From a virus, in IMG/VR virus record IMGVR_UViG_3300005613_000053, positions 1 to 64,000 of that record: 64,000 nt of DNA. One strand, given 5' to 3'. Each line of letters starts with the position of its first letter. The first letter of the stretch is position 1. Positions 1 through 64,000 of this stretch are shown piece after piece. The notes beneath the pieces were generated by a model, which saw only the letters and a program-made list of their open reading frames with translations, ran no database searches and was not told the origin of the DNA. A program made the translations under genes and the position numbers.

Positions 1-3000
1 ACCAAACTTTGTCAGCAAATTACCCTCATTATCAGCACGTTCTTGTGCTTCTTTTACTAATACATTCTGAGCCTCTGTAGCAGCCATTTCCAAGCTAGCC
101 GTAGCTGAAGATATTTGTTCCTGCTTCTCAAGCAATTTCATTCTCTCCAAAATTGCCTTTTTAGATTCCTCTTCCAAACCAGGTATCTTCTTTACAATCT
201 CATTCACCGCAACTGCACTATCCTTCTGACCCAACAGAGCCTTTCTCTGTTCTTTGGTACTCGCAGTCATAGACAGCATAAGTATCTTGGCCTCTTTCTC
301 TCCTACACCCAAAGCCTTATAAGACTTCTTGAGTTCATCCTGAATACCCTGCCTCTGGTCAAGTACTTCTCTCTGCCTCTCCTGTAAGTCAGAAATCTTC
401 TTATCAGCCTCAGCTACCTCTTCCACACTTGCCTTCGAACTCTTAGCCAACTTAGCCTGCTTCTTCTTCGCCTTCTTCAGGTCGCGCTCTACTCTTTCTG
501 ACTCAGTAGCACTTTGCTGTAATGCTGCTGCAAAATCTTTAAACTCTCCAGCCGGCAAGCTCTCTGTTAATTTATCTATATTAGCCTGTAATGTTTCAGA
601 TTCGCCCCTCAACGAATTTACAGCCTCACTAGCCTGCTTCATCGTTATACTTCCTATATCCTGCTCTCCTATATCCAAACTCGCTGTTATCTTTGTTCTG
701 ACCTCTTTTGGAAGGTCCTTAAAGGCATCCTTAAACTCAGTCCTAGCCTTATCAGCAGCCTCTTCAAGGCCTTTCTTCCTCATCTTCGTGGCATCCTCAA
801 TATCTTTAAACTGCGTAAGAGTAGACTCTATCGACCCTGAAACACTATCTAACTCATCATTTATTCCATCCACAAACTCATCGACACCAAGTGCTTCAGC
901 TCCAAAATCAATTCTCTGCCTCGCTATCTGTGCCTCCAATCCTGATTTAATAATCTCAGGAGTATTTAAGAGCCCAGATATCAACTCACTCATGCCTTCC
1001 ACAAATGTTCTAGTCGCCTCAAGTTCAGCCTTCTTTAAATCATCCAATGACGCTCTTCTCTGTTCAGCTGTCAACTTAGCATCCTTAGCTATTGTAGAAC
1101 GCCTCTTTACCAATTCATCATTAAGAACCTCAAACCTCCTAGATGTGGCATCAACAGCATCATCAATAGCATCAGAAAATTGTCCTATTGAACCTCCAAA
1201 TTCACTAAGCATTCCCAAGTCAAGCCCAGCCACCTCACGCCTCAGCTCACTAAGCTGAACCTTCGCTGAATTTGCAGCAGCCTCATTACCCTTCAAAGCC
1301 TTCTGGAAAGCAAGAAGAGAATCCTGAGACCTTTTCTGAGATTTAGCCAAAACATCATTATAACCAGTCTGAACCTTCAAAGTATCTTTGATAGTATCAG
1401 TCAGATTTCTCTGAGCATTCTTGGCATCCTGAGTAGCTTCTATATATTCTCCTGTCAGGATGGCACTCTTAAAGAAGTTAGACGTTGCATCTCCAATACT
1501 TCTACCCAAGTCTCTCCAGAACCTCACTATAAACTTAGTATTATCAGCCGTAGTCTTCCTAAGAGCCTGTCCATACCCCTTCAAAGCAGCACCAGTACTT
1601 GCAATTGCTCCTCCAATACCATCTACATTATCACTAAATTTCTTGACTGACTTGCTATTCTCAAGGGCTATATCCTCATTATTCATCAATGCATTACCAA
1701 AATTCTCCATTGCTGCACCAAAATCTTCGAAAGTCTTAGTAGCAGCAACACCCACTCCTACTAGAGCACCGACGACTGCCCCAGCAGCAGCACTTATTGG
1801 ACCTCCCATACTCGCTATTAACGCTCCTGTAGCAGCAAATGATACTATTGTTCCGGTAGCACCAAGTAAAGCTCCTTGCATCTTTGATATAGAACCACCT
1901 ATTATATTCCCCCCTTCCTCCATCTTACCACCAAGGAAATCAGCAACCTTACCAGCAGCAGTAAAAGCAAGACCAACAACAGCACCTATAGTCCCGAGCT
2001 TCGCAATCTTGGGTAATGTAGACCATATTCCCGTACTCATGAGTTTAAGACTCTTCACATTCTTAAGCACACTCGTATTCAAGGACTTCATACCAGTCTT
2101 CACAGGTCCCATGACCTGCTTAGCCATATATTTAACTCCCCCACCTCTGGCAACTTCTTTTAAACCAGCTCCAACTCCTCTTGCTCCACCACCTCCACGG
2201 AACTGACCCAACTTAAACTGACCTTTTATTCTTCCAAACCCCTGATTGAAGCCCTTCTTAATATTACTGAACATCCCCTTAGAAATCTTATCCAGCTTCT
2301 TATCAATAGGACTATTACCACTTCCTCCTCCTGAAGTGGCATATATCGCCTTTTCAACTCTCTTTGTTGCAGCAACCTGTTTCCTGGCACCCCTGTTGAA
2401 AAATACAGACAAAGCTCCTACACCAACAGCAATCCCACCCATCGCAGCAACACCACCAAGAGTAGCCTTGGCAATTACATTCAACCGAGGACCCACAGCA
2501 GGGAACAACTTACTCAACAAGAAATCCTTTATATCCTCCTGAGTCTTTGCTGCCCTTTGTGCCTCATTAAGTAATTTCACATCCTTCGCACTTGCTGGTG
2601 AAACCCCCACTCCCCCAGCTAAACCAGCCTGTTGCAACTCTATCACAGTTTGAATCTTCCCAGCCTTCGCCAATGCAAATAGCGAATCAACCTGGTCAGT
2701 CCCAGTGACATTTATTTCAAGGTCTGTCTCCAGAGTCGGTATCATTTCCAGGAGCTCTACATATTCCCTCAACCTTTCAGTAGGGTCTCCTCCAAAAGCC
2801 TCCTGCAATCCTTTAGCTGCTGCCGAAAGTTCTGAAACTGATGTTACACCACTAACCGAACCCTTCCTCAACACATCATAGAACTGCGTAGCTTGGTCTC
2901 TGGTAAGACCCAACTCACCCCTTAGATTCTCCAACCCCTTTGTATCAATACCAACAGTAGTCTTAGCGAACTCTTTGGCCTGAACATTATACTTCGCCAA

Positions 3001-3672
3001 CTCTACAGCAGCCCCGCCAAACTGTTCTACCAAGTCAGAAACCTTCTGAGCCAAATAGAAAGCAGCAACACCAGCCCCTATCATCACACCATTTGTTGCT
3101 CCAAGACCCTTTGCAAATCCTTCAGCCTCTTCACGACCCTTTCTGAATTCCGCCTTAGCAAGGTCAGTAACACTTGCAAGACCACCAATACTCTCTTCCA
3201 GGTCATCTGATTTATCAGCAATAGAGTCAAGAACACGACTTGCCTTAGCAGCTTCTCTTGACATCTCGCCACTACTATCCGCCACCTCATCCATCGCAGT
3301 CGCAACCTTCTCCACAGAAGATGCAACCTTAACCGGTGCCTGCATGGTACTCATAGAATAAGAAGCCTTATCAGCACCAGCAGAAACATCAACAAGAGCA
3401 CCAGCAGCCGACTTTGATATACTACTAATCCCAGACATAGCCTTCACTGAAGCCACACTGGCCTTCGCCAGTTTCATCGACGATTTAGCCTGTACATCTA
3501 TAGCCTTGGCATACTGATTTGATATAGAGATAGATGCCTTCTGAGTATCAGACAGTTTTTCATGTGCCTGGTCAGCCTTCTGCGCTGCACCAGTCAGCGC
3601 GTCCAGACTATCCTTGACTGATGCGGAACCATCAGCTACTTTCTTTGATACATCATCAAACTCAAAAGGCAT
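1..3672 (-). CDS. Tail tape-measure protein, N-terminal part (cut by window edge)
   Basis: The reading frame is open from ATG at 3672 (GGAGG about 10 bases upstream) to the left edge, giving 1,224 codons without a stop. Residues 1-230 are Ala/Ser/Lys-rich helix. The middle holds Gly/Ala hydrophobic stretches typical of tape-measure membrane segments (for example GALVGVGVAATK). The last 400 residues are long charged coiled coil. Tape-measure proteins set tail length and occupy the tube lumen. The position directly after tube and chaperone genes fits this. The 3' end lies outside the window, so any C-terminal lytic domain cannot be seen. Confidence 0.85.
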   Translation of the reverse strand, partial: MPFEFDDVSKKVADGSASVKDSLDALTGAAQKADQAHEKLSDTQKASISISNQYAKAIDVQAKSSMKLAKASVASVKAMSGISSISKSAAGALVDVSAGADKASYSMSTMQAPVKVASSVEKVATAMDEVADSSGEMSREAAKASRVLDSIADKSDDLEESIGGLASVTDLAKAEFRKGREEAEGFAKGLGATNGVMIGAGVAAFYLAQKVSDLVEQFGGAAVELAKYNVQAKEFAKTTVGIDTKGLENLRGELGLTRDQATQFYDVLRKGSVSGVTSVSELSAAAKGLQEAFGGDPTERLREYVELLEMIPTLETDLEINVTGTDQVDSLFALAKAGKIQTVIELQQAGLAGGVGVSPASAKDVKLLNEAQRAAKTQEDIKDFLLSKLFPAVGPRLNVIAKATLGGVAAMGGIAVGVGALSVFFNRGARKQVAATKRVEKAIYATSGGGSGNSPIDKKLDKISKGMFSNIKKGFNQGFGRIKGQFKLGQFRGGGGARGVGAGLKEVARGGGVKYMAKQVMGPVKTGMKSLNTSVLKNVKSLKLMSTGIWSTLPKIAKLGTIGAVVGLAFTAAGKVADFLGGKMEEGGNIIGGSISKMQGALLGATGTIVSFAATGALIASMGGPISAAAGAVVGALVGVGVAATKTFEDFGAAMENFGNALMNNEDIALENSKSVKKFSDNVDGIGGAIASTGAALKGYGQALRKTTADNTKFIVRFWRDLGRSIGDATSNFFKSAILTGEYIEATQDAKNAQRNLTDTIKDTLKVQTGYNDVLAKSQKRSQDSLLAFQKALKGNEAAANSAKVQLSELRREVAGLDLGMLSEFGGSIGQFSDAIDDAVDATSRRFEVLNDELVKRRSTIAKDAKLTAEQRRASLDDLKKAELEATRTFVEGMSELISGLLNTPEIIKSGLEAQIARQRIDFGAEALGVDEFVDGINDELDSVSGSIESTLTQFKDIEDATKMRKKGLEEAADKARTEFKDAFKDLPKEVRTKITASLDIGEQDIGSITMKQASEAVNSLRGESETLQANIDKLTESLPAGEFKDFAAALQQSATESERVERDLKKAKKKQAKLAKSSKASVEEVAEADKKISDLQERQREVLDQRQGIQDELKKSYKALGVGEKEAKILMLSMTASTKEQRKALLGQKDSAVAVNEIVKKIPGLEEESKKAILERMKLLEKQEQISSATASLEMAATEAQNVLVKEAQERADNEGNLLTKFG

Positions 3673-3687
3673 CTCTCAACCCTCCTA

Positions 3688-4422
3688 CTATGTCAGAAGA
3701 ATATCCTTCTCAAACAACGTCATGATTATATCAACCAACGTTGGCTGTACTGAATAAACACTCTTTACTGACTCATCAGTAAGCGACCCATCCTCGTCGC
3801 AATTCAACTCAACCTTATTCCCATCCCTATCCTTCAAACTCCAGTCTTTCAAGTGCCATACCAAGAAAAAATTCCTCAGTTGCACTCTATCAACTACCAT
3901 CTGTTGAACTTCATTCTTAAACGCTGATGACCTCTGCCTATAAGTAGACAACTCATCATACGTAGGAACAGAAAACTCAAAACTCTCTATTGAGTGATGT
4001 AAGTAATCAAACTGCTTAAAATTAACTCCAAGACCCAGTCTGGATATACTCACTATTCTACCATCACTTTTAGAAGCCAGGATATCCACCTCTACCTTGT
4101 GTCTATCCTTGGACTCAACAAAGAATGACGGGAATTTATTCTCTCCCTCTGATTCCTCTGCTTTTTCCTTCTCTATTGCCATTATATCAGCATTCTCAGC
4201 CACTTCCTTCTGTCCGGCCCTGGCAAGGTCATCTGTATCCTCAGTCTTTGTCTCAGGCTTCTCCTCAGACTTTTCCTCGGGTTTTTCCTCATCAGACCCC
4301 TCACCTTTAGTATGAATATCCAACTTTTCATCAATCGGCTCCGAAACTTTACCCTCCTCCAAGTTCTTAGCCGCCTCATCCATACCTTCCAACGTCTTCT
4401 CTGATACCTCATTCTCATTCAT
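3688..4422 (-). CDS. Tail-region protein with acidic N-terminus
   Basis: A 244-residue protein starting 5 bases after a GGAG site. Residues 1-90 are low-complexity Glu/Lys/Ser, with short repeats such as EEKPEEKSEEKPE. Residues 95-244 form a mixed alpha/beta domain containing RIVSISRLGLGVNFKQFDYL and ending LFEKDILLT. It sits between a tube-like gene and the tape measure, where tail assembly chaperones are usual. I do not recognise the family; a chaperone or tail completion role is inferred from position only. Confidence 0.75.
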   Translation of the reverse strand: MNENEVSEKTLEGMDEAAKNLEEGKVSEPIDEKLDIHTKGEGSDEEKPEEKSEEKPETKTEDTDDLARAGQKEVAENADIMAIEKEKAEESEGENKFPSFFVESKDRHKVEVDILASKSDGRIVSISRLGLGVNFKQFDYLHHSIESFEFSVPTYDELSTYRQRSSAFKNEVQQMVVDRVQLRNFFLVWHLKDWSLKDRDGNKVELNCDEDGSLTDESVKSVYSVQPTLVDIIMTLFEKDILLT

Positions 4423-4433
4423 CTTATCATCTC

Positions 4434-5228
4434 CTATGTTATTACCGGGTCCTGCGAGCCGACAGTAGCATCACTCGAGGACTCGAACGTATGACTATAC
4501 ATCCCCAAATCCGTAATCCCGTTAAAAGTATATCCCTCAGCATTCGTCTCTCCCTGCAAAGTAAATGACGATGTTGCTACCCCTATTGTATCATGAGGCT
4601 GTACAGCATCATAAGTCGTAACCTGCAATGAATAGGTCACCAAACCAATCTTCATATATCTTGGCTCCTGCGGGTCACTCCCACTCGCCTCATTGGAATA
4701 CACCGGCTGTACATCCTGTGCCATTGATAGAGTCCAATCCCTCACATCAGTATTACCCGAATACCAATACCCATATGGCTGATGAGAAGCATCCCTCAAT
4801 ATGTAGTTATTTACAACAGCTCCAATGGCCTGTTTTCCAGCAGCAGCAACAGACAACTGAGCAGTTATCAACCCACCCGGAGCGCCCTGCATCGACAAAG
4901 ATGTCACATAGCAATCCTGCATAAGATAAGCGTCATCACCATCATTGATACCCACATTAAATTTATAATACCTCTTCAGCAACCTAGTAGTCGACAAAAT
5001 AGCCAAAGCAGCCTGAGTTACATCAAAACCCACACTCCCCGAATACGAAACAGTACCATCAGCATGGAGCATCCTACTCCTCGGGCTCTCAGAAGGGTCT
5101 ATATCATAAGCATTTATATAAGACGGAGATACAGCATCATCAAACCCACCAGTCGATATCAGAAGCTGGACTCCATCCACCTCAGCAGAACCGCCATAAC
5201 CTAATGTTTTTGTAATATCAGTTGCCAT
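4434..5228 (-). CDS. Tail tube-like protein, paralogue 3
   Basis: A 264-residue beta-rich protein. Its opening LGYGGSAEVDGVQLLISTGG parallels the GYxGxVKxxxxxVLxTG opening of the genes at 6560-7447 and 7467-8564. All three also share a later WxxxxxQDV / VxPVYSNE-like block followed by EPRYMKIGLVTYSLQV. This architecture suits tail tube or tube-related ring proteins. It is separated from the other two paralogues by the chaperone-like pair. The paralogy is visible by eye; the tube role is inferred from order and beta-rich composition. Confidence 0.7.
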   Translation of the reverse strand: MATDITKTLGYGGSAEVDGVQLLISTGGFDDAVSPSYINAYDIDPSESPRSRMLHADGTVSYSGSVGFDVTQAALAILSTTRLLKRYYKFNVGINDGDDAYLMQDCYVTSLSMQGAPGGLITAQLSVAAAGKQAIGAVVNNYILRDASHQPYGYWYSGNTDVRDWTLSMAQDVQPVYSNEASGSDPQEPRYMKIGLVTYSLQVTTYDAVQPHDTIGVATSSFTLQGETNAEGYTFNGITDLGMYSHTFESSSDATVGSQDPVIT

Positions 5229-5229
5229 A

Positions 5230-5967
5230 TCAATCCCTTCCTACAACCACACCCCTACTCTGTCTAACCCTGCCACCAGGACCAGCTATCTTCGTAACCG
5301 GCTTTTTACCAGGAGAAGACGATGCTCTCTGAGAATCCATCTCCTTTGCCGACATTATCTTCAATCTCAAGAAGTCCTTATACTCCATACTCTCTATCTG
5401 CTCTTCCCTAAGCCCGAACTTCTCCCAGAAACTACCCAACTTACAATACTGTCTTACCGCTTCACAAGCATCAGCAACACCCCTACTATTCTTCCCAAAC
5501 AATATAGCCGCCTGCCTGTCTATAAGCCTCTCCTCATCTTTCGTTATCACCATTGTAGCCTCATACCTATCCAGAATGGCCTCTACAAGTGGTGCCGGCA
5601 TCTTAGCCACCTTCTCATAACACTCCGGCGTCATCCAACCGAACTCCCTCTCAACCTCACACAAGTCCCAGGAGATAAGATTCCTTTTCATCATGAGTCT
5701 TCTATACTCTGTCACATCCGTCAACCTATGCTCTTTGCCATCAGGCCTCTCTTCGGTGTATGATACAGCATCCTCTATGACCCTATTATCCCCCACAGTC
5801 ATCTTCTTGAACAACGCCTTAACAATTCCTTCAGACCTCTCATCCTCCGGGTCTAAAGGCATCTTCATGCCATTCCATGACAATAAACCCACCCTGACAG
5901 TCACCTTATCAGGGTCATTCATCGCCTCGCACTCACGCCGAGCAATCTCTTCAGCCGTTAAACTCAT
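5230..5967 (-). CDS. Probable tail assembly chaperone, second gene
   Basis: A 245-residue protein starting at ATG 5967 (MSLTAEEIARRE), inside the end of the upstream gene; the 17-base overlap suggests translational coupling. A longer TTG start at 5988 is possible but has no better ribosome site. The body is helical and charged, with a basic Ser/Gly-rich tail (SSPGKKPVTKIAGPGG). Overlapping pairs just ahead of the tape measure usually encode chaperones made partly by frameshifting. Here the frames differ by +1, so a classic -1 slip would not fuse them. Confidence 0.6.
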   Translation of the reverse strand: MSLTAEEIARRECEAMNDPDKVTVRVGLLSWNGMKMPLDPEDERSEGIVKALFKKMTVGDNRVIEDAVSYTEERPDGKEHRLTDVTEYRRLMMKRNLISWDLCEVEREFGWMTPECYEKVAKMPAPLVEAILDRYEATMVITKDEERLIDRQAAILFGKNSRGVADACEAVRQYCKLGSFWEKFGLREEQIESMEYKDFLRLKIMSAKEMDSQRASSSPGKKPVTKIAGPGGRVRQSRGVVVGRD

Positions 5968-6442
5968 AGACTCTATTAGCCTTATCAAATATGTTCGTTA
6001 TTATATTCGGCTGCAACTTCTTAAAAGCATTCCATGACTCATCTGTTAAAACACCTTGTAATCTATGCAGCTTCAACCTCGGGTTTTCATCCCCAAAAGT
6101 CCACGATATCATCAGCTTCTGAATCTTCAACCTATTCAGAGCATCATTATCAATCATATGCATCCTCTTGTTGGCATCATAAGAAGTACACATCTTTCTC
6201 ATTTCCACCATCTCATCGTAATTCCACATCCTGAACACAATCTTATGATGAACAACACCTTTTCCTTTCCCCTCTACAACTACCCACCTGGTTCCACTCT
6301 TCTGTATATACACATCAACATCAAATGTGATATCAGGTGTAATCTCATACTCCCCTGGTTCCATAATTCTCTCATCCACCCTCGGTTCTGTCTTCGCGGG
6401 CTTCCTGTCTTTTTTATCATCTCTCGGTTGTACAACCGCCAT
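5951..6442 (-). CDS. Probable tail assembly chaperone, first gene
   Basis: A 163-residue protein with SD GGAGG 6 bases before ATG. The N-terminus is Lys/Asp/Pro-rich (PRDDKKDRKPAKTEPR). A beta-rich domain follows at residues 25-90 (GEYEITPDITFDVDVYIQKSG, VHHKIVFRMWNYDEM), then helices. It is transcribed after a strong hairpin with a U-tract (6457-6511), so it may be expressed less than the tube gene before it, as expected of a chaperone. Assignment rests on size, overlap and position. Confidence 0.55.
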   Translation of the reverse strand: MAVVQPRDDKKDRKPAKTEPRVDERIMEPGEYEITPDITFDVDVYIQKSGTRWVVVEGKGKGVVHHKIVFRMWNYDEMVEMRKMCTSYDANKRMHMIDNDALNRLKIQKLMISWTFGDENPRLKLHRLQGVLTDESWNAFKKLQPNIITNIFDKANRVYEFNG

Positions 6443-6456
6443 AACTCACCTCCAAT

Positions 6457-6511
6457 AAAAAAGCGCAGATTGATACACAGCACCCCTATGGTACTATACA
6501 ATCTACGCTTC
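6457..6511 (-). terminator. Rho-independent terminator after a tube gene
   Basis: On the minus strand AAGCGTAGATTG (6510-6499) pairs with CAATCTGCGCTT, followed by a run of T. The loop holds a second nested helix (AGTACC with GGTGCT). It sits between tube paralogue 2 and the chaperone pair. Confidence 0.8.
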
Positions 6512-6559
6512 AATCGTCCATATTATCTCTCCATCATATTACCAGGACACTGTCCCGAA

Positions 6560-7447
6560 CTACCCGCCAAATGCTACCAACTCAATACCATAAGCCGTAT
6601 AGTCTATATTTAACGGTACCAGCGTCTCCGCCGTCTGTACATCATCACTCTCGGTCGTCGCCTCGAGGTCAGTCAACTTAAATCCATCATCCCCTATATA
6701 TATTATAGCATCAGTCAGCGAATCACCTGGAAACTCTGGAGTTGCCAGGAAGTCCGCCATGTATGAGCCCGTCAAATTTATCGTCATCGGCCCAACAGCC
6801 AGATATCTCGGTTCCGCAGGAGTGGCTGAATTCTCGCAAGCAAAGAACTTCACCACCTCCTGTGAAAACTCAAGCGACCATGTAATAAACTCGTACTCAG
6901 CACCTTCAAGCGTCACCCTAGTATTCCAAAATGGCACTGGATTTTGGTTAAAATCCGGACTCGGATTAAGCGGTGGAGGAAACGTACCGCTCGGGCATAA
7001 AAGCCCCTCACCCTCATCATTGTCTATGTACTTGTCCCCGTATACATACGAGTCCCGCTCCAAAGCCACAAAACTCAAAGAGCCTTCACATAAACCACCA
7101 TCACTCGCAGAAAGACTTATAGAGGTGAAGAAGCTGTTTAAAAACTGCTGCTCACCAGCCCCCCTTGGAGCGAAGAATACTTCCTTAGCACTCTGCCTGT
7201 CAAAAGGCCAACTCTTCAACTCATCAGTGAAGATGTCCTGAGTGATATCGAAATTTATAGAGCCATCCCAAATTTCCCAATCATAAGCTCTGGGCAGCCC
7301 TATTCCTATCTCACTCGACGGAGCATTTATCCTACCACCGTAAGCAGAAGAAGCCTCAACCTTATTACGATTCCTCGGGACTGATGTTCCAGTCCCAAGG
7401 ACGTAAGTACTTCCCAACTTTACATGACCTTCGTATCCGAGAGCCAT
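6560..7447 (-). CDS. Tail tube-like protein, paralogue 2
   Basis: A 295-residue beta-rich protein opening MALGYEGHVKLGSTYVLGTG, nearly the same as paralogue 1. The central part has PFWNTRVTLEG, then WSLEFSQEVVKFFAC and EPRYLAVGPMTINLTGSY, which align with PFWRTNAQL, WNVDVTQNHVLLYTC and LLQGPMDVTGTVV in the next gene. The terminator just downstream suggests strong, separately controlled output, as for a structural tube subunit. The exact role of each paralogue is unknown. Confidence 0.7.
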   Translation of the reverse strand: MALGYEGHVKLGSTYVLGTGTSVPRNRNKVEASSAYGGRINAPSSEIGIGLPRAYDWEIWDGSINFDITQDIFTDELKSWPFDRQSAKEVFFAPRGAGEQQFLNSFFTSISLSASDGGLCEGSLSFVALERDSYVYGDKYIDNDEGEGLLCPSGTFPPPLNPSPDFNQNPVPFWNTRVTLEGAEYEFITWSLEFSQEVVKFFACENSATPAEPRYLAVGPMTINLTGSYMADFLATPEFPGDSLTDAIIYIGDDGFKLTDLEATTESDDVQTAETLVPLNIDYTAYGIELVAFGG

Positions 7448-7466
7448 ACTCCACCTCCCTTAGAGG

Positions 7467-8564
7467 TTACGGAGTAACAAATGCTCCACTACCGTCAGAT
7501 ATAATACACGGAGGCAATGTGGTCGTTCCCGAACACCTACCACCAAGACCCTTAACGGAGAAGGACCTGTTTGTAACCGCATCTGCTCCAGTAATACCGT
7601 AATCATCACTCTCTACCACAACAGCCGGCAGTTCGATGAAGACATCGTTACTTCCGTTATTGATAGCAACCCTGAACCAGGTGTTTTCAGCGTACATGTA
7701 CGGACTTGTCAGCGTACCTGTGCCAGCCGGACCCAGAATCGGGTCAAATACACCCTGCTCATTGTAAAGAACTACAGTACCGGTAACATCCATCGGACCC
7801 TGAAGCAGGGCTGTAGGAAGCCTGTTACCATTACATGTGTAAAGCAGTACGTGGTTCTGCGTTACATCAACATTCCACTCAACAGTCTCAAGACCAACCT
7901 GAGGGACCGCACCACCAGTAAACGGAGCACTGTAAGTACCCGTCAACAGCTGAGCATTCGTCCTCCAGAAAGGAATCGGGTCAACGTTATTACCGCTCGG
8001 GTTCAACGGATTAGTGTCCGCCAGAACCGTACAATCGCTAGCAATAACACCGAGCTTCTGGTTGATGTAGCTATAATTTGAATAATCAGTACCACCAGCC
8101 GGGTCAACCTCACTCCTGTCCAGAGCTATCGCTCCAGCAGAAACCGTAACGAATGACCCCTCTGAAGTAGAGAAGCCTGCGGAAGTATTCCACATTCCGT
8201 TCAGGTCGTAGTTTGCCCCATAAGCGCCTGTCGTCCTGTACTGGTACACCCTTGCGCCGTCAGGCGAGATGTCCACAGACTTCGGGTACGCTCTGTTAGT
8301 GATAATCCAGTCCTCCATCAGGTCCCACAGCTGATTACTTGCACCCATCTGAAGCTCGAAATCAATCGAACCTTCATATCTGATTGCGTTGTCAGCATAG
8401 TGAGCCGCACTCGCCGCATTATACCAGCCAGCGCCCCATACAGCACTGGAGTAAATCGGCTCCAGAACCAGGTTCACGCTCGAACCGGTAGCCAAAACTA
8501 CCTGCGGAGTCGTGGCCGGACCTGCAACGTAGAACTTCACGAATCCTTGATATCCCATTCCCAT
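7467..8564 (-). CDS. Tail tube-like protein, paralogue 1
   Basis: A 365-residue beta-rich protein opening MGMGYQGFVKFYVAG. It shares the tube-like framework with the two other paralogues and is longer by extra loops. The composition is Gly/Thr/Asn-rich with few charged residues and two late cysteines, typical of a surface-exposed virion protein. The GC content and codon choice are more regular than in nearby small genes, suggesting high expression. It may be the main tube protein or a tube-associated ring. Confidence 0.7.
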   Translation of the reverse strand: MGMGYQGFVKFYVAGPATTPQVVLATGSSVNLVLEPIYSSAVWGAGWYNAASAAHYADNAIRYEGSIDFELQMGASNQLWDLMEDWIITNRAYPKSVDISPDGARVYQYRTTGAYGANYDLNGMWNTSAGFSTSEGSFVTVSAGAIALDRSEVDPAGGTDYSNYSYINQKLGVIASDCTVLADTNPLNPSGNNVDPIPFWRTNAQLLTGTYSAPFTGGAVPQVGLETVEWNVDVTQNHVLLYTCNGNRLPTALLQGPMDVTGTVVLYNEQGVFDPILGPAGTGTLTSPYMYAENTWFRVAINNGSNDVFIELPAVVVESDDYGITGADAVTNRSFSVKGLGGRCSGTTTLPPCIISDGSGAFVTP

Positions 8565-8596
8565 GACTATTTCCTCCTATCTTACTTGCTTGCCCA

Positions 8597-9394
8597 TTAC
8601 AACTGAATCTGCCTCTCCTTGAGGTTCTTCACTTTAACCGTATCTCCAACGGTACCTGTCGACCCTGCCGGTACAAACCCGGCTCCTATCACGTCCAGGA
8701 ACCTGTCAGAAGTTCCACCAACATTCACAACAGCTCCCGGGGCCGACCCTCCAGGTACCGTCACATCAATCGTCGTAGGATTGTCATTAACATCCTTAAC
8801 CGACAACCTCAAGTCCAGGTCAGTACCGCCCATCGTTACTACCTCAACCTTCAACTGGGTAGCAGCAAAATTACTGCCATCCGCCGGATTCGTCACAGCA
8901 CCGTTGCCGTAATTTATCCCATCAGTAAACTGTACCGACGGTCCTGATACGACCTCGAGCTCTGCGAACTCGTCGTCCCCTTCAGAGAACACATTGACGG
9001 CATGCATATACCTACCAATAACCGCGAAATACAGCTCACCAAAATATTGGCTCACCCTCACGTCATTGTCATACAAATATCCGTCCCATCCTCCAACTTG
9101 TAAATAATTACCGTTCGCGTCTCTTCTTACAAAATGAGCATCCATGCCACCTATTACCCCAGGCAACCTTGTCCCATACTTAGCCGCGAATCCCGGCTCT
9201 AAATCATCATCGACCTCTTCGTACACCGGCTCAGTCGGAATCTCAACATCCGGGTCATCCGTCGCCGTCACAGTATCAAAGTAATAACCCAATCCCTCTT
9301 GGCTTATTGCCCCGAAAACCGTCTTCAACTGTCCATACTGGTAAGCTGCTCTATCAGCCACCCTCAACAGTGTCGCTGTATCAACCAATGGCAT
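8597..9394 (-). CDS. Virion structural protein, tail or neck region
   Basis: A 265-residue protein with a short N-terminal helix (MPLVDTATLLRVADRAAYQY). It continues with an acidic segment around residues 48-66 and a beta-rich C-terminal domain full of Gly, Val and Thr (DVTVPGGSAPGAVVNVGG). The ATG overlaps the end of the upstream gene by 14 bases with SD AAGGAG. The position between the connector-type genes and the tube genes and the beta composition point to a virion component. No family is recognised. Confidence 0.65.
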   Translation of the reverse strand: MPLVDTATLLRVADRAAYQYGQLKTVFGAISQEGLGYYFDTVTATDDPDVEIPTEPVYEEVDDDLEPGFAAKYGTRLPGVIGGMDAHFVRRDANGNYLQVGGWDGYLYDNDVRVSQYFGELYFAVIGRYMHAVNVFSEGDDEFAELEVVSGPSVQFTDGINYGNGAVTNPADGSNFAATQLKVEVVTMGGTDLDLRLSVKDVNDNPTTIDVTVPGGSAPGAVVNVGGTSDRFLDVIGAGFVPAGSTGTVGDTVKVKNLKERQIQL

Positions 9395-9689
9395 TCAACA
9401 GCTCCTTCCTATAAGCCAAAATATCCTTTTTCAAAACTTTCAACTTCCCAGCACCAGACTTAGCATTTTTTGCAATTATTTTCGCAAATTTTGCCATTTC
9501 CTTCTTCGCCAGGTTCAAATCCTCTACCGTCACCTCTCCAGAGGACTCAAGCTGCATCTCTATCGCAGCCAATTCAGCCGTTGCTTTCTTAATCACAGCC
9601 AAATTCTTGACCACTTCTCCCATCCGCCTGACCGGCTTCATGTCAACGTACACCGGCAGAGACTCTTCTGACAACCGCATCCGCGACAT
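9381..9689 (-). CDS. Small helical hypothetical protein, neck region
   Basis: A 102-residue Lys/Ala/Glu-rich protein, predicted almost wholly helical (KEMAKFAKIIAKNAK, GKLKVLKKDILAYRKELL). It starts at ATG 9689 inside the previous gene, 8 bases after GGAGGG; the 47-base overlap implies coupled translation. The function is unknown; it may be a small connector or assembly factor. Confidence 0.65.
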   Translation of the reverse strand: MSRMRLSEESLPVYVDMKPVRRMGEVVKNLAVIKKATAELAAIEMQLESSGEVTVEDLNLAKKEMAKFAKIIAKNAKSGAGKLKVLKKDILAYRKELLNAIG

Positions 9690-9885
9690 TGGTCAAACCC
9701 TCCATCTCCTTAATAAAAACGCCCATAGAAATCAAAATCTTCTTCAGCTCCTTGTCACCCTTAACACCATTATCCTCTATATCAAGAGCCCTCATGGCCT
9801 GCTTATTGGCTTTATAAGGCACTCTACCAGCCCTAACCACCCTGTCAAAGGCCTCATTAACAATCTCGCTGTTCCGTTTTGACAT
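9643..9885 (-). CDS. Small hypothetical protein, neck region
   Basis: An 80-residue protein. I chose ATG 9885 (MSKRNSEIVNEAFDRV) because GGAGAGAG lies just upstream; the longer frame to 9936 begins in an AT-rich gap. It is helical and basic, with a C-terminal stretch LTNVADAVVRRVSAG. It overlaps the next gene by 47 bases. The function is unknown. Confidence 0.6.
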   Translation of the reverse strand: MSKRNSEIVNEAFDRVVRAGRVPYKANKQAMRALDIEDNGVKGDKELKKILISMGVFIKEMEGLTNVADAVVRRVSAGVR

Positions 9886-9925
9886 CACTCTCTCTCCATA
9901 ACAATGGCTTTTTATCAAAAAAATA

Positions 9926-10495
9926 TTATTCAACAACAGCCGGTCTGAGTATTGTAGGCGTCAAAGCACCACCCACCTGCCACTTACTTTCCGGAAATGG
10001 CTCGTTAATTTCCACAAACCATGAAAACTCCGCCACCCTCATAGTACCGGACTTCACAGCATTATAAGACACATTCTCCACCAGACTATCCAGCATATAT
10101 GTATCCGACAATCCTCCTGTTGGGTCCCATCTCGTCTCATTCAAAATCCTCAACTGAAGATTCTCAGGGCTTGTCATTATCTCAGTCAATGCCGTTGCCA
10201 GCGTCGACACATATTCAACCCCATATTTCTCATTATCATTGGTCACTGTCAGCATACACTGAAAGTCATACCTCGGCCTCTGCGCCCTGGTAGTTGCCCA
10301 CCTGTTAGCCCCTGACCCCGGCTCTATCTCAAAAGACGGATATGCACCTATCGGGAGCACACGCCTTAGCCCCTCAAAGACATTAAGAGCAGTATCCTCA
10401 CCCTCATACTCAGCCACAACCCTATTTATACCCAGGTTGTTCCTCTCCAACAGGGCAATCAAAGTCTTAATTATATTACTTGGATTTGTATAAAT
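9926..10495 (-). CDS. Neck or tail-terminator-like protein, 5' end displaced by an HNH gene
   Basis: An approximately 189-residue alpha/beta protein (WVEIN-type strands such as AEFSWFVEINEPFP). Its position between connector and tube genes suggests a tail terminator or neck role. The reading frame continues upstream of the first ATG/TTG (TTG 10462) to an ATT at 10495, and ATT-TAT-ACA-AAT-CCA matches the first codons of the HNH gene just before it except for the third base of the start codon. AGAGGTG stands 4 bases before the ATT. I infer the original gene began MYTNPSNIIKTL and now restarts at ATT, or less likely at TTG. Confidence 0.65.
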   Translation of the reverse strand: MYTNPSNIIKTLIALLERNNLGINRVVAEYEGEDTALNVFEGLRRVLPIGAYPSFEIEPGSGANRWATTRAQRPRYDFQCMLTVTNDNEKYGVEYVSTLATALTEIMTSPENLQLRILNETRWDPTGGLSDTYMLDSLVENVSYNAVKSGTMRVAEFSWFVEINEPFPESKWQVGGALTPTILRPAVVE

Positions 10496-10504
10496 AACAC
10501 ACCT

Positions 10505-11170
10505 CTATGCAGCTACAGGCCAATCAGCCTTTCTTGTTTTCTTCCCAAATTTCATATGAAGTCCTTTATGACAATCATAACATAAAGTCACACCATTATC
10601 TAAATCAAACCTCTTCTCTGGAAAATCAGCCCAACAATCTCTATGATGAGCCACTAATTTAACTCCCCTATCACCACAAATCTGACAAGTAAAATCATCC
10701 CTCTTATAGATATCCTGTCTCCATTTCTTATATCTTACATCAGTTCTAAACCTCTCCCTGTTATACTCCCTCTCCTCATCAGTCAAGAACTTATTTGCAA
10801 GCCCCGTCTCTCTTACCTTTTCTATTTGCAAACAACCACAAGACCTTGTATGCCCACTTATCAAATAACTCCTAAAAACAATCTTCTCACTACCACATTC
10901 ACATTCACAAACCCACTTTTCAAAACTTCCATTAAACTTTCCAATTACTAATAATCTTCCAAATTTCTGTCCTTTAATATCTCTATCAGCATATTTAGAG
11001 CATCCACAATGCTTTTTACGACCCTGAATCAGATTACTATGCCATGTCTCAATTTCTTCCCCACAATCACACTTACATAAATACTTTCCACTCTTCTGTC
11101 TCGATAGTATTTTCAACATTCCCACTCTACGTCCTATTAAAGGCTTCTTTTTGGATGGATTTGTATACAT
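10505..11170 (-). CDS. HNH homing endonuclease inserted at a gene start
   Basis: A 221-residue protein with two copies of a Cys-rich module (YLCKCDCGEE...HCGC and WVCECECGSE...SCGCL), the type seen ahead of HNH domains in phage endonucleases. The C-terminal HNH follows (CQICGDRGVKLVAHHRDC...NGVTLCYDCHKGLH). Its first codons (MYTNPS) are those of the gene downstream, and a 12-base direct repeat flanks the body at 10481-10492 and 11156-11167. Its TAG stop is in frame with the downstream gene. It is probably a free-standing homing gene using the host gene's start. Confidence 0.85.
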   Translation of the reverse strand: MYTNPSKKKPLIGRRVGMLKILSRQKSGKYLCKCDCGEEIETWHSNLIQGRKKHCGCSKYADRDIKGQKFGRLLVIGKFNGSFEKWVCECECGSEKIVFRSYLISGHTRSCGCLQIEKVRETGLANKFLTDEEREYNRERFRTDVRYKKWRQDIYKRDDFTCQICGDRGVKLVAHHRDCWADFPEKRFDLDNGVTLCYDCHKGLHMKFGKKTRKADWPVAA

Positions 11171-11493
11171 TAGTAATACCTGACCCCTACCGACTCCAAA
11201 TCATTCCTTTTAGCCAACTTCACAGCCAACTTTTCAAACTCCTTGACTATCGCTTCCTTGGCCTCATGGTCAGAAAAACCTACACCAATCTCCATCTTAT
11301 CCTTGGTATCTTTCCGAGTTGTATATACCTCTACCCCCTCATTCTTCCTGATTCTGTCTGCCATCCTCTGAATCTCAAAGTGGACATTATTATATGTAGA
11401 AGAATCAGAATCACTTTCTCTCTTAAAAGTAAGTGACAGGTCTACAGCCAATTCCTTGGCCAGGATTAGAAGTTCTTCAGCTACCCTCTTCAT
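11170..11493 (-). CDS. Small leader-bearing protein
   Basis: 107 residues; leader KRVAEELLILAKELAVDL at residues 2-19. The body is alpha/beta with EIQRMADRIRKN and IVKEFEKLAVKL helices and ends SVGVRYY. It overlaps the HNH start by one base, so it lies between two endonuclease insertions. No catalytic motif is visible. Confidence 0.7.
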   Translation of the reverse strand: MKRVAEELLILAKELAVDLSLTFKRESDSDSSTYNNVHFEIQRMADRIRKNEGVEVYTTRKDTKDKMEIGVGFSDHEAKEAIVKEFEKLAVKLAKRNDLESVGVRYY

Positions 11494-11502
11494 CTCAACC
11501 TC

Positions 11503-11988
11503 CTAGAAATCAGGTTCAGGTATTGCCGGAGGCTGCATATTTGGAGGCATTGTATGACTATAATGACTCTTTCTCTTCTGCCCCGGTATCCTATGACTAA
11601 AACGCTTCATCGCAAAAACAGACCTCCTTGAATCATCAATATGAGTCTGCATCTGGTCGGTCATATTCTGCTCCAGCTGCTGGAATTCAGTCAACATAAG
11701 AAGAGCAGCAGTCCAATACCTGGAATACCTTCTTAAATCTCCCGGGAAAACCCTCTTAGTGTTCCCATCAGGCTGAACCGCATTCATTCCCCTCATCGGT
11801 GTATGATATACGTCCTCAAGTATGGCATCTACCTCACGGTCAACAGTCTCCTGAAACCTATTAACCATAGGCTGATTTACCTTGGCCATCTTACCCTCAC
11901 CTATCTGCATAACTCTCAGCACATCCTGGATATCAGTCCATGAACCTGAATAAAATTCCTCAGAAGTAGTAGGAGATATATCTGCCAT
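11503..11988 (-). CDS. Probable head or neck completion protein
   Basis: 161 residues, mostly helical with aromatic and Met/Gln-rich segments (YWTAALLMLTEFQQLEQNM) and a Pro-rich tail (MPPNMQPPAIPEPDF). The start ATG overlaps the HNH stop as TAATG, and its ribosome site GGAGGG lies inside the last codons of the HNH gene. The first eight residues, MADISPTT, are shared with that HNH. It is probably a virion assembly gene, judged by its connector-cluster position. Confidence 0.65.
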   Translation of the reverse strand: MADISPTTSEEFYSGSWTDIQDVLRVMQIGEGKMAKVNQPMVNRFQETVDREVDAILEDVYHTPMRGMNAVQPDGNTKRVFPGDLRRYSRYWTAALLMLTEFQQLEQNMTDQMQTHIDDSRRSVFAMKRFSHRIPGQKRKSHYSHTMPPNMQPPAIPEPDF

Positions 11989-12800
11989 TATGCTACCCTC
12001 CTTTTAGACGAACTTATAAGATTTCCCTTCATACAACCACATGACTTTACCTCACCCCGCCTTAACTTAGTTCCTACAACCTTCTTTTCAATTCCACAAA
12101 TACACCTACACATAAAACTAGCATGGCCATCCTTGGTAGAACCCTCACGCCTTAATACTGTAAAATAACCAAAAGTTAGACCTGATATATCCACCTTCTT
12201 TTTAACAATCCTCAAAGGCTTATGTCTCCTATTTTTTGAACAATACTCATCCCATTGCTTCTTAGTATTCCCCTCTTTCCCATATAAACGATGGAACTCA
12301 TTATGACACGTTTCACAAGCCGTCACACCATTATCAACATCATACCTACCCTGTTTACACCAATGGTAAGCATCCTTATGATGAGCTACAAGATTACCAC
12401 CACGGTCATCTCCACACACCCGACACATATAACCATCTCTTTCATACACATTTCTACGCCACTCTGCATTTCTTGGGTCTAAATCACGATTTACAGCAAG
12501 CTCTCTATCTTCATCTGTAATGTCTGGATTATATATAATCCCATGCCAAATCTCTTTATGTAAACAACCACATGAAGATGTACTACCTCGAACTAAGGAC
12601 TGCCCCAATATATCTTTCTCACTTCCACAATCACAACGACACTTCCATACTGACTTTCGATATTTAGTTCCCGCACGACTCAACACGACAAGACGACCAA
12701 ATCTCCTACCGACAAGATTCAAAGCACTACGACGACCCATATCTCTCATATGAGCCACTCGGTTATATTGCTCTCCAGTTGTAGGACTAATATCAGCCAT
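11988..12800 (-). CDS. HNH homing endonuclease with captured N-terminus
   Basis: 270 residues. After the shared MADISPTT come a Cys module (WKCRCDCGSE...SCGCL) and an HNH core (CRVCGDDRGGNLVAHHKD...NGVTACETCHNEFH). A second Cys module follows near the C-terminus (CRCICGIEKK...SCGCM). The order Cys module-HNH-Cys module differs from the related gene at 10505-11170. The shared octapeptide is encoded with several synonymous differences, so this is an older capture than the 10505 event. Confidence 0.85.
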   Translation of the reverse strand: MADISPTTGEQYNRVAHMRDMGRRSALNLVGRRFGRLVVLSRAGTKYRKSVWKCRCDCGSEKDILGQSLVRGSTSSCGCLHKEIWHGIIYNPDITDEDRELAVNRDLDPRNAEWRRNVYERDGYMCRVCGDDRGGNLVAHHKDAYHWCKQGRYDVDNGVTACETCHNEFHRLYGKEGNTKKQWDEYCSKNRRHKPLRIVKKKVDISGLTFGYFTVLRREGSTKDGHASFMCRCICGIEKKVVGTKLRRGEVKSCGCMKGNLISSSKRRVA

Positions 12801-13080
12801 TTCTTGAACCCCTTCTAGCCGTCCTAACGCCCAACACGCCTTCGGCTATTTTCTCAACATCAACATTCTGTACACTACTTCGTATCCTTCTGGCCACACC
12901 CTTCAAGTCACTTGAAGCCTCAACCACCACATCATATCCACTGCCACCCTCAACATGCCTGCCATCAGTCACCACAAATCCTGACTCGACACACTTCGAC
13001 ACTTCCTTCCTCACGGCCATTATCAAAGCCGCAGAGGTTATCAGACTCCCTATCTCAGCAATCTCCCTGGATATATCCAT
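12793..13080 (-). CDS. Small protein with weak leader
   Basis: 95 residues from ATG 13080 (MDISREIAEIGSLITSA), chosen because AAGGA lies 5 bases upstream and the longer frame overlaps the previous gene. N-terminal helix, then a beta/alpha body (YDVVVEASSDLKGVARRI) and a basic end. It overlaps the HNH start by 8 bases. The function is unknown. Confidence 0.6.
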   Translation of the reverse strand: MDISREIAEIGSLITSAALIMAVRKEVSKCVESGFVVTDGRHVEGGSGYDVVVEASSDLKGVARRIRSSVQNVDVEKIAEGVLGVRTARRGSRNG

Positions 13081-13081
13081 G

Positions 13082-13276
13082 CTATTCCTTCTCTCCGTCC
13101 CAACCCTTATCAACTTCCTCGAAGAATTCATCCTTCTTATCATCCGGAATCTTATCAGGACTATCAACATTCCACTTGTCCAGCTTCTTCTGGAAGTACT
13201 CCTGATACTCCTTCTTCTTACCAGACTCCGCTAAAACCTTCCTTGCCACACTATTCGCCATCTTGTCCATTCTCAT
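13082..13276 (-). CDS. Very small acidic leader-type protein
   Basis: 64 residues from ATG 13276 (MRMDKMANSVARKVLAES). The body KKKEYQEYFQKKLDKWNVDS...FFEEVDKGW resembles a compact family of small proteins seen in many phages and bacteria, recalled by pattern and with no known function. The translation start AGGAGGTTTGTGATGAGAAT is identical to that of the upstream gene, which indicates local duplication of the start region. Confidence 0.7.
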   Translation of the reverse strand: MRMDKMANSVARKVLAESGKKKEYQEYFQKKLDKWNVDSPDKIPDDKKDEFFEEVDKGWDGEKE

Positions 13277-13286
13277 CACAAACCTC

Positions 13287-13562
13287 CTATACAGATATTC
13301 CATACCTTTTTAAATGAGCCGTAAACCCGTCTATAATATCCCACGCAACATCATTAGGGTCCTTGCCACCGGTATCCATATCCTCAACCACATCTACCAC
13401 TTCCCCTAATAAATCATCCATATCAACATTACTTTTTATAAAATTCGATATAGCCTTCTTTGAAGCCTTTTCTACCGCAGGATTCACTCTTGCACTCCTA
13501 CTCCCTGACTCCAACTCTCTAGCAATAAATACCAACTCTTTTGCTATTTTATCCATTCTCAT
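13287..13562 (-). CDS. Small leader-bearing protein
   Basis: 91 residues from ATG 13562; leader MDKIAKELVFIARELESG. The body is acidic and helical (MDDLLGEVVDVVEDMD, WDIIDGFTAHLKRYG). It shares its ribosome-binding and start region with the next gene. The function is unknown. Confidence 0.7.
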   Translation of the reverse strand: MRMDKIAKELVFIARELESGSRSARVNPAVEKASKKAISNFIKSNVDMDDLLGEVVDVVEDMDTGGKDPNDVAWDIIDGFTAHLKRYGISV

Positions 13563-13573
13563 CACAAACCTCC

Positions 13574-13936
13574 TCAATCGTCGTATATCCTATAATCCAA
13601 CTCAACAGCAGCTAAATTTGCCTTCGCATAAGGCGCAGCAATCGCAAGCCTGCCAATCCACTTCTCTCCCGGCTTCAATTTCAAGAATGGATAAAAAGTA
13701 GAAGCAGGCTTACTTCCTATCTCCAAATAGTTCGTATCATCCAAATTTTCAAATATAGAGATACCAGGCGTCGTTACATCTCCAAGACCCAAAGCCTCTT
13801 CAGTAGTCCCTATCTCCTGAACACTTCTTACCAACTTCGCAGTTGTCTGGGATGCTGCAACAGCACCACTCGAGACATTATCAGTCAAGTCTCCATTATT
13901 CAGTTGTAATTTAAAGTTATACGAAAACTCCGACAT
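13574..13936 (-). CDS. Virion protein of the connector region
   Basis: 120 residues, beta-rich (FSYNFKLQLNNGDL, IGRLAIAAPYA, AVELDYRIYDD). Hydrophobic strands alternate with polar loops, as in small virion adaptor or decoration proteins. It lies between the putative neck gene and the leader cluster. No leader is present, which sets it apart from its neighbours downstream. Confidence 0.6.
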   Translation of the reverse strand: MSEFSYNFKLQLNNGDLTDNVSSGAVAASQTTAKLVRSVQEIGTTEEALGLGDVTTPGISIFENLDDTNYLEIGSKPASTFYPFLKLKPGEKWIGRLAIAAPYAKANLAAVELDYRIYDD

Positions 13937-13951
13937 CTCCTACCTCCAATT

Positions 13952-14749
13952 CTAATAAGGTCCTTGATTAGGCTTCCATCCCCTAAGCCTTCCAGTCAAA
14001 AACGGAATACCATGCGCTCCAGAACTACCGCCCCCACCTCTAATTCCATCAAAATAGAACCTTGTCGGCGGAGCAAGATAATTACCGGTCTTGAACTTCT
14101 CATTCTGCATAGCATTATCAGCCCTCTGCTCAGCATTGCTCTTCAATGTCTCCAACTGACCAACAACATCACCACCGCCACCATCAATCTCATTAGGCCC
14201 TATCGCAAATATCAGCCTGTATCTCCACAGGTCATAATCCAAAAGCAATTTCTCCATACACATCGCAAAAGCCAGGTCAGTCATCACACCTTCCCAATTT
14301 GTCGGAGCACTATTTACTGTATAATCCGTCGGAGGACCAAATGCAGTCGTATTGATAATCGACACAGCAGCCGTATAGAACCCCTCCAAAATCTCCGCCC
14401 TGAAATAATCAAACCAGTAATCAGCCTCTACTGTATCCCTCGGCCTAGTATCAGCACCCGTATCAACAACACCAACCTGAAAAGTACCATTATCATAATC
14501 TATATTCGTAACAGTAGCAGACGACACCAAAACACCATTCTTCCTTATTCTTAAAGGAGCATCAGACAACCAATTACCATATGTCACTCCCCATGTAACC
14601 AGGTCATCAGGACTGAGGTTACAAGGCTCATCATGTATGCAAATCTGCCTAAAAGACATCAACCTCGGTGTCATTAAGTCATCAATCAAATGATTAAACT
14701 TAGCCGAACTTGCTACTCCTGTTGGTATATAAGTGCCTGGAAAAGTCAT
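13952..14749 (-). CDS. Probable head-tail connector or neck protein
   Basis: 265 residues. It starts with ATG overlapping the stop of the HNH gene (ATGA). The first residues MTFPGT are echoed in that HNH (MAVFPGT). The central part is aromatic-rich (WFDYFRAEILEGFYTAAV) and the C-terminus is Gly-rich (GGGGSSGAHG). Context (next to other neck-type genes) suggests a connector. The family is not recognised. Confidence 0.6.
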   Translation of the reverse strand: MTFPGTYIPTGVASSAKFNHLIDDLMTPRLMSFRQICIHDEPCNLSPDDLVTWGVTYGNWLSDAPLRIRKNGVLVSSATVTNIDYDNGTFQVGVVDTGADTRPRDTVEADYWFDYFRAEILEGFYTAAVSIINTTAFGPPTDYTVNSAPTNWEGVMTDLAFAMCMEKLLLDYDLWRYRLIFAIGPNEIDGGGGDVVGQLETLKSNAEQRADNAMQNEKFKTGNYLAPPTRFYFDGIRGGGGSSGAHGIPFLTGRLRGWKPNQGPY

Positions 14750-15405
14750 AGTTTTTCTCCCTCATAATACTCAAGATATGCAGCCCCCTTACGTAGAATG
14801 TCTGGATTCTTGCCATTACCTATCATCCTATTACATCCATTACACAACAAAGCACGAACAGCCCCCGTAGAATGGTCATGGTCAACATTAGCCACCTTAG
14901 CTTTGTTCTGGCTTCTCATTTCTATCCTTTCGCTACAAATTGCACACCTACCATCCTGCTTCTTATACATGGTTCGATAGTTGGAATAAGTAAATCCAAT
15001 GATACCATACTTCTTCCAGCATCTCTCTTTCTCCGCCTCATAATTTTTAGGGTCATCAAGACGCTTCATATCCGATTCTTTCCGAGCTAATACGCAGACC
15101 TCACATCTGCACCCATAAATCGAATACCCAGTCAATCCGTGTTCTGGAGGCTCCTTACCCCTAAGTCCAGCCTTATACTCATCTCTTTTCTGCTTCCGAG
15201 CCTCCACACACACATCACACCGACATCCATACACAGAATAGCTTTGAGAAGTTCCATGCTCCGGCGGCTCTGTACCTTGCAACCTCTCACGCCTCTTTCT
15301 GGATACCTCCCGCTTTGCATCACGACAAATATCACATCTACACCCAGTATTATAGCCGTATTGCCCATGCTTGACATCTTTCGTTGTTCCCGGGAATACC
15401 GCCAT
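14746..15405 (-). CDS. Endonuclease VII-type HNH protein with three Cys repeats
   Basis: 219 residues. Three tandem modules of the form YGCRCDVCxxARK occupy residues 1-110. A recombination-endonuclease-VII-like core follows: DGRCAICSERIE, VDHDHSTGAVRALLCNGCN and a closing AAYLEYYEGEKL. Cys pairs and the DHDH motif would bind zinc and metal. Its start MAVFPGT mirrors the MTFPGT of the gene it precedes, the third such pair in this window. It is probably a homing-type nuclease. Confidence 0.85.
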   Translation of the reverse strand: MAVFPGTTKDVKHGQYGYNTGCRCDICRDAKREVSRKRRERLQGTEPPEHGTSQSYSVYGCRCDVCVEARKQKRDEYKAGLRGKEPPEHGLTGYSIYGCRCEVCVLARKESDMKRLDDPKNYEAEKERCWKKYGIIGFTYSNYRTMYKKQDGRCAICSERIEMRSQNKAKVANVDHDHSTGAVRALLCNGCNRMIGNGKNPDILRKGAAYLEYYEGEKL

Positions 15406-15407
15406 GA

Positions 15408-15785
15408 TTAATCCTCCAACTCTCGCTTCATAAACTTCACCATCTCATCAGGCGTCATCTTCATCCCAATCTTAATCAATCCAATAGAACTATCCGGCCA
15501 GTTATCAGCCAATTTCACAGAAGCCACCTCATATGTAGCTCCACCCCACTTCTTCACAAAACCATTCAGAGACTTTGCCAAATCCTTAAAATCTGCCTTT
15601 ACCTCTGCCTTATCCTGCTCATTTCCATAAGACAAATAATGAATCCTCGCCTCTATAAAATCCTTACCCTTAGATACCGAAATAGTTCTCTCATAGTTAT
15701 CAGTCTTCTTACTACCCAGACCCATACCAGAACTCAACTCCTTAGCAGCCAAAACCAACTCTCTCGCTATGATATCATTCCTCAT
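15408..15785 (-). CDS. Leader-bearing protein
   Basis: 125 residues; leader NDIIARELVLAAKELSSG at residues 3-20. The body has strands ERTISVSKGKDFIEARIHYL and a helical end (DEMVKFMKRELED). It overlaps the previous gene by 4 bases. The function is unknown. Confidence 0.7.
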   Translation of the reverse strand: MRNDIIARELVLAAKELSSGMGLGSKKTDNYERTISVSKGKDFIEARIHYLSYGNEQDKAEVKADFKDLAKSLNGFVKKWGGATYEVASVKLADNWPDSSIGLIKIGMKMTPDEMVKFMKRELED

Positions 15786-16492
15786 GTCAAGTCCCTCAAT
15801 CTCAAAGTTCCCTTTTCATCAGGCCAGTAACCCGGAGTAACTATCTTCTTCTCACTCGGACCCCACTCAAAAATATCCAGAAATTCAATCATCCCGCGCG
15901 GTCCCTGGCCGCCATAACCAAACGAAAATCCCTTAAATACATGCGACGCCTTAGAACCATCGACAGCTCTCTTGAAATAAGCCTTAGTCGTCCACTCAGC
16001 TTTACCTCTATCATACTGGAAAGTTCCACCCAGAAGGTCATAACCAGCATCTTTTATTCTCCTGGCATTCTCCAGACTATCCCTCGTCGCCCCATCCTTC
16101 TTCAACTGTAAAGGCCTTATTACCGTAAAATCACTCTTTACAGCCACCTTATCACTGGCAATCCTCTTTATCCTGAAAGCCCCTGTCTTCTCCAGCAACT
16201 TCTCCAGCTTGCCATAACTTCCCCTCGACCTCGAAAAAGCATTCCCTACGACCTGAGGAGCATTCTTCAACCTGAGTTCCATCACACGGTCACGCCACCT
16301 GATACTCCTGAAATCCTCACTCTTATGAGGGCCCCTTACGAAAATAGCATCCAAATTGTCACTAACCCAGAAATCCTTACCACCAGAATACTTAGGACTG
16401 AACTGAACCGCTCCCCTCAACTCATCGAGAGAAACCTTATCAGAAACCAAGTCTCTTGCGACCTTAACCAGTTCCATGGCAATCCTGTCCAT
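15782..16492 (-). CDS. Leader-bearing protein, large body
   Basis: 236 residues; leader DRIAMELVKVARDLVSDK. The body is mixed and rich in Gly, Arg and aromatics (FKGFSFGYGGQGPRGMIEF, GYWPDEKGTLRLRDL). Its size makes it one of the larger cargo-like proteins of the cluster. No motif identifies an activity. Confidence 0.7.
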   Translation of the reverse strand: MDRIAMELVKVARDLVSDKVSLDELRGAVQFSPKYSGGKDFWVSDNLDAIFVRGPHKSEDFRSIRWRDRVMELRLKNAPQVVGNAFSRSRGSYGKLEKLLEKTGAFRIKRIASDKVAVKSDFTVIRPLQLKKDGATRDSLENARRIKDAGYDLLGGTFQYDRGKAEWTTKAYFKRAVDGSKASHVFKGFSFGYGGQGPRGMIEFLDIFEWGPSEKKIVTPGYWPDEKGTLRLRDLT

Positions 16493-16502
16493 AACATTCT
16501 CC

Positions 16503-16892
16503 TTAGCTCACATACGCTGCTAGGTCATACCTATCCCAAGGGTCTTTAACAGAACCCGCAGCCATAGCCATTATCACACCATGCAATTTTTTAAATCTTC
16601 CATTCTTATCATCAAAATAAACTTCGAACTTCCATTCCTTTGCATTCGGCTCTCCGGTGTCCCTATCTTTTATATATCTTGCACCCTTAAGTTCCCAGTT
16701 TATTACTGCACTATCCATCACCTTCCAAAGCCTATCAACTGCTCCCCATCCAACATCCTTAAACAAACCCTTGGAATACTTAGACAGCAAAGAATTAACC
16801 CTATTTACAGCAGTCCTCTTACTCAAACCGTCCAAAGAAGTCTCACCCTCGATATATGAAGCAATTTTCTCAGCTATTCTGTCCTGGTCCAT
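16503..16892 (-). CDS. Hypothetical protein with weak leader
   Basis: 129 residues; N-terminus MDQDRIAEKIASYIEGET is a weaker form of the leader. The body includes YIKDRDTGEPNAKEWKFEVY and GVIMAMAAGSVKDPWDRYD. The short gaps to both neighbours place it in the same operon. The function is unknown. Confidence 0.65.
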   Translation of the reverse strand: MDQDRIAEKIASYIEGETSLDGLSKRTAVNRVNSLLSKYSKGLFKDVGWGAVDRLWKVMDSAVINWELKGARYIKDRDTGEPNAKEWKFEVYFDDKNGRFKKLHGVIMAMAAGSVKDPWDRYDLAAYVS

Positions 16893-16894
16893 AC

Positions 16895-17281
16895 CTACCT
16901 CACATTAAACTTAGCAACCCCATCCTCCGATACACCCTTCAACTTATACTTCGGGCTGTACCTGGACTGTAAATACTTCAAAAGCTCACTTGCCTTCTTC
17001 TCATCCATGTTCGCAACCTGCATCTTTGCAGAGGTAACAAACCTTGAACCTCTATACTGTCCCAGGGATACTTTCAGTCCCTGAACTGAAAGCCCCTTAC
17101 TCTTTAGGTCTTTTATCAAAGTTTTATGTAAGTGGTCAGAGGCCTCATTTTCCCACTGGTCTTTAATGCCCTTGATTTTCTGACGGACATCAAAGAAAAC
17201 GGCCGAAAACAAATCTTCCGGCCGCTTCTTTGCAGTAAGCACACAAACCGCCACTCTATCAGCAATGGCGCCTCTTTTCAT
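16895..17281 (-). CDS. Hypothetical protein with weak leader
   Basis: 128 residues; N-terminus MKRGAIADRVAVCVLTAKK. The body is basic and alpha/beta with FFDVRQKIKGIKDQWENEA and a C-terminal domain ELLKYLQSRYSPKYKLKG. The function is unknown. Confidence 0.65.
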   Translation of the reverse strand: MKRGAIADRVAVCVLTAKKRPEDLFSAVFFDVRQKIKGIKDQWENEASDHLHKTLIKDLKSKGLSVQGLKVSLGQYRGSRFVTSAKMQVANMDEKKASELLKYLQSRYSPKYKLKGVSEDGVAKFNVR

Positions 17282-17300
17282 TACAACCTCCTACATGACA

Positions 17301-17552
17301 TTATGTGAAGCACATAGCCTTCAACGACCTCAAGTTATCTATAAACTTTCTCGCTTTGACTGTCCCGTTCCCCCCGAAATATGAGGCCTTTATCTGCCCC
17401 AGTTTCCCCTCCGGGATATTAAAAACGAAGACAACCTTTTTCCCGCCATCTGGAGTCTTCTGCGATTCAGCAGTCTCCAACGGAAAATCGAGAGAGCATA
17501 GATAGGCCGAGAAATATATGTCAGATGTCCTATATAACTTTACATCACCCAT
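17301..17552 (-). CDS. DUF5659-like small protein
   Basis: 83 residues from ATG 17552, 6 bases after GGAGG; the longer frame begins within the preceding gene. LYRTSDIYFSAYLCSLDFPL, KKVVFVFNIPEG, then a basic end KARKFIDNLRSLKAMCF follow the pattern of the DUF5659 family as I remember it. Proteins of this kind are common in phages and have no known activity. Confidence 0.7.
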   Translation of the reverse strand: MGDVKLYRTSDIYFSAYLCSLDFPLETAESQKTPDGGKKVVFVFNIPEGKLGQIKASYFGGNGTVKARKFIDNLRSLKAMCFT

Positions 17553-17563
17553 CCCGCACCTCC

Positions 17564-17854
17564 TCATACCTCTCTTATGTCACCGTTACCATAGTCATGA
17601 GCCACAGTTTTCAAAGGGCCGTCACCGTGTTCTTTCCTCATCCTCTTGCCGGCATCCTCATTCCTCTTGGTCATTTCCTTATTGAACGACTCCTTCTTAC
17701 TTGGCCATCCACCACCTTTTAGTATGAAACTACAGTTATCATACGTCCTTTTAGCGGTTTCCCCACAGTCACAGGCTACTTCCCGAGGCGCTTTGCCTAT
17801 CGGGAAGTCCCTGTCAAACTGCCCACACTTTTCGCATTCATAGCCGAACAGCAT
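17564..17854 (-). CDS. FmdB-type zinc-ribbon protein
   Basis: 96 residues from ATG 17854 (SD GGGAG, 7 bases). The start YECEKCGQFDRDFPIGKAP, then CDCGETAKRTY, matches the FmdB regulatory/zinc-ribbon fold with four Cys (CxxC...CxC). The C-terminus is basic. It may bind nucleic acid. It overlaps the stop of the upstream gene by a few bases. Confidence 0.8.
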   Translation of the reverse strand: MLFGYECEKCGQFDRDFPIGKAPREVACDCGETAKRTYDNCSFILKGGGWPSKKESFNKEMTKRNEDAGKRMRKEHGDGPLKTVAHDYGNGDIREV

Positions 17855-17858
17855 GGCT

Positions 17859-18800
17859 CTACTCCCGCCCTGTAACGGCATCTGCCGTCTTTTCATCAGT
17901 CACAGGCACCCTGTCCACACCATCCTGCATCGCGGCCTTTTTAGCCTGCAAAGCAGCAATCTGAGCATCAATATCAGACTCAGTCTCCTCAGCAACCATC
18001 CCCTGCACTGGAGGTGCCTCAGAACTACCCTCAGGAGCCCCAGAATCGCCCTCAGGAGCCTCATCGGCTACTTTCGGACTCTCTATACCATTAGCCTCTC
18101 TGTTGGCCTCTATTTCCTTCCTACGGGCTTCTTTTTCGGCCTCTACCTGCTCAGTCTTGGCTTCAACAGCCTCACGACTCGGAAGTGGCTGACCAGCATT
18201 CATAGCAGCAGCTTTACTTCCACCGCTTATACTACAAGTACCATCATCCTGGACAACCTCCATAGTCACCTTTTCCTTGAGCCTGGCCCTCTCAGCAATC
18301 GACTTAAGGTCATTCTTGCCCTCGAGTCTGGCCAATCTCTCCCTGACATCCTCATCACCACGGATGACTTCCATCTTGCCATCCTTTTCACGGTTTTTGG
18401 CTGCCTCCCTGGCTTCTTCCTTGGCCTCGTTATTCCTCTTAGACACCTGAGTATCACGTATGTCGATTGACTCCTGCAAATCCTCATCAGAATTCACAAT
18501 CTCCATGTCACCAACCTTACGGTCCTTCTTAGACTCAGGCAAAACCTTCTCGGTGTCCATATTCCTTACAGCATCCAAGGTCTCTTCCGAGTAAGGCAGA
18601 ATCCACGGTTCTTCCGGGTTATTCTCTGCCTGCCTCTTTAGAATGTCCAGGTCTCTTGTGTCATCGAACTTGCGCCCGTCCACAATAAGCCTTTTATTCG
18701 CCTTATCATGCTCTATGACTGCTCCAGCACCAAAAGTCTCCTTTATGTAACCCAGGTGCAACTCCCTCCTTGTCAGAATGAACTTTTCACTCTCACTCAT
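17859..18800 (-). CDS. Charged coiled-coil protein, probable virion-associated
   Basis: 313 residues. The N-terminal 70 residues form a small domain (GYIKETFGAGAVIEHDKANK, FDDTRDLDILKRQAE). Long Glu/Lys/Arg helices and a Pro/Glu/Ser linker follow (EAPEGDSGAPEGSSEAPP). The N-terminal pattern is one I recall from other phage proteins of unknown role. It has no leader, so it separates two runs of leader-bearing genes. Confidence 0.65.
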   Translation of the reverse strand: MSESEKFILTRRELHLGYIKETFGAGAVIEHDKANKRLIVDGRKFDDTRDLDILKRQAENNPEEPWILPYSEETLDAVRNMDTEKVLPESKKDRKVGDMEIVNSDEDLQESIDIRDTQVSKRNNEAKEEAREAAKNREKDGKMEVIRGDEDVRERLARLEGKNDLKSIAERARLKEKVTMEVVQDDGTCSISGGSKAAAMNAGQPLPSREAVEAKTEQVEAEKEARRKEIEANREANGIESPKVADEAPEGDSGAPEGSSEAPPVQGMVAEETESDIDAQIAALQAKKAAMQDGVDRVPVTDEKTADAVTGRE

Positions 18801-18876
18801 TTTCCATCCTCCTTCATCTTGTGTTATATTGCCAGACCTTCATGGCCCGCTTTCTTCCCCGGCACCATACCGGAAA

Positions 18877-19572
18877 TCATCCAATCATAAACGGTATATT
18901 AGACGGCGCTATCTTCTTCGTCTGCTTCCTGCCATCAGGACCCTGCGCCACCACGGTTATGATATCATTCTCATTCTTTGCAGAACTATTCACCTTCAAC
19001 TTATAAGTGATATCCTGCTTATTCACAAAAGTCTTCTTGTCATAAACCTTCTTGGCCGCTTTAACCTGCATCCATACCTCAAGGCGGTCATCCCCTACAA
19101 GTTTACCAAGCTCTTTCTGATACCTATTAAGAAAATAAGTCTCAGCAGTAGTATCATACATGATAGGCTTCTCAGCAAGAAGTTCCTTCGCAACCTTCAC
19201 AAGTTCTGAAGCCATCTTTGTCTTCATCATATGATAACCTACCCACTCATCCTCAACAGGGCCCAAAACAGCACGACCAAAATGCTCCCACTTGTCAAAT
19301 AAGTCATTCTTACCATCCCTACTCAACATCTTAACCACATCCTGATATTTACCAGAAGCTATCTCATAGAAATAAGGAAGTTCTTCCATCCTCTTAATTA
19401 CTTTCCTACCCGAAGGAAGATTCATCAACTCCTTCTTAACAGCCTTCCAGTTCACATCATCTATACGCCAGATACTATTAAGAATTGTAATCAGGCCACT
19501 AATACCTTTATCCCTTGACCTATAAAGCTCCCTATAGAGCTCTCTTAATTCCTTATCACTATATCTGGCCAT
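18877..19572 (-). CDS. Two-part protein with an internal leader
   Basis: 231 residues from ATG 19572 (GAGG 6 bases upstream). The first 115 residues are helical (ARYSDKELRELYRELYRSR at the start). At about residue 120 of this start a full leader occurs, KTKMASELVKVAKELLAEK, preceded by ATGATG at 19230-19225 and ATG 19215. A body with DRLEVWMQVKAAKKVY then follows. This looks like an in-frame fusion of a leaderless gene to a leader-bearing one, or a polyprotein meant to be cut. Confidence 0.7.
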   Translation of the reverse strand: MARYSDKELRELYRELYRSRDKGISGLITILNSIWRIDDVNWKAVKKELMNLPSGRKVIKRMEELPYFYEIASGKYQDVVKMLSRDGKNDLFDKWEHFGRAVLGPVEDEWVGYHMMKTKMASELVKVAKELLAEKPIMYDTTAETYFLNRYQKELGKLVGDDRLEVWMQVKAAKKVYDKKTFVNKQDITYKLKVNSSAKNENDIITVVAQGPDGRKQTKKIAPSNIPFMIG

Positions 19573-19580
19573 AACAAACC

Positions 19581-19934
19581 TCAAATCTTTTTAGCAAGTT
19601 CAACTATGCTCTGATACTCCTTCGGTTCCCCGAAATCTTCTTCATCCTGTTTCGCGAACTCCCCAATCCTTTTCTTCATAGCCTTCGCACACTCTTTGTA
19701 ATACTTCCTCTTAGCAGAATCAAAATCATTAAACAAACTATCATCACCAAGAATAGAATACATAGCATCATGCGGGTCAGGCTTCTTTACGGTAGGCTCC
19801 TCGCCACCCTTCATATTCTTATACATCAATTCTAACAACTTCACATGGAGAGGACTCCGAGGCAAGCTCCAAGTACCAGCAGTCATCTCTTTAGCTGCCG
19901 TCACCAATTCTCTTGCTACTCTTTGTTTATTCAT
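19581..19934 (-). CDS. Leader-bearing protein, paralogue of the next upstream gene
   Basis: 117 residues from ATG 19934; leader NKQRVARELVTAAKEMTAG. The body contains YSILGDDSLFNDFDSAKR, which aligns with YSIIGDVFARYLVGDRDYA in the gene at 19949-20236, so the two bodies are probably diverged duplicates. The function is unknown. Confidence 0.7.
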   Translation of the reverse strand: MNKQRVARELVTAAKEMTAGTWSLPRSPLHVKLLELMYKNMKGGEEPTVKKPDPHDAMYSILGDDSLFNDFDSAKRKYYKECAKAMKKRIGEFAKQDEEDFGEPKEYQSIVELAKKI

Positions 19935-19948
19935 CTCAATCTCCATCA

Positions 19949-20236
19949 TTAAACAGGCAAGTGCTTCTTAACAACTCTCGTCAATTCAGTCTGTAGGTCT
20001 GAAAACAACTCCAGATATCTTCCATCATCAATCAACGGTGTAAGATTGCCCTCAAAAGGCTTCTTTGATAGCGTCTTCAACTGCTTTATAGCATAATCCC
20101 TATCACCAACCAGGTAACGAGCAAAAACATCACCTATAATAGAATAAACGTCTGCCCTACGCTCCATTGCAGCATCAGCATTCTCAATATCTTTTGCTAC
20201 CTTAACCAGTTCTTTAGCTACTCTTTTCTCGTCCAT
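19949..20236 (-). CDS. Leader-bearing protein
   Basis: 95 residues from ATG 20236 (AGGAGG, 6-base spacer; the longer frame runs through a GC hairpin). Leader MDEKRVAKELVKVAKDIEN. A helical body with YSIIGD is shared with the next gene. The function is unknown. Confidence 0.75.
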   Translation of the reverse strand: MDEKRVAKELVKVAKDIENADAAMERRADVYSIIGDVFARYLVGDRDYAIKQLKTLSKKPFEGNLTPLIDDGRYLELFSDLQTELTRVVKKHLPV

Positions 20237-20254
20237 CATAAACCTCCTGAGGAA

Positions 20255-20278
20255 CGGGCGACCCGAAGGCCGCCCATA
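20255..20278 (-). other. Intergenic UUCG hairpin without U-tract
   Basis: GGGCGGCC-TTCG-GGTCGCCC on the minus strand, between the end of the 20290-20703 gene and the ribosome site of the next. It has no T-run, so it is more likely a 3'-end protecting or processing hairpin than a terminator. A similar hairpin is at 38568-38585. Confidence 0.55.
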
Positions 20279-20289
20279 CCAAACCATCC

Positions 20290-20703
20290 TTACGGAATGG
20301 AAACAGTAGAACCACTGACTCCACCAAACAGCGGGCCTGTTCCATAACGCCTCTCGCCTGTAGCAGCGATAAGCGTATCAACATAACCCTTCTCTGCGTC
20401 AGTCAGAGGAGTTTTATCCAGGTCACGCCCGACAGCACCCAACATCTCAATAAGAACATGTGTCGGCTCAGCATCAATATCACCAAGGTAATTTGACGCA
20501 GAAGCAGTCACTGAACGCTTATTGAAAGTTGTAGCAAGCCACGACCTTGTACCGGTCTGTGTCTGCGGATTCCAAATCAGCTTCAAGAAAGTCTTGATAG
20601 CTGCGAGTTCAGAACCTGTCGGCTCAGTTATCCTTGCATTCCTGGCAATATTCCACACCCAACGTGCATACTGCCACCAACTTGCACTACTTGTTCCGGC
20701 CAT
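20290..20703 (-). CDS. Hypothetical, probably virion protein
   Basis: 137 residues with a Trp-rich N-terminus (SASWWQYARWVWNIARNARI) and a Gly/Thr/Ser-rich C-terminus. No leader, more balanced composition and GC-richer codons than neighbours. It is framed by hairpins on both sides (20255-20278 and 20728-20755), which suggests a separately stabilised, abundant message. No family is recognised. Confidence 0.65.
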   Translation of the reverse strand: MAGTSSASWWQYARWVWNIARNARITEPTGSELAAIKTFLKLIWNPQTQTGTRSWLATTFNKRSVTASASNYLGDIDAEPTHVLIEMLGAVGRDLDKTPLTDAEKGYVDTLIAATGERRYGTGPLFGGVSGSTVSIP

Positions 20704-20727
20704 GATGGGCCTCCTTTCGTTTTTCCG

Positions 20728-20755
20728 CCCTTAGAGGTCATACAAACGATAACCT
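20728..20755 (-). other. Hairpin in a 106-base gap
   Basis: GAGGT...ACCTC stem in the gap between two genes (20704-20809); a second short stem GACCC...GGGTC lies near 20795-20815. No U-tract follows. It may be a processing or stabilising element in front of the 20290-20703 gene. Confidence 0.4.
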
Positions 20756-20809
20756 CAACACAGTCGCGTCATTGCTCCGTGCCGACCCATTTGGGCATAG
20801 GGTCAAAAC

Positions 20810-21094
20810 CTACTTAAGCATCTTATACAACTTGTGAAATAAATCCTGCATCACTTTCATTTCTGCGACAGTGTTTTCAGACCTCTGTATTGCCTCATCC
20901 AGCCTCGCAGTTATTCCCCTCTCATCCGTAATCGACTCTACCTTTTTCTTTACCGACTTTAACAATCTCCCCACCTGCTCGGCATTCGTCCTCACATCTA
21001 TTCTATCAAAACTCCGCAGAAGCCCCGACCCCGACCCAGCAGCCAATAATTTAGCTATCTCTACCAGCTCTTTTGCTATTTTCTTATTATCCAT
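20810..21094 (-). CDS. Leader-bearing helical protein
   Basis: 94 residues; leader DNKKIAKELVEIAKLLAAG. The body is coiled coil (EQVGRLLKSVKKKVESI, AEMKVMQDLFHKLYKML). It is the last of a run of leader genes read before the 137-residue protein. The function is unknown. Confidence 0.75.
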   Translation of the reverse strand: MDNKKIAKELVEIAKLLAAGSGSGLLRSFDRIDVRTNAEQVGRLLKSVKKKVESITDERGITARLDEAIQRSENTVAEMKVMQDLFHKLYKMLK

Positions 21095-21112
21095 TACAAG
21101 CCTCCATCAACC

Positions 21113-21487
21113 TCAATATCTTTTCCTCGCACTTTTAAGAGCTGACATAGCAACATCCAACATTTTTGGCATAAACTCATTTACCCATAATTCTCCAGTC
21201 GGATTGAGCCGGTCATCATCTGAATATTTACCTGCTTGTTTTAACAAATCAGATACCATCAAATTAGCCCGTTTTTCAGCATATTGCTCCACCACTTTTT
21301 CCCAAAGTTTCTCCCCGGCTTTCTTATCCTTCTTCTTCAGAAAGTCCGGCTTCGGCTCATTGGTCTTACCGTCGTTGTCCTTATCCTTATTCTTCCACTG
21401 CTCCTTGAACTCCGGTGGAACTTTACCCTTGGCCGATATCTCCTTAGCCGCTAAAACCAACTCTTTAGCTATTTTCTGTTTATCCAT
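21113..21487 (-). CDS. Leader-bearing protein
   Basis: 124 residues; leader DKQKIAKELVLAAKEISAK. A Lys/Asp-rich linker (KNKDKDNDGKTNEPKPDF) joins a helical body, with EKVVEQYAEKRANLMVSDLL and a C-terminal LDVAMSALKSARKRY. The linker has the DKDNDGKT look of a calcium-binding loop, unproven. The function is unknown. Confidence 0.75.
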   Translation of the reverse strand: MDKQKIAKELVLAAKEISAKGKVPPEFKEQWKNKDKDNDGKTNEPKPDFLKKKDKKAGEKLWEKVVEQYAEKRANLMVSDLLKQAGKYSDDDRLNPTGELWVNEFMPKMLDVAMSALKSARKRY

Positions 21488-21496
21488 AATGCTCTC

Positions 21497-22000
21497 CTAA
21501 ACAATGCCAACCATTTTGCTGTTAATTCTATTCATCAAAGTCGCGACTTCCTTGTCGTACACTGCCTGTGCCTTGAACATCTTCTCCAGCAAATTGGCTA
21601 TTAAAAATAAATCTTTGCCTATACTCAGCATCAGTGCCCCATTGGGTTCTCCCATTCCGCGATACTGATTGCTTCCGCTGTAAGCCTCTTTGATTTCCTT
21701 AGCCAGTCCATAAACCTCACCCATAACACCGTCGGATTGGCGAGTTAAACTTTTTTTCCCAACAGCGTTCTGAACCGCCCTCGTTAAAACATGCATCTTT
21801 TTGGATATTTCCGACAATCGTTCGTCTACCCCTTGTTCGTCAATCAGATTAGCAGCCTTCTTAACCTTCTTCTTACACTTCACGCAATACTTAGTCTGGT
21901 CAAGTACCTTAGAACCGCAATCAGGACACTTAAATGTATCAGCAGCAGCTAAATCTCTAGCCACAGCTACCAACTCTTTTGCTACCATCTTGTTATTCAT
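21497..22000 (-). CDS. Leader-bearing protein with zinc ribbon
   Basis: 167 residues; leader NNKMVAKELVAVARDLAAA, then a zinc ribbon at residues 24-45 (CPDCGSKVLDQTKYCVKC). A long helical domain follows, ending with LMNRINSKMVGIV. The ribbon directly after the leader suggests that a nucleic-acid-binding or scaffold module becomes N-terminal if the leader is cut off. Confidence 0.75.
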   Translation of the reverse strand: MNNKMVAKELVAVARDLAAADTFKCPDCGSKVLDQTKYCVKCKKKVKKAANLIDEQGVDERLSEISKKMHVLTRAVQNAVGKKSLTRQSDGVMGEVYGLAKEIKEAYSGSNQYRGMGEPNGALMLSIGKDLFLIANLLEKMFKAQAVYDKEVATLMNRINSKMVGIV

Positions 22001-22010
22001 TTCAATTCTC

Positions 22011-22520
22011 CTACAGAATAGCCTTAGCTACATTGTTCAGCTCAATCGGTCCCATACCATCCAGCTTCTTCACAATCATCTTGCGAATCTTATCCAACGG
22101 AGCCTGGGCCTTCTTCAACTGGTCACTGATAAGCTCATTGACGGTATTACCTCCGCCCTTGGCATTAGTCCACTTGCTCTCAAACGGGAAACCATCCTTT
22201 GACTTCCTGTCAGTCGGCTGATGCTTCTTCAAAATGGACTTAATCTTTCCCAGGTCAGGACTATTCAAAGCCCCTACAGAATACTGAGATACACTGCCCT
22301 TATTCCACTTTTGCTCAGAAGCCTCTTTCTCACTATCCTGAACAAGCATCGTCAATGACCAGGTCTGAGGACTCAGCATCAACCAAGCCTGTGACATATT
22401 AGTAAAACCATCCGAACCATCAGGGCCCCACACACTATGATTAAATCCAATCTGCCTATCAGCGGAAGTCAACTCCTTAGCTGCCAATATCATCTCTCTT
22501 GCTACCATCTCCCTGTCCAT
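22011..22520 (-). CDS. Leader-bearing protein
   Basis: 169 residues; leader DREMVAREMILAAKELTSA. The body contains IGFNHSVWGPDGSDGF and WSLTMLVQDSEKEASEQKW, then a helical C-terminus with ELISDQLKKAQAPLDKIRK. No family is recognised. Confidence 0.7.
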   Translation of the reverse strand: MDREMVAREMILAAKELTSADRQIGFNHSVWGPDGSDGFTNMSQAWLMLSPQTWSLTMLVQDSEKEASEQKWNKGSVSQYSVGALNSPDLGKIKSILKKHQPTDRKSKDGFPFESKWTNAKGGGNTVNELISDQLKKAQAPLDKIRKMIVKKLDGMGPIELNNVAKAIL

Positions 22521-22530
22521 GACAGTCCTC

Positions 22531-22995
22531 CTAAAACGCCTTTAACTCCACATCCACCAAGTCATCATAACCTTTTCTGACCGCCCTCATGGCTTTATTC
22601 TGAAATCCACCAGTCACACTGTTCACCAACTTACTACGCTGAGCAGTCGATTTTGCTTCCAAAAGTTCCTTCTCCAAATTATCATCAATCATAACCCTCA
22701 CTTTTGGAAGGTCACTATTGGAGAGACCCCAGTAACTAAGAGACATCGGCATTCCACTCTTACCCCAGCCTCCTACTCCCTGATAAGATACTATGAGCTT
22801 TTCACCGTCCTTAATATAAATCCTGGCCCAAATCTGCCTCTCATTCCCCATACTATCCTTTGTCTTAAGGGAATACTTTAAATACGGCTTTTTCTGGTAT
22901 TTATTGTACAACTTGAATAATTCCCTGTCCGTTTCTCCCCCGACAAGGTCTTTTGCTACCTTTAAAAGCTCTTTGGCCACTATTTTGCGATTCAT
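22531..22995 (-). CDS. Leader-bearing protein
   Basis: 154 residues; leader NRKIVAKELLKVAKDLVGG, the closest match to the consensus. The body is basic, with RQIWARIYIKDGEKLIVSY and a helical tail MRAVRKGYDDLVDVELKA. SD AGGAGG. The function is unknown. Confidence 0.75.
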   Translation of the reverse strand: MNRKIVAKELLKVAKDLVGGETDRELFKLYNKYQKKPYLKYSLKTKDSMGNERQIWARIYIKDGEKLIVSYQGVGGWGKSGMPMSLSYWGLSNSDLPKVRVMIDDNLEKELLEAKSTAQRSKLVNSVTGGFQNKAMRAVRKGYDDLVDVELKAF

Positions 22996-23039
22996 AACTT
23001 CCTCCTACATATACAAACAATATCAAAAAATCATAAGGA

Positions 23040-23921
23040 CTAATGTCCCCAACCCATAGCAGTCTGATATTTTGGCTTCCCATCCCACGGATAAGCCCTG
23101 GCATATGACTCTATCTTGATACTACCTCCCGGACTCACCCTTTTGGTCATCTTCGGCCCACTATACTTGCCAGGTCTTGCCACTACATAATCAGCACCAG
23201 CAGAACTCCTAGCTACCTTCTGGTCAACAGGTCTTACTGCTATTGCCTTCTCAGTTGCCCCTACGACCTCGTAAAAGTCTACATTGGTCTGGTCATAACC
23301 CCAGGAAGAATAAAGAATATCTCCCACCTCATAACCATGTCTATACTCCTGACGCTCCTTTTTGCGCCTCTCCTTATCTTCCAAAATCCTCTGCCTATTC
23401 TCAACAGACTTCTTAATCTGCTCATCCCTTTGCTTTTCATTCCTGAACCTGTAATGCCAAATAGGTTTAGCAGCCTTTCCCTGGAAGGCTACCCCATACA
23501 GTTTCCCTCCCTGCTCATAGGTATAAACCTCCATATCCACACCACGCGGTAACTTCGCCTTCTCAATACTCTCAGCACCTCTCGCCTGGGTCGGAATAAA
23601 ACTTGAACGCTCCCACTTTATTCTCGGAAAAGCAGCCAACTCCTTGGCAACCTTTAAAAGTTCTTCAGCAATCCTATCTCTCATAACATCCTCCTTTATC
23701 CTGCCAGCTTCACCCTCTACCACCTTAGCCATCTCTTTCTGGTTGACATCATGTAAACTCTCCATGTCTTCCAGATACATTCCACCCCAGCTAAGTGTAG
23801 TCCTGAGTCTCAGCTTATCGTCCCATATTCCGTCCAGCTCATAATCCGGCCATTCCGCATCTCGAGCCAATATCTCATGGGACGCTTTTAGCAGCTCTTT
23901 AGCTACCCTGCGCCTATCCAT
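23040..23921 (-). CDS. Tandem two-leader protein with internal start
   Basis: 293 residues with leaders at residues 2-20 (DRRRVAKELLKASHEILAR) and again at residues 80-95 (MRDRIAEELLKVAKEL). The internal ATG at 23684 has its own AAAGGAGG six bases upstream, so two products are likely: the full fusion and a 214-residue protein. The second body has a basic helical arm (EDKERRKKERQEYRHG) then GYEVGDILYSSWGYDQTNV, a pattern found in many mobile-element proteins. It looks like two adjacent leader genes fused by loss of a stop. Confidence 0.8.
   Translation of the reverse strand: MDRRRVAKELLKASHEILARDAEWPDYELDGIWDDKLRLRTTLSWGGMYLEDMESLHDVNQKEMAKVVEGEAGRIKEDVMRDRIAEELLKVAKELAAFPRIKWERSSFIPTQARGAESIEKAKLPRGVDMEVYTYEQGGKLYGVAFQGKAAKPIWHYRFRNEKQRDEQIKKSVENRQRILEDKERRKKERQEYRHGYEVGDILYSSWGYDQTNVDFYEVVGATEKAIAVRPVDQKVARSSAGADYVVARPGKYSGPKMTKRVSPGGSIKIESYARAYPWDGKPKYQTAMGWGH
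23682..23694 (-). promoter_or_regulatory. Internal ribosome-binding site and start
   Basis: AAAGGAGGATGTTATG inside the 23040-23921 gene, giving a strong in-frame internal start at 23684. Confidence 0.6.
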
Positions 23922-23924
23922 GAT

Positions 23925-24164
23925 TTAAGCCTTTCCCTGAAGCTCCTCTACGTTCAACCCAGGCCTGTCGCCTATAGGCATCACAACGCCATTATTCGAA
24001 CCAATATTCGAGCCAGCGTTCATGGTCTTCTCGGTACCAGTTTGGGCGCCCTTAGCCACGACCTTAGTCTTGGCATCATCAAAAACCGGTGCTCCGCCTT
24101 CAAAAGCAGCCAGTTCACGCTCGTCCTGGTTCTTATCAGTGACATTCTGTATATATGTCGGCAT
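23925..24164 (-). CDS. Small polar protein
   Basis: 79 residues, Gly/Asn/Glu-rich with little predicted order (ERELAAFEGGAPVFDDAKT, MNAGSNIGSNNGVVMP). It starts after GGAGG. It resembles in style the genes at 38602-38847 and 47426-47824, which are also short, polar and leaderless. It may be a small virion-associated protein. Confidence 0.6.
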   Translation of the reverse strand: MPTYIQNVTDKNQDERELAAFEGGAPVFDDAKTKVVAKGAQTGTEKTMNAGSNIGSNNGVVMPIGDRPGLNVEELQGKA

Positions 24165-24286
24165 CTTCCTACCTCCTATTTACATTAACCCTTATATTTA
24201 CCTACCAATATCAAAGAAAAAATAAGCCCTTTTCGGACCATTTCCCTATCCATACATGTATAAATATAAAAAAATCCTCACAAAAC

Positions 24287-24322
24287 AAAAAAAGGGCCGT
24301 TGAGATTTCTCCCAACAGCCCT
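24287..24322 (-). terminator. Rho-independent terminator after the Ro-like gene
   Basis: Minus-strand hairpin GGGCTGTTG / CAACGGCCC followed by seven T. It ends the Ro60-like transcript. The 180 bases between 24165 and 24344 also hold an AT-rich element with GATATT (24207-24223). Confidence 0.85.
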
Positions 24323-24344
24323 CGAAAATGGCCCGTGCCGGCTT

Positions 24345-26129
24345 TTACACCGAGACAGTCCATCCCTCTCTAATCTGGTCCACAGTAGGCAGCGGGTCTC
24401 CCTCACCACCCTCAGTACGAGCCAACATCGTGAATACCTTCTCCGAGAATCCCGCAAGCTGGTTAGTCTGCGAATCCTCATCAACAACGGCATCACCCGA
24501 CCCGTTCAGGTGAATACAATGAAGCCAGGTCTTCTTAGCCTCCTTAGAAGAGGCAACATAAGTCGACCATGTATCACACACAGCCTTTACCTCATCATCA
24601 TAAGACCTTCCCCAGCCACCCCTACTTCCAGCCATACTGGTGTCATCCCAGCACTGCATATCCGACAGGATTATCACCCTGTCAGGATAGATACCCTTCT
24701 TCTTCAACAGGAGAGGAATCTTCCACGCATTGGTATTATGGCCATTGATACCATTCTTAGGCATCTTTCCAGCTATACCAAGAACACTCTCATTCTTAGT
24801 ATAATTGATAACCTTGGTATCAGTAGCGAAACCATACACGTACGGCTTCTCAGCAGCCTTAGCCACTATTCCACACAGAACACTTGCTGCATCAGCACAA
24901 CTTACTCTGCTCTTACCAGACACCATCGTCGAAGTCATAGACCCCGAAGCATCTGCGAACACAGCAGTCACACCAGGCAAATCAATATTCCTACAAGCGA
25001 AATCAGCAGCCTGCTCAACAGCACCAGCCAACACATTCCTATGTGCACCATCAACACCAGAGATATCCAGTGACTTCAGCGCACTCAGGAACCTGAATGG
25101 AAGCTGCTTAGACCTCTCTACAACCTTCTCATTTGAGATAAAAGCCGCCACCTTATCTACATGACTCTCGCTTACCTCCGCCTGAAGAATATTCCTCAGG
25201 TTCCTCAGCATAGCCATATAGCCCAGAAGCCTCTCATCAATAAGAAACTCCCATACTGCCTTCTTCTCATCCGGGAACTGAGAAAGCAAAACCTCCCAGT
25301 TCACCATCGAATCCTTAGCGAGTTTCCTCGCCTTCTCATCGAACTTCGAAAGCTGCAAAAGCTCCTTCCTGGCAGCGATAATAGGTGTTTTACCTGAGTC
25401 AGCCACGTGGCCTGTAATGAAATAATTCGCCACGGCATCGTCCAAAGGCCATCCCTTCTTACGCTTAATCCAGCAAAGCACATCCTTCCATGAAGGAAAC
25501 TCAGCTCCCTCATACTTCATAAGACCCCTCTCTCCGAACCTTGAAACCGCATCACCCAGGCCCATATCAAGACCATGAGACAGCGACTTCATCCCGAAGA
25601 AGAACCTATGAAGCAAGAGCACAGTCTTCACCTCATCAGGACGCTTTATAATACAAGGTGCATACCTACGTACGAGCGTCTTCGTCGACTCAATCTTTGA
25701 TGCTATCACCAATATGACCTGCGGAGTAAGACGAATATTCATCTCATTCCTCAGCCAGTTAGCTATAGCCAGAACATCCTCCGGATTCCCGGAATTAGCC
25801 ACGTCAACTATCGTCGCCACGACCTCCCTGGCCACATCATTAAGCTCATCACACGAAGCAAAATCCTTCAGCTTGTCATCAACCAACTGAATCCTCTGGA
25901 CCAGTTTGCCAAACTTTCCACCGCCTACCCTGCTTGGTATACAGGCATCAGCACTGTAAAACTTAGGCTCAGCGAAAAATGAACCTCCGGTCATAGTCAC
26001 CAGCTTGAGAGCCGGGTCATTAACCTCAAAAGCCACTCCACCTGCCCTGTTCACAGTAGCATTAGGCTGTGAGCTAGGCTTCCTACTAGCCTTCGCCTTC
26101 TTCCTTGCCATCTTCTGCATCGTACCCAT
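24345..26129 (-). CDS. Ro60/TROVE-like RNA-binding protein
   Basis: 594 residues from ATG 26129 (AAGGAGG, 6-base spacer). A helical-repeat TROVE region spans about residues 30-370, with the block ERLLGYMAMLRNLRNILQ matching the conserved MTALLRNL-type segment of Ro proteins. A C-terminal VWA domain carries the MIDAS DASGS at residues 393-397 and IILSDMQCWDD. Ro proteins bind misfolded RNAs and Y RNAs and, in bacteria, guide exonucleases in RNA decay. The gene follows non-coding DNA rich in helices and a tRNA, the usual setting for Y RNA. A 14-base promoter-like repeat lies 60 bases upstream. Confidence 0.88.
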   Translation of the reverse strand: MGTMQKMARKKAKASRKPSSQPNATVNRAGGVAFEVNDPALKLVTMTGGSFFAEPKFYSADACIPSRVGGGKFGKLVQRIQLVDDKLKDFASCDELNDVAREVVATIVDVANSGNPEDVLAIANWLRNEMNIRLTPQVILVIASKIESTKTLVRRYAPCIIKRPDEVKTVLLLHRFFFGMKSLSHGLDMGLGDAVSRFGERGLMKYEGAEFPSWKDVLCWIKRKKGWPLDDAVANYFITGHVADSGKTPIIAARKELLQLSKFDEKARKLAKDSMVNWEVLLSQFPDEKKAVWEFLIDERLLGYMAMLRNLRNILQAEVSESHVDKVAAFISNEKVVERSKQLPFRFLSALKSLDISGVDGAHRNVLAGAVEQAADFACRNIDLPGVTAVFADASGSMTSTMVSGKSRVSCADAASVLCGIVAKAAEKPYVYGFATDTKVINYTKNESVLGIAGKMPKNGINGHNTNAWKIPLLLKKKGIYPDRVIILSDMQCWDDTSMAGSRGGWGRSYDDEVKAVCDTWSTYVASSKEAKKTWLHCIHLNGSGDAVVDEDSQTNQLAGFSEKVFTMLARTEGGEGDPLPTVDQIREGWTVSV

Positions 26130-26188
26130 TCTGCACCTCCTTATTTGAAGCGTAGCCACACATTGTAGCTACCAATTAATAATCACCG

Positions 26189-26202
26189 TTTCCACTCAGT
26201 CA
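26189..26202 (-). promoter_or_regulatory. Promoter-like 14-base repeat, copy 1
   Basis: TGACTGAGTGGAAA on the minus strand upstream of the Ro-like gene, identical to 28007-28020 upstream of an HNH gene. The two places share nothing else obvious, so a promoter or regulator site is likely. Confidence 0.4.
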
Positions 26203-26209
26203 CGGCAAT

Positions 26210-26240
26210 AAAAAAGCCGAATACCCTTAGGTACTCGGCC
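26210..26240 (-). terminator. Rho-independent terminator after the tRNA
   Basis: GCCGAGTACC / GGTATTCGGC stem with a TAAG loop and a T-run, just after the CCA end of the tRNA. Confidence 0.85.
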
Positions 26241-26244
26241 TTCA

Positions 26245-26319
26245 TGGTAGCGGGAGACGGATTCGAACCGCCGACCTCCAGGTTATGAGCCTAGCGAGCT
26301 GCCGCTGCTCCATCCCGCA
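26245..26319 (-). tRNA. tRNA-Met (CAU), initiator type
   Basis: 75 nt with CCA encoded. Acceptor helix GCGGGA/TCCCGC from position 2; position 1 is U and position 72 is U, so there is no 1:72 Watson-Crick pair, the main mark of bacterial initiator tRNA. The D-arm GGAGCAGCGGCAGCTCG and the anticodon loop CTCATAA are like tRNA-fMet. The anticodon stem has only two of the three usual consecutive G:C pairs (A29:U41 replaces the first). The T-loop is TTCGAAT. It could act in initiation and compete with or supplement the host tRNA. Elongator Met is the weaker alternative. Confidence 0.9.
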
Positions 26320-26370
26320 ATCATAAAAAGAACCGACACCAATAATCGTCTAAGGCTTTGTTTCCTATGA

Positions 26371-26400
26371 AGAAGTATCCCTAGACTGAAGCGTATCAAT
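26371..26400 (-). promoter_or_regulatory. Promoter-like repeat upstream of tRNA
   Basis: On the minus strand, TTGATACGCTTCAGT then TACTTCT. The same block (TTGACTCGCTTCAGT, TACTTCT) is at 26812-26842. TTGA looks like a -35 box; a clear -10 is not seen at standard spacing. It is likely a promoter for the tRNA transcript. Confidence 0.35.
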
Positions 26401-26409
26401 CCAAAAAAC

Positions 26410-26800
26410 ATCAGTACCAGTATCAACCTGTCCGTACAAACAAGTCTTGCCAGGTGTACGCCCGACTGGCCATCGCTTCTGCGACTGTGGCCATCTAGCA
26501 CCAACTAAATAATAATAAAAAATCTTCAACTCCAATAGTCGCTTGAGGTAACCGGAGGCGCCTCGGAAGTAGTTAGTTCCGCGCGTGCTCCTTTACAATT
26601 CAGTATTACCTGAAAGGTGCTCCCTTTACGCGGTTGCATACGCCCTTGCCATTCCTGACAGGGAAGTATCTACATAACCCGTAGACGGTCGCCCGAAGGC
26701 AATTTGTCATGCTTCAGCACTCTAACCGAAGAGCTCCACACAACGGATTAACGCTCACAACCGGCCCGCTTTCACGGTCCTGTATAATGCGTTATTACTG
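26410..26800 (-). ncRNA. Candidate large structured RNA next to the Ro-like gene (possible Y RNA or ornate RNA)
   Basis: The 586 bases between the tRNA and the ACP-like gene lack a convincing gene but are full of exact helices on the minus strand. They include AGCTCT-TCGGTT-AGAGTGCT, which resembles a tRNA D-arm, and TTGCC-TTCG-GGCGA. There is also TCTAC with a 7-base loop, CCCTGTCA-GGAA-TGGCAAGGG with a GNRA loop, and GGAA...TTCC. TGGCC...GGCCA around TCGC-AGAA-GCGA and CGTACA...TGTACG complete the set. A 7-pair helix (26744-26738 with 26639-26633) encloses the D-like and T-like arms. Bacterial Ro genes often neighbour Y RNAs with tRNA-like modules. The identity is inferred. Confidence 0.5.
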
Positions 26801-26811
26801 TTTTCAGTATA

Positions 26812-26842
26812 AGAAGTAACCCCTTACTGAAGCGAGTCAAGA
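26812..26842 (-). promoter_or_regulatory. Promoter-like repeat upstream of the candidate RNA
   Basis: TTGACTCGCTTCAGT followed by TACTTCTTATACT on the minus strand, a second copy of the element before the tRNA. It lies directly ahead of the helix-rich region and fits a promoter for it. Confidence 0.4.
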
Positions 26843-26906
26843 TTTTTCCATTTCAAAGAACTATCATAATATACACGCAGTCTCTGGAAAGTTCAACAAA
26901 AAAGTT

Positions 26907-27149
26907 TCACTTTTTTATTCTGCTATGTACGTACTCTGCAAGACCCCTACCAGTTAGTGAATTATTTATATCACTTTCCGGTATTCTCAGACCCATATCA
27001 TCTTCCAGGTCCATTGCCAATTCCACCGCAGTCATCTCGTCCAATCCGAGAGAATTAAGTCCGGCTTCCATATCTACTACTTTAGGCTCCATATTCAGAA
27101 CATAAGCAATAACATCTCTCACCGCCCCAAATACCTCGTCCGCACTCAT
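26907..27149 (-). CDS. Acyl-carrier-protein-like protein lacking the phosphopantetheine serine
   Basis: 80 residues, the normal ACP length, with SD AGGAGG. The helix II region LGLDEMTAVELAMDLEDDMG aligns with the ACP block LGADSLDTVELVMALEEEF, and the helix III pattern IPESDINNSLTGRGLAEYV is kept. In ACPs the Ser of DSL carries 4'-phosphopantetheine; here the triplet is D37-E38-M39, so no attachment site exists. It may be a decoy for enzymes that bind host ACP, or a structural partner. The fold assignment is good; the role is inferred. Confidence 0.8.
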   Translation of the reverse strand: MSADEVFGAVRDVIAYVLNMEPKVVDMEAGLNSLGLDEMTAVELAMDLEDDMGLRIPESDINNSLTGRGLAEYVHSRIKK

Positions 27150-27180
27150 ACGACCTCCTGGTTAGTGTGAAAGAGCAGTT

Positions 27181-27375
27181 ACCCAACATGGGTACACTAA
27201 GTTGCAGTCCGCAACCTCTGCTCCAGTAAAAGCCCCTCCAGGGCAAAAAGATACGATGACGGAGCGACGGAGGAGTCTACATCCTCTTGCCTTTGTTTCC
27301 CTCGCTCCTTTCCCTTTCGGGCGCGTTGTCGCGGTTCGGCGTCCGCTTTGGAGTAGATTATTCCCCGTCATCGAA
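27181..27375 (-). ncRNA. Candidate structured RNA between ACP-like and HNH genes
   Basis: A 9-pair exact helix closes the region 27254-27373 (CGATGACGG with CCGTCATCG). Inside are GGAGCGA/TCGCTCC, GAGGA...TCCTC, and CCC-GAAA-GGG when read on the minus strand. Next to it, GAGCAG/CTGCTC encloses two hairpins (TACCCA/TGGGTA and GTTGC/GCAAC), forming a three-way junction. Reading frames here are open but have no ribosome sites. It has no match to an RNA family I know. Confidence 0.4.
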
Positions 27376-27394
27376 TTGATGGAGTGTATGGGAA

Positions 27395-27931
27395 TCACCC
27401 TTCTGCCATCCTTGTTACCGCCTTACAAAATCTAATAAGTTCACCATCAGTATGAGAATTCCTTGCATAATTCGCTATAACAGCAATGAACCTAACATTA
27501 CCTTTTACATAACCCTTACTACTATCTATACGGTCTAAACTAGCCCTATGAGACCATTCACATTCAGGCCACTTACCCGTCGTACTTATAGGCAACTCCA
27601 ACTCCCACCCAGTCAAAGGACACAAACCCTCTTGCTTGTCCCATATAAATTTTAAATCCTCTAAAGTTAAATCAACCTCTTTATTCCCACGTCTACCTAT
27701 TGCTCTCAGCAAGAACCAACGGAATGGTGTATACTCATCCCGCCTATTTTTAGAACATAGACCCAAATGCCAATAACCCTCAGAAGGTGTATCTATATGC
27801 CTCCTTTTACTAGAACAAGATAAACTACAAAAGTGACGCTGGCCTTTCCTTTCGCTTCTACTATACTCAGAAAAAGTCTTTTGGAACTCTTTTTTACACT
27901 GGAAACACTCAACACTAACCATCTTCCTCAT
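27395..27931 (-). CDS. HNH endonuclease, free-standing, inside the RNA island
   Basis: 178 residues with SD GAGGAGGG 4 bases before ATG. The N-terminal Cys finger CFQCKKEF...HFCSLSCSS is of the type seen in homing endonucleases. A core CPLTGWELEL...SHRASLDRIDSSKGYVKGNV is the His-Me finger (HNH) motif. It lies between the tmRNA and a helix-rich stretch and does not share a start with its neighbour, unlike three other HNH genes here. It is probably a homing gene that targets a nearby RNA locus. Confidence 0.85.
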   Translation of the reverse strand: MRKMVSVECFQCKKEFQKTFSEYSRSERKGQRHFCSLSCSSKRRHIDTPSEGYWHLGLCSKNRRDEYTPFRWFLLRAIGRRGNKEVDLTLEDLKFIWDKQEGLCPLTGWELELPISTTGKWPECEWSHRASLDRIDSSKGYVKGNVRFIAVIANYARNSHTDGELIRFCKAVTRMAEG

Positions 27932-28006
27932 GATACCCTCCTCATCATTAAGAAAGATATTAGATAATTATTGGAGCAATGGTATTGTTTCATTCCGAAT
28001 ACCATC

Positions 28007-28020
28007 TTTCCACTCAGTCA
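28007..28020 (-). promoter_or_regulatory. Promoter-like 14-base repeat, copy 2
   Basis: TGACTGAGTGGAAA again, 76 bases upstream of the HNH start, preceded by GT so that TTGACT could be a -35 box. Otherwise the 185 bases between HNH and tmRNA (27932-28116) hold only a short GGCT/AGCC hairpin near 28070. Confidence 0.4.
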
Positions 28021-28116
28021 ACACCCCTTGATAAGATAACTCGCCTACTCAACTAAAGGTACCCGTGCACAGGCTCCTTCAGCCCCAACCATCCTTAAAC
28101 CTCAACGAGTTAAAAT

Positions 28117-28485
28117 TGGTGGACGTGGGGAGATTTGAACTCCCGTCCTGAACGGGCTTACCATATGCCTCTACGTGTGTATCTGAATTTACAGTAATCA
28201 GAAACTGTTTGTCCGTCTTCCCGAACTGCCATCCCGTCTTTCCGGACTGTCAATGGTCTTACCCGATTGTCAGAGCTGTCTGTTAGACCTCAAGGCTTAC
28301 TTGCTCACGCTCGCCTGTTTTGGCTCGGTTGCTTACGCAGCAGCGAGAGCCGGAGCTCTCTCTGCACCGAAAAGATTGATAACGTTGCCGTTTATCAGTT
28401 TGTACCAGATGATTTACGAGGCCAACTGGAATCCTCGACACGCAGCGTATGACTTGCATCCGACAGTCGAATCCTTGTCACGCCC
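28117..28485 (-). ncRNA. ssrA: tmRNA (one-piece)
   Basis: 369 nt. The 5' end GGGCGTGACAAGGATTCGAC pairs with the 3' end CACGTCC-ACCA in a 7-pair acceptor stem. The 3' part has GTTCAAATC as T-loop, and GTTGGCCTCGTAA is a conserved tmRNA element. The predicted resume codon is GGC at 28389 after ATAAAC, giving the tag GNVINLFGAERAPALAAA and a TAA stop at 28333-28335. The Ala-rich end fits proteolysis. It would rescue stalled ribosomes with SmpB, which is not seen here. CCA is encoded in the DNA. Confidence 0.95.
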
Positions 28486-28489
28486 AAAA

Positions 28490-28780
28490 TTAGGCCTGCC
28501 TCTCCCCTTTCGGAGGTTTGTGCTCCACGATACATCTTGCGGTCCGGTTTTTCCCTCGCGGTACTTTGCCGTGTCCGCCTGACCACCAACGCGCAGGCGA
28601 CGTTGGGGCTTCAAAGCATGGGGACGAATGGTTTCCCTTGCCGGTACTCACACCCATCAACTCCACCACCCAGGTCTGGCCCGTTACCTTCCTTCTGCTT
28701 GACTACCTGGGACACAGAAGACTTTAGGCAAATGTTTTGGCCGCCGAAACGGCCATCCCGGCTTTCAAACAGTCAACAGT
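28490..28780 (-). ncRNA. Candidate structured RNA or leader upstream of tmRNA
   Basis: The 539 bases between tmRNA and the next gene (28486-29024) lack a convincing gene. Exact helices include CCCAGGT/ACCTGGG (28711-28705 with 28675-28669), CCAACG/CGTTGG (28606-28601 with 28591-28586), TGGCC/GGCCA, and CTCC-GAAA-GGGG. Two copies of AGTACCG(G)C(A/G)AGGGAAA occur at about 28649-28630 and 28565-28549. They resemble a short 23S rRNA domain I segment. It could be a separate large RNA or a long tmRNA precursor leader. Confidence 0.4.
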
Positions 28781-28988
28781 GAAATCGCCATTGGTTGTAT
28801 GAACGATATACTTAAATTAACCACTATCAGTCGGATAAAATATAATGGAGGCTGTAAGAACGGTAGTCCCGACAATACGCGACTGTATTTTTTCACCTTC
28901 TGCCCGGCCTCGCAAAATACTGCGATAACTGCCAAGCACAATCTCCAGTGCTCCAAATCCTTATTCCATTTTCAATGAACATGCCCTA

Positions 28989-29001
28989 ATATCGCGAAAC
29001 T
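28989..29001 (-). promoter_or_regulatory. CGCGATA-type promoter-like motif
   Basis: Minus strand GTTTCGCGATATT, upstream of the tmRNA region. Similar TTYYCGCGATAGT occurs at 32196-32206 and 33017-33027, each just after a terminator and before a gene. It may be a phage promoter class. Confidence 0.4.
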
Positions 29002-29024
29002 TCACGTAAAAGGGAATTAAAAAA

Positions 29025-29405
29025 TCAATCTTTTTTCAACGCCCTCTTCAAGAACCCCGGCTTCGTCTTATCAGCCGACTCTTCTTTCCCCTCTAAAACG
29101 TCTTTAATAGAGCCCTTCAGTTCAGTACCCTCTATCGACATAACCTCATTACCAGCCATATCAACTACCTTACCCGGGACTATAATCTCCCCGGCCTTCC
29201 GGCGTCTCTCAGTATCTTCCCTGTGTCTCTCAACCTGTTCCCACTTCCTATAAGTCCTGGCCTCCATCCATCTGCCATCTATCAGCACCACCAGCACCCA
29301 CTTAACAGGACCCAAGTTCTTGGCAATATTATTGGCCTTCTTTATGGCCTTCTGCCTGGCCTTCTTCTTCTGTTGTTTTCTAACTTGCGCTTTCGTTCTC
29401 GACAT
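29025..29405 (-). CDS. Basic hypothetical protein
   Basis: 126 residues with a strongly basic N-terminus (KAQVRKQQKKKARQKAIKK) and then VKWVLVVLIDGRWMEARTYR, a small beta unit. The end is acidic then basic. The basic arm suggests nucleic acid or nucleoid binding. It is the first gene after the RNA island and lacks the leader. Confidence 0.65.
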   Translation of the reverse strand: MSRTKAQVRKQQKKKARQKAIKKANNIAKNLGPVKWVLVVLIDGRWMEARTYRKWEQVERHREDTERRRKAGEIIVPGKVVDMAGNEVMSIEGTELKGSIKDVLEGKEESADKTKPGFLKRALKKD

Positions 29406-29470
29406 AATAACCTCCCAGCATCACAACACTATACACACCGGGGACATAATGTTAAACGAAAAAAAATGAA

Positions 29471-29815
29471 TTAGCTTACTCTCATCAGATTCATACGTGT
29501 GAGTTCAGTCTCTACATTATCACCACATTCAAGAGTAGCCATTGCAACGGCTTCTAAATTCCTATCCTTATCAGAGCCTAAAAATGAATTACAAGATATC
29601 ACCCTACCAGAACTATTTGCAGCTCTCTTACCAAGTTCAGAAGCAGTCTTCCGGGCCTGCTCTATCAGCGTCTTAACCCTCTCCTTACTGCTCTCAGAAG
29701 CACTCAATCTCACCCATATAGAGACAGTGCCATCCTCATTCTTTACCCAGTAAGTTCTTCTAGGCTTACCGCTCACCATAACACTCGCCATGGCAAACAT
29801 ATCACGCATCCTCAT
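29471..29815 (-). CDS. Hypothetical protein with weak leader
   Basis: 114 residues; N-terminus MRMRDMFAMASVMVSG. The body has WVKNEDGTVSIWVRLSAS and a helical centre (RVKTLIEQARKTASELG), ending LTRMNLMRVS. SD GGAGG. The function is unknown. Confidence 0.6.
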   Translation of the reverse strand: MRMRDMFAMASVMVSGKPRRTYWVKNEDGTVSIWVRLSASESSKERVKTLIEQARKTASELGKRAANSSGRVISCNSFLGSDKDRNLEAVAMATLECGDNVETELTRMNLMRVS

Positions 29816-29828
29816 TATACCGCCTCCA

Positions 29829-30254
29829 TCAGAGCTGCGACTCGAGCCTCAAATGCTCAACAAGCTCTCCTTTGAGAGCCTCCGCTCTGACTTTCTTTAT
29901 TGCAGCTGACAGCTTCTTCATGTCATAAGGAACATTACCATCAAGTTTTATATCCTCAATCTCAGCTATCGCCTCTTGACTAAAATCATCCATAGGTAAT
30001 GCATATACCGACAACCTACCCTTTTTATCAAAATGCACATTGATTTCTAGGAAGTCCTTCTTACTCTCCATCGTCCAGCTATCCCCCAGGGTCGACCTTA
30101 TAATCATAGGGTCTAATCTATAACCATATTTCCTGGCAATAATTTTCAGGATACTCCTATCATTAATGACGCTATACTCACCCTCATCAGCCACAATCTC
30201 TGTAGCCAAAACATGCGAAAGCGCCACTCTATGAGCTATTTCCGATTCCCTCAT
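29829..30254 (-). CDS. Hypothetical protein with leader-like start
   Basis: 141 residues from ATG 30254 (AGGAGG, 6 bases); the longer frame begins before the ribosome site. N-terminus RESEIAHRVALSHVLATEI, then a domain with RKYGYRLDPMIIRSTLGDSW and a beta strand FLEINVHFDKKGRLSVYAL. This body resembles that of the 37850-38548 gene (KIGAKIDPTP...WYLQVGDVLITVGF), so the two may be paralogues. Confidence 0.7.
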   Translation of the reverse strand: MRESEIAHRVALSHVLATEIVADEGEYSVINDRSILKIIARKYGYRLDPMIIRSTLGDSWTMESKKDFLEINVHFDKKGRLSVYALPMDDFSQEAIAEIEDIKLDGNVPYDMKKLSAAIKKVRAEALKGELVEHLRLESQL

Positions 30255-30290
30255 CAAAATCCTCCTAAATTCTGCCACTACCTATGTAAA

Positions 30291-30305
30291 AAATATCAAA
30301 AAAAG
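30291..30305 (-). promoter_or_regulatory. T-run plus GATATT intergenic element
   Basis: Minus strand CTTTTTTTGATATTT between two genes. The same pattern recurs in other gaps, at 23018-23032, 24207-24223, 31471-31488 and 59264-59281. It may be a promoter or terminator-promoter unit. Confidence 0.35.
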
Positions 30306-30342
30306 TTAAGGTATTAGACCCTTCACATCACCATTATGAATC

Positions 30343-31410
30343 TTATTTCAAAGCCATCTTTGTATACTTCTTACACAATTTGATAGTAGCCTCAATATCC
30401 TTAGGACTACAAGTCTCTATTGCTGTATGAACATTCCTGACCGGCACCAGAACCAACCCAGTTCTTATACCCCTGGCATTTATAAAACCATTGTCAGTAT
30501 CAAATCTGGAAAGCTCAATCTGATATGGCATATTATTCTTTTCACAAGCAGACTCCAAGGCCATAAATACATCGTCACTTATACCAAGCCCTCGCCCTAT
30601 CGCTGGTCCATCATCGAGTCTACACTTGCCATGCTTTTTATACACCTCATATTCAGCATCATATACAATAGTGTCAGTGGCTGGAAGCACATCTATTGTT
30701 ATCGAAATATCTGGTTGAGCACTCTTGGCCGTTAATCCGGAAGCTCCTGTACTCCCCTCTTCTCCTGCGGTTGCTGCCAGTATAACTGTAGGCACTTTGC
30801 CACTGCGCAAACTATGAACATATTTACCAATCTCATAAAGGACATAAGCTCCGAGTCTATCGTCAAGATGAGTAGCCGATATCCTGTCACCGAGCTTGAC
30901 GAATCTATGCTTCAAAGAAACATAATCCCCTACAGACACAACCCTTTTAGTCTGACTCTCACCCTTTGAACCTATGTCTATAGCAATTTCATATCGCTCT
31001 TGAAGTATCTCATCATCAGTTCCCTCATCAACCAAATGATAGGGTATAACAGGCATGAATTGACCACTGATAGTCTTTCCAGACTTCCTTGAGTAAATTA
31101 CAACATCAGTCCCAGGCAACATCCTGGGGTCTGCCATTTCATATCCCGTAATATCTTGCGTAAAAACAAAACCCTGGTCGTCTATGTACTTAACCATAAA
31201 ACCTATCGTATCCATATGGGCCGTAAACATTATCCTTTTATCAGACCCCCTGCCAGGAATTTCAGTATAGTGATTTCCTACCCCATCTTTATACTGCTTA
31301 ACCCTCTCACTGTACTTAGTTAATTTATGGAAGACATCCATAGCTTGACTCTCATCCCCAGCAACACCACCAACAGATGTAAGCTCCTCTAATTTTGTCA
31401 AGTCAATCAT
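30343..31410 (-). CDS. M42-family aminopeptidase
   Basis: 355 residues, the usual M42 length, with AAGGAG before ATG. All metal ligands of the family are in place: H65 and D67 in AHMD, D183 in HLDD, E217/E218 in AGEEG, D240 in IDV and H328 in VRNVHTAIE. M42 enzymes form large tetrahedral complexes that degrade peptides. In phage infection it could recycle amino acids or peptides from host proteins or from tagged products. It is an unusual phage gene, flanked by small phage genes, so transfer from a cellular host is likely. Confidence 0.9.
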   Translation of the reverse strand: MIDLTKLEELTSVGGVAGDESQAMDVFHKLTKYSERVKQYKDGVGNHYTEIPGRGSDKRIMFTAHMDTIGFMVKYIDDQGFVFTQDITGYEMADPRMLPGTDVVIYSRKSGKTISGQFMPVIPYHLVDEGTDDEILQERYEIAIDIGSKGESQTKRVVSVGDYVSLKHRFVKLGDRISATHLDDRLGAYVLYEIGKYVHSLRSGKVPTVILAATAGEEGSTGASGLTAKSAQPDISITIDVLPATDTIVYDAEYEVYKKHGKCRLDDGPAIGRGLGISDDVFMALESACEKNNMPYQIELSRFDTDNGFINARGIRTGLVLVPVRNVHTAIETCSPKDIEATIKLCKKYTKMALK

Positions 31411-31480
31411 ATTATCTCCTTGAATACATAAGCAAAAACATTCTCCTATCCCTCACCCCCTCTATTAATGTTCAAATATC

Positions 31481-31515
31481 AAAAAAAAGGAGACCCGGAA
31501 AAATCCAAGCCTCCT
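31481..31515 (-). terminator. Rho-independent terminator
   Basis: Minus-strand AGGAG...CTCCT with inner CTTGGA/TCCGGG and eight T. It lies between the 105-residue gene and the M42 gene. Confidence 0.8.
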
Positions 31516-31530
31516 ATACACTCAAAACCC

Positions 31531-31827
31531 CTAAAGACGGGTATAAAGTCCAGTTTCAGTCTCAAATATACCCTCTAATTGGTCAGCATAAACACCATTA
31601 TGTTCAGCAGTTTTCTTCAACTGAGACCCCCTAATCCGCAGAAATTCCACATCATAAAGGTCCATCGAATTCAACTTTATCCGACAACAATTAGGTCCTT
31701 TTCTATTTGGAAATCTGAACGACAGACTATCCTCAGAACCCACAAAGTTCTTTGCCCCCGTCATTGTCTTAAACCTATTTCCACCCAACTGAGCCAAAAT
31801 ATTATTTGCAACTCTTAAATCACTCAT
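31531..31827 (-). CDS. Small conserved phage protein
   Basis: 98 residues from ATG 31827 (AGGAG, 7 bases). The sequence SDLRVANNILAQLGGNRF, MTGAKNFVGSEDSLSFRF, then YDVEFLRIRG and ETGLYTRL is a compact pattern that I recall from many phages and plasmids, without a known function. It begins next to the stop of the preceding gene and ends just before a terminator. Confidence 0.8.
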   Translation of the reverse strand: MSDLRVANNILAQLGGNRFKTMTGAKNFVGSEDSLSFRFPNRKGPNCCRIKLNSMDLYDVEFLRIRGSQLKKTAEHNGVYADQLEGIFETETGLYTRL

Positions 31828-31828
31828 T

Positions 31829-32161
31829 CTACCACTCCTGTCTGTCATGTAAAGGCACAGGATATTTTGCAGGAAATCTGCTATCAGAAGTCTTTATATA
31901 GCATCCTCCCATCATATGCCCATTCTTCATAATATTACCATCAAAATCAACAGGATAAGCCGTTAAATAAGGTTCACCAGGTCCTATCTGTCGCTTCACT
32001 ATTGCCACACAAGGCACCCTCGGTTCATCCTCAAAAATCTCTGGAATATCCGGAAAGTCAGGACTTGCCACCAAAATAGCCTCATCACAGAACTCACTCA
32101 ATCCATGATTTGAACAATTTCCACCACTACTCTTGTAAATATCAACTCTCAAACCTTTCAT
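31829..32161 (-). CDS. Small conserved hypothetical protein
   Basis: 110 residues from ATG 32161 (AAGGAGG); the longer frame crosses a terminator and a promoter-like motif, so it is rejected. The sequence KGLRVDIYKSSGGNCSNHG, then CVAIVKRQIGPGEPYLTAYP and MMGGCYIKTSDSRFP. It is a partner of the next small gene in many genomes by recall. The function is unknown. Confidence 0.75.
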   Translation of the reverse strand: MKGLRVDIYKSSGGNCSNHGLSEFCDEAILVASPDFPDIPEIFEDEPRVPCVAIVKRQIGPGEPYLTAYPVDFDGNIMKNGHMMGGCYIKTSDSRFPAKYPVPLHDRQEW

Positions 32162-32195
32162 CATTTCCTCCTTTTTGCTCTCTTCACATACTACT

Positions 32196-32206
32196 ATCGC
32201 GAGAAT
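32196..32206 (-). promoter_or_regulatory. CGCGATA-type promoter-like motif
   Basis: Minus strand TCTCGCGATAGTAGTATG, between a terminator (32222-32249) and the 31829-32161 gene. Confidence 0.4.
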
Positions 32207-32221
32207 GCACAAAAAGAGGAA

Positions 32222-32249
32222 TAAAAAAGCCCGGGTTTTACCCCGGGCA
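32222..32249 (-). terminator. Rho-independent terminator after methyltransferase gene
   Basis: GCCCGGGG-TAAAA-CCCGGGC followed by six T on the minus strand. Confidence 0.9.
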
Positions 32250-32267
32250 TTATCACCAAACTCCCTA

Positions 32268-32981
32268 TTACATATCCACACAGACCAGACATGTCCGAAC
32301 ATTGGTCCCACTCTTCGCAAAAGCCTTTTCCGGAAGGTCCTCGAAATAACCACCCAGGCTTTTAACTCTATCCCTGAACTCCACCGCCTTCTTATTATCA
32401 CGCCACATCACAGAAGAAGACATAACCGATACAACCCTGCGTTTCGCCATATCCATCATATGATTGACATGGTCTATATCCTGCTGCCTTGTAAACGGAG
32501 GATTAGCCACTATGACATCATATTCCCCCTCAAAGGCCATAAAATCGTCACCAACGACCTTGAACCCATTCTCCTCAAGATAGGCCTTATTAGCCTCATT
32601 CAACTCCACACAGTCGCATCCAGGCATCAGAGAGGCTATCCTACCCTTACCAGCACTTGGCTCCAGCACCCTCTCTCCCTCATTGATATCAGCCAACTCA
32701 ACAAGTCTCTCTGCCAACTCCGTAGGTGTCTCGAAGAACTGAAACTCCTTCTTCTCATCCACATACTCTCCAGTAAGCAGAATCTCATCTATAATATCTG
32801 CCGGCGAAGATTCAAACACATGAGCCTTAGCCCCTCTATTCCACTTGCCCTTTATAGCCTCCAGGACCTTGTTCACAGCCATATACAGCTTTCTTTCAAG
32901 CTGAACATTAGGCAGATACAACTTATTGTCCTCTACCCTTGAATTCGCCAATACATTTGCCACCTCGTCACTAATTCTCAT
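32268..32981 (-). CDS. N6-adenine DNA methyltransferase
   Basis: 237 residues. SAM-binding motif I is VLEPSAGKGR (residues 105-114), and the catalytic motif IV is NPPF (160-163) after DVIVA. The order and spacing are those of gamma-class N6-adenine methyltransferases of the N12/N-6 DNA methylase fold. The N-terminus (RISDEVANVLANSRVED) is a weak leader-like helix. It may protect phage DNA from restriction. No target domain or restriction partner is seen. Confidence 0.85.
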   Translation of the reverse strand: MRISDEVANVLANSRVEDNKLYLPNVQLERKLYMAVNKVLEAIKGKWNRGAKAHVFESSPADIIDEILLTGEYVDEKKEFQFFETPTELAERLVELADINEGERVLEPSAGKGRIASLMPGCDCVELNEANKAYLEENGFKVVGDDFMAFEGEYDVIVANPPFTRQQDIDHVNHMMDMAKRRVVSVMSSSVMWRDNKKAVEFRDRVKSLGGYFEDLPEKAFAKSGTNVRTCLVCVDM

Positions 32982-33016
32982 CTACATCTCCCTTTTGTAT
33001 TTTACAATTATATACA

Positions 33017-33027
33017 CTATCGCGGGA
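33017..33027 (-). promoter_or_regulatory. CGCGATA-type promoter with TATAAT
   Basis: Minus strand CCCGCGATAGTGTATATAAT directly ahead of the methyltransferase gene and after the capsid terminator. The -10-like TATAAT makes this the best promoter candidate in the window. Confidence 0.5.
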
Positions 33028-33046
33028 AACATAGGCAAACGGGAAT

Positions 33047-33083
33047 AAAAAAAGACCCCTGGGGTTTAACCCCCAAGGGCCTT
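33047..33083 (-). terminator. Rho-independent terminator after major capsid gene
   Basis: GGCCCTTGGGGG-TTAA-ACCCCAGGGGTC with a following run of seven T. Confidence 0.9.
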
Positions 33084-33110
33084 TCAGTGGTCTATCCCAC
33101 CAAACGCGAA

Positions 33111-33971
33111 TTAAACGCGAGTGATGCTCAGAACCTGGAGCGCGAACGGGTTGTAAGCGCCAATACCAATCTGCTCGAACATGGAGAAACCGATAAGACG
33201 GTTCTTCGGGTCGTCAGCAGACAGGACTGTGAGCTCAGTACGCACCGGAATGCGACCGAAGAACTCAGCCTCACCACAGCAATATACAGTACCTTCCGGT
33301 ACGATACGGCTAACGATGAGCTTAGCACCCCACAGACGAGCCATAAGACCAGTCTTCAGGAGAACTGCCTGGGTTTCGATGTCCAGTGTGTCCCTATCCC
33401 ACTTACGCAGGTCAGCGTAGTCCTTCGCGTTCAAGAAGACGGTTCCGACACGAATGTCAGAGCGCTCAATGTTCGCGAAAGCGTCAGCCAGTGCGTTCGC
33501 TGTCAGGTTACCAGTTACCGGGATAGCCGGATTCGGGTTGGTCGCGTCAGCGGACAGAGCGTCCATGACGGCGAAGACCTTGCGGTCTTCCTCAGCCTGA
33601 ATTTCGGACTTACCCAGGTCTACTGAACGCTCAATCAGGTCGAAACGACGCTGCTTGATTTCAGTCAACTGGATTTCCGGGTTCGATGCAATCTCGAAGA
33701 GCGGGAAGAGAACTCTCTTCGGCTTCGCTACTGCAACGATGTTCTCGCCTTCTTCTCCAACAACATAGGCCGTGATGTTCGGGTCCTTGTCGTAGATAGG
33801 AAGTGCGCCGTCAGGCAACGCTTCGACGTAAAACGCCTTACGTCCGACGGAAGTATAGTCACGCCTACGGCGCAACGGTTGAATCATACTCACAGCCAGG
33901 CGCTGCCTTCCAGCAGCAGTCCTGATGTGCTGAGAGATAATTTCCTGCTTGGTCTGATTGTCGACAGCCAT
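33111..33971 (-). CDS. Major capsid protein
   Basis: 286 residues. It follows decoration and scaffold genes and ends at a strong terminator. Sequence order: helical N-arm (RQRLAVSMIQPLRRRRDY), E-loop-like region, spine helix (FDLIERSVDLGKSEIQAEED), then P- and A-domain strands ending GIGAYNPFALQVLSITRV. This layout suits the HK97 fold in its compact form. The GC-richer codons suggest high expression. No Glu/Asp-X cleavage site is obvious near the start. Confidence 0.85.
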   Translation of the reverse strand: MAVDNQTKQEIISQHIRTAAGRQRLAVSMIQPLRRRRDYTSVGRKAFYVEALPDGALPIYDKDPNITAYVVGEEGENIVAVAKPKRVLFPLFEIASNPEIQLTEIKQRRFDLIERSVDLGKSEIQAEEDRKVFAVMDALSADATNPNPAIPVTGNLTANALADAFANIERSDIRVGTVFLNAKDYADLRKWDRDTLDIETQAVLLKTGLMARLWGAKLIVSRIVPEGTVYCCGEAEFFGRIPVRTELTVLSADDPKNRLIGFSMFEQIGIGAYNPFALQVLSITRV

Positions 33972-34024
33972 GCTACTACCCTCCTCAGGTATTCAGTTAC
34001 GCCCTTCTCAGTCGACCTATCGGC

Positions 34025-34040
34025 CGCCCTGTTCGGGGCA
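34025..34040 (-). other. Hairpin between decoration and capsid genes
   Basis: GCCCC-GAAC-AGGGC stem without T-run in the gap 33972-34046; possible mRNA processing or stability element. Confidence 0.45.
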
Positions 34041-34046
34041 GTTCAG

Positions 34047-34541
34047 TTAAATGCGCATATCCAGGCCAAGAGTCGGGCTAGAAGTGCTCGGTGCCTTGGT
34101 AACTATACCAACCACCGTACCTTCAGAACTCGCCTCATTGGTCAGAAGTCCCTGCGCCGAGCTATACAGCTTCTCACCGACAGCGTAGGTCAGGTCAGCA
34201 CTGTCAGCAGCGTTACGAGTTTCGTAAACATCTACTTCGACAGAAGCCTGGCCCTTCATGACGGCGACCTTACCAGATGCAACAGCCGGGCTGTTTTCGA
34301 AAGCGGCGCCAGCAGCGTCGTTGACGAAGAGACCAAGCGGCATCAGGTCAGCAGTACAAGGAACAGCAGTGTAATCCAAACCAGCGCTAACGCCAGCAAC
34401 GGACCCACCAAGGACACCACGCGGGGTGTTGACGCTGAGAGTCGTGTTAGTGTTCACGCCATAGTTTGCCTTTGTGTAGCAAGCATCTGACAGAACAGGT
34501 ATCGAACTCAGCATACCACGAATAAGAATTGCAAGACTCAT
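34047..34541 (-). CDS. Head decoration-like protein
   Basis: 164 residues, beta-rich and Ala/Ser/Thr-rich. The C-terminal pattern VGEKLYSSAQGLLTNEASSE...GIVTKAP aligns with PGDKLYVSNRGRFTSEQESG...GYVVARS in the 53020-53631 gene. It is encoded just before the major capsid protein, the usual place for decoration or stabilising proteins. The role is inferred from position and fold. Confidence 0.7.
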   Translation of the reverse strand: MSLAILIRGMLSSIPVLSDACYTKANYGVNTNTTLSVNTPRGVLGGSVAGVSAGLDYTAVPCTADLMPLGLFVNDAAGAAFENSPAVASGKVAVMKGQASVEVDVYETRNAADSADLTYAVGEKLYSSAQGLLTNEASSEGTVVGIVTKAPSTSSPTLGLDMRI

Positions 34542-34573
34542 TTTAAGTCCTCCTTCAGTTTATGTTTTCCGGC

Positions 34574-35740
34574 TTATTGAAATACTTTACTCACATCCGG
34601 GGCCGTATCCCAGATAGAGCCGATGTCAGCCACACCAGCGCCCTGTGACGCTACCTTCGGCTGCCCACCAAGTTTCTTAATACCAGCCTTTTCAGAACCC
34701 TCAGTTTCCTGAGCTTCCTTCTCCGCTGCCTGGATACTTTCATCCTCGAACAACGAAGCAAGCTGAGCGTCAGATTCAGGGTCGCTCGCGATTTCGTCCA
34801 CAGAACTCGTAAGCTCGATGTCCATATCGGTAGAACTAACCTTCTCTTCAGCCTTAACCTCTTCAGCAGCTTCCTTTGACTCCTCATCCTTAGCCTCGTC
34901 CTCAGCCTTTACCTCTTCAGACGCCTCTTTGGATTCCTCGTCATCGTCACTGTCATCGTCGTCATCCTCGTCGTCATCCTCGTCGTCATCTGCCTTCTTC
35001 TCAGCAGAAGCCTCCTTGGAGTCATCTTCCTTCTTCTCTTCCTCAGCAGCTTCCTTAGACTCTTCTTCCTTCTTCTCGTCTTCAGCAGCTTCCTTGGATT
35101 CTTCTTCCTTCTTCTCGTCTTCAGCCTTGACTTCTTCGGCCGCTTCCTTGGACTCTTCTTCCTTGTCTTCTGCCTTTACTTCCTCAGCAGCTTCCTTGGA
35201 TTCTTCTTCCTTGGCTTCGTCCTTTTTCTCGTCTTCAGCTTTGACTTCTTCAGCAGCTTCCTTAGACTCGTCTTCCTTCTTCTCGTCTTCAGCAGCTTCC
35301 TTAGACTCGTCAGCAGAAGCCTCAACAGCTTCTTCAGCCTTGTAGAGTTCTTCACTCTCTGCAAAACGGCCAAGAGTCCTGTCCATCGCGTCGCCGCTCA
35401 TAGACATGAAATCGCGTGCCTGGTCTTCGATAACTTCCTCAGCAACCTTTTCGCCCAGAAGCAGAACAGCCATCTTAACAGCTTTACCAGCTGCAATTCT
35501 GACGCTTGCTACAGTCGGCTGGTCACCTTCTTTAGGAAGACCGAAACCAATATCATCACGAGGATTGTCCTTCCACTCATGACGCATGTCAGGAAGCGGA
35601 TGGTTGATTGTTTCTTCGTAATTGTCATACTGGTCATGACGTTTGAACTTCCTATCCGGCTGATTTACAGTACCTGGATAAGGAGTATTATCTTCAACAG
35701 CGCTTCTATCGCGCGCAGTAAGTCTTACTCTCTTCGACAT
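34574..35740 (-). CDS. Acidic repeat protein, probable prohead scaffold
   Basis: 388 residues. The N-terminal part is basic and polar (SKRVRLTARDRSAVEDN). Residues 140-300 are tandem acidic repeats built on EESKEAAEEVKAED with a DDDEDDDDDSDDDEE block. The end carries short hydrophobic motifs (DIGSIWDTAPDVSKVF). Scaffolding and prohead core proteins are typically charged, helical and Glu/Lys-rich, and lie between the protease and capsid genes as here. The protease probably removes it during maturation. Confidence 0.7.
   Translation of the reverse strand: MSKRVRLTARDRSAVEDNTPYPGTVNQPDRKFKRHDQYDNYEETINHPLPDMRHEWKDNPRDDIGFGLPKEGDQPTVASVRIAAGKAVKMAVLLLGEKVAEEVIEDQARDFMSMSGDAMDRTLGRFAESEELYKAEEAVEASADESKEAAEDEKKEDESKEAAEEVKAEDEKKDEAKEEESKEAAEEVKAEDKEEESKEAAEEVKAEDEKKEEESKEAAEDEKKEEESKEAAEEEKKEDDSKEASAEKKADDDEDDDEDDDDDSDDDEESKEASEEVKAEDEAKDEESKEAAEEVKAEEKVSSTDMDIELTSSVDEIASDPESDAQLASLFEDESIQAAEKEAQETEGSEKAGIKKLGGQPKVASQGAGVADIGSIWDTAPDVSKVFQ
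34836..35330 (-). repeat. In-gene tandem repeat region, Glu/Lys/Ser/Ala-rich
   Basis: Imperfect repeats of about 42-57 bases coding for EESKEAAEEVKAED units within the scaffold-like gene; the unit count varies and could expand or shrink. Confidence 0.8.
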
Positions 35741-35742
35741 GA

Positions 35743-36282
35743 TTATGCCCTCCTCATGCTGTTAATACGCTCGTCAACAGCGTCCGCAATCTTGTCGATG
35801 CGCAACGCCAAATCTTCGCGGCCTTGCTTCTCCAGATAGCCAGCCACACGGTCCAGCCTTGCAGAAGCTCTCTTAAGATTAGCAACATATGTGGACCTTG
35901 TAGGAGCAACCTTGCCCATACTCGGAGCTGTAGCCAGCTCTTTACCATGTGCAACTTCCTCTACGGCATCCAGATAATCCTGAGTAATCTGCTCCTCTAC
36001 ACCGTTCGGGTCTACCTCACTGGCAAACATTCCACAACCATCAACCTGCTCCTCAAGAAGACCTTCGTCAATGATGTCCGGCTCAACAACAGTATCAACA
36101 ACTACATCTTCATCCATGTAAGACATATCGTTAACTCCGTCATTAAGGTCGTCCATATAAACCATGTCCTCAGTCTCGTCGTCCATATAAGACATACCGA
36201 GTCTTTTCTCGAGGTCCTCTATTTCCGCCTTAAGCGACCTACTGGCCGTCCTAGCGGTAATCCTCTCACGCTTGTTACTCAT
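35743..36282 (-). CDS. Hypothetical core-associated protein
   Basis: 179 residues from ATG 36282 (GGAGG, 8-base spacer). A charged N-terminus is followed by three repeats of the YMDD type (SYMDDE, VYMDDLND, SYMDED). The C-terminal unit is RASARLDRVAGYLEKQGR and LALRIDKIADAVDERI, helical repeats seen in several other phage proteins. It is encoded between protease and scaffold, so it is probably a core protein. Confidence 0.65.
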   Translation of the reverse strand: MSNKRERITARTASRSLKAEIEDLEKRLGMSYMDDETEDMVYMDDLNDGVNDMSYMDEDVVVDTVVEPDIIDEGLLEEQVDGCGMFASEVDPNGVEEQITQDYLDAVEEVAHGKELATAPSMGKVAPTRSTYVANLKRASARLDRVAGYLEKQGREDLALRIDKIADAVDERINSMRRA

Positions 36283-36477
36283 AATGGTTACCTCCAAGTT
36301 CATTTTCCGGAAAGCGAACACACCATTGCGCTCACCCTAAATAAAAATATAAAAAAATAATTACAGATTAGTCCCCTACTGTAACCCCAGTGCCTATAAA
36401 CAGGCGGAGCCATAAATAAAGCCCTATAAGAAGAATTGTAACGTTATTAACTATTTGCCCTAAAAACTCTAAAAAAT

Positions 36478-37461
36478 TTACAAGATACTTGTTGCCACTC
36501 TATTAACCATATCTTCACGGCGTCTTCTGATAAGTTCCTGCTGTGCTACTCTCAGAACTATCATTCCCGCGGTATCAGCAACCCTCATCTTGAACAAGTC
36601 TTCCACAGTCTCCGCCAGCTTAGCAGTCGGGAATTGAAGAATACTTGCTGCCTTTGGTACATCACCCACAAAGTGATTCAGTACAGCACCCTTGAAAGCC
36701 GGCCTATCAACCCAACTTGCCTCTATAAACTTCACACTCTCCGGGTCGGCTTCTCCATTCACCAGCATACGCCCACAAAGCTCTGCCACAACCCTTTCAA
36801 CACCATCCTCATCAACAAAACTCTGCAAAAGCTGACTCTCAATATGCTCGCAGTTATCGTCATTATCACCCAAAACCTTGCCACACCTGGAACAAGTCAC
36901 ATAATTGGCCAGACAACCCATCGACATAGCACCCATCTCACCAGACGCTATCTTCCTCACAAGCCCATCATGCTTTTTATTGGTAGCTACCAGGATATCA
37001 CAGTAATACACATCAGCTTCCCTGCCCTGTGCATCCTTATACCTGACCGGTCTCAACACAGCATCAATAATCTTCCCCTTTGACAGTTCCGGTATCTGTA
37101 CGTGCTCCAGATAATTCTCTGCTCCCATGAAAGTCCTGAAAGTAGACATCAACACCTCATTAGTCCAGGCATTACCATTATTATTCACCAGCTCAGAACA
37201 TGCCGGCACAATGTGATATCCATTCTTCTCAGTAGCGACAGAAGAAACTATAGTACAATGACTGAAAAGATACCTGTCCTGGTTATACTCATTCCAGTCA
37301 ACCTGCAAATCCCTTGCTACACGGACTCTACCAGAACCATTCGAAAGAGCACCCCATTCCCTACGCGGGTTTATAAGAACATTAGCCAAAGGCAAATCCA
37401 GCGTAGCAGTTCTAGTAGCCTTCACCAAGCAAGAATCAGATGTACATCTTCTATCCGTCAT
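36478..37461 (-). CDS. Prohead protease
   Basis: 327 residues with AGGAGG 5 bases upstream. Predicted catalytic residues are His in NYLEH (residue 120) and Ser in GAMSMGC (residue 180), with IPELSKGKIIDA and an alternating beta pattern around them, as in herpes-assemblin-like phage proteases. A zinc-ribbon insert follows (CSRCGKVL...NCEH, residues 190-206), an unusual feature. It would cleave the scaffold and probably the leader peptides of internal proteins. It ends 4 bases into the next leader gene's region. Confidence 0.75.
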   Translation of the reverse strand: MTDRRCTSDSCLVKATRTATLDLPLANVLINPRREWGALSNGSGRVRVARDLQVDWNEYNQDRYLFSHCTIVSSVATEKNGYHIVPACSELVNNNGNAWTNEVLMSTFRTFMGAENYLEHVQIPELSKGKIIDAVLRPVRYKDAQGREADVYYCDILVATNKKHDGLVRKIASGEMGAMSMGCLANYVTCSRCGKVLGDNDDNCEHIESQLLQSFVDEDGVERVVAELCGRMLVNGEADPESVKFIEASWVDRPAFKGAVLNHFVGDVPKAASILQFPTAKLAETVEDLFKMRVADTAGMIVLRVAQQELIRRRREDMVNRVATSIL

Positions 37462-37841
37462 AGCGTCCTCCTTATGACATCTTCAAGACTATCCTTAGCC
37501 TTCTTCCACAGTTCTTTCGGGTTTCTATCCCTGGTATAACCGCCCGGAATCCTAAAATTACTTACCTTTTCAGAAAAGATAGTACCATTCACACTCTCAG
37601 ACTCTTCGTATCCGAACTCCTTCAATTCCAGAACCAACGGAACAGCCACTACCAAATTAGGAACATGCACGAATTTAATCTTATTCCCGGAAACCTTGAC
37701 ACCGAGTATATCCCTATCTGACTTCATAACCGAAGCCACTTCCTTCGCAAAAGCCTTGGTATTGTCATCTACCCATTCATCACCAGCAGTCAAATCCCTC
37801 GCCACCTTTAAAAGTTCTGCTGCTATCATCTTCCTATTCAT
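37458..37841 (-). CDS. Leader-bearing protein next to the protease
   Basis: 127 residues; leader NRKMIAAELLKVARDLTAG. The body has KAFAKEVASVMKSDRDIL, a strand pair VKVSGNKIKFVHVPNLVVAV and a basic helical end. It overlaps the protease start by 4 bases, so protease and tagged protein are translated together. Confidence 0.75.
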   Translation of the reverse strand: MNRKMIAAELLKVARDLTAGDEWVDDNTKAFAKEVASVMKSDRDILGVKVSGNKIKFVHVPNLVVAVPLVLELKEFGYEESESVNGTIFSEKVSNFRIPGGYTRDRNPKELWKKAKDSLEDVIRRTL

Positions 37842-37849
37842 GACATCTC

Positions 37850-38548
37850 CTAAATACCCGGCTGTGACTCTATATGGTCTGAAAGCCTATCTATCATTGT
37901 CTTTGCAGTAAGAGCATTCCTTCTGAGATTTGACACCTCTTTCAGAATAACCCTCATACTCTGAGTCGCATCCTTCTCCATAGCCCTTAACTGCCTCATG
38001 CCATCAGCATCTCCGTAAATTTTCAAGTCATCCCTAAGGTCCTTGGACTCCTCAATAATTTTCACGAAAATTTCATTAATTCCAGAAGCAGACTTACGAA
38101 GGCGCTTATCAGCCTCCTCCATGTCATTATAACCAGAACCGGTCCAGGCAACACGGACAGAAGCCCTTTTGCCTTTAACCTTTTTAATGACGCTCTTCAT
38201 AGCCTTCTCCAAATGCCTCAATGTTATACCGGTACCAGTCTGGTCGACCTCTATGAAGTCATAAGGCTTACTTTCCAAAGCACCACTTACAACAACACCG
38301 TCCTGGTCAAACCCAACAGTAATAAGAACATCACCTACCTGGAGATACCATGTATCCATAAGTCCCTCATTATCAGGCGTCGGGTCTATCTTAGCCCCAA
38401 TCTTCCTGGCCAAAGTTTTCATCGGCCCTACATCATTCAATGCAGGATAATGACGAGGCTTATGCTTAGCAGACCTATTTTGTTCTCCCTCCAGTTCCCT
38501 GGCAAGAGAGATAAGTCTCCCAGCTAAAGTAATCCCTTCATCACGCAC
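37850..38548 (-). CDS. Leader-bearing protein
   Basis: 232 residues; leader GITLAGRLISLARELEGE. The body: a domain with KIGAKIDPTPDNEGLMDTW and VGDVLITVGFDQDGVVVSG, similar to that of the 29829-30254 gene, then a helical C-terminus (LREEL-type coils, RQLRAMEKDATQSMRVIL). The function is unknown. Confidence 0.7.
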   Translation of the reverse strand: MRDEGITLAGRLISLARELEGEQNRSAKHKPRHYPALNDVGPMKTLARKIGAKIDPTPDNEGLMDTWYLQVGDVLITVGFDQDGVVVSGALESKPYDFIEVDQTGTGITLRHLEKAMKSVIKKVKGKRASVRVAWTGSGYNDMEEADKRLRKSASGINEIFVKIIEESKDLRDDLKIYGDADGMRQLRAMEKDATQSMRVILKEVSNLRRNALTAKTMIDRLSDHIESQPGI

Positions 38549-38567
38549 CGCAACCTCCTTTGAAGCA

Positions 38568-38585
38568 GGCCGCCGAAGCGGCCCG
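38568..38585 (-). other. Intergenic UUCG hairpin without U-tract
   Basis: GGGCCGC-TTCG-GCGGCC on the minus strand between a small polar gene and a leader gene, matching the arrangement at 20255-20278. Confidence 0.5.
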
Positions 38586-38601
38586 TCAACGAAATTGTCA
38601 A

Positions 38602-38847
38602 TTACGAGATGTTGTAAGGATTCTCGTTGTAAGCAGCGATTTCCTCGGACTCAGTACCAGCCTTACCAATGCCAGGATGGTTCAGGTTGTCCTTCTCAAG
38701 AGTCGGCTGCTTCTTGGCACCTACCGGCGTGAAAGCCGTAGTTCTAGTCGGCAGAGCGACTTTGTTTTCGCCATAGAAACCAATCTGCTCGTCTTCACGA
38801 ACACGACCAGCTACCACTTCCTGATATGCCTTGCTATATGTACTCAT
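38602..38847 (-). CDS. Small polar protein
   Basis: 81 residues, low in hydrophobics (YSKAYQEVVAGRVREDEQIG, PTRTTAFTPVGAKKQPTLE), ending ENPYNIS. It has codon use typical of the better-expressed genes. Style and lack of leader match 23925-24164. It may be a minor virion protein. Confidence 0.6.
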   Translation of the reverse strand: MSTYSKAYQEVVAGRVREDEQIGFYGENKVALPTRTTAFTPVGAKKQPTLEKDNLNHPGIGKAGTESEEIAAYNENPYNIS

Positions 38848-38920
38848 TTTCCTATCCTCCTTAGGTCTTTTCTAAAGACATTCACTAAAATTCCCTGTTC
38901 ATAATACCGCTAACAAGCGT

Positions 38921-40204
38921 CTACTTTAATCTCTTCTTCAACTCTTTCTTTACAGCCTTTGCCACATCTCCTCTCCAGGAGCCAGCATTAGCCAGAAAAT
39001 ACGCAACTATCGACTTTCCGCTATCCAGGCCATAATTATCTTTTACATCACCCAGCGAGAACATAGCCTCCAGATAAGGCTTTGCAGCAAAATTAACTTT
39101 CCTGCCCCAATCCTCACTTATAAGACCAGCAATCTGATGCAACTTCATACTCGAGAGTCTATCTGGCACCTCAACCGCCAATCTACCACGCCTGCAAGAA
39201 GCCTCTCTTTCAACCGGTTCCACCTCTACCTCAACAGTCCCATCAGGCTCAATCTCTACTTCAACCTTGCGCTCCGTCAGGACTTTACTTGATGGTACCT
39301 TGAAACCACAACCATCACACATATATAACTTCTCGCTTCTGGTAAACGGAGACCTCTGCATTTTACCCTTACACTTCGGGCAATCAGCTCCGCCGTCTCC
39401 CTGTTCTCTCTTCGTCAGACGGTAAGTGCGACCCTTATCCATCCAATACATCGCCCTACGGCTACGAAGTTCATCAGAAGCCTTACGCTTCTTATCTTCC
39501 TCTATCCCTACAAGAATACCCGTCTCCTTGAAAATTTTATCTGCCACCTTCTCAGCCTCTTCAACCGTAGGCCAATAATGACGCTTACGTTTCCCATTCT
39601 TATAGAACTCTATATAAAAACGACCTTTTCCCTTATCAGCCGCTTCTTTCACTTCCGGAGCCTTATTCATATCCCCGTCAGGAGCATTCTGGTCCCCACC
39701 ATCATCATCAATACCTGAATCCTCATCATCAGATACCAAAGGGCCCTTCTCAGACTCCTTCAAAGCCTCCTGAGCCAGGTCCTTCTGCAAGTTCTGCATT
39801 ATACTAAACCCGCCACCTCTCGGCTTATCAAGACCGTGAACCTTCGGACTGCCGGCAAATTGGTCCGGGTCTCCCGGAACTACCTCATCACCGGCTTCGA
39901 AAAAAAAATCGTCTTTTATCCTGGAGCCACGCCTGGTTCTAATAACGACCTCATCAGAAGCCATCTTCTTAGCAGTCCTCTCGTCGTCATCATAAGGTAT
40001 CAACTGAACCTCATCCGGGTCATGCTGAGTTACAGCACCCGCACCCCATGCAACAAGCAGCTTATTCAGCTTTGGCTGAACATCACGCACCACACCTATA
40101 AAGCAACCAACGCCCACAGGTCTGACTATATCGCCGGCCTCGAACTGAGCAATCATGCCCTCGTCGCCACTGCCCCAGTAATCACTTCCTCGTCTAGTTC
40201 TCAT
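38921..40204 (-). CDS. Modular protein with Arg-rich motifs and zinc ribbon
   Basis: 427 residues. The RTRRGS motif occurs at the start and again near residue 88. An SH3/KOW-like beta domain with GDIVRPVGVGCFIGVVRDV is near residues 24-65, and a second small domain with GRFYIEFYKNGKRKRHYWP follows. A zinc ribbon (CPKCKGKM...YMCDGCGF) lies near residue 290, and the end is helical. It may be a virion-associated or nucleic-acid-binding protein. RTRRGS repeats may be processing signals, an unproven idea. Confidence 0.65.
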   Translation of the reverse strand: MRTRRGSDYWGSGDEGMIAQFEAGDIVRPVGVGCFIGVVRDVQPKLNKLLVAWGAGAVTQHDPDEVQLIPYDDDERTAKKMASDEVVIRTRRGSRIKDDFFFEAGDEVVPGDPDQFAGSPKVHGLDKPRGGGFSIMQNLQKDLAQEALKESEKGPLVSDDEDSGIDDDGGDQNAPDGDMNKAPEVKEAADKGKGRFYIEFYKNGKRKRHYWPTVEEAEKVADKIFKETGILVGIEEDKKRKASDELRSRRAMYWMDKGRTYRLTKREQGDGGADCPKCKGKMQRSPFTRSEKLYMCDGCGFKVPSSKVLTERKVEVEIEPDGTVEVEVEPVEREASCRRGRLAVEVPDRLSSMKLHQIAGLISEDWGRKVNFAAKPYLEAMFSLGDVKDNYGLDSGKSIVAYFLANAGSWRGDVAKAVKKELKKRLK

Positions 40205-40247
40205 AACATCCCTCCAACCATCGTTAATATATAAAAAAATTGTTACA

Positions 40248-41318
40248 TTATGCTATATCCATCCACTTTCTCTTCAACCTCAAACCTTCCTTACTAGGCA
40301 TCATCCACTCATAAATCTTCCGTGCCCTGTCGGCATAAAAAGCAAACGAGAAAAAAATCGTCTTGTTTTTCACTACACTAATTTCAGGCTCACGTCCTCC
40401 AACAACGCCCATTAGAACACCCCTTATCCAAAGAATGAAATTCACATCAGTACATCCAAACTTGATTGAGTATCCATCTCCTGACCTCGAACCATCCCCG
40501 TCAAAAAAACCTCTTACAAAATGAGAGACAAGCCTACTTGGAATATTTGGGACTCCCATTCCTTCATAGCTCTTTCTAGGCCTAACACCTAATTCTCTCC
40601 ATTGGTTATACACCCATCTACACGAAGTTGTAAGGTGGTGATAGTTTTCACCATTCTTCTTATAAGAACACACATCAGCTTTCAATCCCATCCTGTCTCT
40701 TATATCATCAAGTATTTGTCTATCCTTTGACGTTATACTTGAATTGGGCACTACCCTATCAGACCTGCCAAGCTCATGTCGCAGATACCTACCAACACTT
40801 CCATCCGCAAACATATACCCCAACACATAAGCCAAATCCTCACTCCACTCAAAGAATGACTTATTAACAGCCAAGTCTGCATACCTATCCATTCCGATAT
40901 ACAGCCCCTCGTCCCTCAAGAACATCTCTACTACATCCCTACTCAGACCCACATCACTCGCAACAGCCTGACAACTCTTAGCCGGATACTCACTTCGTAT
41001 CATCTCCTGCTGTTCTTTTGTCAAAACCTTTGGCTTCGACCCCCTGCCATCAGGTAGTCCTTCGATACCTAGCTTCTTAGCCCACCTACGAACAGTACCC
41101 TCGGCAAGCCCAAGCTCTCTAGCTGACTCTGCCCATCCCTTATCCTTCAAGTTATCCCTGAGAAAAGAGCCTATTCTGTAACGCTTTGCCTTGTCCCACC
41201 TCAAGCCCATCATGTGTGCGGATTGCTTGACAGATTCATAAGAAAGCCCCGTTACCTCAGCACACCACTTCGGCCCCTTCTCTTCATACCACTTCGCCAA
41301 GAACTCTTTGTTTTTCAT
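40248..41318 (-). CDS. LAGLIDADG homing endonuclease
   Basis: 356 residues from ATG 41318 (GGAGGG, 4-base gap). The first half has HTH units (WCAEVTGLSYESVKQSA and LGLAEGTVRRWAKKLGI). The core has the two LAGLIDADG helices, LAYVLGYMFADGS (about residues 162-173) and SHFVRGFFDGDGS (about 265-277). Two motifs in one chain make an active monomer with DNA-binding HTHs. It is free-standing, between a WYL-like gene and a ribbon protein, with no intron seen. Confidence 0.9.
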   Translation of the reverse strand: MKNKEFLAKWYEEKGPKWCAEVTGLSYESVKQSAHMMGLRWDKAKRYRIGSFLRDNLKDKGWAESARELGLAEGTVRRWAKKLGIEGLPDGRGSKPKVLTKEQQEMIRSEYPAKSCQAVASDVGLSRDVVEMFLRDEGLYIGMDRYADLAVNKSFFEWSEDLAYVLGYMFADGSVGRYLRHELGRSDRVVPNSSITSKDRQILDDIRDRMGLKADVCSYKKNGENYHHLTTSCRWVYNQWRELGVRPRKSYEGMGVPNIPSRLVSHFVRGFFDGDGSRSGDGYSIKFGCTDVNFILWIRGVLMGVVGGREPEISVVKNKTIFFSFAFYADRARKIYEWMMPSKEGLRLKRKWMDIA

Positions 41319-41355
41319 TACACCCTCCACACGAGGACGCAATATAAAAGAATTG

Positions 41356-41805
41356 TTACAAAGTGAGAAATCCAAGAAAACCGATAATCCACATCGCTAT
41401 TTCCACCGGCCACTTCGGTCTGAACTTCCTATCAGTAATGGCCACCTTCCTGATATTCTTCAAAACAAAGCCCTTTATATGCCTAGACTCCATATCATAA
41501 GCAAAAAGCAGCTTTCTACGTCCTGCCTTCAATTTCCTGTATCTATACGAATAAGGCGCCACTATATACCTTTTTGACTCCCCAGTAGTCACCTTGACAT
41601 ACCTCAGTACTATCTGCACCTTCCTCAAAGCAGCCTCTCGTATTGCCACTCTCTTATTCCTCAATGCATACAAAGTCCCGTACTTAGGCTTCATTCCAAC
41701 CCTACGAGCACGCCTGCGCGGAGCCTTCTTCTCCTGCTGCTCTATAAAGCCCTCCCGCAGTCCTTTCAGGTCTTTTTTTAATGCTTCTTCAAATGACAAT
41801 CCCAT
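41356..41805 (-). CDS. WYL-like domain protein with C-terminal membrane helix
   Basis: 149 residues. A basic N-terminus (EEALKKDLKGLREGFIEQQ) leads into a WYL-type beta domain (VQIVLRYVKV, YIVAPYSYRYRKL, LLFAYDMESRHIKGFVLKNI). It ends with MWIIGFLGFLTL, a possible membrane anchor. WYL domains bind small ligands or nucleic acid and act in regulators, including defence regulators. It may be a sensor or regulator at the membrane. Confidence 0.7.
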   Translation of the reverse strand: MGLSFEEALKKDLKGLREGFIEQQEKKAPRRRARRVGMKPKYGTLYALRNKRVAIREAALRKVQIVLRYVKVTTGESKRYIVAPYSYRYRKLKAGRRKLLFAYDMESRHIKGFVLKNIRKVAITDRKFRPKWPVEIAMWIIGFLGFLTL

Positions 41806-42140
41806 TACGGTCTCCTATAAGTTCCAGTAACAGCACCAGTTATACCGTTCCTGTTGGCCTCAGAGCCTATACCCTGGATATAAATATACTCTTCCTCATC
41901 CAAATCCCTATCATTCACAGTCGTAACCTTCTCTGCCGGGTCATCAGACCATGAATTACACTGTCTCCCCATACTCTCATCATTTACCGGCTGCTCTTCA
42001 AACCCTCTCGAGTCACCACCCCTCCTGAACCAATACAAAGCCATACAATATGTAGAATGGACACAAGAACTGCACCCCTGGCCCGGGTCTCTCTTTACAG
42101 ACCCCATCTCAGGATACGGAAATGAGAAGTCTTCAGTCAT
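41805..42140 (-). CDS. Small Cys-cluster protein
   Basis: 111 residues. Four cysteines in the pattern GCSSCVHSTYC...QCNSW (residues 23, 26, 32 and 61) suggest a zinc or Fe-S site. The C-terminal part is acidic and beta (EEEYIYIQGIGS). Single-base overlaps with neighbours on both sides. The function is unknown. Confidence 0.65.
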   Translation of the reverse strand: MTEDFSFPYPEMGSVKRDPGQGCSSCVHSTYCMALYWFRRGGDSRGFEEQPVNDESMGRQCNSWSDDPAEKVTTVNDRDLDEEEYIYIQGIGSEANRNGITGAVTGTYRRP

Positions 42141-42892
42141 TACGCCTCCTCTTCCGAAAGCCCCGCATCTTCCTCCATCTTCGCCAAACGAGTATAATCA
42201 CATATATTACGAATATGACTCATAAATTCATCCCTAGAATAATCCAACTTCATTCGATTACACGCCACACAACAAGGAACCACATTATCAAGAGTATATC
42301 CTAGAGAGCTATCGACTCTGTCTAATCCGTTATAAACATACTCAGAATGCTCAGACTTTGACCTAATAACCGTAGAGGGCTCAACTCCACAATAGTGACA
42401 CCTCATTTTTGTCATAACTTTAAAGTCATCCAATGAAATATTAAAATCCAGACCCTTTCTCTTTGCCCTCGCTTTATATCTAAATTTATAAAGAATCGAC
42501 AACCCTGCCTCTCCTTTTTTTAACCTATATGTCCTTAAGCATCCACAACTTTTTGTATGCCCACTTAAAAGATAACTCCCAGCAACAACAATATATTTCC
42601 CACAATCACACAAACAATCGAACATTGATTTATTAGTAAACTTCGCCACTCCAGAAACAGTCAGTCTACCAAACTTCTGCCCTATAAGATTCAGCCTTAC
42701 TTTCCTACCACGCTCCTTATTCAAACACCCACAACTCTTTACCTTGCCCTGAGTCACATTTTGTTTTAGAATTTCTTTCTCCGTCCCACAATCACAGACG
42801 AACACCCACTTACCATTAGGACCATTCCCAATACCACGAATAGCCTTCAATTTACCAAATCTTTGCCCTGTAATATCTATAACAACACCCAT
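42140..42892 (-). CDS. HNH endonuclease with two Cys modules
   Basis: 250 residues. Two Cys modules (WVFVCDCGTEKE...SCGCL and FDCLCDCGKYIV...SCGCL) are followed by an HNH domain with CHYCGVEPS, YVYNGLDRVDSSLGYT, CCVACNRMK. It is the same family as the endonucleases at 10505-11170 and 11988-12800, with the modules first and the HNH last. It overlaps the next gene by one base. No shared start is evident. Confidence 0.85.
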   Translation of the reverse strand: MGVVIDITGQRFGKLKAIRGIGNGPNGKWVFVCDCGTEKEILKQNVTQGKVKSCGCLNKERGRKVRLNLIGQKFGRLTVSGVAKFTNKSMFDCLCDCGKYIVVAGSYLLSGHTKSCGCLRTYRLKKGEAGLSILYKFRYKARAKRKGLDFNISLDDFKVMTKMRCHYCGVEPSTVIRSKSEHSEYVYNGLDRVDSSLGYTLDNVVPCCVACNRMKLDYSRDEFMSHIRNICDYTRLAKMEEDAGLSEEEA

Positions 42893-42894
42893 TT

Positions 42895-43386
42895 CTATTC
42901 CTCAACAATACTCATAAATTTACTAATTCTATCTTGAGCTTCAACCTCATCCATATCTCTTAATAATTCAATAAACTTCTCCATTAACTTTAAAGCTGTA
43001 TAATACTGAAGAGGAGCTCCTCTTGTCTCTGCCAGATGGTCCAGGGCAATCCTCTTCGACATCACAGGATTTGAAGTATGTTCCATCTCCACCTCAACAC
43101 CCATAGCCAATTCAGTCTCGTCAACATCCTCATCAGAGATACCCTTATCATCAGCCCTGCCATGAAACAGAAAGTCACAAGCCAGCGCAGCCAGCCTGTA
43201 AGCAGCAGCCTCAGCAGCATGCTTATCTACACCCTCATCCTCGGCCCAGCCATGAAAGTCAGCATCACTCGGAGCATGATTATCCTTGAGATACTCAGCG
43301 ACCCTCTTCATCATCGGGTCCATACCAAGGTCATTCTCAAGAGCAAACCTTGCTGTAAGCCTCGCAACTATACTTCTTTCATTCAT
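42895..43386 (-). CDS. DUF5661-like protein
   Basis: 163 residues. The sequence DEDVDETELAMGVEVEMEHT then SKRIALDHLAETRGAPLQYY matches the pattern of the DUF5661 family (EHT...IALDHLAE...YY). The N-terminus NERSIVARLTARFALE is a weak leader. Widespread in phages, no known activity; the His/Glu cluster may bind metal. Confidence 0.75.
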   Translation of the reverse strand: MNERSIVARLTARFALENDLGMDPMMKRVAEYLKDNHAPSDADFHGWAEDEGVDKHAAEAAAYRLAALACDFLFHGRADDKGISDEDVDETELAMGVEVEMEHTSNPVMSKRIALDHLAETRGAPLQYYTALKLMEKFIELLRDMDEVEAQDRISKFMSIVEE

Positions 43387-43393
43387 AACAACC

Positions 43394-43660
43394 TCAATGC
43401 TGTTCGATATAATATTCTACCGGCTTCCCATCAGGCGGAGCACCAATATTATTAATCGTAATCGACGTAACCCATTTACCACACTCATCAAGAGCAATTC
43501 CTACCGACGAAGCAGCGTTCAACTCATTCAAGGTCGGAGACACAATGTTATTCGTATCTACTGTCCCAACAGTCAACGAATCGAAGTCTACGGACACCTG
43601 AGCCATAACTGGCATAGCCTCCATCAGCATCATCGCTACTATGTAAATCAGTTTCTTCAT
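43394..43660 (-). CDS. Small secreted protein
   Basis: 88 residues with a signal peptide (KKLIYIVAMMLMEAMPVMA, cleavage after A expected). The mature part is small and polar, with one Cys. First of a run of genes encoding signal-like N-termini. The function is unknown. Confidence 0.7.
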   Translation of the reverse strand: MKKLIYIVAMMLMEAMPVMAQVSVDFDSLTVGTVDTNNIVSPTLNELNAASSVGIALDECGKWVTSITINNIGAPPDGKPVEYYIEQH

Positions 43661-44112
43661 TACTCCTCCTGATTAAACCAGTCATCCTGATACATCTCCA
43701 CGCTCGGCCCGAACACTGTAAAGAACTGCACCCGGTTCGTAGCAGGGACTCCAGCATAATCAAGCAAACTCTCATCCAATCTCATAAAACAGAACTTTCC
43801 ATCATTCCTCTGTCTTACAGGGTAATTCCACTTGGATAACCCATGCTTGTCCGGCTCCTTTTCTCCTGTCTTTGCGTTCTCTCCAATTATCGGAAGGAAA
43901 CCCGAAGTATTGATATAATTCAAAGCGTTAGTCGCTGTAGCTCCCTGATTCGCCTCCCAGACGTAATACTGGCCATTCGTATATGCCGGAGCACCTGACT
44001 CTAAAGCCACCACCTCAGCCGACGACGCTTCGGGCTTATCAACAACTTCATTCACTACCACCGCACCCGTTATCAGACCGGCAGTCGCTATACCTGCTAC
44101 TAATTTCTTCAT
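43660..44112 (-). CDS. Secreted or membrane-anchored protein
   Basis: 150 residues. N-terminal hydrophobic helix KKLVAGIATAGLITGAVVV acts as signal or anchor. The body has QYYVWEANQGATATNALNYI and Trp-containing strands. It overlaps its neighbours by a few bases. It may be a small fibre-associated or surface protein. Confidence 0.65.
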   Translation of the reverse strand: MKKLVAGIATAGLITGAVVVNEVVDKPEASSAEVVALESGAPAYTNGQYYVWEANQGATATNALNYINTSGFLPIIGENAKTGEKEPDKHGLSKWNYPVRQRNDGKFCFMRLDESLLDYAGVPATNRVQFFTVFGPSVEMYQDDWFNQEE

Positions 44113-45560
44113 TTCAACGGCCTTTCTGTTTTGTACGGATGACTAACCGGAAGGTTAGCTACCAAGTCATATTTCCATGCCAGATACCCCTCTATCTTCT
44201 GTCTCACTGCTTCCGTCACAATTCCAACGATAATAGTCTCACAGGTATTACCACCTATGGTAAGGAACTGCGACCTCGCACCCATGATACGGAAATCCTG
44301 CGTAAGCCCCATCTTCACCGTATAAGCATTATTCGTCTGGAATGTTCCATCAATATAACCATTAGCCTCGCCAAGACCATTAAAGTCAAAGTTCAGATTG
44401 TAAATCGAAGGCCCATTCTTCGCAGTATCGGAGAAGTCAGTAGTTCCTGCCCCACCAAGACCTGTCTTGACTATGCGACCCCGGAAATACGACAGGCTAT
44501 TGGCTGCGAACTGCCAATCAAAGTTCGGGGTGGCATTCATAGAGAACGCACTGGATGCTGTATTGTCTACGCCTGTCTCCCACTCCCATACCTGAAATAC
44601 TGCTATATCCCCACTCGAAGGGACGGAGAACCCAGTCGCCACCATTGAGTCATCCTCTCCGAAAGCCTGCGTGTACTCTAAAGCGTTCAGGTCGTTTATA
44701 GAACGCTTCCACAAATCCGGTGTTCCAATTCCGCTTACAGCATCGTACCCGTTTCCGCTCTTGTCGTCCATCTGGATAACAGCATCGCCCGCTATTGTCA
44801 AAGTCGAGATGTCACTGGCATCCCACCATCCCAGTAGATTAGTTCCCAGCTCAGCGGGAGTCCACCAGTTGCTGTTGTCTATCAGATTATTCACCGGCCC
44901 AGTTACAGTTTTGACCAACTGCTTGCCTCCAACAATGACCCTCTTGCCTCCAACACCAACCCTATACGTGATATCATCCGTCTGCGCCTCATTGCCGAAT
45001 ATCTGAATCTCGGTGAGGTGAGGCCCAGAGTTAGTAGTGTTGCTCAAAGGATTTGTCACCCGCATCCGGAAAGCGTTGTATGCGTTTGTGGCAAGAAAGT
45101 CGGAATTGTATGTATCAGAACGCCATTGATAAATTCTGAAATCCGCCCACACCAAAACAGGCGTACTAAAGGACTGGATTGCGTCCCATGTCCCGTTCGT
45201 CCCGTCGGTGGTGTCATTCGAGCCCTCGAACACGAAGTTCGTCCAGTTTCTATAGGTAGCATCTTGCGGCATTGTCAGAGTAAAGGCAGTAGGAACATAG
45301 CGCTTCGGCATGCTATAGAGACCGACCAGCGCCTCTATACCATTTGGGCTGCTAGACCCCCATGTTGCCTTTGTACTGGTGTTGTTGTCCCACATGTTAG
45401 TGGTGACATGGAAAGGCCCTCCGATGTTGCCGAATGGGGTTCCACCACCCACATCGAACAGGTCATTGGTATTGTCCAAGGCAGAAGGCCAAACACGCCC
45501 CTGCCCGAAAGCACAGGTCGCCATAACCAATAGACATATTGTAAGTATCAGCTTTTTCAC
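44109..45560 (-). CDS. Lectin-like fibre protein with signal peptide
   Basis: 483 residues. Signal peptide KKLILTICLLVMATCAFG. Residues 40-180 resemble a discoidin-like beta sandwich (WDNNTSTKATWGSS, NAFRMRVTNPL). Residues 230-460 resemble a LamG-type sandwich, with GWWDASDISTLTI and DDKSGNGYDAV. The ending EGYLAWKYDLVANLP is one I recall from fibre and secreted proteins. A sugar-binding adhesin is likely. A Sec signal on a phage fibre is unusual. Confidence 0.75.
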   Translation of the reverse strand: MKKLILTICLLVMATCAFGQGRVWPSALDNTNDLFDVGGGTPFGNIGGPFHVTTNMWDNNTSTKATWGSSSPNGIEALVGLYSMPKRYVPTAFTLTMPQDATYRNWTNFVFEGSNDTTDGTNGTWDAIQSFSTPVLVWADFRIYQWRSDTYNSDFLATNAYNAFRMRVTNPLSNTTNSGPHLTEIQIFGNEAQTDDITYRVGVGGKRVIVGGKQLVKTVTGPVNNLIDNSNWWTPAELGTNLLGWWDASDISTLTIAGDAVIQMDDKSGNGYDAVSGIGTPDLWKRSINDLNALEYTQAFGEDDSMVATGFSVPSSGDIAVFQVWEWETGVDNTASSAFSMNATPNFDWQFAANSLSYFRGRIVKTGLGGAGTTDFSDTAKNGPSIYNLNFDFNGLGEANGYIDGTFQTNNAYTVKMGLTQDFRIMGARSQFLTIGGNTCETIIVGIVTEAVRQKIEGYLAWKYDLVANLPVSHPYKTERPLK

Positions 45561-47050
45561 TTTTTGTACTCCAGCCAGTTAGACAAATCAACAGTCTGGC
45601 CAGAGCTAAATGTGGCACGACCCCACACGGTCTTATTCGTACCATGAAGTGAGAATCCGCCATATTCCCCAACCCTACTTATACCAGCATCATCATCCAC
45701 GTTGCTACTCAGGTCATCCTCGAATGTCAAATCATTAGAATTGATAGACTCTATTCGAGCATACTCAGTACTATCACCATCGTAAATAACAACCAAGTCA
45801 TTCGCAGAGAAACTACTTGCATCATCCACAGTTATAGTATTTGTCGGAGCAGTCACAGCACCATTGACAAGCACCTGTACCAAACTAACATCTGCTCTCC
45901 AAAGAGCATCCTCTCCATGCCTGTCAGACTCGACATACCATGTCACTGTAGCCGTAGCATCGAAAGGATTATTATTCGTATTAGAAACCCATATCCTTCC
46001 CCTTGTAAGAGCAAAGGCATCATGAGCCAGATTAGTATGTGCCCAGTCCTCTGACGAACTTGCAGAAAATGCAATCGACTCCTGACTCGTATTAATCACA
46101 TCTAAAGCAGACTCTGTAGCAATAGTCTCTCCGTCCCACAGAATATCTGAACCATCACTGCTCAGCGCAACATCTCCTATAAACAGAGAATTAGTAGAAA
46201 CCCTAACGGTATGGAAATACCCCGTCCTTACCGGATTAAGAGCACTACCAAAATCAAAAGCATTGCTTGACGTAGGAGCCCAGTTCCCATCATAAGCCAC
46301 ATTAGCCACACTGATGATATTAGTGCTCGGTAAGTTATCTATATAATTTACCATCGTCTGCCAGTTGACTATCTCGGTAGCATTAGTAGCATCATGAGAA
46401 GTAAATGCCCTAGCCAGAGACGTGTCACCTGTCACAACGTTGATGGCGTAATCTGCCGTACCGAGACGGACGTCTCTTTCCGTTCCGATACCGCCATAAA
46501 GGAATCGTCCTGCACCATATGTACTCTGTGCCAACCAAACTTCCTTTGAATTGTCTGATTCAGTCTCTTTTGAATAAAGCCCCGTTGCCCCGTTACCCTG
46601 TGCTAAATAAGTATTTACAAAAGGCCAGCCAACACCCGCTCGCCTCGCTATAAACTCTCCGGCTGCGCCTGTGCCATTTGTCGTTGCAAGTTTGGACTCC
46701 CACCTATAATCGCCACTTCCTATCGCCTCAAACAGGACGCCGTCTTGTGTGAACTTAAGAGTGGTCGTGTTCGTTGCAGGCGGAGTCGTCGGTATTCCAG
46801 CCACATAATTCGTCATCGTATTCCAGTTCACTACCTCTGTGCCTGCCGTGGCATCCGTCACGACATACAAATTTGTAAACCATGCAACCGAATTAGTATT
46901 TGCCAATAACACATACCTCAAATCAGCATCTGCAATTTCTTCTCCGGTGCCAACATCAACAAGGCCCTTAATCGGACCAGCGAATGTCACAACAGCCGTC
47001 ACCAAAATCGTAAAAGCGACGACCCAAAATGTATTCTTATGCTTTTTCAC
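45557..47050 (-). CDS. Fibre-like protein with signal peptide and repeats
   Basis: 497 residues, signal peptide KKHKNTFWVVAFTILVTAV. There are two internal copies of a unit, TDATAGTEVVNWNTMTNYV and SHDATNATEIVNWQTMVNY. Gly/Ser/Asn-rich beta regions are typical of trimeric fibres. It overlaps the lectin gene by 4 bases. It may be exported, or the N-terminus may anchor it to a membrane. Confidence 0.75.
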   Translation of the reverse strand: MKKHKNTFWVVAFTILVTAVVTFAGPIKGLVDVGTGEEIADADLRYVLLANTNSVAWFTNLYVVTDATAGTEVVNWNTMTNYVAGIPTTPPATNTTTLKFTQDGVLFEAIGSGDYRWESKLATTNGTGAAGEFIARRAGVGWPFVNTYLAQGNGATGLYSKETESDNSKEVWLAQSTYGAGRFLYGGIGTERDVRLGTADYAINVVTGDTSLARAFTSHDATNATEIVNWQTMVNYIDNLPSTNIISVANVAYDGNWAPTSSNAFDFGSALNPVRTGYFHTVRVSTNSLFIGDVALSSDGSDILWDGETIATESALDVINTSQESIAFSASSSEDWAHTNLAHDAFALTRGRIWVSNTNNNPFDATATVTWYVESDRHGEDALWRADVSLVQVLVNGAVTAPTNTITVDDASSFSANDLVVIYDGDSTEYARIESINSNDLTFEDDLSSNVDDDAGISRVGEYGGFSLHGTNKTVWGRATFSSGQTVDLSNWLEYKK

Positions 47051-47062
47051 GTCATCCTCCTT

Positions 47063-47422
47063 TTACCAACTGGTAACAACCACCCATCTAACCCATGTGT
47101 CTGTTGCCACGCACCAGTACAAATATGTCCCATCCGTCGCCCAAGTTCCCTGCGTCCCAGTATCACTAGGACCACTTGGCACCGCAACCGGAGTTGCCGG
47201 CACACCACTACCCGTAGATGGGTCCGGCACCGTCCCTGTAAACGACATATAGTTCAGACTATCAGCCGAACCAAGCCAGTCGTAAAGTGCCTTATTATCA
47301 TACTCACTACCATTGACAGTAGTAAGAATCTGTCCATCAAACTTGCCAAGAGTATCACCAACCTGGAGCGTCTGATTGAGAGGCGTCAGGTCAAACTCAC
47401 TTGTTACAGTATAAACCTGCAT
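47063..47422 (-). CDS. Fibre-tip or virion surface protein
   Basis: 119 residues without a signal. The ending GTWATDGTYLYWCVATDTW is a motif typical of phage surface proteins of the fibre type. The sequence before it is Pro/Ser/Gly-rich. It precedes the four MKK-type genes and may be a virion surface partner. Confidence 0.7.
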   Translation of the reverse strand: MQVYTVTSEFDLTPLNQTLQVGDTLGKFDGQILTTVNGSEYDNKALYDWLGSADSLNYMSFTGTVPDPSTGSGVPATPVAVPSGPSDTGTQGTWATDGTYLYWCVATDTWVRWVVVTSW

Positions 47423-47425
47423 GAT

Positions 47426-47824
47426 TTATGCCCCCTTGATATTATCGTTTCCAGCCAGTCTTTCCCTATCAGCCAAGTCATCAGGCTGCTCAGTCTCCTG
47501 GACAGTATGCGTACCAGATATATACTCATCTGTTACTGCTTCAACCCTGGTACTTTCTACAGTCGGAGCCAGGACAACCTGGTCTGAAACCGTATTTCTA
47601 CCCAGTTTAACAACCCTAGTCCTATTCATCTCTACCGGACCAGCAGCTTCTCCATCAAAAGCAGGTGTTCCCTGAGGAATACGACTATCACGCTCCCAGT
47701 TCATATCACCTTCCCTTGAAGAAGCCTTACCCGGGTACCACTCACTACGATTAGCTTGAGCCACAGACTGCTGCTGCGGGTCAAGGTCATTACTTATATA
47801 TTCAACTCTCTCATTATCGGCCAT
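47426..47824 (-). CDS. Polar hypothetical protein
   Basis: 132 residues from ATG 47824 (AGGAGG, 6 bases). Acidic, polar, with NDLDPQQQSVAQANRSEWYP and a Thr/Glu-rich end. It resembles other small polar genes in this window and may be a minor head protein. Confidence 0.6.
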   Translation of the reverse strand: MADNERVEYISNDLDPQQQSVAQANRSEWYPGKASSREGDMNWERDSRIPQGTPAFDGEAAGPVEMNRTRVVKLGRNTVSDQVVLAPTVESTRVEAVTDEYISGTHTVQETEQPDDLADRERLAGNDNIKGA

Positions 47825-47834
47825 CACACACCTC

Positions 47835-48089
47835 CTATTCAAAAACGTCCATAGCCTTAGCTATATCGGCCAAATACGGAGCAACAGCCTCATCCAAAAG
47901 CGACCTTACTTCGTCTTTTGCCGCTTTCTGCGGGACATTGTCCGTCTCAATCTTATCCAGATTGTCATTTATAATCTTCACCGCCGCTATCATAGTATCA
48001 ATGGCTTGGTCAACCATCTCTAAAGCGGTATCCTCAGTTTCCGTCTCCGCAACCCTACTAGCCATCGCTGCAATCCTCTCACTATTCAT
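47835..48089 (-). CDS. Helical protein with weak leader
   Basis: 84 residues from ATG 48089 (GGAGG, 5 bases): MNSERIAAMASRVAETETED. The remainder is acidic helix (VDQAIDTMIAAVKIINDNL). The function is unknown. Confidence 0.65.
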   Translation of the reverse strand: MNSERIAAMASRVAETETEDTALEMVDQAIDTMIAAVKIINDNLDKIETDNVPQKAAKDEVRSLLDEAVAPYLADIAKAMDVFE

Positions 48090-48125
48090 AACTTCCTCCA
48101 TCTATAAAAAAATATTCAAAAATTC

Positions 48126-49601
48126 TCAAACACCCCCGAACTCATCCAATAACAACTTTCTCGCCTCGTCCTTCGACATAACCTCTCCCCTGGCAGCATA
48201 ATCATCCATCTTATCCATCAAAAACTGAACTGCCTCTCCCACCTCCGGCCCAGACCCTATACCCAAAATATCCTTTATTTCATTACCATTCAGAGGTGCC
48301 TTAACCTCTATAGGTACCTTCCTGGCATCCTCAATCATCTCTCTTAACCTCGGAATCTCATTTTCCGGAGGTAAATTCCCCAAAGCATCTGCCTCAGCCA
48401 GGTCCAAAACAGCATCGACTGTCTCTTCTCCAACATTTCTTACAAATTTCCTCAGAGCTTTTTTCCCAACTTCTCCCCTCGATAAGTCATGAGGCCTCAT
48501 ATGGTTTTCTACCATTCGGCGTACTTTTTTCACCGTCGAGCGGTCAAACTTCAACCTTCTCATGATAGCCTCTGCTATCTCGCCTCCAACCTTCTCATGC
48601 CCTATAAACCTTATTAAATCACCCATAACATTCTGCGTTGCCGGCTTCCCAACATCATGAAGAAGTGCAGCCATCTGACTCTCCACACCAGCCTTAGCAT
48701 TCTTCAACACCAAAAGCGTATGCCTCAATACATCACCCTCCTGGTGAATACCTCTCGATTTATCCTGCTGTGTCCCAGATAAAGCCTGTATTTCAGGCAT
48801 TACATACCTCAATAACCCCAAAGCCTTCATAAACCTGACAGCCTTACCCAACTTCCCCAGCTTCATAATCTTAATCAACTCATCCCTTACACGCTCGGCA
48901 GATACTATCTGAATCCTTTTGGAAGTCTTTCTGACATCCTTCATAACCGACATCGGTACATCCCAGCCATACTTTGCCTGAAACCTTACCAATCTCATCA
49001 TTCTCAAAGGGTCATCATTCAATATCTTGACAAAATCAACTCCCGGGTGACCCCTCAAAACACCTTTCTTAATATCCTGAACACTCGTCCCTGTTAAATC
49101 CTTTACTTCTCCACTCGTCAGGTCCTTCATCAGCATATTAACAGTGAAGTCTCTTCTCTCCACATCTTGTCCCAAATCACCATACTCGGTTAGCCTCTGC
49201 CTACTCTCCTCATCAGGGAAAGATTCACTCTGAGTATCAGCTACCTCTATCTCTGCTCCTCTGGTCCCATAATCCTCACCCTCATATGTGATATCTTCCT
49301 TAAAAGACACTACCCATATCGGATAATTCCTCATCTGCCTGGGTCTACTCACCTGCCCCGGGAAAGCCCTATAAATAGCCTTCGTCAACTTCTGGGCCCC
49401 ATCCCTCATCTCTACCACCATGTCAAGGTCCTTAGCCGGCAATCCCAACACCTCATCCCTGACATAACCCCCAGCAGCAAAAACCTTATTAGCAAAAGGC
49501 GTCCCCTTCAGGAACGCCCTCATAAGCCTCTCAACTTCCTTCTCCTGCGGAGAAGAAATCAGCTCCTTCGCTACCCTGATAATCTCAACTGCCAAATCCA
49601 T
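48126..49601 (-). CDS. CCA-adding tRNA nucleotidyltransferase with HD domain and leader
   Basis: 491 residues. N-terminal leader DLAVEIIRVAKELISS (residues 2-17). The nucleotidyltransferase core then has AAGGYVRDEVLGL (GG at 44-45), DLD at 58-60 and ERRDFTVNML (148-157). The RNA-binding region is followed by an HD domain with ALLHDVGKP (HD at 315-316). This enzyme adds or repairs the CCA end of tRNA. A capsid-type leader on it suggests it may be packed and injected. The HD domain could remove phosphates or repair ends. Confidence 0.85.
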   Translation of the reverse strand: MDLAVEIIRVAKELISSPQEKEVERLMRAFLKGTPFANKVFAAGGYVRDEVLGLPAKDLDMVVEMRDGAQKLTKAIYRAFPGQVSRPRQMRNYPIWVVSFKEDITYEGEDYGTRGAEIEVADTQSESFPDEESRQRLTEYGDLGQDVERRDFTVNMLMKDLTSGEVKDLTGTSVQDIKKGVLRGHPGVDFVKILNDDPLRMMRLVRFQAKYGWDVPMSVMKDVRKTSKRIQIVSAERVRDELIKIMKLGKLGKAVRFMKALGLLRYVMPEIQALSGTQQDKSRGIHQEGDVLRHTLLVLKNAKAGVESQMAALLHDVGKPATQNVMGDLIRFIGHEKVGGEIAEAIMRRLKFDRSTVKKVRRMVENHMRPHDLSRGEVGKKALRKFVRNVGEETVDAVLDLAEADALGNLPPENEIPRLREMIEDARKVPIEVKAPLNGNEIKDILGIGSGPEVGEAVQFLMDKMDDYAARGEVMSKDEARKLLLDEFGGV

Positions 49602-49602
49602 C

Positions 49603-49821
49603 TCACTCTGAATCCTTCTTTTGGTCCTTAGTGAGCCTTTTATCGCGATAACGCTCTTTTACGTCATCCCTTGGAGGCTTCTTATGAGGCTCACGGTCAC
49701 GACCCTTCGATGTTCCACCAGTATCCTGCATAAGGTCCTTATCTTTTCTCTGGACCTGTAAACCCCTCTTGGCGACTATCTCAGTCATCGCAACCCTCGA
49801 AACTATACCTTCATAATCCAT
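49603..49821 (-). CDS. Small basic protein with leader-like start
   Basis: 72 residues: DYEGIVSRVAMTEIVAKRG, then a Lys/Asp/Arg-rich disordered part (DREPHKKPPRDDVKERYRDK). It may bind DNA. Overlaps the upstream gene's end by one base. Confidence 0.6.
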   Translation of the reverse strand: MDYEGIVSRVAMTEIVAKRGLQVQRKDKDLMQDTGGTSKGRDREPHKKPPRDDVKERYRDKRLTKDQKKDSE

Positions 49822-50405
49822 TACGCCTCCAATATATCAAGCGCCACCCTGTCAGCAATCTCCTCTTCAGAAGCCTTCTTCTGTCTGGCCGGCTTAGCAT
49901 TCACCAGGGTATCAACCATTCCCATCATCTTATCAATCAATCCCATTACCTCAGAGACCTCAACCTTTCCATCACCCTTGATAACCTCTACCTCTTTAAC
50001 CAGGCCATCAACAATTCCCTCAAGGCCTTTGCTTTCCTCATCATCAGACATTCCATCCTCTACAGCCTCTTCCTTTTCCTCATCCTTCTTCTCAAACTGC
50101 GGAGGTATCTTACCCTTCTCAGGCTTTTTAGATTTCTTGTCATCCTTTTCTACAGCCTCGTCCTTCTCCTCGTCCTTCTTTTCAAACTGAGGAGGAACCT
50201 TACCCTTAGCAGGTTTCTTGGACTTCTTATCATCCTTTGTACCCTTGGACTTCTTGTCGTCTTTCTTATCATCATTTTTCTTGGACTTAACCTTATCCTT
50301 CACCTTCTCGACGACTTTCTTCTTATCCTGAGCCGACAACTTTGCAAACCTCTCAAAGACTCCGTGTGTAACCACAGACGCCACAATCATTCTATTCAAA
50401 CTCAT
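49821..50405 (-). CDS. Highly charged protein next to portal
   Basis: 194 residues. N-terminus SLNRMIVASVVTHGVFERF, then a Lys/Asp/Glu region with two copies of KGKxPPQFEKKDEEKxEAVE. The end is helical with EEEIADRVALDILEA, a leader-like motif placed at the C-terminus. It may be a core or internal head protein. The placement next to the portal supports a head role. Confidence 0.65.
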   Translation of the reverse strand: MSLNRMIVASVVTHGVFERFAKLSAQDKKKVVEKVKDKVKSKKNDDKKDDKKSKGTKDDKKSKKPAKGKVPPQFEKKDEEKDEAVEKDDKKSKKPEKGKIPPQFEKKDEEKEEAVEDGMSDDEESKGLEGIVDGLVKEVEVIKGDGKVEVSEVMGLIDKMMGMVDTLVNAKPARQKKASEEEIADRVALDILEA

Positions 50406-50408
50406 TTT

Positions 50409-52451
50409 CTATTCCTCCTCATCCATGGCAGAAGACACCTCATCTACCACTTTCTCTATTTCCTCATCACTGGAACCATCCGGCAGCTTATCAGCTATAC
50501 TATCAGCCATAGAATCTGCATCAGAATCGCTTAAACTCGCTCCACCCTCATCATTACCCTCAGGAGCACTTTCCTGGCTCTCCTCGCCCGATTCTGGCTC
50601 TTCCTGGCCACCCTGGTCAGCTCCGCCATCTCCGAAATCAAACGATGAGCCTCCCTCATCGCCTCCGCCTCCAAATCCATCACCGAATCCGCCTCCGCCA
50701 AAACCATCCTCACCCTCTGCTGGAGCAGAATAGTCCAACTTCAGATACTTGGCTATCTTCTCGGCTGCATTACTGTTTTCAACAATCTTTCTACCAGACT
50801 CTGAGGCTATTTCCTCAATAGTCCTATTGAAGTTTGAATCCTTGACAGTAAACAAGTCCTCATACAGCTTGACATCAATCTCATCAGCATTGAGATTAAA
50901 CAGCTCATAAATGATATCAACCGGGATACTACCCTTCTGATACAACTGGAACAGGCTATCAAATACTTCCGCATTGTCACGGATTGTCAGCCTATTGAAG
51001 CCAATCTTCGGATACCAATACTCCTTGACTCCATTAGAATCCTCATCATACCAACCCTTTGCTTCACAAATAGGTATAAACAACTGCTTCTCGATATAAT
51101 TCTTCAAGACTTCCCTGGTCAACAAGAACATTGAGTTCAAAATCTCAACTGTAATCTTATTACCACTGAAAGTACCTTCACCAGTCAGAAGTTCTCTTGT
51201 AACTCCTAAACCAGCAAAGACCTGATTCTCGATACGCTCATACTCTGAATCCAACTGAAGTAACCTATTATCAGCACCTATCTGTTCCCAGGTCACCTCA
51301 TAGTTAGTTATAATACTGTACTCAGGGTCCAAATAACTCAAGTCGACCTGTGTCCTCAAATCATTCAGTTCTGCCGGCATAAGCCCAGGCGCCGTGATAA
51401 GATTCTTCGGTGTCATGTTCCTACTCGCCAGGCTCAACTGTGTATACCTGAAATGCTCCTTCTGAAGCATCGGAACAAGAACCCTCTCAAGAACCGAAAC
51501 ACCCAAATCCATATATGGACTACGCCTTCTTGCCACATGATGCACAAAAGAGCCAGTAGTCGGGTCAGTATCCATAACGATACATCCCTCACTCTTCACC
51601 ATCTCCTTCAACTCTTTCGGGACATACTCAACAATCTTCGTCTCAATATTGCTCTTATCACACTTCTCATCCCCAGCAGAATCAGTCACAGCTACATCAC
51701 CAAGCCCATCACTACCATCAGGCAACTTAGAAGAACCGCCAGCACCACCATCCTTAATAAGCGATATCAACCTCTCTGGCCTATACTCCACCCTGGAATT
51801 ATCAGCAAAAGGATACTGGAATACGAAGACCTCTTCCGGTGGAAGCATTACCGCACGACTCCACATCTTCTTCTTTTCATCCCATTCATGGAATACATAG
51901 ACATTCCCTATCATATTCCACTCCCAGAGAATACTCTGGCACAGGTCAAACAGGTTCAAGACCTCAGCCTGGTAAGTAAAGAAACGGTAAATCTCATCCT
52001 TCAGCTTCTTCTTACCTTCCATCTTCGGCATATTCAAAGTCAGTTTTGACATCGGAAGGTCAGACAGCAACTCCAAAGCCCTGCCTATATAAGCATCACT
52101 CCTGGCCCAGTAACGATACCACGAATACTTCTCCCTCAAGGTAACAGGCCAATACAGCAATCCACCATTCTGCTCATTCATCTGAGCAAAGTACGTCGGT
52201 ATATCGTAAGTCCCACTCCTATCTCCCAGCCCGAAAGCATAAGAACTTCTATATGTATCCATATAAGTTCCGGAAGTATACGGTGCTGTCTGCTGAGTTG
52301 TATCAAGCAGCATTCCAGCTTCGCGAGACCTCGGACCCATACCAAACCCACCTGCACCAGTAGCTTTTCTCGCTATTCTGGCCTTAGCAGGGTCAGCCTT
52401 CCCAGTTGTGACACCCGGGCTTTTGATTCCAGCCTTTACATCATCACTCAT
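50409..52451 (-). CDS. Portal protein
   Basis: 680 residues. Aromatic-rich N-half (REKYSWYRYWARSDAYIGRA), a clip/stem-like centre with LLTREVLKNYIEKQLFIP, and a Gly/Asp/Glu-rich tail of about 120 residues (GGGGDEGGSSFDFGDGG). The portal forms the DNA entry ring. It stands between the terminase and protease groups, as expected. The acidic low-complexity tail is longer than is common. Confidence 0.85.
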   Translation of the reverse strand: MSDDVKAGIKSPGVTTGKADPAKARIARKATGAGGFGMGPRSREAGMLLDTTQQTAPYTSGTYMDTYRSSYAFGLGDRSGTYDIPTYFAQMNEQNGGLLYWPVTLREKYSWYRYWARSDAYIGRALELLSDLPMSKLTLNMPKMEGKKKLKDEIYRFFTYQAEVLNLFDLCQSILWEWNMIGNVYVFHEWDEKKKMWSRAVMLPPEEVFVFQYPFADNSRVEYRPERLISLIKDGGAGGSSKLPDGSDGLGDVAVTDSAGDEKCDKSNIETKIVEYVPKELKEMVKSEGCIVMDTDPTTGSFVHHVARRRSPYMDLGVSVLERVLVPMLQKEHFRYTQLSLASRNMTPKNLITAPGLMPAELNDLRTQVDLSYLDPEYSIITNYEVTWEQIGADNRLLQLDSEYERIENQVFAGLGVTRELLTGEGTFSGNKITVEILNSMFLLTREVLKNYIEKQLFIPICEAKGWYDEDSNGVKEYWYPKIGFNRLTIRDNAEVFDSLFQLYQKGSIPVDIIYELFNLNADEIDVKLYEDLFTVKDSNFNRTIEEIASESGRKIVENSNAAEKIAKYLKLDYSAPAEGEDGFGGGGFGDGFGGGGDEGGSSFDFGDGGADQGGQEEPESGEESQESAPEGNDEGGASLSDSDADSMADSIADKLPDGSSDEEIEKVVDEVSSAMDEEE

Positions 52452-52999
52452 TATCCTACCCTCGCAATCTTACACTCAGAAATTCCCCGCTCTAAAGCGA
52501 AAAGAAGCCTCTTCAACTTCAATACTCTCGCCTTGGCGTACGCATCATCTGAGAGAACCTTTTCTGACTCAGCGACTCTCTCATAAAGCTCCCTTACCGA
52601 ACCCAATGTCGAATCCATCCCCATATTCAACGATTTAGCAGCTTTCTTACGATTCTCTTCAGCCTCCAACCTTTGAGCTTCCCTCTCCCTCTTGGCCTTT
52701 TCAGCATCTATCTTCTTTGCCTGCCTGACTTCTTTAGCCTTGGACTGCGCATCCTCGCGCTCATCCTTAGTCTCATACCTCTCCTTAGCCTCAAGCAACA
52801 TCTTCACAAGAGGATGACCAGGAGGCAGGTCTGAAATATCACCCAGTAACGCCTTCTGTTTCTCAAGTTCATCCTTGAGCACATGACCATCCGGCACACT
52901 ATCTTCCAAATGCCTGACTTCTTCCTTGGCCAAAGACTTCTCAGCCTCTTTAATACCAGTCAGTAAATTAACATCAACCTTCTTCTTATCCTTGCTCAT
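52451..52999 (-). CDS. Coiled-coil hypothetical protein
   Basis: 182 residues, strongly helical and charged (KAKREREAQRLEAEENRKK). The centre has DLPPGHPLVKMLLEAKERYE. It sits just ahead of the portal and may help portal or core assembly; the family is not recognised. Confidence 0.65.
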   Translation of the reverse strand: MSKDKKKVDVNLLTGIKEAEKSLAKEEVRHLEDSVPDGHVLKDELEKQKALLGDISDLPPGHPLVKMLLEAKERYETKDEREDAQSKAKEVRQAKKIDAEKAKREREAQRLEAEENRKKAAKSLNMGMDSTLGSVRELYERVAESEKVLSDDAYAKARVLKLKRLLFALERGISECKIARVG

Positions 53000-53019
53000 A
53001 TTGCCCTCCTTATGGAGTA

Positions 53020-53631
53020 TTAACCGACAGCAGCAACCACTATTAAGAAACTACCCTCGACATCATTATCGCTCCTCGCCACTACATAACCAGTCCATAC
53101 ATGCGAACCTGATTCCTGTTCACTGGTGAACCTTCCCCTATTACTTACATACAACTTATCCCCCGGAGTATACGTCAAAGCAGCCCCGCTGCCAGGCGTA
53201 GTCCTCTCCGCCAAATTATCCGTCTCAAATACATAAAACTTATGAAAACCCGTCGGAGGTACAAACATCGTCGCTATTCTCGACCCCAACCTCTGCAACT
53301 GCAAGTTATCATCAATCTCAAATCTCGCCGAAGCATCAAAGCAACTCCAATCAGCCTTTGTGCTTCCGCCATCCCTTTGTCTTGTATCGGTCGTCCACAT
53401 ATCACTGAGAAGCTGAACCGGCTGCGTATGCTGCGGTCCTGTCTTCAAGAACCCCGCCAGGATTCCCGTTCCATCAGACCTATCAACAGTCGCCAGGGCT
53501 CCGGAAAAACTCAAAGCCGTAGATGAATACTTCACCCACGTCCCAGGAAGCCAACCCTCAGTAGCCAGTACACCCACCGGCTCAACAGGGACTTCTTCTC
53601 CATCTTTCAGTGTATAATGTAAATCACCCAT
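53020..53631 (-). CDS. Decoration-like virion protein, paralogue
   Basis: 203 residues, beta-rich. The C-terminal block PGDKLYVSNRGRFTSEQESG is shared with the 34047-34541 gene in pattern. It has one Trp-rich section (VWTGYVVARSDND). Probably a second decoration or stabilising protein, used at a different site on the head. Confidence 0.65.
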   Translation of the reverse strand: MGDLHYTLKDGEEVPVEPVGVLATEGWLPGTWVKYSSTALSFSGALATVDRSDGTGILAGFLKTGPQHTQPVQLLSDMWTTDTRQRDGGSTKADWSCFDASARFEIDDNLQLQRLGSRIATMFVPPTGFHKFYVFETDNLAERTTPGSGAALTYTPGDKLYVSNRGRFTSEQESGSHVWTGYVVARSDNDVEGSFLIVVAAVG

Positions 53632-53901
53632 CTAAAAAGTCCTCGTCACCTCTTCATAAACCACTTTTGCTCTATCCAAGGTCGGAATACCCCAAAAAAG
53701 TATATCCGGCTCAGGCCTCAGCTGATTCATCCTATATGCAGCAACGACATAAACCACCTCTTCATCACTACTCTGCGGAACTTTCTCCGCTAATATTGCG
53801 AATAAATCGTCGTCACCACCATTCATCATAAGGACATTCAGCTCCGGATTATAAACAGCTATCGCTGTCTTCATAATCTCCTTCGCCATCCTCATTATCA
53901 T
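53632..53901 (-). CDS. Small hypothetical protein with weak leader
   Basis: 89 residues; N-terminus MRMAKEIMKTAIAVYNPE resembles the leader. The rest alternates strands and helices (VVYVVAAYRMNQLRPEPDIL). It starts after AAGGAG. The function is unknown. Confidence 0.6.
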   Translation of the reverse strand: MIMRMAKEIMKTAIAVYNPELNVLMMNGGDDDLFAILAEKVPQSSDEEVVYVVAAYRMNQLRPEPDILFWGIPTLDRAKVVYEEVTRTF

Positions 53902-53941
53902 CGTAATTCTCCTTACCTACATACTAAATATAAAAAAATAC

Positions 53942-55102
53942 TCAGTCCTGAAGCTCCTTCGGCATCCCCAACCTATCAGCCACCGCCTGGAAAACCTCCC
54001 CATGAGGCTCATCTAAAGGCCCTAAAACCGCATGAATCAGCTCATGAGCTATCACATGCTTATACCTCTCATCATTAAAAGCCTTCGGACTTATAGTCAA
54101 AAGACCAAAATCATACTCCTCATTCGGGTGCCTGAATGAACCAATCTTCCCCTCCGGGATATCCCAATCATTTACCGCTACCCTTACAGACGGAATATCA
54201 ACACCTATGCCCTTATCGTCACAAACCTCAGCTATCATAGGCAAAACACCCCTCGCAAACCTCGTTGCGACCTCCTGAAGAGCCAACTCATCCGCCATCC
54301 TTGCCCTGGAAAACGATATACTCTCCGAAGCATTCTTCGAATTCTTCACCTTTCCACTCTTGACATATGCCTCCTCGACACCCGGGAGCAGATAATGTTG
54401 CTTCAATGTCGCCTGCTGATGTCCCACCTTCTCTGCTACAGACTTCAACACTTCCTTGAACTTCTTCTTCCTCTCATCCGGGTCAGAAGGAGTCTTGGCC
54501 GACTTAAGCATCTGCGATACCAGAGTATTTGCAGCATAACCCCTTATATCCTTGGCAGTTACTCCAAACTCCTTCAAATACCTGTTCACCCTATCAGCCT
54601 TTATTTTAAAGCCATCGCTTGTAGTCATCACCGGTGAATTCTTACCATCACACCTACCCTTACAATCCTTCAGCATCGAAGCTATACCCTTATCAGTGAA
54701 ACTCTTCTCCTGCTCGACACCAGACTTCCCTACATACTTCAGCGTTACCTTGTCTCCACTCACCGATACATGACTGTTCTGGAAACCTGTCACCCCATAA
54801 TGACCATCTTTCGCAGAACCTTCATTACCCACACGCTCAGCAGTCTTATCCATTATTGCCACCACCATAGCCGTAAGCCTGGTCTTCTCATTCTCAGACT
54901 TCATATCCTTCGTGACCTTGCTTCTCAACTTATGAATCTGCTGGGCCAGTTTCCTTACAGACTCCGTCTTTTTCTTCCGCCTGACTTTTTCCTCATCAGT
55001 CATCGGCTTGGCCACAATAGAAGATGCCGTCATCAAAGCGCCAATATCATCAGGTGACACGCGCCTTCTTTTCTTTCCTGTTTTGTCAAATATATCTCTC
55101 AT
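53942..55102 (-). CDS. Topoisomerase IB fused to a SprT-like metalloprotease
   Basis: 386 residues from ATG 55102 (TAATG overlap). Residues 70-250 hold topoisomerase IB catalytic residues: R90 in KTAER, K126 in YVGKSG, R187 in DIRGYA, H228 in VGHQQ and nucleophile Y237 in KQHYLLP. A linker follows, then a zinc protease domain with HELIH at 353-357 and H367 in PHGEVF, the SprT pattern. SprT-type proteases (SPRTN, Wss1) remove proteins covalently bound to DNA, including topoisomerase adducts. In one chain this could relax DNA and clear its own dead ends. Confidence 0.85.
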   Translation of the reverse strand: MRDIFDKTGKKRRRVSPDDIGALMTASSIVAKPMTDEEKVRRKKKTESVRKLAQQIHKLRSKVTKDMKSENEKTRLTAMVVAIMDKTAERVGNEGSAKDGHYGVTGFQNSHVSVSGDKVTLKYVGKSGVEQEKSFTDKGIASMLKDCKGRCDGKNSPVMTTSDGFKIKADRVNRYLKEFGVTAKDIRGYAANTLVSQMLKSAKTPSDPDERKKKFKEVLKSVAEKVGHQQATLKQHYLLPGVEEAYVKSGKVKNSKNASESISFSRARMADELALQEVATRFARGVLPMIAEVCDDKGIGVDIPSVRVAVNDWDIPEGKIGSFRHPNEEYDFGLLTISPKAFNDERYKHVIAHELIHAVLGPLDEPHGEVFQAVADRLGMPKELQD

Positions 55103-55482
55103 TATAACCCCGTAGATGTTTTCAGGTCCCACGGACCCCAGTGTTCATGTTTAAGAATCTTCTTTTTAAACTGCTCCGGCGAATACTTATGGATATTATC
55201 ACCTATCTGCCCCAATGCATAATAGGCCTTCTTTGGCATTTTGATAGTCCGGTCATTCGACACATCTATAACACTTCCACCATCCTCAATCCAGCAGTGA
55301 CCATATCTCACCCCATCTAAAGGTCCCTGACCAGTTACTTCTCCATGAACAATTCTCATCCCACTCTTCTTGCCCACAAGCAACGCCTCATCCATAAAGA
55401 ATCTACCATTAGCCTCATAGCAATCTCCCTTGGCTCCCACCACCGAAACAGCAACCCTCAATCCTATTTCATCTCTTCTCAT
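55102..55482 (-). CDS. Possible papain-like cysteine protein
   Basis: 126 residues. The N-terminus RRDEIGLRVAVSVVGAKG is leader-like. GDCYEANGRFFMDEAL, YGHCWIEDGGSVIDVSN provides a possible Cys-His-Asp triad, suggesting a papain/NlpC-like fold. The catalytic role is inferred. Placed between terminase and topoisomerase. Confidence 0.6.
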   Translation of the reverse strand: MRRDEIGLRVAVSVVGAKGDCYEANGRFFMDEALLVGKKSGMRIVHGEVTGQGPLDGVRYGHCWIEDGGSVIDVSNDRTIKMPKKAYYALGQIGDNIHKYSPEQFKKKILKHEHWGPWDLKTSTGL

Positions 55483-57302
55483 TGGGCCACCGTCCTGGAC
55501 TTCAGTCCTTTATAGGCTCCCCTTGGATGGTCGCCATGCATCTTCATCTTCTTCAAATGATAAGACTGCGGAGTTTCCTTTTTAACTTCCTCAGGCCCAC
55601 GTCTTACACTTCCAGTAACACCTATACTCCCGCCAGCACCAACTGCCATATGAGTCGCTCTATCTTTATGACCCGAATAACACATCCACACCGCCCTCAC
55701 AAAAGCATCAGATATATCATCGTGAGCCCCACGCCTGTTCGGCGCCCTCACCAATATCTTCTTCCCAGGCTTCTTATCAGCCTCAAGAGATATCATTTCC
55801 GGAACCAGCACTGGATGGTTGTAAATCTCCAGCAGACCCTCAGCATAAAGCCTCTTAGCCAACTGATAAATCTCACTATTCTTCTTATCAGTGAAATGCT
55901 CCATCACTATCGGCTTTATATTCTTAGTCCTAAACAGTTCCGCCAATGCATAACCATTACTCTGGTCAAATACTCCTGCCTTTATCGGGAACCACCTAAG
56001 AAGTTCCTGCACATCTTTCACCAGGTCTGCCATCTTAAGCAACTCATTCTCAGCATACTTCGTACAGTCCTTGTAGATACCGTCATCCTTCTCCCACACA
56101 TCAGATGAACCCGAGAACCAACAATCAGCATAATCAAGTATAATCTTCCCGCTCTTCTTATCCCTGTGGACTATTGATATCGCATTACCATCATTCTTAA
56201 ATCCTATATCAATACCCATAAAGTAATTAGTCTCTCGGTTGCCCCTCCCGGTCGGCTTGACATCAGTAACACACCTCTTAAACTCTTCTTCATCATCAAC
56301 CCAAGCCACAATAGAATCACTGAATTCTCCACCATACTCACAAGTAAAACCTACTCTATCCCTACGCCTGGCAGCCTTTAAAATCTCAGTAGGTATAGTT
56401 GGATTCACCATCGCTGAATACATCTTAAACATCAGCGTTATATCACCCTCATCAAACGAATCCACATACCTATCATAAAACGAACCAAACTTTGCATATG
56501 GAGAAGATATCGAGATAATCTTACCATCCCTACCAAATGAAGAGATAGAAGGCGTCAGCGCCTTGTAAACCTCACTACCAGAGAACCTTCCATTATTGTC
56601 AATAAAGTGAGCCATCTCATCCATAATAACAACAATAGCATTACGCCCACGAAGCGCATTAGATGAACAACCACCAGCGATTGAAAGCAGACTCGCCTTC
56701 GGCCTACCATGTGTCTTCATATCCTTATCAGTCTGGAGGTCAAAATAAGTCATCGTCTGGTGAAGTGACCTATCCCTCATATACGGACACTGCATAGCCA
56801 TTGCCTGAATCATATCAAAAACAATACTCGACTGGTCATCAGTCGGAGCAACATTCAATATTGAAATCTGGGTATTCGGCGGGAAATTATAAAACTTAGA
56901 CGGGTCACCCCTCTTCACCAACTTGTATAACTCATAATTAGACACACAAGAAGACAGCGTCGACTTCGTACCACGACGCCCGATACAGAGAACCAACTCC
57001 TGGAAAATCTTACCTTCAGTATTATCTACATTACAGCGTCCCTCTTCATACAACCACTTAAGGAATTCCTTCTCTGTAAACTCATAAAGGATATGCTCAT
57101 TGACGATATCAGGAACCTTGATTATCTTCTCGTAATCCTCAAGTTCCATTCCATAAAGGCACTTAAGTATAAACCTCTGCCCAGGCAATAACTTAATATT
57201 AAGGCCCCACGCTGCTTCTACAAAGGTGATAATATCGACAACCTCTTCAGTATTGCCACTGATAAACTCCTTTGCAAGTTCCGCAATAAGATTATCAGCC
57301 AT
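55479..57302 (-). CDS. terL: Terminase large subunit
   Basis: 607 residues. Walker A GRRGTKST (108-115), Walker B IVVIMDE (223-229), and the nuclease residues D365 in GIDIG, D446 in FDQSNG, and D528-D529 in HDDISDA. It cuts and packages DNA through the portal. The start MADNLIAELAKEFISG looks like the leader. The gene follows a probable small subunit. Confidence 0.95.
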   Translation of the reverse strand: MADNLIAELAKEFISGNTEEVVDIITFVEAAWGLNIKLLPGQRFILKCLYGMELEDYEKIIKVPDIVNEHILYEFTEKEFLKWLYEEGRCNVDNTEGKIFQELVLCIGRRGTKSTLSSCVSNYELYKLVKRGDPSKFYNFPPNTQISILNVAPTDDQSSIVFDMIQAMAMQCPYMRDRSLHQTMTYFDLQTDKDMKTHGRPKASLLSIAGGCSSNALRGRNAIVVIMDEMAHFIDNNGRFSGSEVYKALTPSISSFGRDGKIISISSPYAKFGSFYDRYVDSFDEGDITLMFKMYSAMVNPTIPTEILKAARRRDRVGFTCEYGGEFSDSIVAWVDDEEEFKRCVTDVKPTGRGNRETNYFMGIDIGFKNDGNAISIVHRDKKSGKIILDYADCWFSGSSDVWEKDDGIYKDCTKYAENELLKMADLVKDVQELLRWFPIKAGVFDQSNGYALAELFRTKNIKPIVMEHFTDKKNSEIYQLAKRLYAEGLLEIYNHPVLVPEMISLEADKKPGKKILVRAPNRRGAHDDISDAFVRAVWMCYSGHKDRATHMAVGAGGSIGVTGSVRRGPEEVKKETPQSYHLKKMKMHGDHPRGAYKGLKSRTVAQ

Positions 57303-57306
57303 GATA

Positions 57307-57897
57307 CTACCCTGCCTTTCTCAGAGACTCGAACTCCTCCCTCAACTCCTTCTTCCACTGGTCCATTTCCTCTCCCAGTACACGGAAGAACAGGTCCTTG
57401 GCCTCGTCCTCGATTCCCATTCTATCAAGCGCATCCTTCGACTTGGCCATAAAGAACCTAAATATTACCATCATGGCCGGCGAATCAATATCGAACCCGC
57501 TCTCCCGTTCAAACTCCTTCTTAGCCTGGACAGCCTTAATGGCCTTTTCCAAGACCTCTGCCCTCTTGAAGGATATCACCGACGCATCCCGAAGCTCCCC
57601 ATTCTCAGTCGCTACCAACTCATTTCCTAATAAATGGTCAGTCTCAACTATAACCTCATCAATCAAGGCCACCAGCAAGGCTTCAGAATTATCCGAACCC
57701 AACTTCTTAAGCCTATCTATAAGAGTTGGAGCACCGTCATGATATTGCTCCACAAGGTTCTTGCGATATTCTACAACACCAGAAGAGCCAGGTTTAGTAG
57801 GCAGAGCTTTCTCGTCACTAACAACCTCCGCTTCTATAGCGTCCGGAGGTGTCAGAGCCATCCCCTCTTCAGCTCCACTCGTCTCTTCGTTGCTCAT
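57307..57897 (-). CDS. Probable terminase small subunit
   Basis: 196 residues, mainly helical. The acidic N-terminus is followed by VEYRKNLVEQYHDGAPTLI and a long helix (VLEKAIKAVQAKKEFERES). The position directly ahead of the large subunit and the size fit the small subunit. No clear HTH is visible. Confidence 0.6.
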   Translation of the reverse strand: MSNEETSGAEEGMALTPPDAIEAEVVSDEKALPTKPGSSGVVEYRKNLVEQYHDGAPTLIDRLKKLGSDNSEALLVALIDEVIVETDHLLGNELVATENGELRDASVISFKRAEVLEKAIKAVQAKKEFERESGFDIDSPAMMVIFRFFMAKSKDALDRMGIEDEAKDLFFRVLGEEMDQWKKELREEFESLRKAG

Positions 57898-58976
57898 ATT
57901 GTCATATCCGGACGGATATCTACTTCCAAATCAGCCTTTGGCTGTCTTATATCATCTAATCCTACCTCGTCCGACCCCTCGAATATGCTACCACCAAGCT
58001 CCATACCCATGTCCACGTCGATATTACTAAAGTCAGAAGACTCTACCGTCATCTCCGCAACCTCTGCTTCCAGCTCAATTTGCCCATCGGCCTCTCCAGC
58101 AAGCTGAATCTCATTATCAGCCCTCTGAAGCCTATGCTCTGACGCATCTACCTTCTCGGCATACTTATCCTCACGCTCAGCCTTTCTAGCTTTATAAGCC
58201 ATCCTGAATACAGCCTTAACCTTCTCTGATGCAGTCTTGTCAGAAGACTCAATCTTCTCCAGGTCACCCTCAGGCAATCCTGTGACATTCATCAGGTCCA
58301 TTACATCAGGAGCCATATAAGACTCATCAATATCAGTCTGAGCAGCCAAAGTCGGCAGCATCGTAGAGCGACAACAAGCCACAGTAGAAGGCTCATACTT
58401 ATCATCAGAAGCCATGAAGTCATCCATTGAATTACCACTCGTCTCAGCCAGAACCATACCTTCCCTGGCATCAGGCATATCAACCGCATCACCACACGAA
58501 CAACCAATCACAAACCTCAGACTCGACTTGTAAGGTGAATACTGAGCAGCTTCCATGGCTTCCTTGCAACTTCCATAACCTCTACCATCAATAGCCACAC
58601 AGCCTACAAATCCCTGCAACTTCAACTGAGAAGCAAGCTCTTCCTTTTCGGCAGCCATCGTATGAGCATCAAATCTTTCCTTGAGAGCAGCAACCAACTC
58701 TTCTCCCATGACACCCCTGTTCATCATATCCCTTGCAAACATAACTACTTTCGGGCCCGGAATCTCTTCCGGAACATTGCGCTCAACAACATTCTCATCC
58801 TCTATATCTATCTGAGGTCCAGGATTATCCCACTGCACTTCCAACTCAGGTTTTGAGTTATTCGGCTCATGCATCCTATCCTCAATATCTACCTCAACAC
58901 CACTTAAACCGGCATCACCATCATACCATGAGTGGTCAACAATCGACGCTTCCTTCAACATTTCATCAAGGTTCAT
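57894..58976 (-). CDS. Large hypothetical protein, packaging region
   Basis: 360 residues with acidic ends. The central part has GPKVVMFARDMMNRGVMGEE and a Cys-containing section (GFVGCVAIDGRGYGSCKEAM, IGCSCGDAV, ACCRS). It overlaps both neighbours (4 bases and 1 base). The Cys cluster could bind metal. No family is recognised; a virion or packaging role is inferred. Confidence 0.65.
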   Translation of the reverse strand: MNLDEMLKEASIVDHSWYDGDAGLSGVEVDIEDRMHEPNNSKPELEVQWDNPGPQIDIEDENVVERNVPEEIPGPKVVMFARDMMNRGVMGEELVAALKERFDAHTMAAEKEELASQLKLQGFVGCVAIDGRGYGSCKEAMEAAQYSPYKSSLRFVIGCSCGDAVDMPDAREGMVLAETSGNSMDDFMASDDKYEPSTVACCRSTMLPTLAAQTDIDESYMAPDVMDLMNVTGLPEGDLEKIESSDKTASEKVKAVFRMAYKARKAEREDKYAEKVDASEHRLQRADNEIQLAGEADGQIELEAEVAEMTVESSDFSNIDVDMGMELGGSIFEGSDEVGLDDIRQPKADLEVDIRPDMTI

Positions 58977-59242
58977 TACGCTTCCTCCATAGCTTCCCTA
59001 ACCTCATCCTCAGTCAGTACATCACTGCCAAAAACAGGTTGTATACTCTTTTTATCCTCAGATATCGACCACAAACACCTTGTAGTCTTATGTATCAGCA
59101 TAGCATCTCCGGCCTTAATAAACATACTCATGGCCTTCTTTGTGTTCGGCAGCTTAGTGATAAACCTTCTATCACCACCTGTTACACAATCCATACCGAT
59201 ACAACTGTGCCAGTTAAAATCGTCAAAAATATTCTTAGACAT
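58976..59242 (-). CDS. Small hypothetical protein
   Basis: 88 residues from ATG 59242 (AGGAGG with 6-base spacer). Polar with a basic middle (GGDRRFITKLPNTKKAMSMF) and an acidic helix at the end. The function is unknown. It follows an AT-rich element (59264-59281). Confidence 0.6.
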   Translation of the reverse strand: MSKNIFDDFNWHSCIGMDCVTGGDRRFITKLPNTKKAMSMFIKAGDAMLIHKTTRCLWSISEDKKSIQPVFGSDVLTEDEVREAMEEA

Positions 59243-59263
59243 CATCATCCTCCTATATCTGTA

Positions 59264-59281
59264 AAAATATCAAAGAAAAAA
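59264..59281 (-). promoter_or_regulatory. T-run plus GATATT element
   Basis: Minus strand ATTTTTTCTTTGATATTT, a member of the recurring intergenic motif. Confidence 0.35.
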
Positions 59282-59286
59282 TAATA

Positions 59287-59871
59287 CTACAGTGGCAGAG
59301 GAAGCTCTACCTCATCACCTCCCTTGTCAAATTCGCCATAGACCCTGCGAATTATGTTCAAATTAGAACGTATCATGGTAAAAATCTCATAAACACCCCA
59401 CATTCCCTGCTCCTCCATCTTATCCAAACATTTGTTATAAGCATATCGAACCATCACCTGGGAGACCCCCAGGACCTTGGCCGTCATCGTAAAAGACGAC
59501 GTATAGAACATCAAAGTCAGTATATCCTGCTCTGAATCAGTGAATTCTTCGGTCTCAGAATTGAGAAAATTTATAAATATATCGAATACCGAGTGTAGGT
59601 AGAATATGAATTTCAGCCTCTTACGTATCCTCTTAATATCATAGCACAAAGAAGGCTGACTCCTTTGGAGCACAGCCTGCACGTCCTTCTGCTTCTTGCA
59701 TGAGACAAATATAAGATAAAGAATATCCCGGTCCTTGGCATTCAAAAAGCCAAATATCGGCCCAAATGAGCGTACCTCATCTACTGAGAACTTTGGAGCC
59801 GTACTCTGCTCAGGACGCCTACACCTTATTGCCTCCACCCTTTTTCCGACGTATCTTATTGCGTTTGACAA
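59287..59871 (-). CDS. Two-HTH sigma-like protein
   Basis: 194 residues. Two HTH-type units: LNAKDRDILYLIF...VQAVLQRSQPSLCYDI and FTDSEQDILTLMF...TAKVLGVSQVMVRYAY. Each starts like a sigma region 4 (xDxxILxLxF) and has a recognition helix. The start is TTG 59871 or GTG 59838, both inside the NusG-like gene. It may recruit or redirect RNA polymerase, in keeping with its neighbour. Confidence 0.7.
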   Translation of the reverse strand: MSNAIRYVGKRVEAIRCRRPEQSTAPKFSVDEVRSFGPIFGFLNAKDRDILYLIFVSCKKQKDVQAVLQRSQPSLCYDIKRIRKRLKFIFYLHSVFDIFINFLNSETEEFTDSEQDILTLMFYTSSFTMTAKVLGVSQVMVRYAYNKCLDKMEEQGMWGVYEIFTMIRSNLNIIRRVYGEFDKGGDEVELPLPL

Positions 59872-60448
59872 CCTTGGACAAAGCCTCCATTATCCCTCCG
59901 TCGCCTCCGCTGTAGACATCGCCCGAGCGAATCTTATCGACAGTGACGGGGAACTTTAAGTGTTTGAAAACATTATCAACGAACTCCATAGAGCGCGCCT
60001 CAACCACTTCCTCGAAACCTCTTGTATACATCTTGAATGCAACAGAATATCTGTCTTCGCCCAATGCCTCGAATATTATGCCATATAAGCCCTTTAACTC
60101 TCCATCCTTAATCTTAACCATATCACCCGTTTCAAATTCTCCTCTAATCTCAGACTTCTTAGCAGAACTGCCAAAAGCCTCTATTTCATCTTCTGTAAAT
60201 TCATGGGGACAATCATAAGCCGGCACCACTCTGCATACCGCCGCACTCCCTATCAGACTATCCATATGAGTGTTGTATTCACTAATCCTTACAAAGCAGT
60301 AATACTCACCCGAACTTATCATGGCCTCGTCATCGACGAACTTTATCTCCGCCAGGTCATTACCGAAGATACTCCTCAGTTCCCCGACCATCACATCTCT
60401 GTCCCCATGTCTGAATGAGGAACTTACCATGAGCGCTATCCATTTCAC
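59819..60448 (-). CDS. NusG/RfaH-like transcription factor with KOW domain
   Basis: 209 residues, GTG start at 60448. The N-terminal NGN-type domain (KWIALMVSSSFRHGDRD, YYCFVRISEYNTHMD) is followed by a linker and a KOW domain with FETGDMVKIKDGELKGLYG and the beta continuation YSVAFKMYTRGFEEVVEA. NusG-like factors bind RNA polymerase and control pausing or termination. A phage copy next to a two-HTH protein suggests a control pair for late transcription. Confidence 0.8.
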   Translation of the reverse strand: MKWIALMVSSSFRHGDRDVMVGELRSIFGNDLAEIKFVDDEAMISSGEYYCFVRISEYNTHMDSLIGSAAVCRVVPAYDCPHEFTEDEIEAFGSSAKKSEIRGEFETGDMVKIKDGELKGLYGIIFEALGEDRYSVAFKMYTRGFEEVVEARSMEFVDNVFKHLKFPVTVDKIRSGDVYSGGDGGIMEALSKVVKRNKIRRKKGGGNKV

Positions 60449-60895
60449 TCACCACCACCTCATTAAAAGGACTCTGCCAAAAGAACTAAAAAGTTCCTTC
60501 ACTGACTCCCTAAACCTCCACAACCTCGATTGACGCGGGAAACCCTGTAAGAACCATATCAAAATAGCAACCTTCGGATACTCATTCCCACACCTTGCAG
60601 GAGACTTTAAAATATCATGGAAATCACGCTCTACAGAATTATGAGTATTCCTGCATTTGAACTTATTACACTTCTTTGCTCTCTCCTCACCATCACAAAC
60701 CAAGACACCATTCTTAGTCTTCTTGCATATTTCCGAGTTCTTACATAAACCGACCATTCCCTTATCCGGGACCCTCATCCTGGTATTAAACATACAATTT
60801 CGAGAGCTCACTGACAAGAATTCTTTTTTTCTCTTCTTCAGCCTATCCACACACAAAGCATCTAATCTTTCCCGGACTTCCTTCTCTTTCCTCAT
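60449..60895 (-). CDS. Cys-rich hypothetical protein
   Basis: 148 residues, very basic. Six or more Cys in the middle (LCKNSEICKKTKNGVLVC, KKCNKFKCRNTHN) suggest a metal or zinc site. The end is Trp/Arg-rich. It overlaps the previous gene by 4 bases and precedes the NusG-like gene. The function is unknown. Confidence 0.65.
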   Translation of the reverse strand: MRKEKEVRERLDALCVDRLKKRKKEFLSVSSRNCMFNTRMRVPDKGMVGLCKNSEICKKTKNGVLVCDGEERAKKCNKFKCRNTHNSVERDFHDILKSPARCGNEYPKVAILIWFLQGFPRQSRLWRFRESVKELFSSFGRVLLMRWW

Positions 60896-61494
60896 TTTTT
60901 GCCCTCCAAAAAGCTATCCATCTCACTCTTGGACCCGAAATGATTGATTGGCCTATCCATATTCAAACCATGCTTTTCACAATCCGCCATATCCGGCTTC
61001 CTGCCAAGCCTTCTCCATAACTTCAGATAATCCTCAAGCGACTTCTTAAATGATGACATCCTGGCAGTCCATCTCATATTGGCATAAGAGCCCCACAACT
61101 TCTTTACCTCATGCATTGATGGTATTACTGTTGGCGCCTCCACACGCGCTTCCTGATAGCTTCTCCATGTCCACAAATCAAACTTTATAACACACTTGAC
61201 CATGTACCTGAGTCTCTTTTCCTCAGTCTCATTCCTGACTCCAAAAGCCTCATTCACCGCAACCTGCCAACTCCCAAACTCCTTTTCATAATCAAAAGAA
61301 TTTGGTTCACCCTTAACACGGCCAGCCCTTAAAGCATCCCTGGTCTTATAGCCTTTCTCTTTCAAAAACTCCAAGAGCCTCTCCCTTGAGAAGCTCCTCT
61401 TGCCTTCGACCGCATAACGGCCACGACTCTTTCCGAGCCGCAGCCTCTTACGCTTCTGAGCCGGCATATTATATATGTCGTCTACTTTCCACAT
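60892..61494 (-). CDS. Homing-endonuclease-associated repeat protein
   Basis: 200 residues. A repeat unit with LLEFLKEKGYKTRDALRAG...FDYEKEFGSWQVAVNEAFG, and a second near the end with SLEDYLKLWRRLGRKPDMAD...NHFGSKSEMDSFL. Such repeats occur next to HNH nucleases and bind DNA. No nuclease motif is seen, so it may be a pure DNA-binding relict or a regulator. Confidence 0.7.
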   Translation of the reverse strand: MWKVDDIYNMPAQKRKRLRLGKSRGRYAVEGKRSFSRERLLEFLKEKGYKTRDALRAGRVKGEPNSFDYEKEFGSWQVAVNEAFGVRNETEEKRLRYMVKCVIKFDLWTWRSYQEARVEAPTVIPSMHEVKKLWGSYANMRWTARMSSFKKSLEDYLKLWRRLGRKPDMADCEKHGLNMDRPINHFGSKSEMDSFLEGKK

Positions 61495-61500
61495 ACAATA

Positions 61501-62040
61501 TTACGCTGCCTCCACGGCCTCTTTAGTCACGGGATTCCTCTCGACACCATCATCCTCTTCATCAGGTATCGCTTCAACACCAGGAACATCTGCCTTTATA
61601 TCTTCCATTGACCTCTCAAGAGGGTCAGCAGCAGCAGGATTCTCCATCCAGTTAGGAACTCCACCACACGCAGCATACTCTCTCATGTACATCTTTATCT
61701 CCGGCTGCAACTTCTTGCCGTAGTTGTTAGACTGTTCATCGAAAGCACCATCAGGTACCGCACACATGATATGAAACACTGCAAGATTTCTCTTCTTCTC
61801 ATCCAGCGTCTTCCACATCTTCTCGAACACCTCCACTATATAGGCCTTATCAAGAAAGACATCCACCGGATATCCAACCCGAACCAACTTAACAGGCACC
61901 TTTGACTTCTTCTTTTTAGTCATAACGAAACCCATTTTAGCAGTATCAAAACCCTCAAATATCTGAGGGAACTTTTCCAGGAACTTCTCCATAATGTCCT
62001 GAATCTCACGTCCCGACGCATAATCAACAAACTTAGCCAT
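61501..62040 (-). CDS. Hypothetical protein, possible degenerate phage metallopeptidase
   Basis: 179 residues. KMGFVMTKKKKSKVPVKLVR and a helix LAVFHIMCAVPDGAFDEQSN resemble the phage metallopeptidase family, but the second His of the expected HxxxH-type pattern is missing. The acidic end is disordered. If the family is right, the zinc site is probably lost. Low certainty. Confidence 0.55.
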   Translation of the reverse strand: MAKFVDYASGREIQDIMEKFLEKFPQIFEGFDTAKMGFVMTKKKKSKVPVKLVRVGYPVDVFLDKAYIVEVFEKMWKTLDEKKRNLAVFHIMCAVPDGAFDEQSNNYGKKLQPEIKMYMREYAACGGVPNWMENPAAADPLERSMEDIKADVPGVEAIPDEEDDGVERNPVTKEAVEAA

Positions 62041-62083
62041 TACCTCTCCTCCTCTTTTTACCTACCGATTCTCACACAACAGC

Positions 62084-62437
62084 TTATCGCTGCTCCAACT
62101 TGCCCATAACCTCCACAGTCTCAGGGTCGCTGCTAGTCCTTACTTCCTCATGAGGATAATCGAGTTTCAACTCTATCCCCTCTTCTTCCTTCATGATAAT
62201 CTTGAGATTGATAAGCATGGCATTATAAGGACTCGGACCATGCAGGTTCACTGTCACAAGCCTCTCTTCAGCATCCTTCTGCTCTTCCCATAAAGCACGT
62301 ATTCTGCCACGTATCCTGTTACCCAACTCCTGGATATTCTCAGTTGTAGGAACATCCTCCACCTCCAGGATGTAATCATATTCCTCACCAACATGGTCAT
62401 TTACCTTACTTTCCACACAAATAAACATTGTTTTCAT
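62084..62437 (-). CDS. Small conserved-looking hypothetical protein
   Basis: 117 residues from ATG 62437 (AAGGGG). KTMFICVESKVNDHVGEEY, LVTVNLHGPSPYNAMLINLK and IELKLDYPHEE form a compact alpha/beta fold with a Gly-Pro-Ser turn after a strand, as in nucleotide-binding folds. I do not recognise the family. It precedes a hypothetical protein in the same operon. Confidence 0.65.
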   Translation of the reverse strand: MKTMFICVESKVNDHVGEEYDYILEVEDVPTTENIQELGNRIRGRIRALWEEQKDAEERLVTVNLHGPSPYNAMLINLKIIMKEEEGIELKLDYPHEEVRTSSDPETVEVMGKLEQR

Positions 62438-62479
62438 ATTATTCCCCTTTTTTATAAAAATTAACGTCACCTATTATAC

Positions 62480-63658
62480 TCATCCAGCAACCGCTTTCTG
62501 GTTATCAATTTTTATTACCCTGCCCCATTTATACGGGTAATCATCCTTGTCCATATCATTTACCAATACCCACAAAGACGGAATCCTATACCTGGTAGTG
62601 ATATTCGGAGCTTCAAAATCAGTGAAATATATCAAAGCATCATACTTCTTTTCCACCTCTTTAAGAACAGGCTCCAAATCTGTACCACCTCTTCCATGAA
62701 CTACTCCATCCCACTTACCCTTAAACTTTATCGGAGACCTCTCAGATACCTTGGTGTCACATTCGAACACCTCAACTATAGCACCATTACGCCAGACCCA
62801 CCTAATCTCATTCCAGAAAAGCGCCAACTCCTCATCACTGATTGACCCAGAAGTATCTACAGCCACAGCCAGTTTCAACACATCACCCTTCCTGGTTCCC
62901 GGCCTGGTACCAAATCTCCTGCTCACCCTCTTAACAGTATAATCCAGCACACTCTCTGAGGCTGAAGCACAGAACATCCTCAACACCTTACCCCACGGCA
63001 CTATCGGCTTCTTAGTCGCCAAGAGGTCTTCTATCATATCCTTCAAAGCACCAGGTATATCACCATACTGTCTATTACACAAGTCTTTCGCTTTCCTCAC
63101 AATATCCTTCGCGAATTCCTTGGCCACGGTATCATCCTTTACATCCTCCCACATACCATGACTCGACATCACATGAGACAACACGCCTCCCTCACCAAAT
63201 TCACCTTCAGCACACTGGCGCTTAAACTCCGGGTTATCCCTAAGATGAGTATAATACCACATTGCTGACTTGTTCTCATCGAATCCGTAATTATCCGGAT
63301 GAACAAACTTGCCCGGCAGAATATCCTTATCCAACATACTGTTGACAACACAGTCCTTGGCAACATTCCCCCTCAGCTTATCCTGGAAATCAAGGAACAG
63401 ATGTCCACAGACCACATGAATAATCTCATGCTCCTGCACACCCATTACATACTTCCTGCCATCATCTACACCATGCTCTTCAAAGATGTCCCCGAAAAAC
63501 TTCTCATTGAAGTACAGCTTAATAAATCTTTCGCCAGGAATCCTGCCAACAGCAGCCGTGTCTACAGGATGACCCTTGCCCACATACACCTTTTCAAACT
63601 GCTGCACAATATGACCATAGAACTCTTTCCTTCTGGAAAGATGAACCATGCCCTTCAT
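62480..63658 (-). CDS. DUF2201-type metallopeptidase-like/VWA protein
   Basis: 392 residues, starting near ATG 63658 just past the stop of the previous gene; a longer start at 63727 is possible. An HEIIH motif with GHLFLDF (residues 77-81) makes a putative zinc site. A C-terminal VWA domain has DTSGS (268-272) and GRGGTDLEP plus YFTDFE. This pair of domains occurs in the DUF2201 family, usually with AAA ATPases. No ATPase is in this window, so it may act with a host or distal partner. Confidence 0.8.
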   Translation of the reverse strand: MKGMVHLSRRKEFYGHIVQQFEKVYVGKGHPVDTAAVGRIPGERFIKLYFNEKFFGDIFEEHGVDDGRKYVMGVQEHEIIHVVCGHLFLDFQDKLRGNVAKDCVVNSMLDKDILPGKFVHPDNYGFDENKSAMWYYTHLRDNPEFKRQCAEGEFGEGGVLSHVMSSHGMWEDVKDDTVAKEFAKDIVRKAKDLCNRQYGDIPGALKDMIEDLLATKKPIVPWGKVLRMFCASASESVLDYTVKRVSRRFGTRPGTRKGDVLKLAVAVDTSGSISDEELALFWNEIRWVWRNGAIVEVFECDTKVSERSPIKFKGKWDGVVHGRGGTDLEPVLKEVEKKYDALIYFTDFEAPNITTRYRIPSLWVLVNDMDKDDYPYKWGRVIKIDNQKAVAG

Positions 63659-63665
63659 CAACTCA

Positions 63666-63965
63666 TTACGCAATGAGAATTCCACCCGTCTCCTCCATTC
63701 TGTGCTCCTCCAAACGAGCCTCCACAACCTTCCTTACTCTATCATCACCATCAAGGAAAAGCATAAGGGTCGCATCGTCAATAGGAATCTTCTCAGCAAA
63801 GAAAAGTCTCTTGCCTACATCCAGGATATCTTCTTTGAACATATGGTATGCTTGCTCCGGAGATAAAGCATGTATGCCCACTATCTCCTCAAAATCAGAA
63901 GCCGCTCGAGCCTCTTCTCCCGTAAATTCCTGTCCCCTTACATTTGTCCACTGTATAGCTGCCAT
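63666..63965 (-). CDS. Small hypothetical protein at window edge
   Basis: 99 residues, acidic and helical (EEARAASDFEEIVGIHALS, DRVRKVVEARLEEHRMEE). It ends just before the VWA gene and is probably co-expressed with it. Its upstream region is cut by the window. The function is unknown. Confidence 0.6.
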   Translation of the reverse strand: MAAIQWTNVRGQEFTGEEARAASDFEEIVGIHALSPEQAYHMFKEDILDVGKRLFFAEKIPIDDATLMLFLDGDDRVRKVVEARLEEHRMEETGGILIA

Positions 63966-64000
63966 GTCCTATACTACGCGGGGTCACAGAAAATTTGAAC

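Follow-up and report, generated by a model that had tools for sequence, protein, structure and literature searches.

In the present study, three homing-type HNH endonuclease genes were analysed in the genome of an uncultured phage, and comparison with related phages indicates that each of them was quite probably inserted separately within the first 5-12 codons of a gene of the neck and tail region. First, the alignments show that each HNH gene now begins at the predicted native start of its host gene, still in its old position after the upstream gene, and that the captured codons run on in frame into the HNH coding sequence. Second, they show a second predicted host start at the 3' end of each HNH gene, accompanied by a Shine-Dalgarno-like stretch that is encoded by the final HNH codons or follows them directly; the host gene would thus stay complete. 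Third, at one of these sites, that of a predicted tail terminator, three states are seen in the alignments: native with an ATG (L016), occupied (the window and L006) and decayed (L026).

Arrangement of the HNH genes and their host genes

The window, that is, the whole stretch of DNA analysed, comprises 64 kb of a virus record totalling 68,155 bases. Its minus strand carries a row of neck and tail genes, and this row is interrupted by the three HNH genes (Table 1). HNH1 is related to HNH2 (PF01844, zinc-finger-like CxCG repeats, phrog_374), and HNH3 belongs to the endonuclease VII type (PF02945). The nuclease signatures are intact in all three, with PF01844 or PF02945 above cut-off and the H, N, H and Cys residues aligned. 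Host gene 1 is predicted to be tail terminator-like, since its model agrees best, among PDB folds, with T5 p142 and lambda gpU, both tail terminators; for host gene 2, model quality was too low and the fold was set aside.

Table 1. Features of the window around the three HNH genes
Feature	Position	Strand	Length or sequence (slash, end of captured residues)	Basis
Host gene 1, predicted tail terminator-like protein	9926..10495	-	189 aa; ATT start	11 orthologues aligned; AlphaFold2 pLDDT 78.9
Right copy, start of tail-terminator gene	10481..10495	-	ATTTATACAAATCCA; GAGGTGTGTT just before	Sequence comparison
HNH1 endonuclease gene	10505..11170	-	221 aa; begins MYTNP/SKKKPLIGRR	PF01844 E=2.3e-6; phrog_374 E=5.6e-25
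Left copy of tail-terminator start, serving as HNH1 start	11156..11170	-	ATGTATACAAATCCA	Sequence comparison
Host gene 2, neck/tail region	11503..11988	-	161 aa	10 orthologues
Right copy, start of host gene 2	11953..11988	-	MADISPTTSEEF	Sequence comparison
HNH2 endonuclease gene	11988..12800	-	270 aa; begins MADISPTTGEQY/NRV	PF01844 E=9.2e-6; phrog_374 E=1.1e-34
Left copy of host gene 2 start	12765..12800	-	MADISPTTGEQY; 12 codons; family-consensus TGEQY	Comparison with relatives
Host gene 3, conserved neck/tail-region protein	13952..14749	-	265 aa	Orthologues 45-72% identical
Right copy, start of host gene 3	14732..14749	-	MTFPGT; one codon shorter than all relatives	Comparison with relatives
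HNH3, endonuclease VII-type HNH gene	14746..15405	-	219 aa; begins MAVFPGT/TKD	PF02945 E=3.8e-20
Left copy of host gene 3 start	15385..15405	-	MAVFPGT, the family consensus; GGAGGATTAATC before	Comparison with relatives

As for the expression signals, the stop of the gene before HNH1 (11170-11493) and the HNH1 ATG overlap as TAATG, the last codons of HNH2 encode the Shine-Dalgarno-like AAAAGGAGGG together with the TAATG of host gene 2, and HNH3 ends in ATGA, where its stop overlaps the start of host gene 3. The first-pass annotation had described a host restart overlapping the HNH stop in each case; such an overlap is present in pairs 2 (TAATG) and 3 (ATGA), but in pair 1 the restart lies 9 nt after the stop.

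Similarity of the start copies

The observation that three HNH genes open with a version of the initial codons of the following gene was reproduced in full, at the same places on the minus strand. In pair 1, 14/15 nt are identical over 5 codons (ATGTATACAAATCCA vs ATTTATACAAATCCA), and the 12-nt direct repeat reported there (10481-10492 and 11156-11167) is exact. In pair 2, all of the first 8 residues and 9/12 overall are shared between MADISPTTGEQY and MADISPTTSEEF, with 27/39 identical nucleotides, as compared with 22-31/39 between starts of different phages. Pair 3 consists of MAVFPGT in HNH3 and MTFPGT in host gene 3. When the N-termini of each host-gene family were used as the reference and scored against 2069 distinct ATG-start ORF N-termini, such scores were reached only by the host orthologues and the matching HNH gene, the next-best scores being 20 vs 53, 21 vs 29 and 23 vs 32 for the match. 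The similarity of the start copies thus exceeds chance. On the two window sequences alone, pair 3 is weak (score 21, no standout); the pair holds because the relatives show that HNH3 carries the consensus MAVFPGT and that host gene 3 of the window is the outlier, one codon short. The copies on HNH2 and HNH3 are both closer to the family consensus than the host genes of the window.

Relatives and the states of the tail-terminator site

HNH-free relatives, 54-72% identical in the host proteins, carry the shared residues at their host starts, namely M[SA]xFPGT[FY]IPTG in most, MAD[IL]SPTTGE[EQ][YF]YSG in most, and xYTNPSN[IL]IKT. A scan from 4 kb upstream to 2.5 kb downstream of each host start revealed second start copies in the window (three) and in L006 (one), and none in the HNH-free relatives. 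The first-pass annotation had proposed this comparison and had reasoned that relatives lacking those first codons would contradict its claim that the HNH gene takes the start of the host gene. The host genes of the HNH-free relatives are intact and possess the codons, and in the window the HNH gene begins at the native position and includes the native first codons in its own frame; that claim is therefore upheld.

At the tail-terminator site, the presence of the HNH gene is polymorphic between conserved neighbours. The native L016 is HNH-free, with its ATG behind TGAAGAAAAATCTGTAGAAA. L006 is occupied by an HNH1 homologue, 46% identical, at the same site; its left copy ATGTACACGAATCCCAGTAATCTA starts a short leader ORF, MYTNPSNLSCLDWCNKSLIWHP, whereas in the window the left copy is fused in frame to the HNH gene (MYTNP/SKKKPLIGRR vs M/SKMIGRR), and its right copy ATCTACACGAATCCTTCCAATCTT is the host start. 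In L026, the upstream sequence TGAAGAAAAATCTGTAGAAAATGTA is the same as in the native L016 and is followed by ATGTACAC, approximately 100 nt with an HNH remnant, GAGAGGTGTTTTATC with an ATC start, and the host gene. The remnant aligns with the C-terminal 23 residues of the HNH protein of L006 with a score of 50, the best of 500 shuffles reaching 40, and L026 is accordingly read from its sequence as the decayed HNH state. In L023/L025, only a junction of the two flanking sequences remains, which looks like a cleaned scar. L006, L026, L023 and L016 belong to one clade (support 100/99). The same or near-identical contigs (L006/L017/L021, L023/L025 and L012/L013/L014) were not counted as independent. 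All phages found of this clade are uncultured contigs; the searches retrieved no cultured relatives of two of the host proteins and, in bacterial genomes, no prophages with a relative of the terminator.

Start codon of the tail-terminator gene

In the window, L006, L010, L011, L018, L022, L023, L025 and L026, no ATG, GTG or TTG occurs from the upstream in-frame stop to the conserved YTN(P), and the next canonical start codon is found at codon 8-13. ATG is used by the more distant L136, L137, L138 and L140, and also by L015 and L016. Codons 2-7 of the terminator vary mostly at synonymous sites and are therefore coding. Taken together, these results make AUU or AUC the likely start codon of the terminator gene in these phages and not a mutation caused by the HNH gene in the window. 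The earlier view of ATT as a damaged restored start was consequently dropped, since ATT or ATC is the sole possible start in several HNH-free relatives too.

Because AGGTGTNTTATY before the start is common to the window, L023/L025 and L026, the right end at this site is suggested to travel with the element. This right copy (AGGTG-NNNN-ATY start) was most likely brought in by the element and is retained when the HNH gene is lost. ATT or ATC starts were also observed with no visible trace of an HNH gene in L018, L022, L010 and L011. L011 and L012 are nearly identical outside this region but differ in the first codons, with no HNH gene in view and another gene inserted at the same place, which indicates that the start is exchanged by other routes too. 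A rule that ATT or ATC always follows HNH invasion is thus unsupported.

A further hypothesis, which we regard as unlikely, is that the element brings a recoded substitute for the host start, a natural counterpart of the "recoded rescue" used in engineered gene drives. At the terminator, the HNH target would include the native ATG, and the ATT or ATC start would shield the element-bearing genome from its own enzyme. The ATT or ATC start would then persist after HNH loss as a homing-resistance allele, and the rare AUU and AUC starts of this phage family would be footprints of selfish endonucleases.

Origin of the copies and proposed mechanism

The differences inside the shared blocks are all synonymous: 5 in HNH2, 4 in HNH3 and 5 in L006. 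Under unconstrained drift, such a pattern has p = 0.0004, 0.001 and 0.0003, respectively, values that are somewhat optimistic because the tested blocks were picked for identical residues. The copies are only 12-36 nt long, and in HNH2 and HNH3 the left and right ones are about equally close to the relatives, so that either may be the foreign one. The copies look like orthologous starts of different phages joined by recombination and not like drifted duplicates, and the two copies of pair 2, being as far apart as orthologues from different phages, point to recombination between diverged phages. The first-pass explanation, that the nucleotides had drifted while the residues were kept, does not agree with either result. 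By analogy with fungal mitochondrial mobile ORFs, the simplest reading is that one copy would be native and the other from a different phage. The nearly identical pair 1 may be recent or may come from a close donor.

An alternative is simple target-site duplication, in which offset nicks open a staggered gap, fill-in duplicates 15-36 nt, and the copies later drift in this phage. The near identity of pair 1 over 15 nt is what this process would produce. However, pairs 2 and 3 and L006 differ only synonymously in the shared blocks, the HNH copies retain family-consensus residues although nothing known holds them, and the copies, all short, vary in length from 8 to 36 nt; we therefore consider this explanation improbable. 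Much less probable still is a shared N-terminal peptide functional in both proteins, e.g. a targeting or assembly signal, that is kept by selection. Conserved residues with differing codons would be expected of such a peptide, and other genes of this phage share an N-terminal motif, but the peptide differs between the HNH proteins, each sharing that of the adjacent gene product, sister HNH proteins of the same family occur without any such peptide, and in L006 the left copy lies on the separate short leader and not on the HNH gene. In fungal introns, endonuclease ORFs are often fused in frame to upstream exons, and a group I intron or intein with the HNH gene in frame with the 5' exon, the host start being accidental, can be given almost no weight here, since no intron RNA was detected by Rfam at the gathering threshold or in a relaxed search (E up to 10), each HNH gene ends at a stop of its own before the host start, so that no single open frame spans the two, and the host gene that follows is complete.

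Herein, we propose that separate HNH insertions by homing between diverged phages account for the arrangement. The putative HNH endonuclease would cut or nick the start of an HNH-less allele, and the break would be repaired from an HNH-carrying relative. Of the two copies, recombination between the diverged phages would make one native and the other foreign, which would explain why the shared blocks differ at synonymous sites only. Since both HNH flanks hold a version of the host start, the insertion would cost no host sequence, and the host gene, at one site the tail terminator, would restart from the second start adjoining the HNH 3' end. Harmless loss of the element would need to be precise, so that retention would be favoured; a similar advantage has been proposed for those homing endonucleases of T4 that carry embedded promoters (PMC2988022).

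Comparison with known systems and implications

Capture of a start is not a general property of HNH genes. Of 92 distinct HNH ORFs surveyed across IMG/VR loci, among them those of this phage family, the 88 others showed no convincing start capture, and neither did 5 HNH genes of cultured phages. One other high capture score, in L035, was dismissed as an out-of-frame internal match, and HNH genes located elsewhere in this phage family do not reproduce the starts of their neighbours. The first-pass suggestion of repeated insertion at start codons therefore holds in that the arrangement recurs at one site (L006 and L026), but does not extend to HNH genes at large.

In a literature search of limited extent, no description of an endonuclease duplicating the start of its host gene was found. 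The mobile endonuclease ORFs of fungal mitochondria, inserted in Allomyces atp6 and in Glomus atp6, atp9, cox2 and nad3 (PMC3630166), resemble the present case in that an endonuclease gene stands between two versions of one host-gene end, as at the three sites of the window and in L006. In these ORFs the inserted copy is foreign, the differences are mostly synonymous and the host gene is readable, and the synonymous pattern is shared by HNH2, HNH3 and L006. However, the fungal ORFs duplicate the 3' (carboxy-terminal) end and encode LAGLIDADG or GIY-YIG enzymes, whereas the phage genes are of the HNH type, duplicate the 5' end and would be translated from the captured native start.

In Corndog-group mycobacteriophages, the HNH gene takes the native ATG of tmp, tmp restarts at ACG, and peptides from the region were detected by LC-MS/MS; whether ACG initiation or ribosome bypassing is responsible was left open (PMC4351075). 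Between YungJamal (with HNH) and Dylan (no HNH), the upstream gene and the ATG are identical, and the restored copy reads ACGGCAATACATATT against ATGCCGATACATATA. As in the present study, the HNH gene sits on the native ATG directly behind the upstream gene and the tail gene restarts at a non-ATG codon with altered first codons, but no host codons beyond the ATG are captured and the case is a single one. The free-standing seg and mob endonucleases of T4-like phages (PMC2988022) are likewise promoter-less cassettes that use host signals, with the signals of the next gene embedded, and mobE starts at UAAUGA overlapping the upstream gene. Unlike the present genes, they are inserted between genes or split genes, several cut far from the insertion site, and the review makes no mention of a duplicated start of the next gene. 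The ShiLan element (PMC11855218) is also a homing HNH gene, neither intron nor intein, that leaves its host gene, a phage methylase, readable, but it lies inside the gene in another reading frame and has no duplicated start.

These results suggest how conserved genes, probably essential ones, can accommodate a selfish nuclease gene in their coding start with little apparent burden: the nuclease gene borrows the native start, and a second one is left or brought for the host gene. As the same site is empty, occupied and scarred in relatives, repeated insertion can, on the sequences compared, lastingly alter how a phage gene is started. Non-AUG starts of phage structural genes could have arisen in this way, and the finding adds to the Corndog example, in which mass spectrometry revealed that, following insertion of an HNH gene, the tape measure gene is translated from a non-AUG region. 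The arrangement also predicts exact cleavage targets.

N-terminal similarity is also seen among several other neighbouring genes of this phage. This similarity is due to an unrelated common motif, AKELV..A, and was kept apart from the HNH captures.

Translation start of the tail-terminator gene

First, AUU or AUC is probably used, judging from the sequence, as the start codon of the tail-terminator gene in the window and of its orthologues in eight related records, a near-identical pair included, and none of these genes offers a canonical alternative as its start. In the near-identical phages L011 (4672-6033) and L012 (12819-14726), the first codons of the terminator gene differ, and in L012 a non-HNH gene bearing an AKELV-like motif has been inserted and fused immediately 5' of the terminator start. 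Second, the phage-encoded tRNA gene with a CAT anticodon looks like an initiator tRNA, as suggested by A11:U24, the absence of a strong 1:72 pair and a CTCATAA loop, except that it has two rather than three G-C pairs in the anticodon stem (AGG/CCT). A gene of this kind was observed in 9 of the 19 records of the phage family, and in several of these records it is the sole tRNA. A connection with the AUU/AUC starts might exist, but such a tRNA is also carried by relatives using ATG starts.

Endonucleases and other genes

The presence in relatives of a GIY-YIG endonuclease and a TnpB-like ORF, the latter identified by eye only, in the row of neck and tail genes interrupted by HNH1-3 marks this row as a mobile-nuclease hot spot. 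The opening of an HNH gene with the first codons of the gene it precedes was not seen in the other three endonuclease genes listed for the window. In one clade, approximately 98 extra residues are inserted in frame in host gene 2, the gene downstream of HNH2 (259 versus 161 aa).

Features of the window and of related phages
Feature	Location	Strand	Remark
Tail-terminator gene	window 9926-10495	-	
Endonuclease gene	window 40248-41315	-	phrog_4645 type
HNH endonuclease gene	window 42140-42892	-	phrog_374
Endonuclease VII-like gene	window 27395-27931	-	
GIY-YIG homing endonuclease	L016 8848-9594		same gene row
TnpB-like ORF	L008 909-1967		same gene row
Small genes, shared N-terminus	window 11170-23921, 37458-37841	-	MDRxxIAKELVxxAKEL-like
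Host gene 2 with insertion	L016 11480-12259; L023 4858-5637; L026 4757-5536		
tRNA gene, CAT anticodon	window 26245-26319	-	
tmRNA gene, complete	window 28117-28485	-	RF00023, 116 bits

At least 11 small genes of the window, dissimilar elsewhere, share the tabulated N-terminal motif, which is possibly a capsid-targeting or packaging signal. The window tmRNA encodes the tag GNVINLFGAERAPALAAA, and a tmRNA close to a tRNA gene is also observed in relatives L189, L192, L193 and L205.
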